A stretch of 64,000 nt of DNA from NCBI GenBank assembly GCA_903833215.1, contig CAILEM010000078.1:1-64000 (forward strand), in the 5' to 3' direction. The notes under the pieces were generated by a model. That model did not search any database. It was not told the origin of the DNA and saw only the letters and a list, made by a program, of their open reading frames with translations. Position numbers and translations under genes: made by a program. Source of the DNA: an uncultured Armatimonadota bacterium. Lineage in GTDB: Bacteria; Armatimonadota; Fimbriimonadia; Fimbriimonadales; Fimbriimonadaceae. Shown in pieces: positions 1 through 64,000 of the stretch. How positions within the stretch are numbered: position 1 is the stretch's first letter; each line of letters starts with the position of its first letter.

Positions 1-432
1 CAATCTCGGTGCGCAAAAAAAAGAGCGCGCCAGAGGCTAACACAAGAATAGCCTCCAGTGAATTCTTTTACAGCTCCCAAGATTGAGGGGTTGGTGCCTG
101 ACATCGTATATCCGGGACTCAAGAAAGATTGGGAAGCGAGACTTGCCCAAGTAGAGGTTGAACTGCAAGGCTTTGACCGTGCCCGAGCCACCTATTTCGA
201 AGAAGGGGTGGCAATGCTGGAATTTGCTTCAAACACCTTCTCCACGTTCAAAACAGCCTCAAACGAGCGCAAACGGGAGATGGCTAAAAACCTACTTTCA
301 AACTCCACCATCACTGATGGAAAAGTACAAGTTTCATTCGACAAAGCGTTCGAAATGATCCTAGAAGCCAACCTCGAAATGACGGAAGATACACCCAAAT
401 CTGACGTTTTGAGGAAATGGCTGCCGGACTAG
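1..432 (+). pseudogene. 3' remnant of a large serine recombinase
   Basis: The readable ORF starts at GTG 58 and encodes 124 aa. Its middle and C-terminal parts (LEFASNTF, then a charged helix and LLSNSTITDG) resemble the coiled-coil and terminal segment of large serine recombinases. An in-frame stop at 49-51 and the absence of a catalytic domain or zinc ribbon make it a remnant, or a gene broken by decay; the window edge prevents certainty. Its own stop codon lies inside the displaced tRNA-Gln fragment at 418-445, so its last codons (WLPD) are tRNA sequence. It probably belongs to an older, adjacent insertion at the same tRNA locus. Confidence 0.6.
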
Positions 433-445
433 GATTCGAATCTAG
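418..445. repeat. Distal attachment site (displaced tRNA-Gln 3' fragment)
   Basis: Positions 418-440 are identical to 32606-32628, one mismatch follows (T at 441, C at 32629), and four more bases match. The copy includes the complement of the encoded CCA tail, the acceptor 3' strand and the T-loop of tRNA-Gln. No rest of a tRNA is present here, so it is the duplicated core site left by integration. The mismatch falls in the T-stem, where a non-functional copy is free to drift. Confidence 0.88.
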
Positions 446-528
446 TTAAACAGCTCTCCAATCATTGCATCCGAACTCAATCCTTCTTGTCTAGGTTGAT
501 AAGGTGCCCAGATAGAAGGGGCGTAAAC

Positions 529-545
529 GTACCGTTTCCGTACCA
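529..545. promoter_or_regulatory. Candidate integrase arm-type site, left
   Basis: A 17-bp sequence made of two CGTACC-type direct repeats matches 32554-32570 at the other end of the element with one mismatch (T/A at the eighth base). It lies about 85 bp inside the distal core and just upstream of the integrase gene, where it may also overlap the -35 region and allow autoregulation. The identity is seen in the sequence; the role is inferred. Confidence 0.55.
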
Positions 546-552
546 CCCGGAA

Positions 553-558
553 TATACT
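553..558 (+). promoter_or_regulatory. -10 box of the integrase gene (leaderless)
   Basis: TATACT lies six bases upstream of ATG 565, so transcription would begin at or next to the start codon. No clear -35 box is present; the arm-type repeat occupies that position. Confidence 0.4.
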
Positions 559-564
559 GGGAGG

Positions 565-2055
565 ATGGCACGACCGCGATCAACATACCTAGTCGCGACC
601 CGTTTCGAGGCGACTGTGGGAAGGGAAACGCAGGTATTTGCCAGCCGGCAGACCGCGATTGCTTGGGTTGCATCAAAGCGTGGAACGAGTGCGATCAAAG
701 AAACCTACTTCCGGTGCCGAAGCTGGGAATTGCATGCCGAGTCTTTCCCAAACCCTGGCGAGGAATATCTCCTGGACGAGTGGACCGGCGTTCGTCTTAG
801 TGAAAGGCCGTTCACATTAACCGGTAGCGATCCAGTCGCATTGCGCGACAAAGCCGAGGCTCGGCGTCACCGCTCCTTTGTTCTCCGCATGTCTTCACTG
901 TTTGATCACAGCTTGATCGCCGGACTTGGACCCGAGGCGCGCGCACTTGCTCGCCGCGTCGTCGCGGAGTATGAAGGCGCAGTGGTTGACAACTACAGCC
1001 GCCGAGAGCAGGTCAAAGAGGATCGCCGGCGAGAGGCCGCCATCCCCACATTTGGTTCCGTCCACGACGCTGATCTTGAACGCCGTCAAAAGCTGGGACG
1101 AGTTCGACCAAACACGGCCGAAACATACAGATATGAGAGTGCCAGTTTTCGGAAGACTCTTCAGGTTGGCGGTGGCCTGGTCGCTCTATGGGATACACAG
1201 GTGCACAAACTCACAAGGCGCATGGTCGACGAGTGGTTCGACGCGTTTGCTGAGACGAACACCAAGTTCGGACGGTCGCAGACAACCAAGACCCTGTTGA
1301 ACGTTTTGACACGACTGAAGGCAGTTCGCGATGCCCTTCGGCGAAACCCGGATCATGCTATCTATGCCCTTGCTCTCGACGGCGTGGATGCCTTGCTGGA
1401 TGACGTTCGTCAAAGCACACGGGATGCCGATGGCTGGCGCCGTCGCCGCAGGCTCAATCTTAAGGAGGTAGATGCTCTTCTTAGTGCAGCCGCCACAGAC
1501 GCAGAGAAAGGCGTCCTCGCCTTGTTGCTGACCGGTTGTCGAGCGCCTAGCGAAGTTTCCTCTGCCGAGTGGTCGCACTTCAACGAGGACCCCAACGGCA
1601 ATCTCTGGTGGCAAGTTCAAGGTCGAACTGTCGAGCTAATCGGAAAGGAACTAGATCAATCTGCGCGGACAAAGACTGACGAAATCGACTACCGCCAGCT
1701 CTCCATTCCAAAGAAACTAAGAGCCCTTCTTGAACCCCTAAGAGGAAAGTCAAGATACGTTCTTGGTTGCGACGATGCCATTCTAGAACCCTCAGACGTC
1801 AGCAAAATCACGAACGATTTGCTTTCGAGGGCAAAGGTAAATCGTCCCGGTATAAGCCCTTACAGTTTCCGACACACAGTCGCCGACGAGGTTGACGCCA
1901 GATTCGGACAAGCGGTGCGTGATCTAGTCCTTCATGGCCAGCGGGGCACGTCAACAGGCGACCGCCATTACTCTCACGCTGAAAAAACTCGACGGTGGGC
2001 GCAATTAACCTTTGAAGGCAAGCCATACGGCGAATTGTTGCCATGGGCCTCCTAG
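565..2055 (+). CDS. int: Tyrosine recombinase/integrase of the island
   Basis: A 496-aa phage-type integrase that would recombine the two tRNA-Gln core sites. The C-terminal catalytic domain is recognisable: the first arginine region (LLLTGCRAPSEV), the box II region (SPYSFRHTVADEV), a following HGQRG segment and the HYSHA tyrosine motif. The N-terminal part would carry arm-binding and SAM-like core-binding domains. An upstream TTG at 487 keeps the frame open, but ATG 565 is preferred because a TATACT box lies six bases before it and the arm-type repeat lies upstream. The position immediately inside the distal attachment site is typical. Transcription points into the element. Confidence 0.87.
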   Translation: MARPRSTYLVATRFEATVGRETQVFASRQTAIAWVASKRGTSAIKETYFRCRSWELHAESFPNPGEEYLLDEWTGVRLSERPFTLTGSDPVALRDKAEARRHRSFVLRMSSLFDHSLIAGLGPEARALARRVVAEYEGAVVDNYSRREQVKEDRRREAAIPTFGSVHDADLERRQKLGRVRPNTAETYRYESASFRKTLQVGGGLVALWDTQVHKLTRRMVDEWFDAFAETNTKFGRSQTTKTLLNVLTRLKAVRDALRRNPDHAIYALALDGVDALLDDVRQSTRDADGWRRRRRLNLKEVDALLSAAATDAEKGVLALLLTGCRAPSEVSSAEWSHFNEDPNGNLWWQVQGRTVELIGKELDQSARTKTDEIDYRQLSIPKKLRALLEPLRGKSRYVLGCDDAILEPSDVSKITNDLLSRAKVNRPGISPYSFRHTVADEVDARFGQAVRDLVLHGQRGTSTGDRHYSHAEKTRRWAQLTFEGKPYGELLPWAS

Positions 2056-2130
2056 TCTGGTTTTCCGCCGTGGACAATGGAACGAACCGACGCTGATCAC
2101 TTCCGCACCAATGAGGTCGAACCGAGCAGG

Positions 2131-2970
2131 CTAACGACCATGAAGGGGGTCCGGCATGGGGTGAAAGTACAAGGGAGGGAGCGTAGGTAGCCCGTCTTGC
2201 GTCTGCTTTGGCGCATTGGAGGTTCCGTGATCGGCAAGTGGGTTCGGCATATCCATATAGCTCGGCGGCTGGTAGAGCGGAGCCATATGTCTGCGATGTA
2301 TCTTTTCAAGCAGTTGGTCAGTCGCTTGTCCCGATTCGCGGAGGCTGTTTATGACGCCATCAATACCGTTCGCAGGAATCCTGAGTTCCAAGTGGATGAT
2401 CGAATTCAAGCTGACGGGTCGCACGACGTTGAGACTGCTGACTGCCTTCTTATTGGGTCGTCTCAAAACCCACACCGAACTGCGACCCAGCGCTCGTGCA
2501 AGGGCGCGGGCACTGTCACTTGCCTTGTCGCGCTGGGTTCCCTTGTCGGTGTCAGGATCGACCAAAATCACGTTTTCACCCTGTCTGACAAAGTCCCCAA
2601 CTTGCAAGCCAGCTTGCCACGCTGGTGACCCTGGGTCAACTGAGAGAACGCTAAAGCCAGCTTGATACTTGGGCGCGTATGGCACTGCGCATTGCAGGCC
2701 CATCGAGGTTCGCCACTTACACTCTTCGGCGTCAAAGCCAGACGAATCCCAATAAGTCTCGTCAGTCAGGATTTTTCCAACCACTGCCCCAAGAGCCTCT
2801 TCGGGAAGGCGGTGGTTCTGTTCGTAGTTGGCGACAAGGAAGAAGATAACCAACCCCAGCACAACGCCAACCAAAATGGCGCCCAGCCAACCGTCAGAAG
2901 CCTTGTTAGCTTTCTGGTATAGCACGATGATGCCAAGGATGATAAGGACGAGAACCAGTAATCCAACCAT
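2131..2970 (-). CDS. Membrane-anchored PDZ-domain protein
   Basis: 279 aa. Two hydrophobic segments (about residues 2-18 and 27-48) are followed by a soluble domain with a PDZ-like core (FSVLSVDPGSPAWQAGLQVGD, about residues 105-126). No protease triad is visible. The C-terminus is rich in proline. It lies 8 bp downstream of the 287-aa gene on the same strand, so the two probably form an operon. Such an architecture could sense or scaffold at the membrane, but no function can be assigned. The pair occupies the accessory zone next to the integrase. Confidence 0.65.
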   Translation of the reverse strand: MVGLLVLVLIILGIIVLYQKANKASDGWLGAILVGVVLGLVIFFLVANYEQNHRLPEEALGAVVGKILTDETYWDSSGFDAEECKWRTSMGLQCAVPYAPKYQAGFSVLSVDPGSPAWQAGLQVGDFVRQGENVILVDPDTDKGTQRDKASDSARALARALGRSSVWVLRRPNKKAVSSLNVVRPVSLNSIIHLELRIPANGIDGVINSLRESGQATDQLLEKIHRRHMAPLYQPPSYMDMPNPLADHGTSNAPKQTQDGLPTLPPLYFHPMPDPLHGR

Positions 2971-2978
2971 GAACTGTG

Positions 2979-3842
2979 CTATCCGTTGCCAAAGTGATCG
3001 TCGATAAGCTGTTCGAGGTCCTGTTCAAGCTCCAGTTCCCCACTCATTAGTCGCCCCAAATCTGATTCGTAATCTAATGCGACCGGGTCCTCCTCCAATC
3101 TTTCCGCCCATCTTTCCGCCCGTTTTTGGTACTCGCGAAAGCTTATCACTTCCTTGCTGACCGGAAGTTTCGGGTGGTTTGCTTCGATTGCGTAGCGGGC
3201 GTAGGCACGCCAGCCAGGCGACCCGAAGGCAAAGTTCTGTAGAAAGCCTCGTTTGACATCTGGCGGGAACTTCATCCCGTAGAGGAGCAGTTTGAACTTA
3301 TCCGTTCTAGCCTCCGCGACCAAGTGACCGGCGGGGCTGTCTAGTCTCGCTACCCATACAGCACTCCAGAAGTCGCGTCTAATCTCTCCTTCTAGGTCCG
3401 TGCGATAGCGGTTTGGGTCTGCGTTCCTCCACCATCTACTGAACCAAACTGGAAGTCCAAATGCCTGTGTGGCTAGGTCCATGGCGAATTCAGTCATAGA
3501 GATAGTCATGGCGGTTTCGTGCGACAAACGCCATAGGAAAAAGTACCAACCCAAGCGGTATTTGGGGATCATCATAGGATCGACCCCAGCGAGCACCGCC
3601 AAGTCTCCAAACGTAATGTGCCTCAGTGACTCCCAAAGCTCGCCGAGTTCTGCGTCCGTCGCTTGTGCCGAAACCGACAGGAAGGCGGTGTCCTGCGCCA
3701 ACAACCGAACAACCGAATCGGTGAGCAATCCAGATGAGATTGTCGCAAAGTCTAACGCTTCGTCATCTCCCATCAAGTAGCCGGCCAAGGCTTCTTGCGA
3801 ACTGATCTTCTTATCTAAATTCTTGTCGGTCATATCGCTCAC
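2979..3842 (-). CDS. Hypothetical protein, operon partner of the PDZ protein
   Basis: 287 aa, not recognised. It is rich in aromatic and acidic residues (for example WFSRWWRN near the centre) and has an acidic C-terminus with a possible short coiled coil. There is no signal peptide and no clear membrane helix. The start is ambiguous between GTG 3842 and ATG 3833. It is divergent from the XRE regulator at 3951, and a palindromic site at 3898-3916 lies between them, so both directions may be controlled by that regulator. Confidence 0.6.
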   Translation of the reverse strand: MSDMTDKNLDKKISSQEALAGYLMGDDEALDFATISSGLLTDSVVRLLAQDTAFLSVSAQATDAELGELWESLRHITFGDLAVLAGVDPMMIPKYRLGWYFFLWRLSHETAMTISMTEFAMDLATQAFGLPVWFSRWWRNADPNRYRTDLEGEIRRDFWSAVWVARLDSPAGHLVAEARTDKFKLLLYGMKFPPDVKRGFLQNFAFGSPGWRAYARYAIEANHPKLPVSKEVISFREYQKRAERWAERLEEDPVALDYESDLGRLMSGELELEQDLEQLIDDHFGNG

Positions 3843-3897
3843 TAGGGGGCTGGTCTAAGGTCCAGTTGGACGAACACGAGACCTTCAAACCTGATGG

Positions 3898-3916
3898 GGT
3901 GTCTATTTTGGACACC
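3898..3916. promoter_or_regulatory. Palindromic operator candidate (GGTGTC-N7-GACACC)
   Basis: A perfect 6-7-6 inverted repeat lies in the 108-bp divergent space between the 287-aa gene and the XRE gene. The half-site spacing is the same as that of the two operators at 32031-32081, but the half-site sequence differs. It is a likely autoregulatory site for the XRE protein. Confidence 0.5.
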
Positions 3917-3950
3917 TTGATAGTAGACGATCACGCTGAGCACGGTCAAC

Positions 3951-4238
3951 GTGCGAAGAAAAACGATTCACAGTTCCGATTACAAATCACTCGTGGCGCT
4001 GATGCGAGCGAAGAGGGAAGAACGTGGTCTAAGCCAAGAAACCGTGGCGGAATGCCTTGGTATCACCAAATCCCAACTTTCAAAATGGGAGCGTCGGGAA
4101 CGTCGTATCGACATTGCTGAGGCTCGACGATATTGCCAAGCAATCGGTCTGGAACTCGTTGATCTCATCGCGGAGTGGGAGCAAGCACTGCTCACTGAAT
4201 CAACTCCGGTGGAAGTCCCGCGTCATCCGCCCGCGTGA
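3951..4238 (+). CDS. XRE-family helix-turn-helix regulator
   Basis: 95 aa starting at GTG. Residues about 13-68 form a classical Cro/CI-type HTH (MRAKREERGLSQETVAECLG, then SQLSKWERRERRI). There is no effector domain, so it is a small DNA-binding repressor. It is divergent from the 287-aa/PDZ pair, with a palindrome at 3898-3916 in between, which suggests autoregulation and control of that pair. Confidence 0.8.
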   Translation: MRRKTIHSSDYKSLVALMRAKREERGLSQETVAECLGITKSQLSKWERRERRIDIAEARRYCQAIGLELVDLIAEWEQALLTESTPVEVPRHPPA

Positions 4239-4675
4239 GTTATCGCGGGAGAATGACTCGGTTTGCGCGAGGGTTGGCGCAAGCACGCAGCAATTGGCAG
4301 TGGGTTCGGAAGTGTGGGCAAGTCCCGCGTTCATGGGGAACTTTGAAGCGAACCTTTCGCATTGAGCACGTGCACCGATTGGAGGTCCTCGTTGATACGG
4401 ACGTGCTCCGAAGCTACAATCAGCCGAAAAATTTCCTCCCCCCCCCTGGCTTGGCTGTCAGGATCGCTGACACGACTGTTCGGTCATGCCTTTGGGTGAC
4501 GGCGGCGTCCACCCCGCAAGTCGCTGTCATACCTATAACCTCCGATCCATGCGACGCCTGGTGGGCGGCTAGCCTTGCTCATGTATGGAAGATGCCGACA
4601 TTGGCGGCGAACCCCGTGCAGTGCACGCGGTACACACCAGTCAGGGCTGACAGCCTATTGACCATATACGGGTAA
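4235..4675 (+). other. Doubtful ORF overlapping the XRE gene end
   Basis: An open frame begins at GTG 4235 with a four-base overlap of the XRE stop, the arrangement of coupled genes. The translated product (146 aa) shows no known domain, and the second half is crossed by a run of eight C residues near 4438-4445 that would invite frameshifts. It also runs over the 3' end of the opposite-strand gene at 4579. It may be a decayed partner gene. I see nothing else in 4239-4578. Confidence 0.2.
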
Positions 4676-4785
4676 AGACGCCATGTTCCGTTAAGCTTGG
4701 CTTCTTTCCACTTGCTGAGGTCGCAAGTGTCATCAACGAACGTGTCGGCGGCGGCGTCTATCTTGCGAAGTTGATCTTCGTTCAT
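4579..4785 (-). CDS. Small hypothetical protein
   Basis: 68 aa when started at the ATG that ends at 4785 (MNEDQLRKIDAAAD). It is mixed alpha/beta-like and contains several aromatics. Upstream of this ATG lies a 22-bp perfect palindrome, so the longer reading that translates through the hairpin is less likely. It is the last of three small or accessory genes (with 4957-5160 and ArdC), each preceded by a hairpin with a CCTGGTGG-type arm. No function can be assigned. Confidence 0.45.
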   Translation of the reverse strand: MNEDQLRKIDAAADTFVDDTCDLSKWKEAKLNGTWRLYPYMVNRLSALTGVYRVHCTGFAANVGIFHT

Positions 4786-4794
4786 GAATAGAAA

Positions 4795-4834
4795 CAGGCG
4801 GGGACGTCCCCGCCTGGTGGGGGCTTGCACCCCC
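4795..4834. repeat. Double hairpin with CGCCTGGTGGG motif, copy 1
   Basis: A perfect 22-bp palindrome (4795-4816) is followed by GGGGG-CTTGCA-CCCCC (4819-4834). The 11-mer CGCCTGGTGGG at 4811-4821 recurs at 5196 and 7125. It lies in the leader of the 68-aa gene and could be a transcriptional or translational control element. Confidence 0.55.
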
Positions 4835-4956
4835 GGCCGTGTCTTACGGCGACATGGCGGGCGAGCCTCTCGTCGCAGGTTCTATGTCATCGGAGGTCTA
4901 GTCCTCCGGGGACCACCAAGCATTAATTTCCTCTCCCCCGGTTGGTGCCCTCCACC

Positions 4957-5160
4957 TCAGAGCCCTTGGAAGAGCACCTTCATTTGGCTGGTGATCGGCG
5001 GACATAGGTCGAGATCAGAGTAGAGTGCCAGGCACTCAGCGACCTCAGGAATGAAGACAGACGCGCCGGCCGGCGCCTCGATGCGCCTAGCGGGGACCGT
5101 CATGCTGTCGAGGAGCAGTTCGAGAAGTAGCGTTTCGTTTGGCGTTGTACTGATGATCAT
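4957..5160 (-). CDS. Small hypothetical protein
   Basis: 67 aa. ATG at 5160 has a purine-rich stretch (TTGGAG) a few bases upstream, directly after a GC-rich hairpin. The product begins with MIISTTPNETLLLELLLD and shows no recognisable domain. It lies between ArdC and the 68-aa gene on the same strand and is likely part of the antirestriction accessory cassette. Its function is unknown. Confidence 0.5.
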   Translation of the reverse strand: MIISTTPNETLLLELLLDSMTVPARRIEAPAGASVFIPEVAECLALYSDLDLCPPITSQMKVLFQGL

Positions 5161-5177
5161 TTATTTCTCCAAGGGTA

Positions 5178-5206
5178 AGGCGGTGGTCGTCCACCCGCCT
5201 GGTGGG
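5178..5206. repeat. Hairpin with CGCCTGGTGGG motif, copy 2
   Basis: AGGCGGTGG (5178-5186) pairs with CCACCCGCCT (5191-5200) with one bulge. The shared 11-mer is at 5196-5206. It sits directly before the ribosome binding region of the 67-aa gene. Confidence 0.5.
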
Positions 5207-5260
5207 AGTCGGGACAAGCGTCGTTCCTCCAGCGAGCCCGACTCGCGGGAGGTCTGGCTT

Positions 5261-6178
5261 TCAGTTAGTTGGATCGGTGACGGGCTCGGACCGCCCCATG
5301 ATGTAGTCTGCCGCGCGCTGCGCGCGGCCAGCGGCGAGAACAAACATCCGAGGATCGTGGTTAAGAGCCGACAGCCACCCCGTCAAGTAGCCTGCCGAAT
5401 TCTCCAAGAGGGAATTGTCCAGCCCTATCGTTGCGCAGCAGAAGGCGGATGCCAATTCTGCGACGAGCTCTTCACAACTGTATTCACATGAACCGAATCG
5501 GGCGACGTGTCGGACTTCCTTTCGTCCGAGACGACTCTCGTGCCCTGTGGCATGAGCCAACTCATGCAGCAACGTCCCATAGAAACTGTCCGCACTTTCA
5601 AAGCAACCCATGGGCGGGACGTTCACGCGATCATTGCTCGGCATATACCAAGCTTCGTTGCCGCTCTCGGTAATAGCTGGACGCAAAGGCATCCCTTGTA
5701 CCATTGCCTCCGCTGATTCAATCCGGTTGTGGCGAGCGACGCCAACGAGGGGAGGAAGTTGGAGTCCGTCGCACTGCTCAACGTTGAAGACCGCGTAGTA
5801 TCGAAGAAGCGGAACGCTCTCCGGCCCTTCGGCGGAGTCGGTCACACGATCATTCTTTTCGATCAGTTTCCAGAACACGGCCATGCTCGAACGCTCTCCT
5901 TTTCGCACCGAGCCGCCCAACTCTCGCGCTTGTTTGAAGCTGACCCAACGGCGATCCGAGTAAGGCGCCGACCCGAGGAGCCAGGTATTCGCCCCTCGGT
6001 ACTCCCTCTTACTCACTGCGTTGATTGGCAGACCAGTTGCACTTGCTTGCCAGGGCTTACGCCATGGACACTGTCCCCGCTCCATAAGGTCAAGTAGCTG
6101 ACGTGTGACGATCTGGTAAACACTTCGAGTTTCAGACGATCCTGCGACCGCCGATTGCATTCGCGACGTTGATTTCAT
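5261..6178 (-). CDS. ardC: ArdC-like antirestriction protein
   Basis: 305 aa. The N-terminal domain is ArdC-like (ssDNA-binding, formerly DUF1738): PWRKPW, GLPINAVSKREYRGAN and the RWVSFKQARELGGSVRKGE segment. The C-terminal zinc-metallopeptidase-like domain has the HELAHATGH motif followed by CEELVAELASAF. ArdC proteins ride on plasmids and ICEs and protect incoming DNA from host restriction. The start at 6178 is chosen because GGAG lies seven bases upstream; an upstream in-frame ATG at 6205 lacks this. It shares its strand and hairpin-type leader with the two small genes downstream. Confidence 0.88.
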   Translation of the reverse strand: MKSTSRMQSAVAGSSETRSVYQIVTRQLLDLMERGQCPWRKPWQASATGLPINAVSKREYRGANTWLLGSAPYSDRRWVSFKQARELGGSVRKGERSSMAVFWKLIEKNDRVTDSAEGPESVPLLRYYAVFNVEQCDGLQLPPLVGVARHNRIESAEAMVQGMPLRPAITESGNEAWYMPSNDRVNVPPMGCFESADSFYGTLLHELAHATGHESRLGRKEVRHVARFGSCEYSCEELVAELASAFCCATIGLDNSLLENSAGYLTGWLSALNHDPRMFVLAAGRAQRAADYIMGRSEPVTDPTN

Positions 6179-6243
6179 AGCTTTCTCCGTCGGTTTCCAG
6201 TTCATTAAGCGAAGGAAGCCGACGAATGAAAGCGCGCGGGTAT

Positions 6244-6326
6244 GGCTCTACCTGGTGGTAGAAGCCAGGTGATTCGGCCCGTCGGACCGCACCCATCGGC
6301 AATCCGAGCGGCTTGCCGATGGGTGC
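6244..6326. repeat. Two hairpins in the ArdC leader
   Basis: The first (6244-6266) is an imperfect palindrome around CCTGGTGGTAG, related to the motif seen at 4811 and 5196. The second has a perfect 14-bp stem (6289-6302 with 6313-6326) and a 10-nt loop. It has no T-run in either direction, so it is a strong structure but not a standard intrinsic terminator. Confidence 0.55.
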
Positions 6327-6377
6327 CTGCTGGCGCCGAGGCCATCACTTCCATGCGTGAATGGCCGGGAATGAGCT

Positions 6378-6932
6378 CTAGCCGCGAATGTACTGATAAA
6401 CAGTCTCGCGACTGATTCCGAAATGTTTAGCAAGCTGCGCTTTGGCTTCTCCGGCCGAAGCGCGACGACGCAAGTCTTCCACTTGTCCGGGCTTGAGTGA
6501 ACGTTTGCGACCCCGGTAAGCGCCACGCTGACGTGCGAGGACGATTCCCTCGCGCTGTCTCTCCCGGATGAGTGCCCGCTCGAACTCAGCGAATGCTCCC
6601 ATGACCGACAGCAGTAGTGTCGCCATTGGCGAATCGTCGCCGGTAAAGGTCAGTCCCTCCTTTACAAACTCCACTCTTACTCCCTGACTGGTGAGCGTTT
6701 TGACTATACGGCGCAAATCGTCTAGGTTGCGACAGAGGCGATCCATACTGTGGGCCAGAACAACGTCCCCATCGCGAGCGAAGCTTAGGAGCGCTTCCAG
6801 TTGTGGTCGTTCGGTGCTCTTGCCTGACGCCTTGTCGATGAAGACCTTGTCAAGCGAAATACCGTCGAGTTGTCGCTCGGGATTCTGTTCGAGAGTGCTG
6901 ACGCGCACGTAGCCGATTTTTTGTCCTTTCAT
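6378..6932 (-). CDS. Serine resolvase/invertase
   Basis: 184 aa, the usual length for Tn3-resolvase/Pin proteins. The nucleophile region is YVRVSTLEQNPERQLDG (serine at about residue 12). The conserved core follows (MDRLCRNLDDL, GAFAEFERALIRERQREG), then a C-terminal HTH (LAKHFGISRETVYQYIRG). GGAGG lies correctly upstream of ATG 6932. It would resolve or invert DNA at a nearby res-type site; repeated CTGACG palindromes at 7014-7069 upstream are candidates. No transposase accompanies it. Confidence 0.9.
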   Translation of the reverse strand: MKGQKIGYVRVSTLEQNPERQLDGISLDKVFIDKASGKSTERPQLEALLSFARDGDVVLAHSMDRLCRNLDDLRRIVKTLTSQGVRVEFVKEGLTFTGDDSPMATLLLSVMGAFAEFERALIRERQREGIVLARQRGAYRGRKRSLKPGQVEDLRRRASAGEAKAQLAKHFGISRETVYQYIRG

Positions 6933-7013
6933 TTCTTCCTCCGAGCGAAACTGTCAAGTTAAGGTCTGGACCCCTATGAACAAGTGTCAGGAAAAGCCGA
7001 AATTGACTCTACT

Positions 7014-7135
7014 CTGACGAAATAGGAAGAACTGGCTGACGTCAGCTTGGGCTATACCCAAAGCTGACGGAGAGACCGATTTCGCAGTTTCGCTTTCAGT
7101 ACAGAATTCGGGACGCTCCCACCGCGCCTGGTGGG
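7014..7135. repeat. Palindrome cluster upstream of the resolvase
   Basis: The 318-bp space between resolvase and DUF6527 contains CTGACG at 7014, 7036 and 7064, and a perfect 12-bp palindrome GCTGACGTCAGC at 7035-7046. It also contains a long hairpin (GTCAGCTTGGG at 7041-7051 pairing with 7057-7068 with one bulge) and CCCACC/GGTGGG at 7118-7135 with the CGCCTGGTGGG 11-mer at 7125. These could be a res site, a terminator for the ubiquitin-like operon, or both. I see no gene here. Confidence 0.4.
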
Positions 7136-7250
7136 TGTCAACCGGTTCGGGGCAGTTTCCGTAAGACATGCGGCCCGCAGCCTAGATCGCTCTGTGCCAA
7201 TTCTGCGAACTCAAAGCGCAAAATGACGACTCGACGGATTCCCGTTTCCA

Positions 7251-7784
7251 TTAAGAGTCGGAACGCAAAATAAAGGAGACCTCGTCTCCATCCGTAGCTA
7301 CCAAGAGTCCCGCCGTCGCTAGGCGACGGCATGAATTCAACACGGCCCATGGTATCTCCCCTAGGCTATCTGCGATTTCAACGTAGTGACTTGAGGTCTT
7401 CGGGCTAAGCTGCGGAAGCACCAATTCGTCGAGACGCGATTCTTCCTCTGGGTCCCCTTCGGACAGATAGTGCGAGTCCATCCAGTAGAACACGTTGCTC
7501 CACAGTACAAAGTGGCTCTCACAGCCCGTATCCCTCCAGACTGATGGGAAGAGAGTGAGTCCTTTTTTGTTGAGGTAGATTCGCCAGGCTTTTGTTGTTC
7601 GAGGGTCAAGATTGATTGTAATAACCTCACCACAACCATCTGGACAATGCATGATGAGAGAACGGTAGGCGCCACGTTTGACGATGGCGACATCTCCGGG
7701 CTGAAGAACGAGCGAGAGCGCTGTTGCGTGATTTTCGACCGTTCCAACCAAGTTCACCTTCCTTTGTCGCGACATCCCCTTCAT
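7251..7784 (-). CDS. DUF6527 (BubE-like) protein of a ubiquitin-like operon
   Basis: 177 aa, last gene of the coupled Ubl operon. The family signature is visible: a conserved MHCPDGCGEVITINL segment (H46, C47, C51), then WRIYL and the CESHFVLWSNVFYW segment (C88, H91), which resembles the SHFW-type motif of DUF6527 proteins. A C-terminal extension of about 60 residues looks like a small winged helix. From memory, this family accompanies bacterial multi-ubiquitin operons and has been proposed to act as a processing or deconjugating enzyme; I treat that as unverified. The start overlaps the kinase stop by 4 bp. Confidence 0.7.
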   Translation of the reverse strand: MKGMSRQRKVNLVGTVENHATALSLVLQPGDVAIVKRGAYRSLIMHCPDGCGEVITINLDPRTTKAWRIYLNKKGLTLFPSVWRDTGCESHFVLWSNVFYWMDSHYLSEGDPEEESRLDELVLPQLSPKTSSHYVEIADSLGEIPWAVLNSCRRLATAGLLVATDGDEVSFILRSDS

Positions 7785-9304
7785 TTGGCTTTCACCCCTT
7801 TGAGAGATTCCTTGACTAAGTTCTGACCAATAAAATAGGCGAGGCCGCGAACGGCACGGTCGGGGCTCTCTTCATGGCATTCTCCGCCGTATTTGCATAG
7901 TCGAAGGAGATGCAGACCGACGATAAATGCGTATGAGCGGTCGTCGTGGTCAACGTAGTGAGCCATTAATCGCAACTGTCGGCAAACGCTCCACATCCAT
8001 GAGTATTGGCAAGGCAACTCAAGAGGTGGTGGAACTATAGCGAAGCTCCTTGCTGAAATTGTAAACAAGGTTTCAACGTGTCCCTTCCACTCTATGAATT
8101 GAGATGAAGAACTGTAGTGACCATCCCCAGTCTTCCATTCGTCACTTGCTGCCTTTGCTTCTTCAGTGAACGCGACGGCGACCTCAAGACAAGCCAGGTC
8201 GGAAACTAGCGGCCCCATCGCCGTGCGATAAAAATCAATCAGTACAGCCTCGTTATGGCGTGCGAAGATGTTCTCAGCATTGAGGTCACCGTGAATTGGA
8301 CCAGCTTTGAACTTGAACTTCGCACTGTCTATGAGAACTTTGAGCCTATGGGGATTGACCGAGCGCCCATACCTTTTTGAGGACTTCCAGTGAATATCAA
8401 GGACTTCATCCGGCTTGACAATATTGTCAGAGACAACCGAGGCGTCTAGAGTCTTTCCGGTCGCGAATGCTTGTTGCCTGAAGCAAGCGAGAGCATCATC
8501 AAATAGGGAGTGGATAACTTGCCTTGCTCCAAATGGACGAACCATTTTTGCCAGAGGCAAGGCACCCTCCACGAAGTCGCCAACCAGGACACCATTTTGC
8601 GCTCCCCTAATACATCGCCTCGTTTCTACATTCGGTCGATGGCTAAAGGCAATGTACGGACCTGCGAAGCGGTTATATGCAAGTAGCTCAACATCCACCC
8701 TCTTGAGACTGTCTATCTTGGCAAAGAACGGCATCCGGTAGCTCCAGTCAACATCGGCATCCGGCTCGGGTTCCGCATGCACTAGATAGACACGGGCTCC
8801 AGACTTCCCACCGGACATCAACTTCAAGGTGATTGCCCTACAATCTGAAAAGCTTCGACGAAGCAGAATTTCGTCGCCAAAGGTTGGCAAGTCTCCCTTG
8901 ATGGAGAGGGAGAAGTTGCATGGCAATTGGGGGTCATGTCGAGACGCTTCTTCTGCTACCACGTGGTCGGCCGGCGCAATAAGGGTCTTCAAGTTGTTCC
9001 TTGGCAAGTCTCCAGCATGCGCTCGGAGCAAGTCGACTTCGGAAACGTCCCCTAGGAAGAACACTTTAATTCCATGGTCTAGAGCTCGAAGAGGGAGTTC
9101 ACGGGCAAACCCGTGTGAGATGCCCTTTCGAGTCGGGTCATATGCAATCACTAGTGCCCTTGCAACAACAAAAAGCAAATCGAGGTCCGGGTTCGATGGG
9201 ACTGAGTGACGGATATCCAGGGTCAGCCCTCGGTTGCTGTGCTCGTTGACTACAGGCTTCGAGGGCGGGTTACCAAACCAGAGGACTTTAGACCGAATCA
9301 CCAT
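7781..9304 (-). CDS. APH/TCAD9-like kinase in the ubiquitin-like operon
   Basis: 507 aa. Residues about 1-140 form an unassigned alpha/beta domain, possibly receiver-like. Next comes a kinase-like fold: a glycine-rich loop (SGGKSG, about 164-169), a lysine in FFAKID (about 196), the catalytic loop HGDLNAEN (338-345) and a metal-binding IDF (356-358). All key residues are present, so it is probably an active phosphotransferase. It resembles the ternary-complex-associated domain 9 and aminoglycoside-phosphotransferase families. The start at 9304 overlaps the JAB-E1 stop by one base, and the stop overlaps the DUF6527 gene by four. The substrate is unknown; an operon partner or the Ubl target is the simplest inference. 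Confidence 0.68.
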   Translation of the reverse strand: MVIRSKVLWFGNPPSKPVVNEHSNRGLTLDIRHSVPSNPDLDLLFVVARALVIAYDPTRKGISHGFARELPLRALDHGIKVFFLGDVSEVDLLRAHAGDLPRNNLKTLIAPADHVVAEEASRHDPQLPCNFSLSIKGDLPTFGDEILLRRSFSDCRAITLKLMSGGKSGARVYLVHAEPEPDADVDWSYRMPFFAKIDSLKRVDVELLAYNRFAGPYIAFSHRPNVETRRCIRGAQNGVLVGDFVEGALPLAKMVRPFGARQVIHSLFDDALACFRQQAFATGKTLDASVVSDNIVKPDEVLDIHWKSSKRYGRSVNPHRLKVLIDSAKFKFKAGPIHGDLNAENIFARHNEAVLIDFYRTAMGPLVSDLACLEVAVAFTEEAKAASDEWKTGDGHYSSSSQFIEWKGHVETLFTISARSFAIVPPPLELPCQYSWMWSVCRQLRLMAHYVDHDDRSYAFIVGLHLLRLCKYGGECHEESPDRAVRGLAYFIGQNLVKESLKGVKAK

Positions 9305-10638
9305 CAGCGACGGACCCTCCCGAATAGCGACCAAGTGTCACCACGCGCAAAAGCGCCACTTCGCGAGCAAACGATGCACGAGGCATCGGCTCGTAGCGTG
9401 GCGCCTCGAACTGTTCCAAGAAGGCCGTTGTAATACTGGAGTCTGGTCGGCATCGGCAATCCAGCAAAGGCTGCCATAAACATGGTCACAACCATCGAGG
9501 AAACCGTTCCGTTTAGCGAGATTACGGCCGGTTGAGGTTCGTGGTGGCCAGTAATGTAGGGGTCAGCAGCGCGATGTACCTCCGATTGAAGTTCAATCCG
9601 CACAGCGTTTGAGTTGATTACGCCGGCACAGATTAGGCACGGAAGGCCAGGTGCGGCCATTTGGATTCGACCCGCGACGTGTGTGATGACCCCCTCTTTT
9701 GCAACGATGCCCACACCAACGTCAAATAGAGGTATCAAGTATTGGTAAGCGAGCTGATTCAGTATTGCTCGGCTCGCATGAGAGTCCGTACATGAGAAAA
9801 TCGCATCACAGCCGACAAGCGACCTGGCAACGTCGATATCGGCGACGTCGCCTGCTATCACTTGGACCTTTGCCGAGGGGTTGACCTTGGAAATCATTCT
9901 CTGTGCAACGTCGACTTTTCGTTGGCCGACATTCTCTTGTGTCGCCCCGACAAGTCGATTAAGGTTTGTCTCATCTGCGACGTCATGGTCAACCAGGATG
10001 AAATCAGATACACCCAGGTGGGCGAGCTCTTGAGCCACGATGGACCCGGTTCCACCAAGTCCAACGATTGCCACCTTTGCACGCTGGATGATGGCCTGTC
10101 CTTCGGGACCGAAAACCCGAACCTGGCGGTCCCATTTACTTTGAGGGTTTGAATCGGTCCGATGAGTCCAATCTTTCACGACCGCGTTGACTTCAACCAC
10201 CGCAAGCTGTTCCGCTCCTCCGAGGACTCTGGCTGCACAACCATCAGAACCGATTACTAGAGCGGCATGCGTCTTGCCTGGGATTCGCCGCGCAAGGAAT
10301 TCAGCAAGTCTCGCCTCTCCAGCGTCGTCAACTTTAGAGAAGACCGGCGTGCCCGTGACATTGGGATGCGAGTGAGCAAAGACGACCGAAAAGCCTTCGT
10401 TCTTTGCCCGCTGCACCAGAGACACAAGCGCTTCGGGCCGAATCTCAGCTTCAATTGGACTCCTTCGAGAATAGGCATCCTCTGCAACAAGATGAATCTC
10501 TCGTACGAGTAGCCTAGTGGACGCAAGGTTGTCAGAGACCTGGGCAGCAAGAAGTAGTGCGCACGATTCGTCACCGTGCGCGTGGAAAGCGACTTTCAGG
10601 TCGGCGAATGTGTCCCCGCCGAAAATGAGGGTCTTCAC
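9304..10638 (-). CDS. JAB protease-E1 (ThiF) fusion
   Basis: 444 aa, two enzymes in one chain. Residues 1-150 are a JAB/MPN metalloprotease with E24, H89-S-H91-P and S101xxD104, the complete JAMM set. Residues about 165-444 are an E1/ThiF adenylyltransferase with GLGGTGS (193-199), the acidic strand VDHD (216-219) and NLNR (225-228). Two CxxC pairs (C334/C337 and C421/C424) look like the structural zinc site of MoeB-type E1s. It would adenylate the Ubl C-terminus, pass it to the E2, and trim or deconjugate Ubl. It overlaps the E2 gene by four bases. Confidence 0.9.
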   Translation of the reverse strand: MKTLIFGGDTFADLKVAFHAHGDESCALLLAAQVSDNLASTRLLVREIHLVAEDAYSRRSPIEAEIRPEALVSLVQRAKNEGFSVVFAHSHPNVTGTPVFSKVDDAGEARLAEFLARRIPGKTHAALVIGSDGCAARVLGGAEQLAVVEVNAVVKDWTHRTDSNPQSKWDRQVRVFGPEGQAIIQRAKVAIVGLGGTGSIVAQELAHLGVSDFILVDHDVADETNLNRLVGATQENVGQRKVDVAQRMISKVNPSAKVQVIAGDVADIDVARSLVGCDAIFSCTDSHASRAILNQLAYQYLIPLFDVGVGIVAKEGVITHVAGRIQMAAPGLPCLICAGVINSNAVRIELQSEVHRAADPYITGHHEPQPAVISLNGTVSSMVVTMFMAAFAGLPMPTRLQYYNGLLGTVRGATLRADASCIVCSRSGAFARGDTWSLFGRVRR

Positions 10639-11015
10639 CTCACTTCCCTTAACCTCTGCTCGATGATTTTCGCGTAGGTCACTAGGTTATTTTGGTTCGG
10701 ATTCCAATTCTGGACATGCCAAGAAAACCAGCGGCCAGCCTCGTTGAGCTCAGGTATAGCCTGGCCGTTGCTTGCCTGCGGCTCCCCTCCGTTTTGCAGA
10801 CGCAAGTCTGGGTCAGCCCAGAAGCAGTCTGGTGCCGCAAAGGGATAACCTACTGGCGCAACGAACCTAATGGATGTTTCCGATTTGCTCCATCCCGGAA
10901 GCAGCTTTACTTCCGGGATGGTGATGAGCTGGGCGCCGCCCGGCATTGGCCGGACGGATGCGCCGTCGCCGTAGACGCGACGCAACTCTGCTAGTTGAAC
11001 TTCAATCGGGTTCAT
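10635..11015 (-). CDS. E2-like ubiquitin-conjugating protein (prokaryotic E2 family E type)
   Basis: 126 aa. The core resembles prokaryotic E2-like proteins of multi-ubiquitin operons: FVAPVGYPFAAPDCFWADPDL (about 51-71) and RWFSWHVQNWNPNQNNLVTY (about 95-114). The only cysteine is C64, the obvious candidate for a thioester, though it lies earlier than in eukaryotic E2s. H100 and W104 may contribute to the site. It is coupled by ATGA overlaps to the Ubl gene upstream and the JAB-E1 gene downstream. Confidence 0.8.
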   Translation of the reverse strand: MNPIEVQLAELRRVYGDGASVRPMPGGAQLITIPEVKLLPGWSKSETSIRFVAPVGYPFAAPDCFWADPDLRLQNGGEPQASNGQAIPELNEAGRWFSWHVQNWNPNQNNLVTYAKIIEQRLREVR

Positions 11016-11605
11016 GAGCGTCCGAATGTGGCGGGCGGAACGGAATAGAAATGCCGTTCAGGGTGGACATTGAGGTCGACCGTTTCAGAATCCTGGATGA
11101 CTTTGTCCGGGTCAGCTTCGAGGACGAGCTGATACGACGCGTCAAAACTAGGCACAAGGGCCTTTATTTGTGCGCCGGACAAGGCTGAATGGGTCGTCTC
11201 ATAGTGCTTTCCGTCAACGAAGAAGCCGTAGTGCTTCTCGCGAGGCTGATTGCGGAAAATCCAGACTAGATGCTGGCAATGCCCGCTGGAGCGCAGGTGC
11301 GAAATGGTCTCGGCTGCAAGTGGTGCCAGGTCCTCTCCGTTGGCCTCACACTTGAAGTGGTCGTTACCTGTTTTGTCCAATCCTGTTTTTCGATAGAACT
11401 CGCGGAAGACGTGGTCTACTAAGGTTGAATCCTTGACTCGAAATGCGTGGTCGGCTTCTTCCACTTCGCTGTAGATGTGGACGACGTGAGGGTGGGTCTG
11501 ATGGTGATGCTCGCCTTCGGTTGCATCTCCGGATTCGATGATGATGACCATGATGCCAGCTTCTTTTTCCGACGCCGACATGTTTTCTGATTCGTTGTTT
11601 TCCAT
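11012..11605 (-). CDS. Multi-ubiquitin-like protein with two beta-grasp domains
   Basis: 197 aa, first gene of the operon. After an acidic, histidine-rich N-terminus come two ubiquitin-like units (about residues 40-118 and 125-195). The second matches the multiubiquitin family closely: YGFFVDGKHYET, SGAQIKAL and HFYSVPPATFG. The chain ends in TFGRS, not in a di-glycine, so a single glycine followed by two residues is exposed. The JAB domain encoded downstream could remove the last two residues. This is the modifier of the system. Confidence 0.88.
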   Translation of the reverse strand: MENNESENMSASEKEAGIMVIIIESGDATEGEHHHQTHPHVVHIYSEVEEADHAFRVKDSTLVDHVFREFYRKTGLDKTGNDHFKCEANGEDLAPLAAETISHLRSSGHCQHLVWIFRNQPREKHYGFFVDGKHYETTHSALSGAQIKALVPSFDASYQLVLEADPDKVIQDSETVDLNVHPERHFYSVPPATFGRS

Positions 11606-11731
11606 GATAATTTCTCGGTTCTGTCTTCGTCGGGAGTAAGCTCCAGAGACCCTCTACCCTGCAGGGAAAGGCTTCGTGATTCGCTCCGACATATTACCTG
11701 ACGGTTTACACGGCCTACACGTTTCATGGTT

Positions 11732-11759
11732 TTTGTAAAATGTGGAATCATTCTGTCAA
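11732..11759 (-). promoter_or_regulatory. Promoter of the ubiquitin-like operon
   Basis: A consensus -35 TTGACA (11759-11754) is followed after 16 bases by TACAAA (11737-11732), reading leftward. This leaves a leader of about 120 nt before the Ubl start at 11605. The divergent XRE-ImmA gene begins at 11791, so the two systems share a 185-bp control region. Confidence 0.6.
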
Positions 11760-11790
11760 ATGGTGCGTCTCTTGATTCAGGTGATAGTTT

Positions 11791-12969
11791 ATGGACGGTG
11801 ACAGGCTGAGGGTCCTTCGGCTCTCGCGAGACATGTCGCTCGATGATTTGGCAGACGCAGCGGGTGCGATTGTGTCTAAACAGATGTTGTCCCGCTATGA
11901 GCGCGGACTTTCAGAGCCGACGCCAAGAGTTTTGACAGCTTTGGCTGGGGCACTACAGATTCCCGTGTCCCGACTTCTTGAGGCTCCAAAGGTGATTGTC
12001 CGCCCCGTGGCCTATAGGAAACGGGCATCCCTTTCAAAAGGGGACCAGAGTCGGATTACCTCGCTTCTAGAAATCAACCTTCAGCAGCGAGTTCGGATAC
12101 AGGAAGCAAATGGGTTCAAGCCTCCTTCAATTCCGATTCTGAGTATGAAGGCTGACTCAGTCGAAGCCGCCGAAGCCGTAGCCGACCGAATCCGTAAAGA
12201 TTGGGACCTCGGCGAAGCACCGCTCATGAGCTTGGTGGACGAACTAGAAGGCAGATTGGTCCACGTTCTGGAGGTTGATGCGCCAGATACCTTCGACGGG
12301 CTGTCACTGGTCGCTTACGACGAAAAGGGGGCCCCGATTGCTGTTGCCGCTGCCATACGACGGGGTGTTCCGGGAGACCGACAACGTCTGAGCCTGGCTC
12401 ATGAACTTGGGCATATTGTTCTTGACCTAGGCAGTACAGTTGATGAGGAAAAGGCCGCATACCGATTCGCAGGAGCCTTGCTTGCTCCTGCCGTCGCCTT
12501 ACGGCGCGAAGTTGGGGAAAGGCGAAGCGCTATCGACCTGAATGAGCTGGGAATGCTCAAGCAGCGGTACAGGATGAGTCTCCAAGCGCTGGTCTATCGA
12601 CTCAAAGATATCGGCATCATAACGGAGAATCACGCGAAGGAATGGTTTATGCGGATTCGTGCCAGGGGTTGGGCCAAAGTAGAGCCATGGGAAATAGTGC
12701 ATGAGGAGACGACTTGGCTCAAGCGAAATGTTCATCGAGCGGTAGCGGAAGGTGTACTACGGCGTGACGAAGCTAAAGAAATGCTAGGAGAAGGGGCGTC
12801 ATTTTCATCCAATAACTCAAGCGAAAGACTAGACCTCATGCAAATGACGCGAGATGAAAGGCGGCGCCTTCTTGAGCAGTCTGTAGAAGAATCGTTGTCC
12901 GATTATCAATTGGACTCGGAGTGGGTCGATTCCTTCAATGAGGAGGGGTCGACAATAGATGCCGACTGA
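11791..12969 (+). CDS. XRE-ImmA/IrrE peptidase with MazE-like tail (antitoxin)
   Basis: 392 aa with three parts. Residues about 5-62 are a Cro/CI HTH (LSRDMSLDDLADAAG, MLSRYERG). Residues about 120-300 are an ImmA/IrrE zinc peptidase domain with H204-E-L-G-H208 and a following glutamate-rich helix. The last 50 residues (MTRDERRRLLEQSVEESLSD, then SEWVDSF) resemble the toxin-wrapping tail of MazE-type antitoxins. The stop overlaps the MazF start by 11 bp. I infer an antitoxin that binds DNA, neutralises MazF through its tail, and may be switched by its own peptidase domain. Confidence 0.82.
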   Translation: MDGDRLRVLRLSRDMSLDDLADAAGAIVSKQMLSRYERGLSEPTPRVLTALAGALQIPVSRLLEAPKVIVRPVAYRKRASLSKGDQSRITSLLEINLQQRVRIQEANGFKPPSIPILSMKADSVEAAEAVADRIRKDWDLGEAPLMSLVDELEGRLVHVLEVDAPDTFDGLSLVAYDEKGAPIAVAAAIRRGVPGDRQRLSLAHELGHIVLDLGSTVDEEKAAYRFAGALLAPAVALRREVGERRSAIDLNELGMLKQRYRMSLQALVYRLKDIGIITENHAKEWFMRIRARGWAKVEPWEIVHEETTWLKRNVHRAVAEGVLRRDEAKEMLGEGASFSSNNSSERLDLMQMTRDERRRLLEQSVEESLSDYQLDSEWVDSFNEEGSTIDAD

Positions 12970-13312
12970 ACCTAGGCGCGGGGAAATCTGGTTGGTTGAA
13001 CTCGACCCAACCCGAGGGTCGGAGATTAAGAAGACCAGGCCGAGCGTCGTGGTCAGCTCCGACGCCATGAATCGACTTCCAATTCGACTCATTGTTCCGA
13101 TAACTTCTTATCAGGACAAATATGCAAAGCGTATCTGGGCTGTTCCGATTGAAGCCTCTTCCGGAACCGGCCTTGAGAGAAAGTCAATCATCATGTCAGA
13201 AAAGGTTCGATGCGTTTCCATAGAACGCTTTATTCGTCTGGAGGGGGCTGTTCCGCCCTACGACATGGAAGAGCTCGACGCGGCTCTTAAGGTCGTCTTC
13301 GACCTTGGCTGA
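12959..13312 (+). CDS. mazF: MazF/PemK-type mRNA interferase toxin
   Basis: 117 aa, the normal length. Conserved motifs are RRGEIWLVELDPTRGSEIKKTRPSVVVSS at the N-terminus (shown here only as landmarks RGEIW, GSEI and RPSVVVS), then VPITS and the SEKVRCV strand. The arginine and serine of the catalytic region are present. A strong AGGAGG precedes the ATG, and the gene overlaps the antitoxin by 11 bp. It would cleave mRNA at short sequence motifs when the antitoxin is lost, which could stabilise the island or limit phage. Confidence 0.92.
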   Translation: MPTEPRRGEIWLVELDPTRGSEIKKTRPSVVVSSDAMNRLPIRLIVPITSYQDKYAKRIWAVPIEASSGTGLERKSIIMSEKVRCVSIERFIRLEGAVPPYDMEELDAALKVVFDLG

Positions 13313-13439
13313 TCGAAACTGCCTTTCAAACTCGTGGAGCTGAAAACACCACTGTACGTAATCCCCTGTGATCGTTTTTGATTGACAGTCGATTCATATA
13401 ATCATGGTTTGCAAATGAAACTGGTAGCTGGATTCCCGT

Positions 13440-13554
13440 GTTCCCCTGTTCTCTTGCAAGCAAACCTGCTGTGCTTAACCGAAGTTGGATTGCCGTGTAC
13501 TGCAGTGATTTACGAGCCGGTGCTAGTTGGCTGAGAACAGTGGGAACGGAGAAC
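13440..13554. repeat. GTTCCC-type inverted repeat array, left copy
   Basis: GTTCCCCTGTTCTC at 13440-13453 faces a triple array GAGAAC-AGT-GGGAAC-G-GAGAAC at 13533-13554. The same arrangement recurs at 27524-27646, again just downstream of a DUF927 reading frame. Spacing within the triple (3 and 1 bases) is conserved. It could be an iteron-like replication origin or a binding array. The rest of 13313-13561 holds no gene that I can see. Confidence 0.55.
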
Positions 13555-13559
13555 AAGCT

Positions 13560-14358
13560 ATCTAGAGTAATAGCTCCAAGCTAGACTCCCTCCGAATGGG
13601 CTTCCCTTTCCAACATGATCTTCGACGAGAATTGGATGCTGTTGACAGTGGGGTTTGCGATCCTAACTTTCTTCGTCTTGCGATTATTGTCGGTATCCAC
13701 CCAACCCTCCGCAACCCAATATGGCAAGACCGCATCCAAGTCATAGCTGCGACCTTAATCGCCTGTTCAGCTTGGTCGCGAAGTATTGCAACGGTTCGGA
13801 TTTCGTCGTCGCCCTCACCAGTCGAAATACATTTGCCGAAACGCCTGGAATTTGTTCCTTCTCGAATTGAACCTTCGAATTGTTGTTCGTTCGCGATGCA
13901 CCAGTCTATCAAACTGTGGATTGCCGTTCGGTAGTGTAGTGTGAGTCGTTGGCTCTCCAACATACGCCAGGCGACTTTCATTGAGCCTGGGATATCCCAG
14001 TTAAGTTGCAGGACCTCTCTTGCCCACCTGCCGACAGCGCAGAATGCTGAGAAGAACACTCAGCTTTGCGGCGTTCAAGGTCCGATGCCGAGCGCGATTT
14101 GTAGGCGGTCCTTGCGGCATTAAAATAGGTGAGGAGCTTCGTCTTAACTCCGGCTTGGTCAGCCAGGAATGCCTCGATCAGTGCGGGGCCCGCCCAACCA
14201 AAGTCTCTAACGATTTGCGATTTGAAGCGAGAGGCGAACTCGTTGTTGTCCTCACCCAGTGGCGGTTCGGAGAACAGAAATGTTCGGGCGTGGATGCCGT
14301 CCGTCGAAGCGGCGGTCACAAGGCTTCGTTCTCCTGTCGAGAAGACGGTCCGCTGAAC
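13560..14358 (-). pseudogene. Frameshifted 3' copy of the DUF927 helicase gene
   Basis: Two frames together reproduce the C-terminal third of the protein encoded at 27722-29836: FSTGERSLVTAASTDGIHAR in one frame and AWRMLESQR, SLIDWCI and ILRDQAEQ in the next. At least two frameshifts are visible (near 14050 and near 13745), and a likely third lies near 14350. The upstream two thirds are missing; homology stops about 25 bp before the last gene of the BREX-like operon. Together with the intact gene it forms a direct repeat flanking that operon. Confidence 0.88.
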
Positions 14359-14382
14359 CTCGCCGAACAAGTCGGCCAAGGA

Positions 14383-14904
14383 CTATGCTCGCAGCGAGTC
14401 TTCAATGCGCCATTTGCCACCCACGTTGGTGACCATCTCGAAGGCCGCAAGCGTTTGTAGGACATAACGAACCCTTCGAGGGACCGAGCCACGGTCGCCA
14501 TAAAGCGCCGTTACTCGCTCATAGACGTGCTTTAGTTCAAAGCATTCAACACCAGACTCCCTAATCTTCCTGAGTACTGAAACGCAATCTCTGAAAAATG
14601 GGTTTGATCGGCAAAGAATTTCAAAGCGCAACGGGTTCCTCTCGCCTGGAGTCTGGGAGGCAAGTCGCTCGTAATAACCTTCGAGCTCTTTCCGAGTCAG
14701 GGGCGACTTGTATCCGACGGCGCGTTGAAGTTGGAGGGCAGTCTTCTGTTGGGTGAAGACGCCTTCGACGTTTGCAGACATAAAACGGCGAAGTGTCACC
14801 CGGAGGTCAGCCTCGGATTCGGAAGATAGATACTGTTCCAGGGCAAAATCTATCCACTCAGGTCGAACTGTCCGGTCGAACATGATCGGGATGCGGCCGA
14901 TCAT
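14383..14904 (-). CDS. Small BREX-like operon protein, possibly BrxA-like
   Basis: 173 aa, last gene of the operon. The C-terminal half (ECFELKHVYERVTALYGDRG, then RRVRYVLQTLAAFEMVTNVG) looks like a winged-helix DNA-binding fold. Its position after pglZ and its size would suit BrxA of type 3 BREX, but sequence identity is not evident to me. The start overlaps the pglZ stop by four bases. Confidence 0.5.
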   Translation of the reverse strand: MIGRIPIMFDRTVRPEWIDFALEQYLSSESEADLRVTLRRFMSANVEGVFTQQKTALQLQRAVGYKSPLTRKELEGYYERLASQTPGERNPLRFEILCRSNPFFRDCVSVLRKIRESGVECFELKHVYERVTALYGDRGSVPRRVRYVLQTLAAFEMVTNVGGKWRIEDSLRA

Positions 14905-16625
14905 CGTGTTACCTCGATGACCGGCACGATGACTTCCTCAATGGAGGCACCGCCGTGACTAACACCTTGAACACCGGGAAGGTCGAAGCTCTCCAAATTT
15001 CGTGCGAACAGGACCCTTGCGTTCTCTGGCATGCCGTAGGGCTGGAAGTCTGCGATCCCATAAGCAGTATAACTTTGCAGTAGCGCATCGTTCTCAAAAA
15101 GAATCGCTCGCTTCAATCTCTGTTCGGACAAGGTCCCCAAGCTAGGTCGTCCACTTCCGGTGCATGCGATTTGACCATGATCAGCCGTGATGACAACCCG
15201 GTACCCTTTGTCGAGTGCTGAGCTGAGGATTTCAGCGAGGGGAGACGCTTTTCCCCATCGCTTTGCGGCTGAAACTACCGAGTCCGCTTGCGGATAAATC
15301 GAATGGCCCATCGAGTCCCAACTCGTGTCAACGATAGCAAGTCGTTTGGTTTTCCTAGCAAGCGCGTGATCTAATTTGACCGTATCAGCGGTTGTGAAAT
15401 AGCCCCCGTCTTCTCCAAAGCGACCCTTCCATGCACGTCGTTCTATTTCTTGGCTGTGTTCTCCGGGTCCAAACTGCGAAGGCATCTTGCCCTCAAATAT
15501 AGCTCGTCGACTGAGCACGGTAATCGTCGGAAGGATGGCAAAGGCGCCTCGCACCATCGCGGAAGCAAAGCCGATGCGCTGCTTCCAGATTTCTTCGATG
15601 GCGTACCAACTTTCAATTCCTAGCGCGTCCACCACAACAAACAGGAGAGGCGACTCGACCGATTCCTCGTCGAGTCGCCTAACTAGAGTGTGTAACTTCA
15701 TCACTTCTGGACTGTGTGATGTCATCGCATAGACGTAGTTCTTCCGCAGCCACTCGAAGAACAACTTGCTCATCAAGAGTCGATCATCAGAAGTGACTTC
15801 ATCCCTACTTGCGCTGACCCCATACTCCAGCGCGAACTTGAGAACGCTTAAGGGCGAATCGGAGCTGGCTTCCCACTTGGCACGCCAATCAATGGGTTTC
15901 TTCGCGCCATATGGCTTGGCTGGCGGTTCTGCGACCCACATCAGGCCAGCCTTGGAATGTAAGCTGGCGGCTTCAATGAAGTCCTTACTCGAATCGAACA
16001 GTTCCATCACTCGCGAACGAGCAACAACGGGGTCTGTCAGCACCTCTTGGGCCTCGTTCTTGGAAAGATAAGGCGGGGTCTTTACTGTCTCCAAAAGAGC
16101 GCCAGCTACTACACTAGGTAGAACTTGACCAGACTCAGCGAGACGGGTCAGTAGACCGGTCCAGCCTCCGCCAAAGGTTAAGTAGAGAGGATCGGCGCCA
16201 TAGAATGCCCGGCCGATCAAGACGGCTGTTTCTTCCGAAGTTCGGTGGGGCCGCTCACATTGGTGTAGGAGGAACAGCTCGTCCCAGTGCTCCTTTGGAA
16301 GCGACTTAACGACTTGAGGATGAAATTTGCCGAATATTTCCCCAACGCTAATGGACGCCAGCAAGTAGTTCTTGAGACTGGACTCAATGAGGTGCTTGGG
16401 ATATTCAGGCTCGACAATCACCAAAGGCTTTTCGGCGATCGGAACATTTGCCCAAATTCCGAGAGAGTCCGGTGTTTCGTCCCAGTAGTGCAGGCTCATG
16501 CCGGCTGACTCAAGCGCATCTTGAACTTCTGGAAGTTGCAAAAGGTCGTCAGGGTCTTCGCAAAACGTCGGGAATCCACCCATCGAAGGGCAGAGGTCGT
16601 CGACGATGAATCCGACCCAATTCAC
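14901..16625 (-). CDS. pglZ: PglZ-domain protein
   Basis: 574 aa, the alkaline-phosphatase-superfamily protein that defines PglZ/BREX-type systems. The phosphatase-like core shows FVVVDALGIESW (about residue 300), LPTITVLSR, LAIVDTSWD and VVITADHGQ (about residue 480), with metal-ligand aspartates and histidine present. The N-terminal third is helical. The GTG start overlaps the helicase stop by four bases. In BREX, PglZ is needed for defence and methylation; its exact reaction is not established. Confidence 0.85.
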   Translation of the reverse strand: MNWVGFIVDDLCPSMGGFPTFCEDPDDLLQLPEVQDALESAGMSLHYWDETPDSLGIWANVPIAEKPLVIVEPEYPKHLIESSLKNYLLASISVGEIFGKFHPQVVKSLPKEHWDELFLLHQCERPHRTSEETAVLIGRAFYGADPLYLTFGGGWTGLLTRLAESGQVLPSVVAGALLETVKTPPYLSKNEAQEVLTDPVVARSRVMELFDSSKDFIEAASLHSKAGLMWVAEPPAKPYGAKKPIDWRAKWEASSDSPLSVLKFALEYGVSASRDEVTSDDRLLMSKLFFEWLRKNYVYAMTSHSPEVMKLHTLVRRLDEESVESPLLFVVVDALGIESWYAIEEIWKQRIGFASAMVRGAFAILPTITVLSRRAIFEGKMPSQFGPGEHSQEIERRAWKGRFGEDGGYFTTADTVKLDHALARKTKRLAIVDTSWDSMGHSIYPQADSVVSAAKRWGKASPLAEILSSALDKGYRVVITADHGQIACTGSGRPSLGTLSEQRLKRAILFENDALLQSYTAYGIADFQPYGMPENARVLFARNLESFDLPGVQGVSHGGASIEEVIVPVIEVTR

Positions 16626-19276
16626 GAAGCTTCCACCATCGCCATAAACAGGCAGTCCAACTCTGGCAGTGCTTCGGCAGCACCCGAAATCTCGGCACGG
16701 CGGTCTTGATATTCCTTCTCCAGCTCTCGGCGCCGATTTTCCCGCACGTTATCCAGCCCGATGTTGGCAAGGGCTGTTCTGCGAGCCAGGTAGCTCATGT
16801 CCAGTGAATTCAGGCGCCGCTTGGCACGCTCTCGGGACTTCGATACAACCGCTTCATAGAGTTCATTTGCCTCATTTTCAGCGACCGATTCCACCAGGGT
16901 GAAGTCGTAGGTCTCCAGTTCTTCAATGAGATTGACCACCGCCTGCCGAGTCGCCAAGGAATCCCAAATTCTCTGAGCAGACTTGGCGAACGACCTTCCG
17001 TCCAGAGTGCATAAAGATGCAAAGACGTGCTGCTGGCGCCAAGCTCCATCGGCGACACCGACACGCCAAATCGAGAACCAACCTTGAACTTCGAATCCTA
17101 AATCTCCAAGTCTTAAACTGGGAACGGATTTCCCGTCGCAGAAATAGGGTCGAAGCGAGTTGATGCGCTCAACTACCAACTCGGAGAGCTCCTGCGCCGA
17201 CACCTCGTCCATGAGCGTTCTTTGCTGAGCACCTCTCAGGGTGTCGAGCCAAGCTCGAAGCGGAACCGTCGGAATCTTGTCGCCATCGGCAAGTTGTCCT
17301 GCGTACAGGCTTCGAGTCTCCTGACCCTCCTTGGCGATACGCCGAATGTCCGTGACGACCCGGTCGAACTCGTTTTCCAACGCCTTGGGATTCAGAAGCG
17401 CTGTTCGGGCGAGTCGTTCGAACTCCGCACTGGCTTCGCCAGAATCAAGAACATCCCCAGTCTTGTCCACACCGAACTCGGCGAGAATGATCGCCAATTT
17501 TTGCTGCCAGACCTCGTAAACCCGTGCCTCAACCGAGTTCTCCAGAACCAGATTCAAGGCCCGGACTTCCTTGGTCTGCCCAATTCTGTCAACGCGACCG
17601 ATCCGCTGCTCGACCCGCATCGGATTCCACGGCAAGTCATAGTTGAAGATGACGTTGGCGAACTGCATATTCAAGCCTTCGCCACCGGCGTCGGTACAAA
17701 TCAGAACCTGAGTCTCGCCTCGGAAGTGCTCGACCGCTTCCCGCCGCTCAGTCAAATCCATCGAGCCGTTCAATGTGACGACGGAGTATCCACGCAGCTC
17801 CAAGAACTCTCGAAGCATCTCTTGGGTCGCGGTGAACTCTGTAAAGACCAGGAACTTCTTGCTTGGCTCGGAGTCCTCTTGGGCTATCCGCAACATGTGC
17901 TCGTACAGAGCTTCGGTTCGGGCGTCAGAACCAGCATTCTCGACTTTAATTGCCAGGTCAAGCAGCCGCTGAACATCTTTCTCTTCCGCCGAAGTTGATT
18001 CGACAAAGAAGAGCACCCCTTGGGTCACTTCATCGAGGTCAGCGTCGTCGGGGAGGTTTTCGCCAGCCGTCATTCGTTCGGTCGCTTCATCGTTCCGCAG
18101 AACATCAAGGCGCCGTTCCAAGAATCGTCGAATCGCTCTGGTCGAGCTGCTCACCAATCGCTGAATCAAGATGAGCAACAAACGAGAGCCCTTATCGCCT
18201 GTCCGCAGCGCTTGGTTGTAGCCCTCGATGACGTAGGTGGAGACCCCTTCATAGAGGTGCTGCTGAAGGGCGTGTCGGGACTCGAAAGGAACGGAGACCA
18301 GCTTCGTCGAGCGAGCAGCAAACAACGGCTTGCCATCGGCGTCGGTCGCCGTTCGTTTCTCGGTGCGTATGACGTAAGGCTCGACAATCTCTCGCTTGAG
18401 GGGTGTTCCTGGCTCCAGAGAAACGGGGTCGAGCAAAGAGAGGAGGCGTCCGAAGGCATCGCTCTTTCCGGAGTGGGGAGTTGCCGTCAACAGCAGGAGA
18501 TGAGGCGATGCCTTGGAGATTTCTTTTGCCAGTTCGTGCCGAGCCACCTCATCCGAGGCACCCGCAATCTTGTGCGACTCGTCGATGATGACCAAGTCCC
18601 AGCCAGCGCCGACCAGGTCGTGGAACCGTTCAAGATTAAATCGGTCGATACGCTCCTGTGTCCATCCTCGCTGGCTTTCTTTGGGCTTGACCGAATCCAC
18701 CGAGCTGACGACTTGCTTGTATCGCTTCCACTCGTTGTCGCCACGCGTAGCAACGTCGGCACCCCAGTTTCCAGGCAGCACCAGGTCGAAACGCTCTCCA
18801 AAGAGCGTGTCCATTTCCGCAATCCATTGAAGCAACAGGCTCTTTGGAGCCAGCACCAGAACCCGCTCAACCATGCCTCGAAGCTTCAGTTCCTTCAGGA
18901 CGAGACCGGCTTCAATCGTCTTTCCCATACCGACCTCATCTGCCAGCATCATTCGAACCGGGAAGCCGCCCATTGCCTTTCTGAGCACTCTGAACTGGTG
19001 TGGCAGCGGAAGCACTTTGCTGACCAATGGGGCAAGGAACAAGTCGGAACCGAGAGCGCTCCAGATGCGGGCTCCAGCGGTCACAGAGAGGGCGTCATCG
19101 AGGTCAAACGCTCTTGCTACTTCAAGCGAGTTCGCTCCGACCGATTGAATCTGATTTGTGCCCTCGACCAAGACCTTGACCACGTCTCGACCGAACAGGT
19201 TCTTGGCTTCCAGCACTTGAACCCATGCTCGAAGGGCTGGGCTCCAAAGGCGTTTACCGACCACCAAGCCCTCCAC
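16622..19276 (-). CDS. SNF2/RapA-type helicase (BrxH/DrmD-like)
   Basis: 884 aa. Motif I is ADEVGMGKTIEAG, motif II is DESH, motif III is LLTATPHSG, motif V is ICTDAGGEGLNMQ, and motif VI lies in PMRVEQRIGRVDRIGQ. A long C-terminal helical region follows. The GTG start shares one base with the preceding stop codon. SNF2-like helicases of this size are parts of type 3 BREX (BrxHII) and DISARM; the surrounding genes favour BREX. It would translocate on or remodel invading DNA. Confidence 0.86.
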   Translation of the reverse strand: MEGLVVGKRLWSPALRAWVQVLEAKNLFGRDVVKVLVEGTNQIQSVGANSLEVARAFDLDDALSVTAGARIWSALGSDLFLAPLVSKVLPLPHQFRVLRKAMGGFPVRMMLADEVGMGKTIEAGLVLKELKLRGMVERVLVLAPKSLLLQWIAEMDTLFGERFDLVLPGNWGADVATRGDNEWKRYKQVVSSVDSVKPKESQRGWTQERIDRFNLERFHDLVGAGWDLVIIDESHKIAGASDEVARHELAKEISKASPHLLLLTATPHSGKSDAFGRLLSLLDPVSLEPGTPLKREIVEPYVIRTEKRTATDADGKPLFAARSTKLVSVPFESRHALQQHLYEGVSTYVIEGYNQALRTGDKGSRLLLILIQRLVSSSTRAIRRFLERRLDVLRNDEATERMTAGENLPDDADLDEVTQGVLFFVESTSAEEKDVQRLLDLAIKVENAGSDARTEALYEHMLRIAQEDSEPSKKFLVFTEFTATQEMLREFLELRGYSVVTLNGSMDLTERREAVEHFRGETQVLICTDAGGEGLNMQFANVIFNYDLPWNPMRVEQRIGRVDRIGQTKEVRALNLVLENSVEARVYEVWQQKLAIILAEFGVDKTGDVLDSGEASAEFERLARTALLNPKALENEFDRVVTDIRRIAKEGQETRSLYAGQLADGDKIPTVPLRAWLDTLRGAQQRTLMDEVSAQELSELVVERINSLRPYFCDGKSVPSLRLGDLGFEVQGWFSIWRVGVADGAWRQQHVFASLCTLDGRSFAKSAQRIWDSLATRQAVVNLIEELETYDFTLVESVAENEANELYEAVVSKSRERAKRRLNSLDMSYLARRTALANIGLDNVRENRRRELEKEYQDRRAEISGAAEALPELDCLFMAMVEAS

Positions 19277-19776
19277 TAGTAGCCCTCCTCAAAGAGCGGT
19301 TGAAGGCGACATTGAAGGAAGACTTCCAGTAGTCGCACGGTTTCGGTCAGAGCATTTGCGTCAACGAAGAAATGGACTCTGCTCAGGTTGGTCAGCATCC
19401 AATCGGCAACCGACTTAGCTTCAAATCCAGAGCGCAAATCAGCATGGAAAAAGCGGCTTCGTGCCGCCTCGTTCGTGAAGTCGAGGCAGAGTGACTTTGC
19501 CAAATTGCTGATGGCGCCGCTCGGCAGATAGTGTTGGCTGCGGAAACGTGCATCGCTATTGGCGCCGACCTTGCCCACCTTTAGGCAGGTGTTTCCGTGA
19601 AAGAAGACATAGACGGCCGCTTTGCCTTTGGGGAGCCCGGTTCGCTTGTGAGGAGCAACCAGAACCTCGGTCTCGATGTCCGATGCTTGGAGTGACAAAC
19701 CAGAAAGCTGCGAGACCTGGATGAAGTCCCGAACCAATGACTCAACGTTGATTCCAGATGCAGCGCCTACTCCCAT
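19276..19776 (-). CDS. Small GIY-YIG-like protein
   Basis: 166 aa. The centre (KAAVYVFFHGNTCLKVGKVG, then SDARFRSQHYL) resembles a GIY-YIG nuclease core, with AVYVF in place of GIY and LKVGKV for the second strand, followed by an arginine and a QHY. Typical catalytic residues are not all certain. The ATG overlaps the methylase stop by ten bases. Its placement between methylase and helicase suggests a nuclease or DNA-sensing component of the defence system. Confidence 0.5.
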   Translation of the reverse strand: MGVGAASGINVESLVRDFIQVSQLSGLSLQASDIETEVLVAPHKRTGLPKGKAAVYVFFHGNTCLKVGKVGANSDARFRSQHYLPSGAISNLAKSLCLDFTNEAARSRFFHADLRSGFEAKSVADWMLTNLSRVHFFVDANALTETVRLLEVFLQCRLQPLFEEGY

Positions 19777-22622
19777 TTGAACTCAAACTGCGCAACCTTT
19801 TGAGGCGCGCGTTCTTTGGCGATGTCATAGAACATGACCATGTCTTGGATTTCCTGGAGAATCTTGGACGGAATCTTTTCGCACACGCCGACGATGACAT
19901 CGTATTGCTTGGTGTCCCAGCAGTGGGCGAATCCGGCGAGAACGGCTTCAGTTCGGAACGTTTTGAGTTGACCTGTGCGTCGAACATATTCCTGGAACTC
20001 GCGGAGCATCGACTTCTTGCGAATCTCCTCAAGGTGCCGTTCATTGTCGGGGTCTGGCATGACCCACTTTTCATCTGACTCCCGGATGAAATACTCTCGC
20101 AATAAGTCATGAAGCTCGGGTTTGGGCTCATGAATATCCCACTCTTTCAACACGAGCATGAACTTGGGCCGGAGGTCTCCCAGGCTTTGAGGTTCCGCTG
20201 CTAACTCGCCCCGAATCCACTCAACAGCACTCTTTTCGTCTTGAACGAAGATTGATAGCTGAGCGACTTCAATTCCTCTCGCTTTGGTCGAATCGTATCG
20301 CACAACTTGCTCCGCGAGAAAATACATCATGTCTCTCTCGTAGAACTGCTCGTCGAGAACTCTATAGAATTCAGATGCTCCGAGTGGAATGCGAGCGCCT
20401 TGCTGAAGGTGATACGCAACCATTCTGTCGAAAAGCATGAAGCGGGTTCGTTCGGCAACCGTTTCAAGGCGACCGTCCCTAGTTATGGGAGCGACTGGCA
20501 GCATGCGAAGATGTTCAGTCAAGAACTCTAAGACCCCTTGAACCTCGCCCTTGGCTCGCTGAAATCGCTCTTGAAAGTTCGAATGTGGCTTGTAGCAAGT
20601 AATAATCAAGTCTTGCTTGACCGCCCCAGACGCAGTCACTTGGTTGAAATTTCCTTGTTTCTTGTCAAGTGTCCGAACGTCTGCTACGATGAACCCTGCT
20701 CGCACAAGTGCCTCTTGGATGGCATTCCACACCGCGTTTGCACTGTTGTGGAACTCAACAGTCATCCACCGTCCTGGTCGCAAGATTCGATAGCATTCGG
20801 AAAATGCCGCCAACATAAGCCCCTGGTAGTCAAGAAGCTTCTTATGTTGCTTCGCGTTGATAATGGCTTCCTTGTGATTGTTTGTCCTGACTCTCAGCCA
20901 TGACTCCCAGAGGAAGTTCAACTCGGAATACATGAAGTTGCTCCCGAACGGCGGGTCTGTAAAGATGTAATCTACCGATTCCGTTGGCAGCCGCGACGTC
21001 GTCGAGCTGCAAGTTTCTGTTAGAGTCAGTCCCGCAGTTTGATGAACTAGTAATCGTCGAGCCTTGGCGATTCGCTTATACCGGTTGGGAAGAATCGTGA
21101 GTGCTTCGAGCGGCATCATCGTGGAGGACACATATAGCGTCCCAGAAAGTGGGCCCGACTTGTTTTCCATGCGCCATCTGCTGAGTTTGGAGGCGTAAAC
21201 GAGCAGACTGGTGATTCCAAGAGTCAGCAGAGACTTTGACGGAGACCGTTCAGCTTCAAAAACTGCCTGTGAAATGACTCGCAAGTCTTTCGGGAAATAG
21301 AACTGGTGCACATGCGTGATGCCAGCGCGAACGGGCTCGCCAGTCTTGTCGCCGTCCGGCAGCGGGTCGCTCGGCGCCCAATGAACTGAGGGCAACCGTT
21401 GAATGATCTCGAAGAGAGCCAAGTCAAATGCGGACGGTTCTCGCTCCGCAGACTTTCGCCCAACCTTGTAAGTTAGTAAAACAGGGATAATTGATGTCTG
21501 GGTTGTCACTTGCTTGAGGACAGGGTCAAAACTCGAAGAGGTGGCGCGAGAACATGCTCGCTTCGTTAAGTGAGCATGGCAATGCGGACAAGAGAACTCC
21601 TCCGCCACTGTATCGGTTGCTCTATCAACAGCTACGTCCCAAAACGCCATCGTCCGACCACAATGAGGGCAGACCAAGAGTTCCGACCAGACGGTGTAGG
21701 TTATTCTGCCGAACTGCATGCGCGATGCCGAATCTCGGATTGGACTGGTCGGCTGTGCCAATGATGCAAGCATTGATTTGACCGCTTCCATAGAAGAACA
21801 ATCCTTGATGGCAATAGTAGCCTTCCGAATTTCTTCTGGAGATGCATCATGAAGGGTGGCGTACATCCACCCTTGCTGAGCCTCCAAGTCTCGTAGAATG
21901 CGGGTGGATTCAGTCTGAAAGAGGTCGATGTCTGAGGGAATGTTGTAGTTGGAGGCAATGAAGGTTGCGGCCGGAGACAGGTCGTTTTGAAACGCCATTC
22001 TTCCCCCTAATCGACTGAAGGACGTGTGGTCAGATGGTTGAGAGTGAGGATTCACATTTCCAGACTCCAATGCTTGCTTCGATGCCCAAGCCTCCTTATC
22101 CCAAATGTAGCCGTCACGGTCCACTTTGTAGCCAAGCGCTTCAACCTCCGCTCGGTCGCTGCATAGCTGAGCGGCGACACCCGTCATTCCCGTACCGCAG
22201 AAGCCGTCGTACACCACGTCTCCGGGCTCGGTGTAGTGAAGGATGTAACGCATGATGGCTCGATGCGGCACCTTCGTGTGGTAGCCGTGGGCGTTGTAAA
22301 TTGGGTTGTTCCTTCCCTCACTTACATCTGCCGCAAACGGCTCTCGATGGTAGTCGTCCGTGTCCGGGTCGAACGGCTTGCCGTGCTCTTTCAGCCATTC
22401 CTCGATGAACGGATTTGGGCAAGCGGTGTAATACGGCGGGTCGCTGAGCGACAGAATCGCTTCGTCTGTCCCAATCGGAAATCCCTCGATCCTCCGAAAC
22501 TCAGGGTCTTTCAGCTTCTCGGCGAGCTTGGCACGATACTCCTCCCGCACCCGCTGCCGCTCGATTTCTTCGGGAGTCGGAGGCTGCGCCTCGACTTCAA
22601 AGAGAGGCTTGTTTTCAGGCAT
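19767..22622 (-). CDS. DNA adenine/cytosine-N4 methyltransferase of the BREX-like system
   Basis: 951 aa from ATG 22622, which overlaps the Abi-like gene by eight bases; a longer frame to 22757 is not needed. A DPPYY motif (near residue 60) precedes the SAM-binding YDGFCGTGMTG (near 140), the order of beta-class amino-methyltransferases. A second DPPFGSN lies near residue 580, followed by RPGRWMTVEFHNS. A zinc-ribbon-like insertion (CPHCGRT with CPHCHAH) lies between. It is expected to mark host DNA for self-recognition, like PglX proteins, but its architecture differs from classical PglX. Confidence 0.85.
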   Translation of the reverse strand: MPENKPLFEVEAQPPTPEEIERQRVREEYRAKLAEKLKDPEFRRIEGFPIGTDEAILSLSDPPYYTACPNPFIEEWLKEHGKPFDPDTDDYHREPFAADVSEGRNNPIYNAHGYHTKVPHRAIMRYILHYTEPGDVVYDGFCGTGMTGVAAQLCSDRAEVEALGYKVDRDGYIWDKEAWASKQALESGNVNPHSQPSDHTSFSRLGGRMAFQNDLSPAATFIASNYNIPSDIDLFQTESTRILRDLEAQQGWMYATLHDASPEEIRKATIAIKDCSSMEAVKSMLASLAQPTSPIRDSASRMQFGRITYTVWSELLVCPHCGRTMAFWDVAVDRATDTVAEEFSCPHCHAHLTKRACSRATSSSFDPVLKQVTTQTSIIPVLLTYKVGRKSAEREPSAFDLALFEIIQRLPSVHWAPSDPLPDGDKTGEPVRAGITHVHQFYFPKDLRVISQAVFEAERSPSKSLLTLGITSLLVYASKLSRWRMENKSGPLSGTLYVSSTMMPLEALTILPNRYKRIAKARRLLVHQTAGLTLTETCSSTTSRLPTESVDYIFTDPPFGSNFMYSELNFLWESWLRVRTNNHKEAIINAKQHKKLLDYQGLMLAAFSECYRILRPGRWMTVEFHNSANAVWNAIQEALVRAGFIVADVRTLDKKQGNFNQVTASGAVKQDLIITCYKPHSNFQERFQRAKGEVQGVLEFLTEHLRMLPVAPITRDGRLETVAERTRFMLFDRMVAYHLQQGARIPLGASEFYRVLDEQFYERDMMYFLAEQVVRYDSTKARGIEVAQLSIFVQDEKSAVEWIRGELAAEPQSLGDLRPKFMLVLKEWDIHEPKPELHDLLREYFIRESDEKWVMPDPDNERHLEEIRKKSMLREFQEYVRRTGQLKTFRTEAVLAGFAHCWDTKQYDVIVGVCEKIPSKILQEIQDMVMFYDIAKERAPQKVAQFEFKWE

Positions 22623-23508
22623 CCGCTGCCTCCTCCTTCTTTTTGTAGGGCTCGTACCAGTCCTTTTCCAGCCGACCTTTGAGTGCGCCGGCTTGTGCCT
22701 TGAGGTCCGCTGCGGCAACCTCTTTGAATCGACACATCGGATGGATGGGATACACAAAGAACTGCTGAATCTCGTTGGCGGTATTCCAAGCCATCTTCCT
22801 TAAGTCTCGCAAATCGTTTCGCTGGAAGATTGGTTCGTGATGCCCCACACGATTTCGGAGGTCTCTTAGCTTGCCGAAATTGTCACGCAGCCAACCTTGA
22901 GTTTTCTTGTCGGCAGGCAGGTTTTTCATGGTCGTGAGAAGTGTCGGAACAACAATAGACTCCGTATAATTCGAGTTCAGGAGCTCAACCCAAAATCCAA
23001 AAGAGAGGTCAGCCACAACTCTTGGGGTCGTCACTTTCTTGCTCGCCTTTTCAAGTTGGGCCACAACATCCTTGACCTTGCCCAAGTCTTGTAACTTAAG
23101 GAACCGCTGTCCTTCGAACTCAGATTCAAACCACCAGTCGTCAGGACGGCTTCCATCCTGAAAATGGGGGTACCACCAGTCATCTGGCAGACTCCCGGCG
23201 GGGAAGTGCGGCTTTGCTTGAGTGACGTAGTGCTTGACCATCGCTTGATGGATGGCGTTTTTCAATGTCAGTTCAGCGGCATGGAGGCTCGGGAGCAATG
23301 CTTCGCAGAGTTCGAGATTCCACCTGTACAGAACGACGGCGTCCAGGTGGCGACCACCTGCGGCTGTGAGGTAGCGTTCGAACCTATCGGGAGCCGAAGC
23401 CGAATAGAATTTATAAAAAAACTGGACGGCTTCCCCGAAATTGGTGAACTGAGGAGCGTTTTGTGGCATCATATTAAGCGTAGGGTTTTGGATTCCATAA
23501 GGCTGCAC
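22615..23508 (-). CDS. Abi-like HEPN-domain protein
   Basis: 297 aa. The C-terminal part has LRDLRNRVGHHEPIF, the arginine-histidine motif of HEPN ribonucleases found in Abi_2/AbiD-type abortive-infection proteins. An all-helical N-terminus precedes it (AAELTLKNAIHQAMVKHY). A near-duplicated DDWW segment occurs in the middle (SLPDDWWYPHF and SRPDDWWFE). It is embedded in the BREX-like operon between the ATPase and the methylase, with its stop overlapping the methylase start. It may be a toxic effector that fires when the methylase/ATPase core fails. Confidence 0.75.
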   Translation of the reverse strand: MQPYGIQNPTLNMMPQNAPQFTNFGEAVQFFYKFYSASAPDRFERYLTAAGGRHLDAVVLYRWNLELCEALLPSLHAAELTLKNAIHQAMVKHYVTQAKPHFPAGSLPDDWWYPHFQDGSRPDDWWFESEFEGQRFLKLQDLGKVKDVVAQLEKASKKVTTPRVVADLSFGFWVELLNSNYTESIVVPTLLTTMKNLPADKKTQGWLRDNFGKLRDLRNRVGHHEPIFQRNDLRDLRKMAWNTANEIQQFFVYPIHPMCRFKEVAAADLKAQAGALKGRLEKDWYEPYKKKEEAADA

Positions 23509-23583
23509 CCCAAAGGAGCATGCACTGACCCAGAATCGACATTTTGAAGCTGACTGCGGTCGGCTTCTTTAATTTTGCCCGGA

Positions 23584-26500
23584 TCAATCTTCAAGCACGA
23601 ACCTCACCGAGTTCGAATCGTCGCTGCCAACCTGCTCTTTGAGCCATGCCTCGAACCGGGCTCGAAGCTCCTCGACTTTGAGCGGAGCGCCGTCTCCAGC
23701 AATTTTCTTTGCGAAGTCGGATGCCTTGACTGCTTTCTTCTTGACTCCCTTGAAGCACTCGTTCATCGTGTTGATGTAGGCGTCAGAGATGTCGGACGGG
23801 AGCACCTTGGCAGCAAGGAAGTCGTCAATGAGCTTCTGAGCGTCTGTTCCCATCAGCTTTCGTGAAGATTGAACTGACGGGTCTTCGAGTTCGTTCAAGA
23901 GTTGGTTTGTCCAGCTCTTGTGCAGCTCGCCAATCTCATCCTCGCACCGCTGAACCAACTCAACCGCAACCGTCTCCATCGGATGCGTCTGCGGTTCGAA
24001 GCGACAGTTCGGGCAGAGAGAAGTTGGGCTCTTCAGGATGTCGGTATCGGTCGCCCCAGGACAGGACACGACGGCATTGATGCGCGCTCGGAGGTCTTCG
24101 AGTTTCGTTCCGTTAAGGGCAGTCACCAACACCAGCTTGTTCAATTGCTTGAGCTGAGGACTTGCAACGATTGCCTTCTTACGGGAGTCTCCACCCTTGT
24201 CAAGCCGGTGCTTCTTGTGAAGGTCTTGATAGGAATTCACCGCAGAAGTGACTGCGCTTTGCACCGCCGACTCAATCTCTGCTCTACTCCCTTCGAATGT
24301 GCTCGGGTCGAGATAGACCGCTCGGAGCCCGTTTCGAACGGCATCCAGGTGCCCGCCGAACGTGTCGCTAAAGTCAGCCAAAATGGTCTCGAACCGTTCG
24401 ATTGCTCCAAGCTCGCTCGACTTGAGCTTGCAAAATTCACGAACCGAAAGCAAAGACTTGACCTCAAGCGTCTCCTGTGCAAGCTTGTCAATCTCGGGCG
24501 CCCCGAGATTGAGGTTTCGCATCTTTGCTTTGGTGTTGAGAGGTGAGAAGCTGCCTTCGAGGACACTTTTCACCACGCCTATCTTCTGCGCATGACCGGT
24601 CAGGGAAACCTCGGATTCCTCGGTCGAGAACGGAAGCCTTGACTTGTCTCCTTCTGCTTCCGCCAGCTTTTGAATCTGGTCTCGGACAGCGGTTTGGAAT
24701 TTCTGAATGCCGTCTTCTTTTGTCTTCTCAGAAGCAATTAGGGCGACATTAACCCCAAACATCTCCATGAGCTTTCGCCAAAGGTCGAGGTTCGGCTCGG
24801 CAGGGCGGCTCAGTCGTTTTACTTGCTGGAAGCTGCGAATTGTTTCGTACTTTGCTTGAAGGTTCGCCGCATCGACTTGCTCGTTATTGCTGGTTGTGAT
24901 AATGAAGTCGCCAGCATAAACCCCGGCTGCAATCACCACGTTCAGGAACTCGGCCTCGATACACTCGCCTTTGAACCACCATTTGTCGTCTTTGCGCTTT
25001 TCGAACAGGTCGCTGTGGTTGAGCACCTGACCGTCGCCCTTGCCCTTAAGGAGATTTCGGGATTTCTTTAGCCACTCGCTTTTGTCTAGTGTCAGTGAGG
25101 TGCCTTGAGCGAGCCCGAGCGCCTCAAGAACAGCCCAACCTTCCTTTGAGCCTTGGAAGCGCTGGCAGATGATTTCGATTGCGGACTGACAGGCTCCAGG
25201 TCGAGAACTCTCGGAAACCTTGACTTCGAAGCTCGGATAGTCGGGATATTCCGTTTCGAACCAAGCCTTGAACATTCCCTGGGCAACCGAATCGAATTGC
25301 GACTTCAGCGGGAAATTTGCCTTCGTGGGGTCGATGGTTTGAATCCATTCTCGGAAGCGCTTCTTATTGCCGCCGTGAGTAATGGATAGCCACTCTCCCG
25401 CGTTGTCCCTGAACAACTCGGTGATCAAAGACCGGAGCTTCTTGGCGATCCCTTCGAAGGCTACGCGGTCATTAGAACCAATCGGACAGACGTCGGCTCG
25501 AAGGCTTGCGGAGGTGTATTTTCGGAGCAGGTCGAGGAAAGTCTCGGGGTCATCTTCTTTGGCTTCTTTCCCTTTCTCGAATCGAGACAGAGGGAAGTCT
25601 TCAAGCGTGACGTAGCTCTCATCAGGCACGTTTGGCATCGCATCTTCCTTCTCGGTGATGCGCTTCGATGGCATGATGAAGATGTAGAAATCGAGCGGTG
25701 GTTTGGCGGTCGAGCGTTCGCTTGGGAAGCCAAAGAACAGCCATCCTGGTCTCTCGACCTTCTTGTCCTCCCAGGTGACGGCGTAGTTCCAAATCGTGCC
25801 TTGAGGAGCCCTCTGAGCGTTGTCCAGCTCAAGGCCGATGCCCATGATTTCGTTCAGGCAGCGCTGGACATCGTTCTTGCCAGGATTATAGGCATTGACT
25901 TCCTGGTCATAGTCGCGGTCTCTGGTCGGGTCGATATACCATTGGCCGGATGACTCGGATACGGCGAGATACTGACCGTTCGATGCTTCTCGCGCCTTCA
26001 GCAAGAGCCTCTTTGCTGCATCCGCTAAGAATGCTGAGTCGCCGACTCCCGGCGGCAACTTTGTCCACCAGAGCAAGCTATCTTTGAGGGCCAACGGCGT
26101 CAATCCAACAGGAGTCGTAACATCGGGGGTGGTTAGTCGGCTGACGCCTAGTGCCTCAACAAGACGCTCTGCGGAGCCCTTATCCTCACTGGCGCCGAAG
26201 TGCGCCTGAATCTTGGCCTTGATCGTCTTCACGTTATCGACCACGCGGGACACATTAGGATTGGCTTTCAAGCCTTGGTCCGCTTCTATGTGCTTCCAAT
26301 ACTTGTCGCTGGTGATGAGGTCCGGCGCCTCTTCGTTCACAGTTTGGTCTTGGATGCGCTTGGCTTCCCTCGAAAGGATCGTGAGAATCTCACGCCTCTC
26401 AACGACCATGACACGCTGAAATTCGTCTATGAAGAGTGGGTGCGCGGGGAAGAGGGATACGAAGTCTTTCAGATCGGCTCCGATTACTTCATAGAACTTT

Positions 26501-27336
26501 GACCGACCTGAAATCAGCTTACGAATCGTCTCGCATTGCGCTTCGGTCTTCTTGAACAAGTACTGCTCGATGAGTTCGCTGACTCCTTTCTTGTCGATGT
26601 TAAAATCGCTGAAGCGCTTTCGGATTCTAGTCAATTGTTCAGCGAATCCAGCGAACTCGGGGTTGTCAAAAAGTGACTGCTGGACACCGGCCATGATTCT
26701 CAGGCGGGACTCATCGCAAAACTCACCGATGCTTCGAAGCGTTGAGAGGTCGCCGACGCGGTCGGAGCTGTCTCTGAAACGGAGGTAGTCCAATACCTCG
26801 TCAATGACCAAGAGAGCGCCCTTGTTGGGGTGGACGCTCTCAAAGGCGCTCATAAAGCGGGCGAATTCCTTTTTGATGTTGTCAACGCCCTCTCTCTTGA
26901 ATTTGAACTCAAATCCGCTCTTGGCTGCGAGTTCTTCGAGGCTGTTGCAGACAATTTGGAACAGGGTCACGCTCTTATCGCTCACTGCGATCTCCTGACG
27001 GATTACAACGTACTTTCCCGCGAAGGTCGCAAGTTTCGCTCTCCATGCCTCGTCGTCAACATGTCTGAGCATGTCGGCATTTTCAGCCAAGATGGAGAGA
27101 AACGACATCACGTGGCTCTTACCGGTCCCGTAGTTACCGACCACAAAGATGCCCTTTCCTTCGGCGCCACTCTCAAAATTAAGTTGCGGAACGGCAACGC
27201 TGTCAATCGAATCGGCAAGGCTCTTAGTCAGGACAAATCGTCTTACCAACTCTTCGGCGCCAGCTTGGGTGTTTGCCCTGGAAATCTTGATTACTTCAGT
27301 AATCTCGTTGAGTTCGAATAGCTCGCCGTACTTCAA
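23584..27336 (-). CDS. BrxC/PglY-like P-loop ATPase (possibly DUF6079)
   Basis: 1250 aa, first gene of the operon. Walker A is VVGNYGTGKSHVMSF (about residues 66-80), and Walker B is LLVIDEVLDYLRF (about 181-193). An arginine-rich ATPase region and a long helical C-terminus follow, with one CPNC pair near residue 1110. BrxC/PglY proteins of this size are core BREX components with AAA-like ATPase activity. The start is ATG at 27336. No brxF-like small ATPase lies upstream; the 385 bp before it hold a repeat array and then the DUF927 gene. Confidence 0.8.
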   Translation of the reverse strand: MKYGELFELNEITEVIKISRANTQAGAEELVRRFVLTKSLADSIDSVAVPQLNFESGAEGKGIFVVGNYGTGKSHVMSFLSILAENADMLRHVDDEAWRAKLATFAGKYVVIRQEIAVSDKSVTLFQIVCNSLEELAAKSGFEFKFKREGVDNIKKEFARFMSAFESVHPNKGALLVIDEVLDYLRFRDSSDRVGDLSTLRSIGEFCDESRLRIMAGVQQSLFDNPEFAGFAEQLTRIRKRFSDFNIDKKGVSELIEQYLFKKTEAQCETIRKLISGRSKFYEVIGADLKDFVSLFPAHPLFIDEFQRVMVVERREILTILSREAKRIQDQTVNEEAPDLITSDKYWKHIEADQGLKANPNVSRVVDNVKTIKAKIQAHFGASEDKGSAERLVEALGVSRLTTPDVTTPVGLTPLALKDSLLWWTKLPPGVGDSAFLADAAKRLLLKAREASNGQYLAVSESSGQWYIDPTRDRDYDQEVNAYNPGKNDVQRCLNEIMGIGLELDNAQRAPQGTIWNYAVTWEDKKVERPGWLFFGFPSERSTAKPPLDFYIFIMPSKRITEKEDAMPNVPDESYVTLEDFPLSRFEKGKEAKEDDPETFLDLLRKYTSASLRADVCPIGSNDRVAFEGIAKKLRSLITELFRDNAGEWLSITHGGNKKRFREWIQTIDPTKANFPLKSQFDSVAQGMFKAWFETEYPDYPSFEVKVSESSRPGACQSAIEIICQRFQGSKEGWAVLEALGLAQGTSLTLDKSEWLKKSRNLLKGKGDGQVLNHSDLFEKRKDDKWWFKGECIEAEFLNVVIAAGVYAGDFIITTSNNEQVDAANLQAKYETIRSFQQVKRLSRPAEPNLDLWRKLMEMFGVNVALIASEKTKEDGIQKFQTAVRDQIQKLAEAEGDKSRLPFSTEESEVSLTGHAQKIGVVKSVLEGSFSPLNTKAKMRNLNLGAPEIDKLAQETLEVKSLLSVREFCKLKSSELGAIERFETILADFSDTFGGHLDAVRNGLRAVYLDPSTFEGSRAEIESAVQSAVTSAVNSYQDLHKKHRLDKGGDSRKKAIVASPQLKQLNKLVLVTALNGTKLEDLRARINAVVSCPGATDTDILKSPTSLCPNCRFEPQTHPMETVAVELVQRCEDEIGELHKSWTNQLLNELEDPSVQSSRKLMGTDAQKLIDDFLAAKVLPSDISDAYINTMNECFKGVKKKAVKASDFAKKIAGDGAPLKVEELRARFEAWLKEQVGSDDSNSVRFVLED

Positions 27337-27523
27337 TTCTGCCCCTTATCAGATTCGGCGCCCCGATTCTCCTCGTGATGCTACCTGAGCTCTAGTGATC
27401 CCAGAAAGCTTGACGAACTTCGATCAATAAGTGCCGGTTGTTCCGATAGACCGATCCTCAGCGAAATCAGATTTAGAACAGTTGCGACCGGAATGCGACA
27501 TCCTCGACCTCAGTTTGAGCCTT

Positions 27524-27646
27524 GTTCCCCTGTTCTCGCGTTCTCAAGTCAACATTGATGCCGCAAAATGCTTTCCTTCGAGTCAAGCCTCCCAAGCCAT
27601 TCTTCGGAAGGTGCGTCTCTTATGGGAACACTGGGAACAGGGAACG
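27524..27646. repeat. GTTCCC-type inverted repeat array, right copy
   Basis: GTTCCCCTGTTCTC at 27524-27537, with another GTTCTC at 27540-27545, faces GGGAAC-ACT-GGGAAC-A-GGGAAC at 27625-27646. Sequence and spacing mirror 13440-13554. It lies just downstream of the DUF927 helicase gene. No gene is visible in 27337-27721. Confidence 0.55.
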
Positions 27647-27721
27647 GATTCCGCAACCAAAGAGGGTGTGCCTTCACTGATCTGCACTCTTGCCTTGCTT
27701 CACAGCCAATCCTTATGTAAT

Positions 27722-29836
27722 CTACGTCTCCGCGTCCTCCTCGACCCCGGCGCCGCGTTCGGCCATGATTTTCCTTGAGAATTGGATGCAGGATGCGGGC
27801 TGGCCGTTGATCCGCACCTTCTTTGTCTTTCGCTCAGGGTCAGTGTCGAGCCAGCCCTCCGCCACCCAGTAGGGCAAGACTGCTTCAAGATCGTAGCCGA
27901 CCTCCTTGAGCACTTTCTCAGCCTGATCCCGAAGGACAGCAAAGGAAGGGACGGTATCCTCGCCTTTCCCAGAGCCTATGAGGCGCCCGATCCTTTTGGA
28001 GTAGCCTCCTGCTCGTGGCGAACCTTCAAACAGTTGCTCATTGGTGATGCACCAGTCGATGAGACTATTTATCGCTGTGAAGTAGTGTAGGGTCTGCCGC
28101 TGGCTCTCAAGCATCCGCCAGGCCTCCCGCATCGTCGTGGGAATATCCCAGCGCAGGTCGAGTACGTCAGCGGCCCACTGAGCGATTGCGCCAAAGGCGG
28201 CGAAGAACTCTGCCTTTCGCCTCTCAAGATCGGATTCAGATCGCGACTTGTAAGCAATCCGCGCCTTCCCGTGCCATCGGCGCAGCTTCGCTGTAATGCC
28301 GGCTTGATCCGCAAGGTATGCGCCAATCAACTCGGGTCCGGCCCAGCCAAAATCCCTCACGATCTTCGCCTTGAATGTGCTCGCAAACTCGTGGTTGTCT
28401 TCGCCCAGCGGTGGCTCGACAAAAAGAAACGTCCTGGCGTGAATTCCGTCCGTAGATGCGGCAGTTACGAGAGAGCGCTCCCCAGTTGAAAAGAGCGTTC
28501 CGCTGAATCGTGGTGAATCCCTCAGTTCTCCATCTGCCCTCCCAAGAGTCTTCGCTTGCCCGTTTGAGAAAGCGTAGATCACCTCACTGGGGCGCAAAAG
28601 GGCATTGCTGTAGGTCGATTCATCCAACATCACTGGCAAGTCCCAAATCTGGCTGAGCATCTTCTGGATTGCAAATGGAGTGCCGTTCCATTGTCGTATG
28701 TAACGGGGAGCTTCTCCAGGGTCTCCCCATACGCTAGCTGCCGCCTGCAAGGCGCTGGTTTTACCCTTACTTGACCTTCCCGCAAATTCAATGACTGGGT
28801 TGCCCTGTAGTTCAAACACACGTTTCAGGAACGGGGTAGCCATGCTGGCGGCGAAGGCAACAAGCATCAATGGATAATCGGCCAATGAGTTTGCCGTCTG
28901 CTTCCAGCCTTTAAGTGTGCCGCCCTGCCGTATACTCGCGAACACCTCACCTGACCCGGCGAACTCCACTGGTAAGTCTAAGCCGCCTCTTGTCAGGATT
29001 GCCTTGGGGGAGAGAGCAAAGAGGTCCTCACTGTTGATGTTATGCCACCCACTCGTCCTTATCCGTGTAATTTCCGGAATGCGGTCCTGATGAAGCAGTC
29101 TGACTTCGCGCACGTAGTCAACAAGGTCCCCGGCGGTGCGTGAGGTCACGTCAAGCCCAAAACTCGACAGTTTTCGGATGGAGTAGGAGTCGGAGAGCTG
29201 CTCCAGTGGAACCGTTTCATGGTGCCATTTGCCGTTAGGCAACTGCCATCGAACATCGGCATATCGCTGACCGTTGGCTTCGATGCTGATGCTCGCAACT
29301 TCTGGAGCCGTCGCGGTTACCAGCCTTCGGTCGCTTCCGCTTTTGGACTGGACGACCTTGTAGACTGAGTTGCCAACAAGGTCGAATTGCGAGTCATCGG
29401 AAGGAGCGAACTCTTGGGGCTTCCATTTTTTCGACGAGTGCTTAGCCAGACGGCGTCCGCTGACGGCCCTCAGCATCTTCTTGAGTGTGAGTTCCGCAGC
29501 TTTCTCGTCTGGCTTGCCTTGCGCGGCAACCTCGTCGTACCGGGCTAGGAGTCGCTTTGCCAGTTCTCCAGAGGGGTCTTTCTCTGTACAGTAGGATTCC
29601 AATTGGACTCTCGTTGGGGCAACGCCGGTTCTTCCCAAGAAGTCCGTCAACACTGTGTAAAGGACTTGGTTCAAGGCGTACATCTGCTTGCCGAGCCGAA
29701 ACGGCGGTTCATCGCGACTCACAAACGCGCTCGGATGGAGCTTGGCCTCGGAGGCGAGTTTCGCTCCCTCCGGGTCCGTCAGAATCCAACTTAGGAAGTT
29801 CCGCTCGACTGAGGAAGCCGTAGCTATGCTATCCAT
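27722..29836 (-). CDS. DUF927-type replicative helicase
   Basis: 704 aa. The DUF927 region includes a P-loop FAGRSSKGKTSALQAAASVW and downstream helicase-like segments (VMLDESTY, GERSLVTAASTDGIHAR). Such proteins act with a primase in plasmids, phages and satellites. ATG 29836 overlaps the primase/polymerase stop by 13 bases; a longer frame to 29899 is unlikely. A decayed copy of its 3' third lies at 13560-14358. It is probably the helicase that replicates the excised island. Confidence 0.82.
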   Translation of the reverse strand: MDSIATASSVERNFLSWILTDPEGAKLASEAKLHPSAFVSRDEPPFRLGKQMYALNQVLYTVLTDFLGRTGVAPTRVQLESYCTEKDPSGELAKRLLARYDEVAAQGKPDEKAAELTLKKMLRAVSGRRLAKHSSKKWKPQEFAPSDDSQFDLVGNSVYKVVQSKSGSDRRLVTATAPEVASISIEANGQRYADVRWQLPNGKWHHETVPLEQLSDSYSIRKLSSFGLDVTSRTAGDLVDYVREVRLLHQDRIPEITRIRTSGWHNINSEDLFALSPKAILTRGGLDLPVEFAGSGEVFASIRQGGTLKGWKQTANSLADYPLMLVAFAASMATPFLKRVFELQGNPVIEFAGRSSKGKTSALQAAASVWGDPGEAPRYIRQWNGTPFAIQKMLSQIWDLPVMLDESTYSNALLRPSEVIYAFSNGQAKTLGRADGELRDSPRFSGTLFSTGERSLVTAASTDGIHARTFLFVEPPLGEDNHEFASTFKAKIVRDFGWAGPELIGAYLADQAGITAKLRRWHGKARIAYKSRSESDLERRKAEFFAAFGAIAQWAADVLDLRWDIPTTMREAWRMLESQRQTLHYFTAINSLIDWCITNEQLFEGSPRAGGYSKRIGRLIGSGKGEDTVPSFAVLRDQAEKVLKEVGYDLEAVLPYWVAEGWLDTDPERKTKKVRINGQPASCIQFSRKIMAERGAGVEEDAET

Positions 29837-30897
29837 TCCGATCTCCCGTGCTGAGATTCCGCTTCTTCGACCAAGGTTGCCCGTGCGCAAGCTGCCCAAT
29901 CGCCATCGAACTCGTAAGCCGCCCTCAATCCAAAGGCGCTGTAATTTCGTTCGGCTTCCAGGGGAGAGGCTGCGGTGCTGAAACAGTGAAGCAGATCAGT
30001 TCCGTCCTCAGCGGTCAGGAGAGAACCGTGACTCTCACCAGGGCTCCCACCGGGCTTGCACCATCTATCCTTTCCAGAAATGCTTCCGGCATAGGACCAG
30101 CCATAGCGTTCCAGTAAGTCCGCCACTGCAACACGCGAATTGTATCGGCGGCTGGGAGTGTCTCCCATTCCGGGCGGTGGCCACGCTCTGGTCTTCGCTT
30201 CTCTGTTCCGCTCGGGCAGAGTGTATGGGCTTGCCGCGCGAAAAGCGTCACGCATGGTCTGAAACTGCTCCCACGATAGGCTCGGGATTTCATCAATCCA
30301 ACCCTCTCCGCTAAGCCACCGGAACCCAAGTGTGGGCCAAATCCTAGCGCACCCACCGAAGCCGCGTGTTTCCACATAGGCGCCGCCGCCTTCGACGATC
30401 GTCCATTTCTCATTTCTAGGAGTGTCCGCGAAACCAGGCGTATAGGTTCGCCTGAGCACCCCGTCGGCACCCAGCTTCTCAAGGATTGTGGGAGGTTGCG
30501 TCTCAGGCGGAAGGGCTACGTCAATGTAGTAGTGTCGGCCGCCGCTAGCCGTTCGCTCCTTTGGGCACGCCCCGAGAATCCCCCTTAGCCCAACCGCAGA
30601 TAGGTTCGACCCTATCTCGTCATCCAGTCGCCTGATTTCATCTTGGTCGTGAACTGCTTTGACGTCCACGTCAACCATCACCATCTGGTGTTCCCTTTGA
30701 TCCTGACGCCTTCCTCGGCGACAGACAACGCCGAGTTCGAAGCCGCCACGCTCGAACCAAGCGACCACCTCTTGTGCGGTCGGTAGTTCGCAAGCTAGGA
30801 GAGTCCAGTTCTGGATTAATGGGCGTCGGTCTTTAGCGATGACCGGTAGCGGACTTATGCCCGCTCCAAGAGCTCTTAATGCGTAATCCGCGATCAT
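29824..30897 (-). CDS. Primase/polymerase (Prim-Pol, AEP superfamily)
   Basis: 357 aa. Residues about 1-200 match the bifunctional primase/polymerase N-terminal domain: GAGISPLPVIAKDRRP, the metal-binding MVMVDVDVK and the SGGRHYYIDV motif. The C-terminal part is likely a linker to helicase functions. It overlaps the preceding small gene by four bases and the DUF927 helicase by 13, forming a primase-helicase cassette typical of integrated plasmids and satellites. Confidence 0.85.
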   Translation of the reverse strand: MIADYALRALGAGISPLPVIAKDRRPLIQNWTLLACELPTAQEVVAWFERGGFELGVVCRRGRRQDQREHQMVMVDVDVKAVHDQDEIRRLDDEIGSNLSAVGLRGILGACPKERTASGGRHYYIDVALPPETQPPTILEKLGADGVLRRTYTPGFADTPRNEKWTIVEGGGAYVETRGFGGCARIWPTLGFRWLSGEGWIDEIPSLSWEQFQTMRDAFRAASPYTLPERNREAKTRAWPPPGMGDTPSRRYNSRVAVADLLERYGWSYAGSISGKDRWCKPGGSPGESHGSLLTAEDGTDLLHCFSTAASPLEAERNYSAFGLRAAYEFDGDWAACARATLVEEAESQHGRSEWIA

Positions 30898-31322
30898 GCC
30901 CTACCTCGGTAAGTTTCACGGGCGTTGGCTGCCATTTCCAAGGAATGAGGATGCCAGAGACGCTCCAACTCGTCCACGACCGCAAGTTGTTCCATTGAAG
31001 TCCAATGGGACGGAGCTTGGGCGCTACTTGGTCTGCCGTCGGGCCCTACGACCCGCCCATCACCGAGGAGCGTGTAGGAAGTTCCAGGTTTCATGCGCCT
31101 CAGCGCATGAACCAGGGTTGCTGCTTGCGGCTCGTCCATGCGGGAGCAGATAAACAGCGACTCGTGATCACATTGCACCGCGATCATCAGCCGCCAATTT
31201 TCGCCATCAACTTCGCCCTTGACGCCGCCCGGTGCTACTGTTCCAGTTATCTCCCGAAGTACATCCCGCTCGCCGCCCCTGGAATAGGTAAAAACATTGC
31301 CGCGCTGTCGGTATATTTTCAT
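30894..31322 (-). CDS. Hypothetical protein of the replication operon
   Basis: 142 aa, not recognised. It is beta-rich in the first half (YRQRGNVFTYSRGG, WRLMIAVQCDHESLFICS) and helical at the C-terminus. Four-base overlaps on both sides couple it to the 199-aa gene and the primase. It may be an accessory replication or single-strand-binding factor, but nothing in the sequence proves it. Confidence 0.55.
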   Translation of the reverse strand: MKIYRQRGNVFTYSRGGERDVLREITGTVAPGGVKGEVDGENWRLMIAVQCDHESLFICSRMDEPQAATLVHALRRMKPGTSYTLLGDGRVVGPDGRPSSAQAPSHWTSMEQLAVVDELERLWHPHSLEMAANARETYRGRA

Positions 31323-31918
31323 TCCGCCGACGCCTCCTCAGAATAATTCTCCGCGGCTGCCTGTTCCTCCGCAAACCAGGCCGGATCGGGAGGTGCCTCT
31401 ACTCCCGGGTGGGGGCTCCAAAGGGCTCGCCCGCTTCGCCAGTCCTCAGCGTCCTCCCGTTCGTCCATAGTGGTGTTGTCCTCGTGATTTGAACATTGAT
31501 CGAGCACTAAACCGAGATGAGCTTTGCGCCTGTTCATTTCGTTGTCGGAGACTTCGTACGGTTCAATCGAGATCAGGTCTGCCTCGTCCCGAGGGTTGCC
31601 TATGTCTCGACTGAAAGCGTATTTGGCCGTGATTCTATCGTCGCGGCGGCATAGCGCCAGTTGAGCAGCAGCCCGCAGCGAGTGGGGAAGGAACCTAATT
31701 TCTCGGGGAAAACTGGCGATTTGAAAATTTGGCTCGGGTTCGATGGTCGCATAGTAGGCGAAACCGGCGTTTCGCCAGTCGCGCGGCTGGTCTTCAAAAG
31801 TGGTCGAAATCAAAACTCCTTGAAGCTCAAAGCCGCCATTGTTGTCCGTGCTTTTGCTTTCGGCCAGGTGGTCCTCGGCGCGTTGAGAGGCCGGCCTGGA
31901 CTGGAACTGTTGAATCAT
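31319..31918 (-). CDS. Hypothetical protein, first gene of the replication operon
   Basis: 199 aa from the ATG at 31918; an upstream in-frame start at 31981 is less likely. It is mostly polar with an acidic, alanine-rich tail (AEEQAAAENYSEEASAE). No domain is recognised. It is the first gene read leftward from the repressor-operator region at 32031-32081, so it would be expressed when the island is derepressed. Confidence 0.5.
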   Translation of the reverse strand: MIQQFQSRPASQRAEDHLAESKSTDNNGGFELQGVLISTTFEDQPRDWRNAGFAYYATIEPEPNFQIASFPREIRFLPHSLRAAAQLALCRRDDRITAKYAFSRDIGNPRDEADLISIEPYEVSDNEMNRRKAHLGLVLDQCSNHEDNTTMDEREDAEDWRSGRALWSPHPGVEAPPDPAWFAEEQAAAENYSEEASAE

Positions 31919-32030
31919 TGTGTTTTCACTCCTTGCAAGCTCACTGCCGCTTTCGGCTTCCCGACTACGCCCTGCATTCACGAAGTCCTAAGCGGTGGCG
32001 GGCCGCCTGCCGGACCCGCCTCACGGCTCT

Positions 32031-32081
32031 GTTATCGCCGAGTGATAACACTATACCAGGCTATTATCGGTTAGTGATAAC
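32031..32081. promoter_or_regulatory. Twin operators of the island repressor
   Basis: GTTATC-N7-GATAAC (32031-32049) and ATTATC-N7-GATAAC (32063-32081) start 32 bp apart, about three helical turns. A leftward -10 TATAGT (32055-32050) lies between them, and the second operator overlaps the likely -35 region of the rightward promoter (TATAAT at 32089-32094). This is the layout of a divergent genetic switch between the repressor and the replication operon. Confidence 0.7.
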
Positions 32082-32101
32082 AATCGAGTATAATTCTTTG
32101 A

Positions 32102-32458
32102 ATGGATGCTCAGAGACTGGCCGCCGAACGGCTCAAGGCTTACTTAGCCGCCCATGAATTGAGCCTGCGACAGGCAGCAAAGGACTTAGGACTGAGTCAA
32201 CCGAGGCTAAGTCTCGTGATGACAGGCAATGTTGGGGCAGAAACGGCAAACCGCGTCATTGAGCGCTGCGACGAGCTAGATCGGCAACGCTTAGAGGAAG
32301 CAAAGGGGTTTGCGGCTGCAGAGGAGCTCATAGTGGCGGCCCTCAGAGCGCAAGGCGTTCACATCGAGACGGGCGGTCCGGACGTCGGTTATGACCTGAG
32401 AATTGGTGACGTGTTTATTGAATACAAAATGAGCCCCAAGCCTAAGTCCGAGCGCTGA
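32102..32458 (+). CDS. HTH repressor of the island
   Basis: 118 aa. The N-terminal HTH (SLRQAAKDLGLSQPRLSLVM) is followed by a short alpha/beta domain of unknown role (GPDVGYDLRIGDVFIEYKM). TATAAT lies seven bases before the ATG, so its mRNA is probably leaderless. Paired palindromes lie immediately upstream. It would repress itself and the primase-helicase operon, keeping the island quiescent. Confidence 0.75.
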   Translation: MDAQRLAAERLKAYLAAHELSLRQAAKDLGLSQPRLSLVMTGNVGAETANRVIERCDELDRQRLEEAKGFAAAEELIVAALRAQGVHIETGGPDVGYDLRIGDVFIEYKMSPKPKSER

Positions 32459-32553
32459 CCAGATTTGGCTTTATTCCGGCCAGTCGGATCGTCTCGACAG
32501 CGCTAGATGGTCTCAAACTGAGTCCGCCTATAGACGATTCCCGGAGAATAGCC

Positions 32554-32570
32554 GTACCGTATCCGTACCA
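32554..32570. promoter_or_regulatory. Candidate integrase arm-type site, right
   Basis: A 17-bp match (one mismatch) to 529-545, with two CGTACC-type direct repeats. It lies about 36 bp inside the tRNA-proximal core and is in the same orientation as the left copy. It likely binds the integrase N-terminal domain. Confidence 0.55.
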
Positions 32571-32605
32571 AAACGCGAAATTGACTGCCTGGTAGGTTCA
32601 AAAAG

Positions 32606-40170: not shown

Positions 40171-41354
40171 GCAATGCGCTTGAGGGCTTCTGCTATGCGC
40201 GCGACTCCTTTCTCTATATCTGCTCGGCTAGTGGCGTAACTCAGCCGAATGTGTCCGTAACCTTCAAACACAGAACCCGGAACTGTAGCAACCTTCGCTT
40301 CTTCAAGTAAGTACGAAGCAAGGTCCACATCTGTAGTGAGCTGTTTGCCAAGATAGGCAGAAATATCGGGGAATGCGTAAAAAGCACCCTTTGGCTTTGG
40401 CATCTTCACGCCTGGAATGGCGGTGAGTAGTCCGTGGATGAGATCTCGTCTCGCCTCAAATTCCGCTCGCATCGCTTCAATTGAGCTAGGTGGCAACGCC
40501 AGAGCGGCGACGGCTCCCTTCTGAACGAATGAAGTCGGGTTGCTGGTGACCTGATCCTGGAAGTTGCTCATCGCCTTGGCCACTGCAAGTGGTGCTGCGG
40601 CATATCCGATTCGCCAACCCGTCATGGAGTAACTCTTCGAGCAGCCGTTGATGGTGATGGTTCGGTCAAATACTTCGCTGCCCAGACCACCGATCGACAG
40701 GTGCTTCTCACCGTCGTAGAGCAGGTGCTCGTAAATCTCGTCAGCGATAACCCAGAGGTCAAAGCGAATAGCGAGGGCAGCGATCGCCTTGAACGTTTCG
40801 CGGGGCAGGACGGCACCCGATGGGTTGCTTGGGCTGTTGACGACGATTGCTTTCGTCTTGTCGGAGATCGCTTCTCGTAGCTTATCGGCTTCCGGAACAA
40901 AGCCAGACTCAGACGTCGTGTGAACGATAACAGGAACACCACCAGCAAGTCGAACCTGGTCGGCGTACGTCATCCAATAGGGAGCAATGAGGATGACCTC
41001 GTCGCCGGGGTTGATCAGCACCTGCATCGCGTTGTACAGCGAGTGCTTGGCGCCGCAGCTGACGATAACCTGCTCAGGCGAATACTTGAGGCCGTTCTCT
41101 CGCTCGAACTTCTCGGCAACTGCCTTCCGGAGTTCGGGAATACCGGCACTGGGGGTGTATTTGGTAAAGCCCTTATTGATCGCGTCGATCGCGGCGGCGC
41201 AAATCGGTTCTGGTGTGTTGAAATCCGGTTCGCCCGCGCCAAAAGACACGACATCAATCCCCTCAGCCTGCATCGCTTTCGCTTTGCTGGTAATGGCGAG
41301 AGTAGGAGAGGGCTTAAGGAGCCCCGCGCGTGCGGAAAGGCTTAAGGTAGACAC
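40167..41354 (-). CDS. aspC: Aspartate aminotransferase-family (class I PLP) enzyme
   Basis: 395 aa. Landmarks are VVSFGAGEPDFNTP, TKYTPSAGIPELRKAV, VVNSPSNPSGAV (the NPSGA loop), the PLP-binding GCSKSYSMTGWRIGYA and a C-terminal arginine in IRLSYATS. It transfers amino groups between aspartate or related amino acids and 2-oxoglutarate, in the cytoplasm. The subfamily is the AspB/AspAT-Ib type; exact substrate preference cannot be read. The stop overlaps rnc. Confidence 0.92.
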   Translation of the reverse strand: MSTLSLSARAGLLKPSPTLAITSKAKAMQAEGIDVVSFGAGEPDFNTPEPICAAAIDAINKGFTKYTPSAGIPELRKAVAEKFERENGLKYSPEQVIVSCGAKHSLYNAMQVLINPGDEVILIAPYWMTYADQVRLAGGVPVIVHTTSESGFVPEADKLREAISDKTKAIVVNSPSNPSGAVLPRETFKAIAALAIRFDLWVIADEIYEHLLYDGEKHLSIGGLGSEVFDRTITINGCSKSYSMTGWRIGYAAAPLAVAKAMSNFQDQVTSNPTSFVQKGAVAALALPPSSIEAMRAEFEARRDLIHGLLTAIPGVKMPKPKGAFYAFPDISAYLGKQLTTDVDLASYLLEEAKVATVPGSVFEGYGHIRLSYATSRADIEKGVARIAEALKRIA

Positions 41355-41399
41355 CGCTGGGAGTATACCGGCGAGGGCAGTGATACCCAGTCTTTAGGG

Positions 41400-41513
41400 T
41401 TGCCGGGTATTCTGGCGGCACTTGCGAGGAGCAGGGGAAGTCCGGTGAGATTCCGGCGCTGTGCCGCAGCGGTGTTGGCTTGATAAAAGCCTGAGCCCGA
41501 ATGCCTGCCTTGC
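41400..41513 (+). promoter_or_regulatory. Cobalamin (B12) riboswitch
   Basis: The conserved core is present: GGGGAAGTCCGGTGAGATTC (41434-41453), CGGCGCTGTGCCGCAGCGGT (41454-41473) and a B12-box-like end (GAGCCCGAATGCCTGCCTTG near 41492-41511). A hairpin AATACCG/CGGTATT at 41526-41546 lies between it and ATG 41557 and may be the expression platform. It would reduce permease expression when cobalamin is plentiful. Confidence 0.9.
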
Positions 41514-41556
41514 GTATGTCAATGCAATACCGCGGTGCACGGTATTTCGGACCAAA

Positions 41557-42603
41557 ATGCAGTCCCGACCTCAAACGACGAATCAACCGAAATCTCCCCC
41601 GTTCCGGATTCTCTGGGGCCTGTTTGGATTTGTCATCGCGTCGCTCCTCGTCCACCTCAACATTGGAAGCCACGAGTGGTATTCGCCGCTTGCGGTCGCC
41701 CGAGAGTTGTTGCGCGGACATGCGACTGATTCCGATCATCCGTTCAACAACATCATTTGGGCGATTCGTTTGCCCCGCGTGCTTGAGTGCGTATGTGTCG
41801 GTGGAATTCTTGGGGCGGTGGGATCTGCGTTTCAAGCCCAACTCCGAAATCCCTTAGCCGAACCTTACGTGGTCGGTGTTTCATCTGGAGCAGCGGTTGG
41901 TAGTGCTATCGCGATGGTGTGTGGCTTCGACGCTTGGTTCGGTGGTTTGGGTGCGGCCGGTTGTGGATTCGTTTCGGGGATGTTGGCGTTGGCGCTTGTC
42001 TACGGTTTGGCAAAGCGTCGGGGCGGAGTCGATGTCTCGACCCTGTTGCTGGCAGGCGTTATCGTGGGTGCCCTGCTTTCCTCAGTCTTGTCGTTGACGA
42101 TTTTGCTTTCAGGACAAGATTCGAACCGTGTGCTTGAGGCTTTGCTGGGGTCCATGTCGACCGCTTCGTTTGAGAAGGATGCGATTCTGTTTGGAGCATT
42201 GATTGCTGGCTCCATCATCCTCGTGCGCCAAACGCGACTGCTCAACGCATTTGCGATGGGTGAAGAGTCCGCGGCAAGAATGGGGGTCGATGTCGGGCGC
42301 CTCCGTGCCGTAGTGCTGATTACGGGAACCGCAATGACGGCGGCAGCGGTTGGCGCAGTCGGAATCGTAGGGTTTCTCGGGCTGGTAGCTCCCCACATTG
42401 CCCGTCGATTGTTGGGTGTCGATTGGCGCTACTCGCTGATCGGCTCGGGCCTTATCGGGTCTGCTTTGCTCGTCCTGGCTGACCTCATCGCGCAACGCAT
42501 CGGCAGCGTGTTCCATATGGCGGTCACCGAAGTTCCAGTTGGAATCGTGACTGCCGTGATCGGAGCCCCCTCATTACTCATATTAATTAGGAAAAAAGGC
42601 TAA
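41557..42603 (+). CDS. btuC: FecCD/BtuC-family ABC permease
   Basis: 348 aa with about ten membrane helices. Family motifs are CVGGILGAVGSAFQAQLRNP, VGVSSGAAVGSA, GFLGLVAPHIARRLLG (coupling helix) and VPVGIVTAVIGAPSLLILI. The upstream cobalamin riboswitch points to vitamin B12 rather than siderophore uptake. ATG 41557 follows the riboswitch; the longer frame would translate through it. No ATPase or binding protein gene follows, so partners must lie elsewhere. Confidence 0.88.
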   Translation: MQSRPQTTNQPKSPPFRILWGLFGFVIASLLVHLNIGSHEWYSPLAVARELLRGHATDSDHPFNNIIWAIRLPRVLECVCVGGILGAVGSAFQAQLRNPLAEPYVVGVSSGAAVGSAIAMVCGFDAWFGGLGAAGCGFVSGMLALALVYGLAKRRGGVDVSTLLLAGVIVGALLSSVLSLTILLSGQDSNRVLEALLGSMSTASFEKDAILFGALIAGSIILVRQTRLLNAFAMGEESAARMGVDVGRLRAVVLITGTAMTAAAVGAVGIVGFLGLVAPHIARRLLGVDWRYSLIGSGLIGSALLVLADLIAQRIGSVFHMAVTEVPVGIVTAVIGAPSLLILIRKKG

Positions 42604-42621
42604 TCAGGGCTAAGCTGACCT

Positions 42622-42918
42622 ATGAGTAAAAACGAAAATCGATTACTGACGGATACGGAACTGTCCGATGGCTTGGTAGAACTGGATGGCTGGGGCATCG
42701 AAGACGGCAAACTCGCCAAGCGGTTCACCTTCAAGACCTATAAAGACGGCCTGGTATTCGCCGTCGCAGTTGGGTATGTTGCCGATAATCTTGACCACCA
42801 CCCCGACATGGAAATTGGCTACGCGAAGGTTCGGGTCGCTGTCGACACGCACACGGTCGGAGGGCTATCGCCTCTCGATCTTGAACTCGCCCGGCGCGTC
42901 GACTCGCTTTTGTCGTAA
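42622..42918 (+). CDS. phhB: Pterin-4a-carbinolamine dehydratase
   Basis: 98 aa, the usual length. The family motifs RFTFKTYKDGLVFAVAVG, DNLDHHPDMEIGYAKVRV and DTHTVGGLSPLDLELARRVD are intact, including the paired histidines of the active site. It dehydrates 4a-hydroxytetrahydropterin, regenerating the cofactor of aromatic amino acid hydroxylases, or acts in molybdopterin or folate salvage. It lies 18 bp after the permease gene and may share its transcript. Confidence 0.92.
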   Translation: MSKNENRLLTDTELSDGLVELDGWGIEDGKLAKRFTFKTYKDGLVFAVAVGYVADNLDHHPDMEIGYAKVRVAVDTHTVGGLSPLDLELARRVDSLLS

Positions 42919-42927
42919 CACGGGAAA

Positions 42928-43065
42928 TAGCATCGCGCAGAGGACGCGAAGGGGCGCAAAGGGGGAAGAATGGTCTTGTCGATGGGAGCGCAATCACCCA
43001 CCATGCTAACGTCCTCCGTACTCCTTTGCGATACTTCGCGTCCTCCTCTGCGTGATGACTTAGCT
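42928..43065. repeat. Intergenic inverted repeat, CGC-AAGG family copy 2
   Basis: AAATAGCATCGCGCAGAGGA with CGCGAAGG (42926-42953) is mirrored by CTTCGCGTCCTCCTCTGCGT and TGATGA (43032-43061). It shares AAATAGCATC and the AGGACGC-AAGG core with the element at 39323-39450. No gene is seen between 42919 and 43089. Confidence 0.55.
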
Positions 43066-43089
43066 CGAATCAACGCAGAGGATCGAACC

Positions 43090-44136
43090 CTATTCTTCGA
43101 CCAAATACTCGGCCACGAGCTGAGCGGTATCGGTCAGAGCGTCTTTGTGGGTTCGCTCGTAGCCGTGACTGGTGTCGACGCCTGGACCGATGAGAGCGAC
43201 TTGGGCCTGACCGCCTGATCGCCAGTAGGCGCTTCCGTCGCTGCCGTAGTACGGATAGATGTCGGGGTGAAGGTCGATACCTCGCATATCGGCGAGGGTA
43301 CGAATTCGATCGCTGAGATCCTTGCTGTAAGGTCCGCTACTGTCTTTCAGACAGATTGAGCAGTGCAGTTCGTCGCCCTGGAGTCCTTCACCGATACATG
43401 CCATGTCGAGCACGAGGAGTTCATGCAGGTCGGCAGGAATGGAGTCCATTCCGCCATGGCCGACTTCTTCGAAGTTACTAATGAGCAGAGTCGTTCGCTG
43501 CGCTGGAGTCGCGCCTGCTTCAACCATGCCCTTCACTGCGGCGAGAAGACAGGCAACGCATGCCTTGTCGTCAAGAAACCGGGATCGGATGTAGCCGGAT
43601 TCGTTTACTTCGACCCGTGGGTCGAAATAGACGAAGTCGCCGACTTCAATGCCGAGGAGTCGGGTCTCTTCCGCTCGCTCGGTTCGCTCGTCGAGTCGAA
43701 CTTCCAGGGTGTCCGCATTGCGTGGAGTGGTGGACGCATCCTTGTTAACGTGGGCGGCACCGTTCACCAGCACTAGAGAGCCCCGCACTAACCGTCCCGA
43801 TCGTGTGGCGATCGAAAGCCCCTCGCTCTCGACCGTCGGCCACATCAGGCCGTTGAGAGCAGCGAGTTTCAAGCGGCCGTTGGGTTTGATCTCTCGCACC
43901 ATCGCCCCGAGGGTATCAACGTGGGCCGTGATCGCACGGGGCTTTGTCGAACGGTGACCATCGAGGTGGGCAAGCAGGGCACCCTTGACCGTTCGATCGG
44001 TGTGAATCCCCATTGCTTCTAACTCACCTTGTACAAAGCTGATGGCGTAGTCGGTGTCGCCGGTTGGGCTGGGTGTGTTCAGCAGGTCGACAAGGGTCTG
44101 AACTAGATAATCGGTTGAGATCTCGAATCGAGCCAT
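43090..44136 (-). CDS. M42-family metallopeptidase
   Basis: 348 aa. Metal-binding and catalytic landmarks are ITAHVDTLG, RFLDDKA, NFEEVGHGG (glutamate pair), LDMACIGEG and the C-terminal SHGYERTHKDAL. PDZ-like insertion sequences are absent. M42 enzymes are large tetrahedral aminopeptidases that degrade short peptides in the cytoplasm. The gene stands alone on its strand. An osmoprotectant NAGGN-related subfamily looks similar, and I cannot separate the two by eye. Confidence 0.88.
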   Translation of the reverse strand: MARFEISTDYLVQTLVDLLNTPSPTGDTDYAISFVQGELEAMGIHTDRTVKGALLAHLDGHRSTKPRAITAHVDTLGAMVREIKPNGRLKLAALNGLMWPTVESEGLSIATRSGRLVRGSLVLVNGAAHVNKDASTTPRNADTLEVRLDERTERAEETRLLGIEVGDFVYFDPRVEVNESGYIRSRFLDDKACVACLLAAVKGMVEAGATPAQRTTLLISNFEEVGHGGMDSIPADLHELLVLDMACIGEGLQGDELHCSICLKDSSGPYSKDLSDRIRTLADMRGIDLHPDIYPYYGSDGSAYWRSGGQAQVALIGPGVDTSHGYERTHKDALTDTAQLVAEYLVEE

Positions 44137-44184
44137 GGGTGTTCTCCGCGCGTTAGCTGCGAAGGTTTACCCCGAAAACGGGCT

Positions 44185-44673
44185 GTGAAGATGGTTGCTG
44201 TCCATAATTTGGAAATGGCCAACAACGCTTATCTTCTTTCTAGCCTTCGAAAGGGTCCAAACATCGTGCGTTGGATCGTCGCCCACGCTCCAGAATCGGT
44301 CTACGATACCAAAACCAATCCGGATCGATTCAGTTTTCGAGAGGCGGTTGCCCACCTTGCTGACTGGGAACCAATACTTCAAGATCGTGCAAACCTGATC
44401 AAGGATCATCCTGGAAGCACGTTGGTTGCCTACGATGAAGGGCAGCGCGCTATCGACCAAAACTATGCCGATATTGATCCCAAAGAAGCGGTTGAACGCT
44501 GGGCCAAAGCCCGTGAAGAGTCCGTTCAATTCTTCGAAAAGGATGCTCCCGGTCATTGGTACTCGGTGGCGCGTCACCAAGAGCGAGGAGACATCAGCCT
44601 TTACGATCTCGCCACTATGGAGATCGCCCACGACACCTATCACATCGAGCACCTGCTCGAGTTCCTACCCTAA
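44185..44673 (+). CDS. DinB-family protein
   Basis: 162 aa from GTG 44185; ATG 44191 or 44215 are possible starts. The four-helix-bundle DinB/DUF664 pattern shows in FSFREAVAHLADWE (first histidine) and MEIAHDTYHIEHLLEF (two more histidines), forming the usual three-histidine metal site. Members include thiol transferases (bacillithiol or mycothiol dependent), but the substrate cannot be inferred here. Confidence 0.82.
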   Translation: MKMVAVHNLEMANNAYLLSSLRKGPNIVRWIVAHAPESVYDTKTNPDRFSFREAVAHLADWEPILQDRANLIKDHPGSTLVAYDEGQRAIDQNYADIDPKEAVERWAKAREESVQFFEKDAPGHWYSVARHQERGDISLYDLATMEIAHDTYHIEHLLEFLP

Positions 44674-44682
44674 GCGCCCCTT

Positions 44683-44990
44683 GATGCCTCCAGCCGGAAC
44701 GAAGTGGAGCCTGGAGGCTCTACCAACCACCGGCTTTGGCCGAAATCCGCTGAGTCACCACCCGCAATGATGCCTCCAGCCGCAGCTGAAAGCGGAGCCT
44801 GGAGGCTAATCATAGAGTGTGCGGCAGGTTAACCACCGTTGGCACATCAAAGCCGGTCGATTGACGTCTGTTTGTTCGACTTTGGGCTTCCGGCGGAGCC
44901 ACTAGACTAGGATATTCCCGAGCGGCATCTTCCCGAGTGAGCGGTTTTTAGCCTCCACGCTCCGCGTTCGCTTCGGGTGGAGGCATCATC
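44683..44990. repeat. Three GCCTCCA/TGGAGGC hairpins
   Basis: GATGCCTCCAGCC begins two direct copies (44683-44718 and 44769-44807), each closing with GCCTGGAGGC. A third, reverse-orientation copy spans 44951-44990 (GCCTCCACGC ... GGAGGCATCATC). Nothing coding is seen in 44674-45040. They are likely repeat elements of the genome, perhaps also working as terminators between the convergent neighbours. Confidence 0.6.
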
Positions 44991-45040
44991 GAGGGAGGTA
45001 TTCCTCTTTTATTAGACGGAGAATGCCATCTTCCGTTTGG

Positions 45041-45724
45041 CTAGAAACCGCCGGGGAAGAAGGTCATGAAGGTCATTTTGTTGTCTGGCCAGAAATTCTC
45101 TTCTCTCACGAACGCGCCTTTTTCGCCAATCTGCCAGCCGAGGTTGGGACGTAGTTCCGGAAGGCGGAACACGCTCTTTTCGGTGTATTTGTAGGCGATG
45201 TTCATCTGGCCGACCGCTTTATCGCCATCGAACAGGTAGCCAGCAATGCGCTGCTTCTGCTCGTATCCGCTCTTACCGAAAGGCACCTCATAGCTGATGC
45301 GAAGGGCATAGGTTGCTCCTGGATTCAGGGCCACCTTGGTGCTGAGGTCGCTTGCGTATTTGTAAACCTTGCCTGTGATCTCGGTATAGCCGTGGTCGGA
45401 GGCAGGATTAAGCTTGATCGGGCGCTTCTCCCAAGTCGCTGAGATGTCAAATCCAGGCTGCCCCGAATTCGCATCACCAAATCGTCGTCGTGGAACGATC
45501 AAGGTTGCCTTGACGATGGCCTTGGTCATGTTCTTGAACACAGTGGTCGTAGAAACGTCGACATATCCATCTTTCACGCCGCCAATATCCACGGTAACCG
45601 TGTGATATTGGATATCGACTTTCTCGGCCGTCCGAAGTTGCGGCAGGCCTGAGTAATCAAAGCTTACGTTGTCCGGGAGCTTCTGCCCGACAAGCGTCAA
45701 AAGTGCGATTGCGGTTGTAATCAT
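45041..45724 (-). CDS. Secreted hypothetical protein
   Basis: 227 aa with a short N-terminal signal-like helix (MITTAIALLTLVG). The rest is beta-rich: VDIQYHTVTVDIGG, VFKNMTKAIVKATLIVPRR, YALRISYEVPFG and a final FMTFFPGGF. It has the feel of an immunoglobulin-like periplasmic domain, but no family is recognised. It stands alone between the repeat region and the PhyH gene. Confidence 0.6.
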   Translation of the reverse strand: MITTAIALLTLVGQKLPDNVSFDYSGLPQLRTAEKVDIQYHTVTVDIGGVKDGYVDVSTTTVFKNMTKAIVKATLIVPRRRFGDANSGQPGFDISATWEKRPIKLNPASDHGYTEITGKVYKYASDLSTKVALNPGATYALRISYEVPFGKSGYEQKQRIAGYLFDGDKAVGQMNIAYKYTEKSVFRLPELRPNLGWQIGEKGAFVREENFWPDNKMTFMTFFPGGF

Positions 45725-45796
45725 GGTTTTAGTTAAGGCTAACGCGCTCGTTTTGTTCCCATATTCAGACGAATCGTCTCCAAGATAGTTTGGGAA

Positions 45797-46576
45797 CTAA
45801 GCAGGATAGACGACCGGGAAATGCTCTCCAGCCATCACTTCGCCGTCGGCAACATGCACGAATGGCTTCATGACGTGCTCTCCAGAAGCTACAAAGCGCG
45901 TTTCATCGGTCATGAAGTGGAGGGCGATCGCACGCCGTGGCCGTCCGCTATGATTGTTTCCGCTGCCATGCCATGTAAGGGCGTGATGATAGTGAACTTC
46001 GCCTTTGCGAACGGGGCATGATCGAACCTCGATCGGACGTCCCTCGAACTCGGTCATCATCGCCTCGAAGTTGGGAAGCTTGGCCAACATGTCCATGTGG
46101 TTGCCCCACAAGTGAGAACCGGGCACCATTCGCATGCATCCGTTGTCCTCGTCGACATCATCGAGGGCGACCCAGGCGGTGACCTCCGTCATCGGGGCAA
46201 GAATGGGCCACAACGGGGCATCTTGGTGCCACATGTTCACGCCGCCCGTCACCGCTGGCTTGTACTGAATTTGGTCGTGCCAAATGCGCAAAGTCTTTGC
46301 TTGGGTGAGTTGTGCCATCTCTTCGACAATCGTCGGGTTATGGATGAGTTCATGGAACGGCTCGCTGGCTTCCCAAATATTGACGATCTGCCAGACAGGA
46401 GCTTCCTCCTTTCCGAAATTGTGAAGCAGTACCGGCTGAAATCCAGGCCCATTGCGACCATCGATTACCCGCAATACTTCCGAGCGGAGCACTTCGACAA
46501 CCTCGTCGCTCACTACCTGACCACCACGGAGGTACCCGTCTGCCTTGAATTTCTGGATCTGCTCTTCCGTCAACAT
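45797..46576 (-). CDS. Phytanoyl-CoA dioxygenase (PhyH) family protein
   Basis: 259 aa. The iron-binding facial triad is visible: MWHQDAP (H-x-D) and LTWHGSGNN (distal histidine), with an arginine for 2-oxoglutarate in GRPRRAIALH. It hydroxylates a small substrate using iron and 2-oxoglutarate. It is the last gene downstream of a sugar ABC transporter operon, so the substrate may be the imported compound or its product. Confidence 0.85.
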   Translation of the reverse strand: MLTEEQIQKFKADGYLRGGQVVSDEVVEVLRSEVLRVIDGRNGPGFQPVLLHNFGKEEAPVWQIVNIWEASEPFHELIHNPTIVEEMAQLTQAKTLRIWHDQIQYKPAVTGGVNMWHQDAPLWPILAPMTEVTAWVALDDVDEDNGCMRMVPGSHLWGNHMDMLAKLPNFEAMMTEFEGRPIEVRSCPVRKGEVHYHHALTWHGSGNNHSGRPRRAIALHFMTDETRFVASGEHVMKPFVHVADGEVMAGEHFPVVYPA

Positions 46577-46623
46577 TTGATTTCTCCTTTGAACCGCTTA
46601 CGATTGCCGAATCCCATTCGCCG

Positions 46624-47442
46624 CTACTTAATGCTCCCAATCATGATGCCTTTCGTGAAATAGCGCTGACTGAACAGAAACGCGACAAGCAGGGGAATCA
46701 TGACCAATACGGTGGCTGCCATTTCAAGGGGCCAGTTGGTCGTTCCATACGAACTCTTAAAAACGGACAGGCCAACTTCCAACGTGCGCATCGTCGTTGA
46801 GTTGGTGGAAAGCAGAGGCCAGAAGAAATCCGTCCAAACCGCGAAGAAGCTAAACGCGCTACACGTTGCGAGGGCGGCCCCGCTGAGTGGCATGACGACT
46901 TTCCAGTAGATCCGGAAGTCGCCAGCCCCGTCGAGACGTGCTGCTTCATCCAGCTCACCTGGGATGGACTGGAATGCTTGCCGTAAGAGGAAGACGGAAA
47001 ACGCCGAACTAACCCCAGGCACGATGAGTGCTGCATACGTATCGAGCCACCCCAAGCTCTTGACGAGCAGGTAAACGGGGAGCTGGGTGACAGGGCCGGA
47101 AAACATCAGAGACCCGAGGAACACGTAGAAGATGAGGTCCCTGCCCGCAAATTTCATCCGTGCAAATCCATAGGCCGCCAACGAACTGATGAGGAGTTGT
47201 CCGATCACGACTGAGCAGGTGACGAACGCGGAATTGAAGAAGAACCTTAAGACGGGCAAGTCGGGCTGCTCGACAAGGACCAGCCGATAGTTTGACCACG
47301 CTGGCTTCTCCGGCACGAGCTGCCCAAGCGAAGGAATAGGCGCCTTGCTTGGCTGGAGCGACACAAAGATCATCCAAACGAAGGGGGCCATGAGGAACAG
47401 CGCCAGTGCAGTCATGGTGAGGTAACTCAACAGCTTTTTCAT
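46624..47442 (-). CDS. Sugar ABC transporter permease, MalG type
   Basis: 272 aa from ATG 47442, which overlaps the MalF-type stop by four bases. It has six membrane helices, and the inner-membrane coupling loop EAARLDGAGDFRIYWKVVMPLSGAAL carries the EAA motif (landmarks ELDEAARLDGAG and MPLSG). It is the second permease half of a CUT1-type carbohydrate importer. Confidence 0.92.
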   Translation of the reverse strand: MKKLLSYLTMTALALFLMAPFVWMIFVSLQPSKAPIPSLGQLVPEKPAWSNYRLVLVEQPDLPVLRFFFNSAFVTCSVVIGQLLISSLAAYGFARMKFAGRDLIFYVFLGSLMFSGPVTQLPVYLLVKSLGWLDTYAALIVPGVSSAFSVFLLRQAFQSIPGELDEAARLDGAGDFRIYWKVVMPLSGAALATCSAFSFFAVWTDFFWPLLSTNSTTMRTLEVGLSVFKSSYGTTNWPLEMAATVLVMIPLLVAFLFSQRYFTKGIMIGSIK

Positions 47443-48317
47443 GTCGTGCTGTACCCCTCCAACTGGTTCTTCAGAATTCGGAACTGAAAAATGCTGATCG
47501 CAACAATGGCGGCGAGAAGGACAAACGACTTTGCGCTGGCGATCCCGATGAGAAACTTCGACCACGCCTCGACGTAGATGTGATAGCCAACCATGTCCGT
47601 CGTCTCGTTCGGACCGCCCTGCGTCATGATGTACACCGGCGTAAACACCTGGAGCGCCCCAATCGTCGAGGTCACCATCACAAAGAAGGTTGTCGGTGCC
47701 AGCATCGGCAGCGTGACGTTCCAGAATGACCGGAGTTTTCCTGCACCATCGAGTTCGGCCGCTTCATATAGCGACGGCGGTATCCCGATAAGTCCCGACA
47801 GGAAAAGAACCATTCTCGGACCCAAACCTACCCATATCGACATGAACACCAAGGCGTACATCGCCATGGACTCGTTCTTTAGGAAGTCGGTTTTGTTATT
47901 GATATGGAGCAGACCAAGGACCGAGTTGATCAATCCAGTCTCAGGAAGATACACGTAGATCCATAGGATCGAAATCGCGACACCGGATGAAATAGCTGGG
48001 ATGTAGTAGAGGGTGCGAAAGATCGTGACGCCCTTTAACTTCTGATTGACGAGAATCGCAACAAGCAGCCCTGCTGCCATTCCTAAGGGAACGCTTAGGA
48101 GCGCGTACTTCGTCGAGTTCCACATCGCGTTCCAGAACTGTGGATCGCCGAACGCATAGGCGTAGTTGGCCAAGCCTAAGAACGTTCGTTCCGACGTAAG
48201 CAAGTTCCACTTATAGAAGCTGAGGAAAACGCTGAAGGCCATCGGGAAGATGGCAAACACCAGGAGGTGAAGCGTTGCTGGAGCGATGAATAGGTAGCCG
48301 AGTTTTCCCTTTTTCAT
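47439..48317 (-). CDS. Sugar ABC transporter permease, MalF/UgpA type
   Basis: 292 aa with six membrane helices and the EAA loop EAAELDGAGKLRSFWNVTLP. It is adjacent to the binding protein and coupled to the MalG-type gene. No ATPase gene is present in the cluster; a shared MsmK-type ATPase elsewhere is likely. The sugar cannot be read from the sequence. Confidence 0.92.
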   Translation of the reverse strand: MKKGKLGYLFIAPATLHLLVFAIFPMAFSVFLSFYKWNLLTSERTFLGLANYAYAFGDPQFWNAMWNSTKYALLSVPLGMAAGLLVAILVNQKLKGVTIFRTLYYIPAISSGVAISILWIYVYLPETGLINSVLGLLHINNKTDFLKNESMAMYALVFMSIWVGLGPRMVLFLSGLIGIPPSLYEAAELDGAGKLRSFWNVTLPMLAPTTFFVMVTSTIGALQVFTPVYIMTQGGPNETTDMVGYHIYVEAWSKFLIGIASAKSFVLLAAIVAISIFQFRILKNQLEGYSTT

Positions 48318-49586
48318 CTAGCGCACCTTAAAGTAGGAATCAATGCGTTGGGCTGTTTGCGTTAGTGCTTGCTTTGGGTCCGCTCCAGCCAAAACCCTCT
48401 CCATCATCTTCTTGCCTTCTTGCTCGACAAAGTCGTAACCCACGACCTGGGCACCCCACGGCCCTCGTGCTGTTGGAACGATGTTAAGGAACAGTTGCTC
48501 TCTCGGGGCCTTCGCCCGTTCAGTTGCCACATCACGGCGCGCACACACCGCGATTCCCGTAGTCTGATACGTCTGCTGGAAGCCATGTCCGGTCAAGTAC
48601 TTGATTAGCTTCCATGCTTCAGCCGGGTGGCGGGCGTTCTTCGGTATCGCAAAGCCGACCTCATACATCACGGTTTTGGATTGAGGAAGCATAGTCGGCA
48701 CTTCGGTGACACCCACATCTGACATCTTGAGGCGAGGAGCCGTCTTGAAGCCGGACATCTCCCAATGTCCGCTGATCTCCATCGCCGTCTCCCCATTTCC
48801 AAAAGGATCGACTCCTCGTGATTGGGTTTGGCTGAGGTTGGGGGCGACCTTGTGAACGTTCACCAAGTCGCGAAGGAAAGTCACCGCTTGGACGTTCTTG
48901 TCTGAATCCAAAGCCCCTCCCGCCGATTTTCCATCTGGGTTGAGCACGTCCCCTCCGGAATTCCAGAGCCACACGATCCAACCTGGCATCCAATTGGGAA
49001 AGTTGAAGCCGTATTGAGTGACTTTGCCATCCTTGTCTTTGAGGGTCAGCTTCTTGGCTGTCTGGAGGAAGTCATCGAAAGTCCAGTGCCCGCCGGGGTA
49101 CGGCACATGGGCGTTATCGAAGAGCTTTTTGTTGTAGTAGAGAACGAGCGGGGTGAAATCGCCAGGAATCGCGTAGATCGCTTGGTCACGGGAATCGATC
49201 GCCATCACGTTGGGCCAAAAATCGCTGACACGGAATCCGTGATCGCCTTTCGCAAAGGGCGCAAGGTCCATCAACACGCCGTTATTCACGAAGACGCCAG
49301 CGCTGGATGCATCGAGAGACATAACGTCCGGGGCGGCGTCGGCGACGAAGCTCAGGATCATCTTCTGAACGTATTCGTCTGGAACGCTTTCAATTTCGAC
49401 CTTGATCCCGGGATTCTCGCGTTCAAACTGCCGATATAGGGCTGTGATCTTTCTTGAGAATTCCGGGTCATCGCTCGCGCCTCCCCAATTGGAGAGATGA
49501 AGCACAACTGGACCTGTTCCCGTCGCACCTTTGCAACCGCAGAGGAGAACGGCAAGTCCGACCGCAAAAACGACCACCGAACGCAT
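48318..49586 (-). CDS. Sugar ABC transporter solute-binding lipoprotein
   Basis: 422 aa from ATG 49586. The N-terminus is a lipoprotein signal (VGLAVLLCGCKG, with cysteine after the lipobox). The mature part is a CUT1 binding protein: LSNWGGASDDPEF, FERENPGIKVEIESVPDEY, APDVMSLDASSA and AAEAWKLIKYL-like C-terminal motifs (HPAEAWKLIKYLTG). It captures a carbohydrate outside the inner membrane and starts the operon with two permeases and a PhyH-type enzyme. Confidence 0.9.
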   Translation of the reverse strand: MRSVVVFAVGLAVLLCGCKGATGTGPVVLHLSNWGGASDDPEFSRKITALYRQFERENPGIKVEIESVPDEYVQKMILSFVADAAPDVMSLDASSAGVFVNNGVLMDLAPFAKGDHGFRVSDFWPNVMAIDSRDQAIYAIPGDFTPLVLYYNKKLFDNAHVPYPGGHWTFDDFLQTAKKLTLKDKDGKVTQYGFNFPNWMPGWIVWLWNSGGDVLNPDGKSAGGALDSDKNVQAVTFLRDLVNVHKVAPNLSQTQSRGVDPFGNGETAMEISGHWEMSGFKTAPRLKMSDVGVTEVPTMLPQSKTVMYEVGFAIPKNARHPAEAWKLIKYLTGHGFQQTYQTTGIAVCARRDVATERAKAPREQLFLNIVPTARGPWGAQVVGYDFVEQEGKKMMERVLAGADPKQALTQTAQRIDSYFKVR

Positions 49587-49634
49587 ACCGTGGCCAAGTG
49601 TAGCGCTTACGGGCTCGATTCGGGGGAAATCACG

Positions 49635-49663
49635 TTGGGTTTGGATTTTCTGCCCGGTACCCT
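49635..49663 (+). promoter_or_regulatory. Leaderless promoter of the methyltransferase gene
   Basis: TTGGGT (49635-49640), 17 bases, TACCCT (49658-49663), then seven bases to ATG 49671. Transcription would start at the start codon. Confidence 0.45.
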
Positions 49664-49670
49664 CTAGGGC

Positions 49671-50429
49671 ATGAAACCACCATCCGCAGGCAAGAAGGAG
49701 TGGCAACGCTTCTTTGATGCCCACGCGGTCAATTACGAACAGAACGGCTTCACGAAGCACACCGTCGCGGAAGTTGACTTCATCCTGTCTCTTTATCCCA
49801 TTACTCCGGGTTCAACGATTTTGGATGTTGGCTGCGGAACGGGACGACACAGTATCGAGTTTGCCAAGCGTGGTTATCGGGTTACCGGCGTGGACCTTTC
49901 CGAAGGAATGTTGGCTGTTGCTAGAGCGAATGCCGAGGCCGCAGGAGTGAAAGTTACGTGGGTCCAGGCGGATGCGACCGACTTCAAAATGGAAGGCTCG
50001 TTCGACGTAGGCCTAAGTCTATGTGAGGGTGGGGTTGGCCTGATTGAGCGCGGTGAAAACGCTGAAGAGCATGACCTCTCCATTTTTCGAAACATCTCGG
50101 CTGCACTTAAACCTAACGCGCCATTTGTTTTGACGGCACTTAACGGCTACTCGATCATCCGTCAGATGAAGGACGAGCACATCCACGACGGCAGGTTTGA
50201 TTCGGCCACGATGCTTGCCAACTATCAGGATGAGTGGGATCTACCCGAGGGGCCAACGATCATGACCATCCGCGAAAGGTTGTTCATTGCCCCCGAGGTG
50301 GTGCGCATGCTCACGTCGTGCGGATTCGTTGTTGACAACGTTTTTGGGGGTACTGCGGGCCACTGGTCACGCAGATTTTTGAGTCTTGACGAAGTTGAAG
50401 CAATGTTCGTGTGCAGGAAGCGCCCCTAA
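49671..50429 (+). CDS. Class I SAM-dependent methyltransferase
   Basis: 252 aa. The SAM-binding motif I is ILDVGCGTGRHSIEFAKRGY, motif II is VTGVDLSEGML, and a QADATDF segment follows. The C-terminal part resembles ubiE/BioC-like small-molecule methyltransferases, with no substrate clue. It stands alone, upstream of tRNA-Leu. Confidence 0.85.
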   Translation: MKPPSAGKKEWQRFFDAHAVNYEQNGFTKHTVAEVDFILSLYPITPGSTILDVGCGTGRHSIEFAKRGYRVTGVDLSEGMLAVARANAEAAGVKVTWVQADATDFKMEGSFDVGLSLCEGGVGLIERGENAEEHDLSIFRNISAALKPNAPFVLTALNGYSIIRQMKDEHIHDGRFDSATMLANYQDEWDLPEGPTIMTIRERLFIAPEVVRMLTSCGFVVDNVFGGTAGHWSRRFLSLDEVEAMFVCRKRP

Positions 50430-50471
50430 AGCGGTTCTTTTTGTCGCGACCATGGTAAAATCTTCAACTGC

Positions 50472-50557
50472 GCGCCGGTGTTGGAATTGGTAGACAAGCA
50501 TGCTTGAGGTGCATGTGCTCACAAGGCGTGAAGGTTCGAGTCCTTTCCGGCGCACCA
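50472..50557 (+). tRNA. tRNA-Leu (GAG anticodon)
   Basis: 86 nt with encoded CCA. GCGCCGG pairs with CCGGCGC, the anticodon stem CATGC/GCATG encloses TTGAGGT with GAG as anticodon, a long variable arm follows, and the T-arm is GGTTCGAGTCC. The length is normal for a class II tRNA. Confidence 0.95.
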
Positions 50558-50574
50558 CAGATTAATACGTACAG

Positions 50575-50614
50575 AAAATAACGGGCTCGCTTAAGTGCGT
50601 GCCCGTTATTTTTT
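50575..50614 (+). terminator. Intrinsic terminator after tRNA-Leu
   Basis: AAAATAACGGGC pairs with GCCCGTTATTTT across a 14-base loop, ending in a run of six T. Confidence 0.85.
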
Positions 50615-50931
50615 CGTAAAGGTGTCGGGGACGTTAGCCCTTGGGTTGTGCTGTGCGATCGAACTGAAACTTTCGCAAGGAATTTGCTGCGGGGTGGCGA
50701 ACCCCATGAGTCTAAAGTCGTATTAACTATTGGGGTTAGCTAAAATGTTTGAGCAAATTGTCGTATAGATCCTATCATTAGATGATCTTTATGTTCAGCG
50801 TGTTCAAATCGATGCTCGCCTATGAGGTTGGTGATTCATTTCAGTGGCAAGTCTGGATTAGGGCATGGCACCGCAATATTCCGAACGTAGCATCCCGCCA
50901 GCCTCGTCTTGTCTTAGGATAAAGCGTAACC
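50615..50931. other. Gene-free stretch
   Basis: I see no gene or structured RNA here. A TAGGAT box at 50915-50920 lies 11 bases before ATG 50932 and may be the -10 of the next gene. Confidence 0.5.
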
Positions 50932-53517
50932 ATGGACCCAAGCAACGTGACTGAATCGGGCCTCGGCGCCGGACTGGTGCCGGGGGTCGGCACGTTTTTG
51001 CTGCTTGTTGAGTCTGGATTACGAGCATCGCTCATTGAGACGGCGATTCAGGAATGCATCAGGCATTTTCCTGGCCATGTCATCCACAGTTCGCGAGGTT
51101 ACACCTACATTGGCTACACGCGACCTTCTCAGGCGATCCAAGCCGCGGTAAGACTTGTATCCAAGCTTAAGTCGCGGGTCTTGGCGTCGGTGATGACAAG
51201 CGAAGTGGAGCCAGGCGGAAAAGTACTTGACATGGTTCGCGATCGCCTCATGGCGGCAGCGTCCAAGGCCGATGCTGGGCAAGTCTTAACGAACTTGGCT
51301 GCCCATGAATTGGCTCGACTTTCGCTGGATGCCGATTATTCGTTTGACGAACTTGGGAGTTTTCAGCTTGGAGAAGACGGTGCCCACGAGCGACTCCTGC
51401 TTGTGCAACACCCGACGCTGCCTCAGCGCGAAGTCGCGGTAGTCCAATCGCGCGGGCTTTTCCGAACGTCTACTTTCATTGGTCGCGACCGGGAAGTGAC
51501 GGCTCTTCGTCGCCAACTCGATCTCTCACGAACGATAACGATCGTTGGCCCGGCAGGAATCGGCAAAACCGCCCTGATCCATAGATTGATCGCAGATGTG
51601 GAGTCGGATTTCGCCGATGGTACCCATTTTATCGACCTGGGCCCGATTGCTCGCGAGAGCATGCTCATGCCAACCATCAACCGACTTCTCGGTGTGGCGA
51701 AACTGCCTGGCGAAGATAACCTCGACGCGCTGATCGCGAACTTCCGAGAAAAGCGTACGTTGCTGGTTTTCGATAGCTGTGAGCATCTGGTGGGTCCGGT
51801 GAGGCGGGTGATTGATGCGCTACTGGGAGAGTGCCCCAACGTTGCTGTGATTGCGGGAAGCCAGAGCACCTTGAAAACCAAAGGAGAGGACAGATTCCCA
51901 CTCGGTGGGTTGGAAGTTCCTTCGCCGATCGAAGACTGGCGAAGTATTCGGGAGTACGAATCTGTTGCCCTGTTTATTGACCGGGCACAGTTGGCGAACC
52001 ATGCTTTTCAGTTTGATGAAGCCAATGCCGCCGCAGTCGCGAACCTCTGTCGACGGCTTGATGGTATCCCCCTAGCGATTGAGTTGGCAGCAACAAAGGC
52101 TTCTATCCTCAATCCGAAGCAAATAGTAGATCGCCTCGATGATCGCTTTCTGCTGCTTCAGGATCGACAACGCGATCCTTCGGACCGGCATCAAACGCTT
52201 CGAGCGACGATCGATTGGAGCTATGGGCTCCTGGAGGCTCACGACAAGGCCCTACTTCGCCGGTTGGCGGTGTTCGCGGGAACATTTTCGCTCGATCAAG
52301 CCGAGCGGGTTTGTGCGTTTGACGACGAATTGACGCCATTGCAGGTGTTTACGGCTTTCGAAAAGTTAGTTGACTGCTCATTCCTTTCTAATTCGACTGT
52401 TCAATCCGTTGATAAGCGGTTCTTTCTCTCGGAGACAATGCGTCTTTACGCACACGCCAAGCTTAAAGAAGTTCGGGAGGAAAAGGAACTCCTCAAACGA
52501 CATCGCGAATGGTGCGCCGAGTTCTCAGAGCGCGCAAATCAGGAGTTGCTCGGCCCGGATCAATTAGCTTGGATTGAGCGCATGGATGCTTCGTATGAAG
52601 ACGTGCGAATGGTTATCGAAGGAGGTTTCCAAAAGAACGGCGATCCGTTGTTGGCGGTGGATACGCTTATTTCGTGTCAACGCTTCTTCATTTTGCGGAA
52701 TTACCTCTCAGAGGGTCTTCGGCTGGTTGAGAAGGCGATTGCTTGTAACGGTTGCGCACTTAGCCCGCAGTTCCCCAGAGTTGTCAACTTAGGTGGGGTC
52801 CTTGCGAACTACCTTGGAGACCGAGGGCTCGCTCGTAGGCATGTGCTGCACGGCTATTCATTATCGAAAGCGGCTGGTAATCTCGAAGTCCAAGCCGCCT
52901 CTCTGGTGAACCTTGCCATTAGCGTTCAAGATTCAGGAAACCTGAGGAAAGCGTGTCGTTACTACGTAAGAGCTGCAAATGCCTTTCGCCAGATTGGTAG
53001 CCCATACAAACTGTTCTTGACCCTTGTGAATGTTGTGGGTGTCGAGGCCGACCTAAAGATGTTTGCGCAGGCACATGCTCACTTAGAAGAAGCCCTTGTC
53101 CTTCAAGATCAGAGCAATGATGTGTCGACGATCGCAATTCTGCACCAGAACGCGGCCCACCTGTATCTAGCCGAAGGTGAAGCCCACAAGACAATCGTGC
53201 ACACATTGGAGTGCCTACCCACTTTTGAACGTTTGGGAAGCCATACCTTCGTCGCCACGGCTTGGCGCACTGCTGCTCATGCAGCGGCGCAATTGGGCAA
53301 GTTTGAATCGGCATCACTTTTTCTGGGTGCTGCCAGGAAGCAGAGCTCGGCGCAAGAGGGAACGGGTCGAACCTACGATCACGAATCGCTGGATGACCTT
53401 AGCCAGCGCCTTATCTTCGAGATTGGTGAGCAACTCTTTAGAAGTCATGCCTTGATGGGCTCCTTAATGTCTATCGGCCAATTGACCCAAGAGCTCGAGA
53501 GGATACGGCTCTCTTAG
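50932..53517 (+). CDS. Cyclase-homology/STAND ATPase/TPR regulator
   Basis: 861 aa. Residues about 15-165 resemble a degenerate class III nucleotide cyclase homology domain (TFLLLVESGLRASLIETAIQ, AAVRLVSKLK, a FDELGSFQLGEDGAHERLLLVQHP tail). An NB-ARC/STAND NTPase follows with Walker A VGPAGIGKTALIHRL (about 205) and Walker B RTLLVFDSCEHLV, then a winged helix (RRLAVFAGTFSLDQAERVCA). The C-terminal half is TPR-like (DRGLARRHVLHGYSLSKAAG, AEGEAHKTIVHTLECLPTFE). No DNA-binding effector is visible at the C-terminus. Confidence 0.78.
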   Translation: MDPSNVTESGLGAGLVPGVGTFLLLVESGLRASLIETAIQECIRHFPGHVIHSSRGYTYIGYTRPSQAIQAAVRLVSKLKSRVLASVMTSEVEPGGKVLDMVRDRLMAAASKADAGQVLTNLAAHELARLSLDADYSFDELGSFQLGEDGAHERLLLVQHPTLPQREVAVVQSRGLFRTSTFIGRDREVTALRRQLDLSRTITIVGPAGIGKTALIHRLIADVESDFADGTHFIDLGPIARESMLMPTINRLLGVAKLPGEDNLDALIANFREKRTLLVFDSCEHLVGPVRRVIDALLGECPNVAVIAGSQSTLKTKGEDRFPLGGLEVPSPIEDWRSIREYESVALFIDRAQLANHAFQFDEANAAAVANLCRRLDGIPLAIELAATKASILNPKQIVDRLDDRFLLLQDRQRDPSDRHQTLRATIDWSYGLLEAHDKALLRRLAVFAGTFSLDQAERVCAFDDELTPLQVFTAFEKLVDCSFLSNSTVQSVDKRFFLSETMRLYAHAKLKEVREEKELLKRHREWCAEFSERANQELLGPDQLAWIERMDASYEDVRMVIEGGFQKNGDPLLAVDTLISCQRFFILRNYLSEGLRLVEKAIACNGCALSPQFPRVVNLGGVLANYLGDRGLARRHVLHGYSLSKAAGNLEVQAASLVNLAISVQDSGNLRKACRYYVRAANAFRQIGSPYKLFLTLVNVVGVEADLKMFAQAHAHLEEALVLQDQSNDVSTIAILHQNAAHLYLAEGEAHKTIVHTLECLPTFERLGSHTFVATAWRTAAHAAAQLGKFESASLFLGAARKQSSAQEGTGRTYDHESLDDLSQRLIFEIGEQLFRSHALMGSLMSIGQLTQELERIRLS

Positions 53518-53950
53518 CCACCCATGCGAATGAAGTGCCTTTCTTCGTGTGTAATGCCTGTGTGAACCTGATATAGAACCCCGTAGTCCCAATAAAGGGG
53601 TTACCATCGTTCGGCGATTTCAAGTAAAACGGTGTGACAGGGAAGACTTTTGCCTTGTTCAACCACGGCGTCTCGGCAGATTGTCTCTCGCGCAGGGCAA
53701 CTCCAAGCTTTCACAGTGGAAGTTAACTTTCGTTAAGAAACCTATCAAAAAGACCAGAATATCATGAGAGCGACCTCCTAAAAGGCGCTCACTAGCGCAT
53801 CGCTACTAGAACCCCTTATTCCGTCATATACGATATAACTGTGTCCTGGAATTACATTCCAAGGACCGGATATTTGGCATCAACTTATAACTTAAGGTGC
53901 TAAGAACGAAGTTATTTCTACGAAATTTCTTAATTTTTATGTCGTGAGTA
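53518..53950. other. Gene-free stretch
   Basis: No gene or clear structure is visible. It is relatively AT-rich towards 53880-53950, leading into the promoter of the next gene. Confidence 0.5.
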
Positions 53951-53980
53951 CTGACAAACCCCAAACATATGGTCTATAGT
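53951..53980 (+). promoter_or_regulatory. Promoter of the secreted 163-aa protein (leaderless)
   Basis: CTGACA (53951-53956), 18 bases, TATAGT (53975-53980), then six bases to GTG 53987. It is a near-consensus promoter whose start point coincides with the start codon. Confidence 0.6.
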
Positions 53981-53986
53981 TATTGC

Positions 53987-54478
53987 GTGAACACAATGTC
54001 CTTCTTCAAAATTTCGCTAGTCTGTGCGACGATGCTAGTTGCGGTCGGCGCTACTCTTCCCCAGCCCGTGCTTGCGCAGGAGACAGGCACTGTACCGATC
54101 ATCAAGAACCAGTCCACCACGTCTTTATCTAAGGTCAAAGACAACAGCACCGTGCCGATTATTGCGACTCCATCGACGGGGCAGGTAACGGCTCCTCCTC
54201 CTGGTGGAACACCTGATGACAATACGTTTACTCTCACGATTACCGTGAATGCGCCCACAACCGAGGACACAGAACTTGACCTCACGACGAGCCATCCGGA
54301 TGCAATCGGATTGCCAAGCTCTGTGATCGTGCCTGCGGGCAGCGATACCGTAACCACCTACGTGACCGTGACCCCTGGATACGCAAAGCACCACAAGGCT
54401 GTGAGAATTCACGTGACGGGCAACGGCGTTACAGTGACCACGAAAGTCAGAGTTCACTACCACAACGAAGAAGATTGA
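53987..54478 (+). CDS. Secreted threonine-rich hypothetical protein
   Basis: 163 aa from GTG 53987; an internal ATG lies at 53996. The signal peptide is FFKISLVCATMLVAVGATLP, ending before the LAQE cleavage region. The mature part begins with a short repeated unit (TVPIIKNQSTTSL and TVPIIATPSTG), then a beta-sandwich-like domain (FTLTITVNAPT, DTVTTYVTVTPG, VTVTTKVRVHYH). It is probably exported to the periplasm or surface; the function is unknown. A terminator follows. Confidence 0.6.
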   Translation: MNTMSFFKISLVCATMLVAVGATLPQPVLAQETGTVPIIKNQSTTSLSKVKDNSTVPIIATPSTGQVTAPPPGGTPDDNTFTLTITVNAPTTEDTELDLTTSHPDAIGLPSSVIVPAGSDTVTTYVTVTPGYAKHHKAVRIHVTGNGVTVTTKVRVHYHNEED

Positions 54479-54500
54479 TCTTCTGAATCTAAATTGTAAA

Positions 54501-54529
54501 AGGCGGGCCGAAATCGGCCCGCCTTTTTT
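54501..54529 (+). terminator. Intrinsic terminator
   Basis: AGGCGGGCCGA pairs with TCGGCCCGCCT through a three-base loop, followed by a run of T. It separates the secreted protein gene from lipA. Confidence 0.9.
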
Positions 54530-54537
54530 GTGTCGGC

Positions 54538-54543
54538 TATAAT
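54538..54543 (+). promoter_or_regulatory. -10 box of lipA (leaderless)
   Basis: A perfect TATAAT lies five bases before ATG 54549, with no room for a ribosome binding site. The -35 region overlaps the preceding terminator and shows no good consensus. Confidence 0.5.
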
Positions 54544-54548
54544 CTGCT

Positions 54549-55460
54549 ATGACCCAGCGGCTGCCCGAGTGGCTGACGATCCGTTTACCTCGTCCTGACA
54601 CCATCAAAGAAGTTCAGGCCATGATGCGCGGTAACAGCCTTCACACGGTCTGCGAAAGTGCACGTTGTCCCAACCTCCCTGAGTGTTGGAGCAAAAAGAC
54701 AGCGACGTTCATGATTTTGGGAGACACCTGCACGAGAAGTTGCGGCTTCTGTGCCATCAAAGTTGGCAAGGGTCTTGAACTCAATCCAAACGAACCGGCA
54801 GATATTGCTCGCGTCGCAACTGATTTGGGGCTCAAGCACATTGTAGTGACGTCGGTGGCAAGAGATGATCTTGCCGACGAAGGTGCAACCCAGTTTGCCC
54901 AGACCATTCAAGAGTTGCATCAGGCAAATCCGCTTGCCATTGTTGAGGTCTTGACTCCAGATTTTAAAGGCAAGAAGTGGTGTATCAAAATCGTCACCGA
55001 TGCACACCCGGAGATTTACAATCACAACATCGAGACCATCGAAAGGTTACATACGGTCGTCCGGCCTCAGGCGAAGTACTCCAGAACGCTGGGTGTCCTA
55101 AAAACAGTCAAAGAGCTGGATCCATCGATCTACACCAAGTCTGGAATCATGCTTGGCCTCGGAGAGACCAAAGATGAAGTTGTAAAAACACTCAAGGATT
55201 TGAGAGACGTCGGCGTGGATGCGGTCACGATCGGTCAATACCTTCGCCCTACGATGCGGCATCTTCCCGTGAATGAATTTGTTCCCCCGAGCGTATTTAA
55301 AGAATACGAGGTCATTGGCGAGGAGCTTGGATTTGCTTTCGTGGCAAGTGGCCCGTTTATCCGTAGTTCCTACAATGCAATTGATTTCAGCAAGAAGGTT
55401 ATGGCTGAGCGCGTCGCGAGCCTGGACGCTCAGGGCGATCATTCAGTTTCCGCTTCGTAG
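54549..55460 (+). CDS. lipA: Lipoyl synthase
   Basis: 303 aa, the normal length. The auxiliary cluster motif C-x4-C-x5-C (CESARCPNLPEC) and the radical SAM motif CTRSCGFC are intact, followed by GLKHIVVTSVARDDLAD and LTPDFKGK. It inserts two sulfur atoms into octanoyl groups on lipoyl domains of 2-oxoacid dehydrogenases and the glycine cleavage H protein. A perfect -10 box lies five bases before the ATG. TamB follows 40 bp downstream. Confidence 0.95.
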   Translation: MTQRLPEWLTIRLPRPDTIKEVQAMMRGNSLHTVCESARCPNLPECWSKKTATFMILGDTCTRSCGFCAIKVGKGLELNPNEPADIARVATDLGLKHIVVTSVARDDLADEGATQFAQTIQELHQANPLAIVEVLTPDFKGKKWCIKIVTDAHPEIYNHNIETIERLHTVVRPQAKYSRTLGVLKTVKELDPSIYTKSGIMLGLGETKDEVVKTLKDLRDVGVDAVTIGQYLRPTMRHLPVNEFVPPSVFKEYEVIGEELGFAFVASGPFIRSSYNAIDFSKKVMAERVASLDAQGDHSVSAS

Positions 55461-55500
55461 CGGTGTTGGTTAGGGGGATCAAATTCGGGCAGATTCAGGC

Positions 55501-58500
55501 TTGCTCAAGTTTGCGGTCACATTTGCTCCACTCGCGCTTGTCGCGGTCTGGGGTGGTACTTACCTGCTTGACTGCGTCCGCACCCTGGAATCTCCAGGAA
55601 TTCCATTTGAGGTTGATTTTCAAAGTCAGTCTGGCAATCTCAAAGTCATTGCTCAGTCCTATTCGTTGGCTCCGTTTCGTGGGACGCTGATTATCACCAA
55701 GCCAAAGGTGATCGATCAGTCAGGCAATGTCATTGCCCAGATGGATAGCGTCGAAGCCACCGGATTTAGCTTGTCCAGAAAATCAGAGGGCGTCGTTCAT
55801 ATTAAAGGGCGGAACCTGAAAGGGCGATTGACTCGCTTGAAAGATGGTTCGTTTGATTTGCAGAAGTTCTTGCCTCAACAAACAAGCGGAGGAAATGCCG
55901 TTCCGTATGATGTCGAGATCAATCGAGGCACTATTCAGTTCACTGACTTGGATGGTAACTCACCTTGGACCCGTACCGTAAACCTTGCCAAGGTGCTCGT
56001 TAGCGGGGTCGGGCAGGATTGGCTCGCCACAGCCAATGCGGAGATCGTCGGCTCAGGTGGTGTTCAGCTAACGCTTCAAAATCTCCAGAACGAAGGCTTG
56101 AGGATTTCGGGAGCTACCCAGTCTCTGGAACTTGCCTCCGTTCTCACTCATCTCTATCAGACCCCGTTAGGTCGTGGTTTCAGGCTGCCAGCCACGCCGT
56201 CATTGAAATCGCTGGTAGTGCGTGGGCCCTTTTCCATTTTCGTGCCTCGCGGCAAACAAGCGATCATTGAAGCTCACGTGACGGCTGCCGCAACGGACCT
56301 GCGATATCAGGGGTACGCCGCCGCAGAAGCATCGTTCGATGGGGTCGTGAGGACGGACGGAGCCTACGGAAGTGTCGAGGTTCACGAAGGTGAGTCAGTG
56401 GTGAAGTTCCGCGGAAGCAGCACGTGGACTCATGGGCCAAACATCAATGGTCAAGTTTCGCTTTCGGTGCCCAGTTCCGTGAGCCTGCCGTCTTGGGTGA
56501 AGACGGCGCTTCCAGCTGGCACGTCATTTATGAGCGGAGAATTCCAAGGATGGGTTTCAGCATCGTCGTTGCAGTCCTACCACATCTCTGGAGAAGCAAC
56601 GGCCCTCACCGCAAGTGCGGCTGGCCATACTCTCCAAGACATTGGGGTCGGGCTTGATTTAACGAAGGATCAACAAGTTGCCCAGGTCAAGCGTGCGAAG
56701 TGCGCGAGTGGGCCACTTACGGGTCTAGTGTCGATCGACACTCATCTCAAAACGATCAAGGGGATCCTGTCGTTGACGAATGCTGACTTGGAAGATCTGG
56801 GTGGGCAATTTGGCTACAAGCAGGTTTCTGGCACCGTTTCAGGATCGGTCCTGCTTGAAGGTGACCTAGCCAAGCCAAGTGTGAAGTTCGAGGCTCATGG
56901 CCAAGGCGTCGCAAATATTGTCAAGGACCACACTGTATCACTCGGAAACTTTGAGGCTGCTGGTAGTTACTCAAATGGTGAGGTGCGTCTCGATCAGGCT
57001 TACATCAATACGGCCTATGGATTGCTGGTTGCGAAAGGGGCGCTAGGCGCATCTGGCAGCTTAGGAATCGATGTAACGGGACGGGGCCTCCGGCCAGTAG
57101 AATACGACCAGAATCTTGGCGGGGCAGCAAATCTGCGAGCTCGGGTGACGGGGACCCTCAAGGCTCCCGTTGCGACGGGCCGGATCGAAGGCTCCGATCT
57201 TGCCTACAAATCCAACACAATCGAGGCACTCGTAGCAAACTTTAAGGTCGACAAGCGTCACCTCGAGGTCTCTGGATTGGAAGCGGCACGAGGTACTGCG
57301 AGCGCCTCTGGCTTTGCCCAACTAGAGTTTCGCTCGGGGCGGCTATCTGGAGCGATATCCGCAACCGATATTCAGGTAGCCGAATGGCTCGGCGTGGACT
57401 TTGTGGGTGCTGTCGATGCGCCCAGCATGGTAGTGTCCGGCACCCTAACGCATCCCGTGGTTTCAGGTCCAATTCAAGCGGATAGCCTGATTGCGAAGGG
57501 TTTGAAACTCAATGGACTTGCCGCAACCCTAGACCTTGATGGAACGCGGCTTTTAGCAAATCATGTTCACATGGCAGCAGCCGGTGGATCTGTTACGGGT
57601 GCTGTCGATTACGATCTAGCAAAGCGGACCGGACAAGTTACCGTTGAAGCCGCGGATCTTGACCTAAAACAGATGTACCTTGAGCGATTTCTGCCCAAGA
57701 CGGATGCCTCTCTGGCCATCAACGGAAAAGTTTCCGGCAAAGCCAAAGCACTGCTAGACAATGGGAATCTGCTGGATGTAACTGCCGATGGATCGCTGAC
57801 CGGGCTTTCCATCAACCAGACACTCGTTGGTGGAGGAAGTTGGCAGGCAGGTTGGATCAATCGTGTGTTCACCGGAAATTTGGAAGTTGGCGCCCTTGAT
57901 CGGTTCGTTGAACTGAATAACGTCGTTTTCGACCCGGATGCAAAAAGGCTCAAAGGCGACCTGAGCGTGCTGCATTTCCAAGTTGAAGACATCGTCGATA
58001 AGGCCTTGCCGTATTTCCCCGACCTATCGTATCAGGCGTCAGACTCCCTTACTGCGATTCACGGCCTCGTCAATTTGGGTTGCACCTTTGAAGGAACCTT
58101 AGCTGATCCAAATGTGTCAGTTTCTTCACTTCAGGTCTCGGATATTTCCTATCGTGGGCATCCGCTTGGTGTGTTGGACACAGCGTTTGAGTTGAAGTCC
58201 CATCGGTGGGACATCTCTAGCTTTACGCTAGACAAGGGGCCAGCCAAGTTCTCGATGAAAGGAACGATTGACGAAAGGGGAGAAACGCACCTTGATGCAA
58301 CCTCCGATAATCGGTTTGACCTGTCCGCACTCGCCACCCTAGATCCAAGAGTGAGTAGGCTCACGGGTACCGCACACCTTTGGATGTCCGCCGATGGGCC
58401 AAGTAGCTCGCCACGTATCGTAGCATCTCTCAACGTTGATAACCTCCTGGCGCCCCCTGGTGTCTCGCAGAAAGAAGTTGCCGACGACAAGAACCTTCGA

Positions 58501-60033
58501 TTTGAACTTGAGAATATTGTTATCGATCCTGCGAACACAACGGGGCCCGCTATTCAAGTCAAAGGTGCCTACTTCTTCAAAGGATTTAAGGGAACGATTG
58601 CCGGAACAGCCCCCTTTGCTTATCCGTTCACGATTCCAGACAATCAGCAGATCGAGGCGGATATCAGCTTCAACAAAAGCGATCTGAAGGAAGTTGCTGC
58701 TTTGGTTGGCGGTTTAGATGCCACCAAGACCTCCGGGTCTGTCGAGGGGGCTTTCAAGATCAAAGGAACGCGGGATTTGCTTCACCTGACTGGCAATATG
58801 GCTCTCGGGGCGAAGGCCATTGCATTCGGGGGACTTGAAGACGGCCTCCAGAATGTCAAGGCGGATTTGGGGATCACCAATGAGGGAATGACAGTGACGG
58901 CCAATGCAGACACGTCTCGAGGCGGCACCGCATCTGCCACTGCTTCGATTCCCGTTGACGATTTACGAAAAATCTTTGATCAGATCCAGCAAAGTGGTCC
59001 CGCCGTCTTGCTGGATCGCCCCCTAAAAGGCTCCTTGACTCTCACGGATGTGGCCTTCAAACAAAAAATTCTCGGGCAATCCTCGGTGGCAGGCGAAATC
59101 AATTCGCAGGTGGAAATAGGCGGGACCCTGCAAAAACCGGTCCTAACCGGTGACCTTGCGGTTGGGTCAGGCGACGTTGTATTCAAGGGTCTCCCACCAG
59201 GGGCGCGAAGCACTTTTGATCCGGCGATTGATCCAAGTTTTGATGTAAATCTTAAGCTTAACAGCCCTGCCAGAGTGCGATCGGCGACTGCCGATATCTC
59301 GATGGTTGGATCTGGAAAGCTCAAAGGTTCGCTCGCAAACCCTCGATTGGATGCGCTCGTGACCGTAGAGAAGGGCACTGTGCGATTGCCGGCGACTTTG
59401 CTTAGGCTAGAGCAAGGAGGCTCGGTCCGGATAAATTACGGCATACAAGGCGCTACATCCGCAAGTGCCGTGGTGGACCTTGAAGGAAATACGTCCGTCA
59501 CTGCCTCGCGCTATGGAGATTTTGAAGTTCAGCGATATGACATTACGTTGGGCATGAAGGGTGATTTGCTCCAAGATAAGGGTCTAAATTTGACGGCGAG
59601 CAGTGACCCGCCCGACTTGACCCAAGATCGAATCCTTGGGATCTTGGGTGAAACGGAGCTGCTCCAAACTTTGTCGAGTGCGGGGAAGGAGACTTCCGCA
59701 GTTCAGACCGCACTGCTTTCCGCAGTCCCAACATTGCTTGATCCGTGGACAAGTCAAGTGGCACTCGGCCTCGGTTTGGATTACCTGAACCTGGAGTACA
59801 ACGCCTTCGATTTGGCGTCGCTGACATTTGGAAAGATCCTAGGGTCAGGATTTTCAATAGAAGGAAACCGGCAACTTTCAGAGCCTCAGCCAGGTGTTGC
59901 CTCGCGGTACGATCTACGTATTCTCTATCGTCCCCGTCGTCTCTTAGGTGCTCTTAGCCAGTTTAGGATCTTCTTTGGAGCGGATCAATTGAACCCATGG
60001 AAGGTTGGAATTGAGTACGGATTTCGATTCTAG
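55501..60033 (+). CDS. tamB: TamB/DUF490-type translocation and assembly protein
   Basis: 1510 aa. A single N-terminal membrane anchor (FAVTFAPLALVAVWGGTYLL) is followed by a long series of beta-rich repeats with alternating glycine and hydrophobic residues. The C-terminal DUF490 region has DPPDLTQDRILGILG, FGKILGSGFSIEG and a final YGFRF. Such proteins span the periplasm and help lipid transport or outer-membrane protein assembly. The frame opens after a stop at 55474-55476 with no ATG before the anchor; TTG 55501 is the best start. It precedes bamA on the same strand. Confidence 0.85.
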   Translation: MLKFAVTFAPLALVAVWGGTYLLDCVRTLESPGIPFEVDFQSQSGNLKVIAQSYSLAPFRGTLIITKPKVIDQSGNVIAQMDSVEATGFSLSRKSEGVVHIKGRNLKGRLTRLKDGSFDLQKFLPQQTSGGNAVPYDVEINRGTIQFTDLDGNSPWTRTVNLAKVLVSGVGQDWLATANAEIVGSGGVQLTLQNLQNEGLRISGATQSLELASVLTHLYQTPLGRGFRLPATPSLKSLVVRGPFSIFVPRGKQAIIEAHVTAAATDLRYQGYAAAEASFDGVVRTDGAYGSVEVHEGESVVKFRGSSTWTHGPNINGQVSLSVPSSVSLPSWVKTALPAGTSFMSGEFQGWVSASSLQSYHISGEATALTASAAGHTLQDIGVGLDLTKDQQVAQVKRAKCASGPLTGLVSIDTHLKTIKGILSLTNADLEDLGGQFGYKQVSGTVSGSVLLEGDLAKPSVKFEAHGQGVANIVKDHTVSLGNFEAAGSYSNGEVRLDQAYINTAYGLLVAKGALGASGSLGIDVTGRGLRPVEYDQNLGGAANLRARVTGTLKAPVATGRIEGSDLAYKSNTIEALVANFKVDKRHLEVSGLEAARGTASASGFAQLEFRSGRLSGAISATDIQVAEWLGVDFVGAVDAPSMVVSGTLTHPVVSGPIQADSLIAKGLKLNGLAATLDLDGTRLLANHVHMAAAGGSVTGAVDYDLAKRTGQVTVEAADLDLKQMYLERFLPKTDASLAINGKVSGKAKALLDNGNLLDVTADGSLTGLSINQTLVGGGSWQAGWINRVFTGNLEVGALDRFVELNNVVFDPDAKRLKGDLSVLHFQVEDIVDKALPYFPDLSYQASDSLTAIHGLVNLGCTFEGTLADPNVSVSSLQVSDISYRGHPLGVLDTAFELKSHRWDISSFTLDKGPAKFSMKGTIDERGETHLDATSDNRFDLSALATLDPRVSRLTGTAHLWMSADGPSSSPRIVASLNVDNLLAPPGVSQKEVADDKNLRFELENIVIDPANTTGPAIQVKGAYFFKGFKGTIAGTAPFAYPFTIPDNQQIEADISFNKSDLKEVAALVGGLDATKTSGSVEGAFKIKGTRDLLHLTGNMALGAKAIAFGGLEDGLQNVKADLGITNEGMTVTANADTSRGGTASATASIPVDDLRKIFDQIQQSGPAVLLDRPLKGSLTLTDVAFKQKILGQSSVAGEINSQVEIGGTLQKPVLTGDLAVGSGDVVFKGLPPGARSTFDPAIDPSFDVNLKLNSPARVRSATADISMVGSGKLKGSLANPRLDALVTVEKGTVRLPATLLRLEQGGSVRINYGIQGATSASAVVDLEGNTSVTASRYGDFEVQRYDITLGMKGDLLQDKGLNLTASSDPPDLTQDRILGILGETELLQTLSSAGKETSAVQTALLSAVPTLLDPWTSQVALGLGLDYLNLEYNAFDLASLTFGKILGSGFSIEGNRQLSEPQPGVASRYDLRILYRPRRLLGALSQFRIFFGADQLNPWKVGIEYGFRF

Positions 60034-60139
60034 AAGATGATGGGAACAAGAACATCACGGACAACAGTAGTCCCGGCGGGTAAAGTTCACCGGCGACCAA
60101 CAGTGGACGCCCCTCGCCTGAGGGCGGCTCGGAGGAAGT

Positions 60140-61927
60140 TTGATTAATAGGAATTCTAGCATCGGGTTACTTTTGTTGCTCGCGGGAACGGCATATGGCC
60201 AGCAAACGAGTGTGGTCAAAGAGATCGTAATCCGTGGAAATCAGAGAGTCTCGAAGGAAGCCATTCTTGGCAACATGCGGACGAAGGTCGGCAGGCCCTA
60301 TGTGCAACAGGATCTGGATCGAGATAAGCGAAGTCTTGACGAGATGGGCTTCTTTTCGGCGGTCGACATTCGTGCGACACCGGCAGATCTCAACGCGTAC
60401 TTGGTGACCGTCGATCTACAAGAGTGGCCCGCGATCAAGGAATTTCGGGTTACGGGCAATACCGCCTTCACAACGGACCAGATTCTCAAAGTCCTGACAA
60501 TGAAGGTTGGCGATGTCTACAACTTGAATGCCCGAAAGACCAGCAGCAATGCTGTCGAGATCCTTTACGGCAACAAGCAGTATCTCGCGACGATTGATGA
60601 GTTCGCTCCTCTCCCAGAGTCGCCAGGAACGATCGGAATTCACGTTCTCGAGACGAGAGTCGGACAAATTCTGGTGCGAGGCAATTCCCAGACCAAAGAC
60701 TGGGTCATGCGTCGGCTGATCAAGTCCCGTTCCGGTGACGTCTACAACGACGCCCAATGGAGTCGGGATGTGACCCACATCCACAACACTCAGTGGTTCG
60801 AAACAGTCCAAGGTCGTCGTGAACTATCGTCGACGGAACCGGGCAAAGTCGATCTCATCGCGGACGTTAAAGAAGGTCGAACGGGGCAGTTCAACGTCGG
60901 CGTTCAGCTGGATCCTCAATCCTCCCTAGCCGGCCTCATTCGATTGTCGGAAGCCAATCTTTATGGGACGGGTCAAACAGTTAGCCTCAATTTCACCCAG
61001 GCGATCACCGGTGGTGGACCAAGTGTTGACCTCGGGTATGTCAATCCGTTCTACGATGCGAAAGACACCTCGATGCAGGTTTCGCTGTATAGCCGCTTGA
61101 GCTACAGATTTGGAACGTCAATTTTCGGCGTTGGAAGCCCAACCTCGGGATCGACCTACAGTGAACGAAGATCGGGCAGCTCGGTAGGGTGGGTACGCCC
61201 TGTGACTCACGAATGGAGCGTCGGTATCTCTGGCAAGGTTGAGAACGTTTCGACGAATAACTCGGGCAGCGCAGCTGCGAAGACGTTCATTCGACAAGAC
61301 GGAAACGAAGGGTTGATTAGCTTCGCTGGCATCCGCAACCGAAGAGACATTGATGTTGATACTTCCCGTGGCGACTATTTGAAGGTCAACGTTGAACCGG
61401 GCTATTCGAACATCACGGAGGTTGGTGGTGCTACCGCTGACCGAGGGATCCTCGGACCCAACTACTTCTTAAGGAACTCGGTCGAGCTGAGAGAGTATTG
61501 GTCCCCAGGGCAGAAGCCGAGGGGAATCGACTTTGAAGCCACTCGACGCGTTATCGCGGCGAGGGTGAAGTACGGCTGGATCAACGGCAAAGTGCCTTAC
61601 TTCGAGCAGTTCTTCGCAGGCGGTCCAGACACATTGCGCGGCTACGATCCAGATCGATTCTGGGGCACGCAGTCGATGCTCATGACACTTGAGTATCGAC
61701 ACCCACTTCAGAAGTCCTTTAACATCATCGGATTCGTTGACTACGGTGGTGCTTGGGGCGGATACGGTGCAGTGAACGATTACACGCAGGATCCGTCGTT
61801 CAAGCTTCACGTGGGTTATGGCGCAGGTCTGAGCTTTAGAACCCAATTCGGATTGATCCGAGTGGATCTTGGCTTTAACGAGAAAGGAAAGAGCCAGCCG
61901 GACTTCCTGATCGGAAATAGTTTTTAG
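60140..61927 (+). CDS. bamA: Outer-membrane assembly factor BamA
   Basis: 595 aa. After a signal peptide (LLLLLAGTAYGQ) come three POTRA-like units (VKEIVIRGNQRVSKEAIL, IKEFRVTGNTAFTTDQIL, VGQILVRGNSQTKDWVM) and a 16-strand-type barrel with the conserved LRGYDPDRFWGT loop motif. It is shorter than the five-POTRA proteobacterial protein (about 800 aa). It inserts beta-barrel proteins into the outer membrane. The start is TTG, supported by GGAGG four bases upstream. Two OmpH-like genes follow directly. Confidence 0.92.
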   Translation: MINRNSSIGLLLLLAGTAYGQQTSVVKEIVIRGNQRVSKEAILGNMRTKVGRPYVQQDLDRDKRSLDEMGFFSAVDIRATPADLNAYLVTVDLQEWPAIKEFRVTGNTAFTTDQILKVLTMKVGDVYNLNARKTSSNAVEILYGNKQYLATIDEFAPLPESPGTIGIHVLETRVGQILVRGNSQTKDWVMRRLIKSRSGDVYNDAQWSRDVTHIHNTQWFETVQGRRELSSTEPGKVDLIADVKEGRTGQFNVGVQLDPQSSLAGLIRLSEANLYGTGQTVSLNFTQAITGGGPSVDLGYVNPFYDAKDTSMQVSLYSRLSYRFGTSIFGVGSPTSGSTYSERRSGSSVGWVRPVTHEWSVGISGKVENVSTNNSGSAAAKTFIRQDGNEGLISFAGIRNRRDIDVDTSRGDYLKVNVEPGYSNITEVGGATADRGILGPNYFLRNSVELREYWSPGQKPRGIDFEATRRVIAARVKYGWINGKVPYFEQFFAGGPDTLRGYDPDRFWGTQSMLMTLEYRHPLQKSFNIIGFVDYGGAWGGYGAVNDYTQDPSFKLHVGYGAGLSFRTQFGLIRVDLGFNEKGKSQPDFLIGNSF

Positions 61928-61939
61928 GGAGAATCAAGC

Positions 61940-62569
61940 ATGAATATTGAAAGACTAGGATGGGTAGCAGCCGCGGCATTGGCAGGCGGAATGATTGGAA
62001 TGGGCTTCAAAGCGCCTAGTGAAAAGACAGGAACTGTCGATATAGCCAAGGTGTTCCGAGACAGCGACTTGGCAAAGAAGGGGACGGAAACACTTCGGGC
62101 TCAAGCTCAGGCTCGCCGAAATGTGATGGAGTTTGTCGCCACCAATCGGAACATAAAGCTAGAGGATGCGACTAAGCTTCACGACCTCCTGATTAAGGAT
62201 CCTCTGACCCCCGCGGACAAAACTGAAATTGAACGGATTCAGACGGCAGCGAAGGCTGCGGAAGTGAAAGCACGCGAGCTACAGACTTTGCCAAAGCCAA
62301 CTGCTGCGGACCTGAGCCAGCTCGACGAATTCACCAAGCGTAAAGATGCCTCCGGCCAACTCCTTGAAAAGTGGCAGAAGGAATTTGAAGCCGAGATCCA
62401 GCAGAAAGAAGCGAAATTGAATGACGACACTCTCGACAAAGTACGTGGTGCCATTCAGCAAGTTGGTCGCGATCAAGGCTATTCGATTGTTTTTGCGAAC
62501 AACATTGCTCCGTTCTGTCCAAACGACATCACGTCTGAGGCCAGCAACAAATTGAACGGCAAGAAATAG
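61940..62569 (+). CDS. OmpH/Skp-family periplasmic chaperone 1
   Basis: 209 aa. The N-terminal hydrophobic segment (AAAALAGGMIGMGF) is a signal or anchor, followed by the OmpH start KTGTVDIAKVF and a long charged helical region typical of the Skp tentacles. It ends with YSIVFANNIAPFC. It begins 12 bp after bamA and is expected to carry unfolded outer-membrane proteins to it. Confidence 0.85.
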   Translation: MNIERLGWVAAAALAGGMIGMGFKAPSEKTGTVDIAKVFRDSDLAKKGTETLRAQAQARRNVMEFVATNRNIKLEDATKLHDLLIKDPLTPADKTEIERIQTAAKAAEVKARELQTLPKPTAADLSQLDEFTKRKDASGQLLEKWQKEFEAEIQQKEAKLNDDTLDKVRGAIQQVGRDQGYSIVFANNIAPFCPNDITSEASNKLNGKK

Positions 62570-62584
62570 TCGCAACTTAACCCA

Positions 62585-63223
62585 ATGAGCTCAACTCGCT
62601 TTCTGCAATTCGGATGGGTCATCGTAGCTGCCATCGCCGGTGTGGCGCTGGCCGGTGGCTTTCAAACGTCGGAGATTAAGATCGGAACGGTCGACATTGT
62701 CCGAATGATGGATCGCAGCGATTTTGGCAAAGAGGGGCAAGATATCTTCAAGAAGATGAAGTTAGCGCGAGAAGGTGTCCTTGAATTCATCGACACCTAT
62801 CGTGTTCTCACAACCGACCAAGCACAACGCATTCGTCAGCTCAGCCTGAAAGAAAATCCCTCGAAAGAGGAGGCGGCTGAACTCGACCGCACCAAGGCAG
62901 ACGTCATTGCTGCGAATAAGCGGTCGGTGGAATTGGCGACTAAGCCGAATATGACTCCTGAGGAACGAACCCTCGTTGAGGAATATGCACGCCGTAGCCA
63001 AACCATGAACGATATCGCTCAAAGGTGGTTCCGTGAGTTTACGAACGAGATGAGTGATTTTGCAGATAAGCGAAAGCTTGCCGGTCTTCAAAAGGCCCGT
63101 GCTGCGATCAGTGAAGTCTCCAAAGCTCAGGGCTTTACGGTCGTGTTTGATGAAAGCACGGCTCCCTATGGTGCCAATGACATTACGGACGCAACGCTTC
63201 TAGCGATGAATGCGAAAAAATAG
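62585..63223 (+). CDS. OmpH/Skp-family periplasmic chaperone 2
   Basis: 212 aa, a paralogue of the preceding gene (IKIGTVDIVRMMDRSDFGKE, a helical middle, FTVVFDESTAPYGANDIT at the end). Both share the closing ..ANDIT-like motif (NDIT). The signal segment is VIVAAIAGVALAGGF. The stop lies 14 bp inside the next gene, so the block is translationally coupled. Confidence 0.85.
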   Translation: MSSTRFLQFGWVIVAAIAGVALAGGFQTSEIKIGTVDIVRMMDRSDFGKEGQDIFKKMKLAREGVLEFIDTYRVLTTDQAQRIRQLSLKENPSKEEAAELDRTKADVIAANKRSVELATKPNMTPEERTLVEEYARRSQTMNDIAQRWFREFTNEMSDFADKRKLAGLQKARAAISEVSKAQGFTVVFDESTAPYGANDITDATLLAMNAKK

Positions 63224-64000
63224 TGTTGCCTTTGTTGTTGTGGCGTTCCTGCCTCTCGTAGGGTGCAATCGACCCTCTCGGACCGTTTATGTCGACATCG
63301 ACGCGGTTTTGGCAGCAGACAAGCCAGCAACGCCTACGCAATTCACGCCTCCTTCTCCACCTCTAACGCGTCCGGCTCTGTCGGAGAAAATTGTCGGATC
63401 CAGCGCGGTGGCCATTGTCGATCCAGCCAATGCTCCGCGGCAATCAGTGCAGGCGATGTTTGAGGCTGGGCAACGAAACGCACTTGCATCGCTACTCGTT
63501 CGCCTGCAGGAGTTGAACAAGGGTGCGCTCCTAGAGTTTCGTGCAAAGCAGAGAATTTCAATCTCGGAAAAGCAGACCCAAGCGTACTCCGAGGCAAATG
63601 CTCGGATCCGACCCGTTTTTGACGCCTGGGCGACCGAACGTGCCCCCATCTTTGCCGATCTGGCCTTTCTCGCTGGATTCCCTATTCCAAAAGCCATCAA
63701 CGGCGAGACCACACTTCAAACGGTGCTCCGTCCAAAGCTGCGCGGGAAGACTGCGGATCAGCTTAGAGTTGAACTCACCGCTATCGATGATCGCTTTCGC
63801 CTGAAGTGCGACGAGATTCTCGCCGCTGTAGGGCTGAGGTCGAAAGCAGACCAAATTGAACTCGCCGAAAGAATAAAGCAGCTTGCGAACGATCTTGAGG
63901 CAAATGCCCGAAGGGAGGCAAATGCACAAATTAGGAGAGCCGTTTCGAAACTAAATTTCGACCTGAGTGATTCCTCCCCGATCCGACTACCACGGTCGCC
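63210..64000 (+). CDS. Lipoprotein, OmpH-like, incomplete at window end
   Basis: At least 263 codons, open to the edge. ATG 63210 overlaps the preceding gene by 14 bases. The signal (VAFVVVAFLPLVGCN) ends in a lipobox with cysteine, followed by TVYVDIDAVLAAD, reminiscent of the OmpH VDI start. A proline-rich linker and long charged helices follow. It is probably a membrane-tethered relative of the two chaperones. Confidence 0.7.
   Translation, partial: MRKNSVAFVVVAFLPLVGCNRPSRTVYVDIDAVLAADKPATPTQFTPPSPPLTRPALSEKIVGSSAVAIVDPANAPRQSVQAMFEAGQRNALASLLVRLQELNKGALLEFRAKQRISISEKQTQAYSEANARIRPVFDAWATERAPIFADLAFLAGFPIPKAINGETTLQTVLRPKLRGKTADQLRVELTAIDDRFRLKCDEILAAVGLRSKADQIELAERIKQLANDLEANARREANAQIRRAVSKLNFDLSDSSPIRLPRS

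Follow-up and report, generated by a model that had tools for sequence, protein, structure and literature searches.

A predicted APH-fold kinase as a fixed member of one clade of Bub-type ubiquitin-like operons

On the evidence of sequence comparison, a kinase of the APH superfamily is a fixed, coupled and catalytically conserved member of one distinct clade of Bub operons. These are bacterial ubiquitination-like operons, reportedly treated by Gong in 2025 and Ye in 2026 (cited in PMC13373217). The Bub core is already known, the kinase is the new part. The operon lies in a window of 64,000 nucleotides (the whole stretch of DNA that was analysed), where its five genes run on the minus strand from 11605 to 7251 in the order ubiquitin-like protein (Ubl), E2-like protein, JAB-E1 fusion, APH-fold kinase and DUF6527 protein. 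The overlapping chain described in the original prediction is borne out, as all of its open reading frames are present at that place. The features are:

11012..11605, minus strand: Ubl, BubA-type, 197 aa, Multi_ubiq match
10635..11015, minus strand: E2-like protein, BubB-type, 126 aa, Prok-E2_E match
9304..10638, minus strand: JAB-E1 fusion, BubCD-type, 444 aa, ThiF and Prok-JAB matches
7781..9304, minus strand: APH-superfamily kinase, TCAD9-related, 507 aa, TCAD9 and APH matches
8930..9304, minus strand: N-terminal receiver-like domain of the kinase, residues 1-125, from a separate structure model
8270..8293, minus strand: catalytic loop of the kinase, H338-G-D340-L-N-A-E-N345, from conserved residues
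7251..7784, minus strand: DUF6527 protein, 177 aa, DUF6527 match at 3.2e-16
11791..12969, plus strand: HTH-ImmA/IrrE protein, divergent neighbour, HTH_3 and Peptidase_M78 matches

Overlaps of 4 bases join Ubl to E2, E2 to E1 and kinase to DUF6527. The kinase most likely starts at the ATG at 9304, which gives a protein of 507 aa and shares one base with the E1 stop codon (TGATG). An upstream TTG at 9334 is the start of a 517-aa open reading frame, homologues start near the ATG instead.

The core of the operon is identified as a Bub operon (type 6e of Iyer 2006), a kind already known, because Citrobacter BubCD and BubB are the solved structures closest to it. Type 6e comprises a polyUbl, a Cys-less E2/RWD-like domain, a JAB-E1 and a metal-binding protein (Iyer, Burroughs and Aravind 2006, PMC1779556). 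All four kinds of gene are present here, in agreement with the earlier claim that the core is a known cluster, whereas the 6e gene list has no kinase.

The Ubl matches Multi_ubiq at 8.8e-5, which is under the curated Pfam cut-off and covers the C-terminal domain only; by profile it matches the multi-ubiquitin structures 9cd2 (2.4e-12) and 9d59. Its C-terminal beta-grasp domain ends ...PPATFG-RS, and the C-terminus is [TNS]FG plus 0-4 residues in 58 of 59 relatives. The Ubl of one to three domains with a C-terminal Gly that marks Bub and type 6e operons is found here. Of the two domains first proposed, the C-terminal one stands, but a second beta-grasp in the N-terminal half (about 110 aa, uncertain fold) is only putative.

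The E2-like protein belongs to the Prok-E2_E family (2.7e-10) and its profile matches Citrobacter BubB (9eae) at 6.9e-11. As in Bub operons, Ser and His occupy the E2 active-site position: Ser98, together with His100, is invariant in 58 of 58 sequences, and it aligns with the Cys of CCLH-type relatives. The family assignment made at the outset therefore holds for an E2-like protein with Ser98 in place of the active-site Cys, and a canonical catalytic E2 is ruled out, as there is no Cys at this position. A near-invariant C64 (57/58) lies in a PDCFW strand, outside the active-site loop.

The JAB-E1 fusion has ThiF (2.7e-39) and Prok-JAB (5.7e-6) matches in Pfam. It aligns with Citrobacter BubCD (9ea4) over about 390 residues, at 4.4e-58 by profile and 1.3e-34 by single sequence. 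The JAMM motif is intact, with E24, H89, H91, S101 and D104 conserved in 58/58, and the cysteines C334/C337/C421/C424 of the ThiF/E1 domain are likewise kept in 58/58; Citrobacter BubCD lacks CxxC at the first site, whereas the E1 here has it. The fusion plausibly activates the Ubl and trims its tail. In the Bil system (BilABCD) the E2 has a catalytic Cys and the E1 is separate from the JAB peptidase, whereas here the JAB is fused to the E1 and the E2 has no Cys.

The DUF6527 protein has a predicted metal site, C47-x3-C51-x36-C88-x2-H91, the four residues of which are present in 58/58. Proteins of this type occur in kinase-free relatives too, and the gene adjoins E1 in relatives; the protein here carries a C-terminal extension and is longer at this end than in the kinase-free relatives seen. 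Sequence searches for its structure gave no clear solved relative, just coiled-coil designs and weak MarR matches.

The kinase, with its gene between E1 and DUF6527, sets the operon apart from known Bub operons. It matches TCAD9 (3.4e-14) and APH (1.5e-6) in Pfam, and its AF2 model (pLDDT 92.0, pTM 0.90) matches APH folds. The features of the APH superfamily (APH fold, Lys, HGDxxxxN and metal-binding Asp) are all found in the model and residues, and the active site is complete (K196, E206, H338-G-D340, N345, D357). Among 47 kinases H338, D340, N345 and D357 are each conserved in 47 and K196 in 46. The intact catalytic loop of the original prediction is thus upheld among orthologues, and a frozen pseudokinase is ruled out by the conserved catalytic residues. 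The top VIA match to the model is LxmK of the lexapeptide dehydratase (PDB 9dk3; Z 16.4, 286 residues, 3.8 A), but the identity is 12%, the match spans the kinase domain only, without the receiver-like domain, and the scores of peptide, choline, methylthioribose and aminoglycoside kinases are practically equal. Residues 1-125 form a receiver-like (beta-alpha)5 domain (pLDDT 90.7 when modelled separately), which has VIA matches to many receiver domains (Z 9-10), on a par with those to other Rossmann-like folds. The acidic pair and phosphoacceptor Asp of receiver domains are not conserved in 32 sequences.

The TCAD9 match exceeds its curated cut-off (53.3 against 40 bits), a likeness to the vWA-MoxR-VMAP ternary systems, but the partner here is a Ubl operon, and no vWA, MoxR or VMAP gene was found among the part of the window's genes scanned with Pfam. 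Another kinase, that of CapK-CapS, is associated with Bub and CBASS operons (PMC13373217). CapK is a GHKL kinase which lies upstream in a transcription regulator pair, whereas the kinase here has an APH fold and lies inside the operon; the different fold rules out that it is CapK.

The kinase is present in 51 of 65 related loci (found via E1), usually between E1 and DUF6527; a chance cluster is therefore excluded, and the concern that the kinase might be unique to this genome falls away for the same reason. As a fixed member it holds its place within this one clade, not across the whole Bub family as first supposed. The kinase gene is followed by DUF6527 in 44 of the 51 kinase loci, in 28 of these 44 with an overlap or a gap of <=2 bases. 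There is a second gene order, Ubl-E2-E1-DUF6527-Ubl2-kinase, in which an extra Ubl directly precedes the kinase. The kinase-bearing clade spans about eight bacterial phyla, and kinase distances correlate with those of E1 (r=0.91, permutation maximum 0.13) and E2 (0.86).

The genome search for the E2 family that had been suggested covered 460 whole genomes by profile, 347 in one search and 113 of the window's class in another. All seven full-length or near-full kinases adjoin a kinase-clade Bub operon and none accompanies the 34 other E2-family matches. In the 347 genomes 5/5 such kinases adjoin high-scoring E2s, with 0 beside 12 other E2 matches; in the 113 both kinases do, with 0 beside 22 others. 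Plasmids gave 13 kinase records, 12 with a matching E1 alongside and one a decayed remnant with DUF6527. No intact kinase apart from Bub was found by profile in the 460 genomes. The link runs in one direction: Bub operons of the ordinary kind, whose E1 is about 30% identical, occur without the kinase, and the intact kinase is not seen without Bub. The kinase has also been lost several times within its own clade, as nested losses. In one kinase-free locus, L044, a 261-base gap gave no convincing same-strand match to a kinase remnant, the lowest E-value (1.5e-4, one query) being antisense. Phage-borne cargo was rejected after one scan of viral contigs with no kinase relative, the scan being pattern-based and liable to miss some.

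Judged from its genetic setting, the operon is most likely an anti-phage system. Upstream genes of relatives include WYL (13/50) and ImmA/IrrE (12/50) proteins, that is CapW/CapP-type regulators, and a BREX-like locus and a RosmerTA-like module lie in the window; the defence setting proposed earlier is supported. WYL and ImmA/IrrE regulator types are reported for Bub operons (PMC13373217). A DNA-damage-type regulator (CapH/CapP or CapW) next to the operon is a frequent, not universal feature of Bub and type 6e operons. The divergent HTH-ImmA/IrrE gene overlaps a PemK gene and in PADLOC matches RmrA (1.3e-41) above capP (1.1e-12) and capH (7e-8), its product is a candidate regulator and/or RosmerTA antitoxin (RmrA-like). 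A search for operator-like inverted repeats between this gene and Ubl gave two imperfect pairs of 11-12 nt.

Since the kinase is fixed and catalytically intact in one clade, phosphorylation is probably linked to Ubl tagging there. We give about even chances to a Bub-type operon which has acquired a dedicated kinase as modulator or effector of the anti-phage response, not as a required step of conjugation. The operon would be induced during infection or DNA damage, and the E1 and E2-like proteins would link the Ubl to its targets. The kinase may then dock on Bub machinery or conjugates through its non-phosphorylatable receiver-like domain and phosphorylate a protein there; this would strengthen or execute the response without being needed for Ubl transfer. 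The basis for the kinase as an add-on is the kinase-free relatives and nested losses. That it reads or writes on Ubl-tagged proteins, in a widespread clade coupling phosphorylation to a Ubl pathway against phage, we put forward tentatively, at somewhat less than even chances.

The best-surviving alternative, though an unlikely one, is that the substrate of the kinase is a metabolite resembling a nucleotide, sugar or amine, phosphorylated as a signal or for depletion, and that Ubl attachment controls the enzyme. APH-fold enzymes mostly phosphorylate small molecules, and choline, methylthioribose and aminoglycoside kinases are among the best structural matches. Low-molecular-weight substrates have also been suggested for the APH kinases of ternary conflict systems (Kaur et al. 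2020, PMC7159879). However, a peptide kinase is the top match, though tied; the gene of the present kinase has not turned up away from Bub, and one clade has it directly after an extra Ubl. Less probable is a toxic effector which, like HipA, phosphorylates a host protein, with death or arrest of the cell as the result, and is restrained or delivered by the Bub machinery; the kinase is dispensable, clade-specific and Bub-dependent, as expected of an effector, and fully retains its catalytic site, but it has no Pfam match to the HipA family and the operon has no separate antitoxin-like gene.

We consider it more doubtful still that the kinase acts as a PINK1-like writer, whose phosphorylation of Ubl, E2 or E1 would be required to set off conjugation. 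The strong co-evolution with E1 and E2 and the Ubl2-kinase pair of rearranged operons are in its favour, but operons without the kinase retain the remaining conserved catalytic residues, so that conjugation could proceed in its absence. There is no invariant Ser/Thr/Tyr among 29 aligned Ubls; this speaks against a single fixed phosphosite in the protein, and such a site was rejected. A passenger hitch-hiking without functional link on an island that looks mobile (resolvase, ArdC-like) would agree with the repeated losses, but is very improbable and largely contradicted by co-inheritance; recurrence at the same position across phyla, distance correlation, catalytic conservation and profile searches without an intact kinase away from Bub rule out a chance neighbour or passenger.

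PADLOC gave no match for Ubl, E2, kinase or DUF6527, and the gene set is undescribed in the literature searched (TCAD9, DUF6527, Prok-E2, Bub), with the primary Bub papers and Burroughs 2011 outside its scope. Neither source, with that same limit on the primary Bub papers, has a bacterial Ubl pathway in which a kinase is fixed and co-inherited. The kinase-bearing Bub clade is a recognisable subtype which defence-finding tools currently miss. Crosstalk between kinases and ubiquitin is central to eukaryotic signalling and immunity. Should Bub components or conjugates be the targets of the kinase, these five genes would be a small testable system for the linkage of phosphorylation and Ubl tagging; if it reads or writes Ubl-tagged proteins, the operon would be a bacterial analogue, directed against phage, of the kinase-ubiquitin crosstalk of eukaryotic immunity.

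The operon is read from the window as a single run of ORFs:

11605-7251, minus strand: five ORFs, encoding the Ubl, the E2-like protein, the JAB-E1, the kinase and the DUF6527 protein

The original prediction described a chain of overlapping genes, and the window sequence bears this out, with 4-base overlaps at the Ubl/E2, E2/E1 and kinase/DUF6527 junctions and one base common to the E1 stop codon and the kinase ATG (TGATG at 9304). Its five gene labels each have Pfam support: Multi_ubiq for the Ubl (8.8e-5, below its cut-off), Prok-E2_E for the E2-like protein (2.7e-10), ThiF and Prok-JAB for the JAB-E1 (2.7e-39 and 5.7e-6), TCAD9 and APH for the kinase (3.4e-14 and 1.5e-6) and DUF6527 for the last product (3.2e-16). 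PADLOC matches only the E1 domain of the operon.

The core was identified by profile searches against solved structures. The nearest to the JAB-E1 is Citrobacter BubCD (4.4e-58, about 390 columns), the nearest to the E2-like protein is Citrobacter BubB (6.9e-11) and the nearest to the Ubl are multi-ubiquitin proteins (2.4e-12). Iyer et al. 2006 (PMC1779556) described this core as operon type 6e, which comprises a polyUbl, a Cys-less E2-like domain, a JAB-E1 and a C-x3-C...-type metal-binding protein. We equate this set with the Bub pathways cited in PMC13373217, because the matching PDB entries bear Bub names. The Bub-type core is already known. Four relatives with an E1 about 30% identical, from Rhizobium phaseoli, Synechocystis pSYSX, Enterobacter and Methylocystis, have the ordinary form, Ubl, E2, E1 and DUF6527, and unlike the window operon they have no kinase. 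Their E2 is a separate gene, but is fused to the Ubl in Enterobacter. An HTH and ImmA/IrrE pair lies immediately upstream in two of the four and an HTH-type regulator in the other two.

The E1 alignment was scanned over 84,980 species genomes using two peptide patterns of the window's E1 clade, giving 65 loci. HMM mapping finds the kinase in 51/65, a within-clade frequency that does not extend to all Bub operons since the patterns are specific to this clade. The commonest order is Ubl-E2-E1-kinase-DUF6527, placing the kinase between the JAB-E1 and DUF6527 genes as in the window. Kinase-bearing loci occur in Armatimonadota, FCPU426, Verrucomicrobiota, Pseudomonadota, Gemmatimonadota, Acidobacteriota and Bacteroidota and on a Deinococcus plasmid, so the kinase is not unique to one genome. 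The suggestion that it is a fixed member holds within the E1 clade and fails for ordinary Bub. The kinase is truly absent from 10 of the 65 loci, where DUF6527 follows E1; the remaining four without it are degenerate, cut or outgroup loci.

Five Bradyrhizobium-group loci have the order Ubl-E2-E1-DUF6527-Ubl2-kinase, and further searches found the DUF6527-Ubl-kinase end in loci L122 (from the same genome as L054), L126 and L127. A second, separate Ubl gene lies immediately 5' of the kinase in L053, L054, L060, L064, L073, L126 and L127. The DUF6527 gene is tandemly duplicated 3' of the kinase in L038 (10925-12055) and L067 (10946-12027). One contig of Bradyrhizobium cajani carries two kinase-Bub operons of different subclades (L037 and L049), about 14 kb apart.

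The kinase was also searched for independently of the E1. Kinase and E2 profiles were run against 347 genomes of the Bradyrhizobium order, where five full or near-full kinases occur in four genomes, each no more than about 3 kb from one of the five E2 matches with E <1e-39; no kinase accompanies the other 12 E2 matches (E 1e-18 or weaker). In the class to which the window belongs, 113 genomes were searched, and full-length kinases occur only in the two that have a high-scoring E2 (G000 and G040); the 22 other E2 matches have none. The kinase profile also gave some weak partial matches to generic APH genes; one, in genome G010, shares a contig with a low-scoring E2, yet is about 11 kb away. Thirteen plasmid records match the kinase: in 12 it adjoins a 43-47% identical E1, and the other holds a decayed kinase remnant with DUF6527. 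The dependence is one-way: Bub occurs without the kinase, and intact kinase without Bub was not found in the genomes and plasmids searched.

Kinase presence requires six changes on the E1 tree (65 rows), against 12.1 with shuffled labels. Kinase-bearing rows surround kinase-free ones, so the simplest reading of the tree is that the kinase was lost several times within a kinase-bearing clade; the root is uncertain because the outgroup branches are long. When sequences are compared in pairs, kinase identity and E1 identity correlate at 0.91, whereas permutation gives at most 0.13. The values for E1-E2 and E1-DUF6527 are comparable (both 0.88). Judged by the literature open to search, to which the two principal Bub papers do not belong, the kinase-bearing clade is a new form of Bub.

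Residues of the core are strongly conserved among relatives of the window operon. The JAMM residues E24, H89, H91, S101 and D104 of the JAB-E1, its E1 cysteines 283, 334, 337, 421 and 424, and C47, C51, C88 and H91 of the DUF6527 protein are kept in 58/58. The Ubl C-terminus is [TNS]FG plus 0-4 residues in 58/59. About a third end exactly at FG, so the predicted JAB trimming would be needed only for Ubls with residues beyond it. S98 and H100 of the E2-like protein are invariant.

10722-10724: codon of E2 residue 98, an invariant Ser where the CCLH motif of related Armatimonadota has Cys

S98 aligns with the Cys of these CCLH-type E2s and with the Ser of WSRH motifs in ordinary Bub, and a Ser-linked E2 intermediate is therefore possible. 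The protein has been described as an inactive E2, and its Ser98 is a candidate nucleophile. An oxyester mechanism has reportedly been proposed for Bub.

The catalytic residues of the kinase, whose catalytic loop the original prediction described as intact, are conserved among orthologues: K196 is kept in 46/47 and E206, H338, D340, N345 and D357 in 47/47. AF2 models the kinase with high confidence (pLDDT 92.0), and modelling together with structural matches gives two domains:

Kinase residues 1-125: receiver-like (beta-alpha)5 domain (modelled on its own at pLDDT 90.7)
Kinase residues ~134-507: APH-type kinase domain

Receiver domains match the receiver-like domain at Z up to 10, no better than other Rossmann-like folds do. 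The kinase alignment contains no conserved phosphoacceptor in this domain, so it may serve in docking or ligand sensing. The kinase domain matches LxmK (a peptide kinase) and choline, methylthioribose and aminoglycoside kinases at VIA Z 14-16. With no clear leader among these matches, the fold does not point to a particular substrate, and a small molecule is a serious alternative to a target in the Bub pathway.

The original prediction set the operon in a mobile island next to two other conflict modules. The window carries a RosmerTA-like module and a BREX-like locus, listed here with other genes nearby:

5261-6932, minus strand: ArdC-like zincin anti-restriction protein and serine resolvase, immediately downstream of the operon
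11791-13312, plus strand: RosmerTA-like module divergent from the operon (HTH-ImmA/IrrE gene, PemK/MazF-type toxin gene)
14383-27336, minus strand: BREX-like locus (BrxA, PglZ, BrxH, methylase, BrxC)
19767-22757, minus strand: N6/N4 DNA methylase of the BREX-like locus
27722-32679: DUF927/Cch-type helicase and Prim-Pol genes, extending to tRNA-Gln (32606-32679)

The HTH-ImmA/IrrE protein matches RmrA (1.3e-41) and its gene overlaps the toxin gene. The BREX-like locus matches BrxA (4e-13), PglZ (1.4e-47), BrxHI helicase (1.2e-279) and BrxC/DUF6079 (1.5e-260). Because the helicase and Prim-Pol genes reach tRNA-Gln, they suggest the boundary of an integrated element.

Genes flanking the operons include Zorya-, DISARM-, BREX- and Abi-type matches. 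Among 50 genes immediately upstream of operons, the window's divergent gene included, WYL is found in 13, ImmA/IrrE in 12 and UvrD helicase in 11, with additional PD-(D/E)XK matches in nine proteins. WYL and ImmA/IrrE correspond to the CapW and CapP types reported at Bub and CBASS operons (PMC13373217). About 11 loci, most of them from Alphaproteobacteria (L019, L021, L022, L029, L032, L040, L044, L047, L057, L058 and L059), have a UvrD-type helicase of about 1130 aa directly 5' of the Ubl, in most cases with a PD-(D/E)XK nuclease domain. A gene of about 190 aa is often 5' of this helicase, and the two may be a further accessory pair.

In the mechanism we propose, the operon would be induced during infection, the E1 and E2-like protein would attach the Ubl, and the kinase would act on the Bub machinery or on its products. 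The aligned Ubls contain no invariant Ser, Thr or Tyr, so one fixed phosphosite on the Ubl is unlikely. The rest of the operon can do without the kinase, but the kinase was not found intact away from Bub, and we therefore favour it as a modulator or effector of Bub rather than an obligatory conjugation step.
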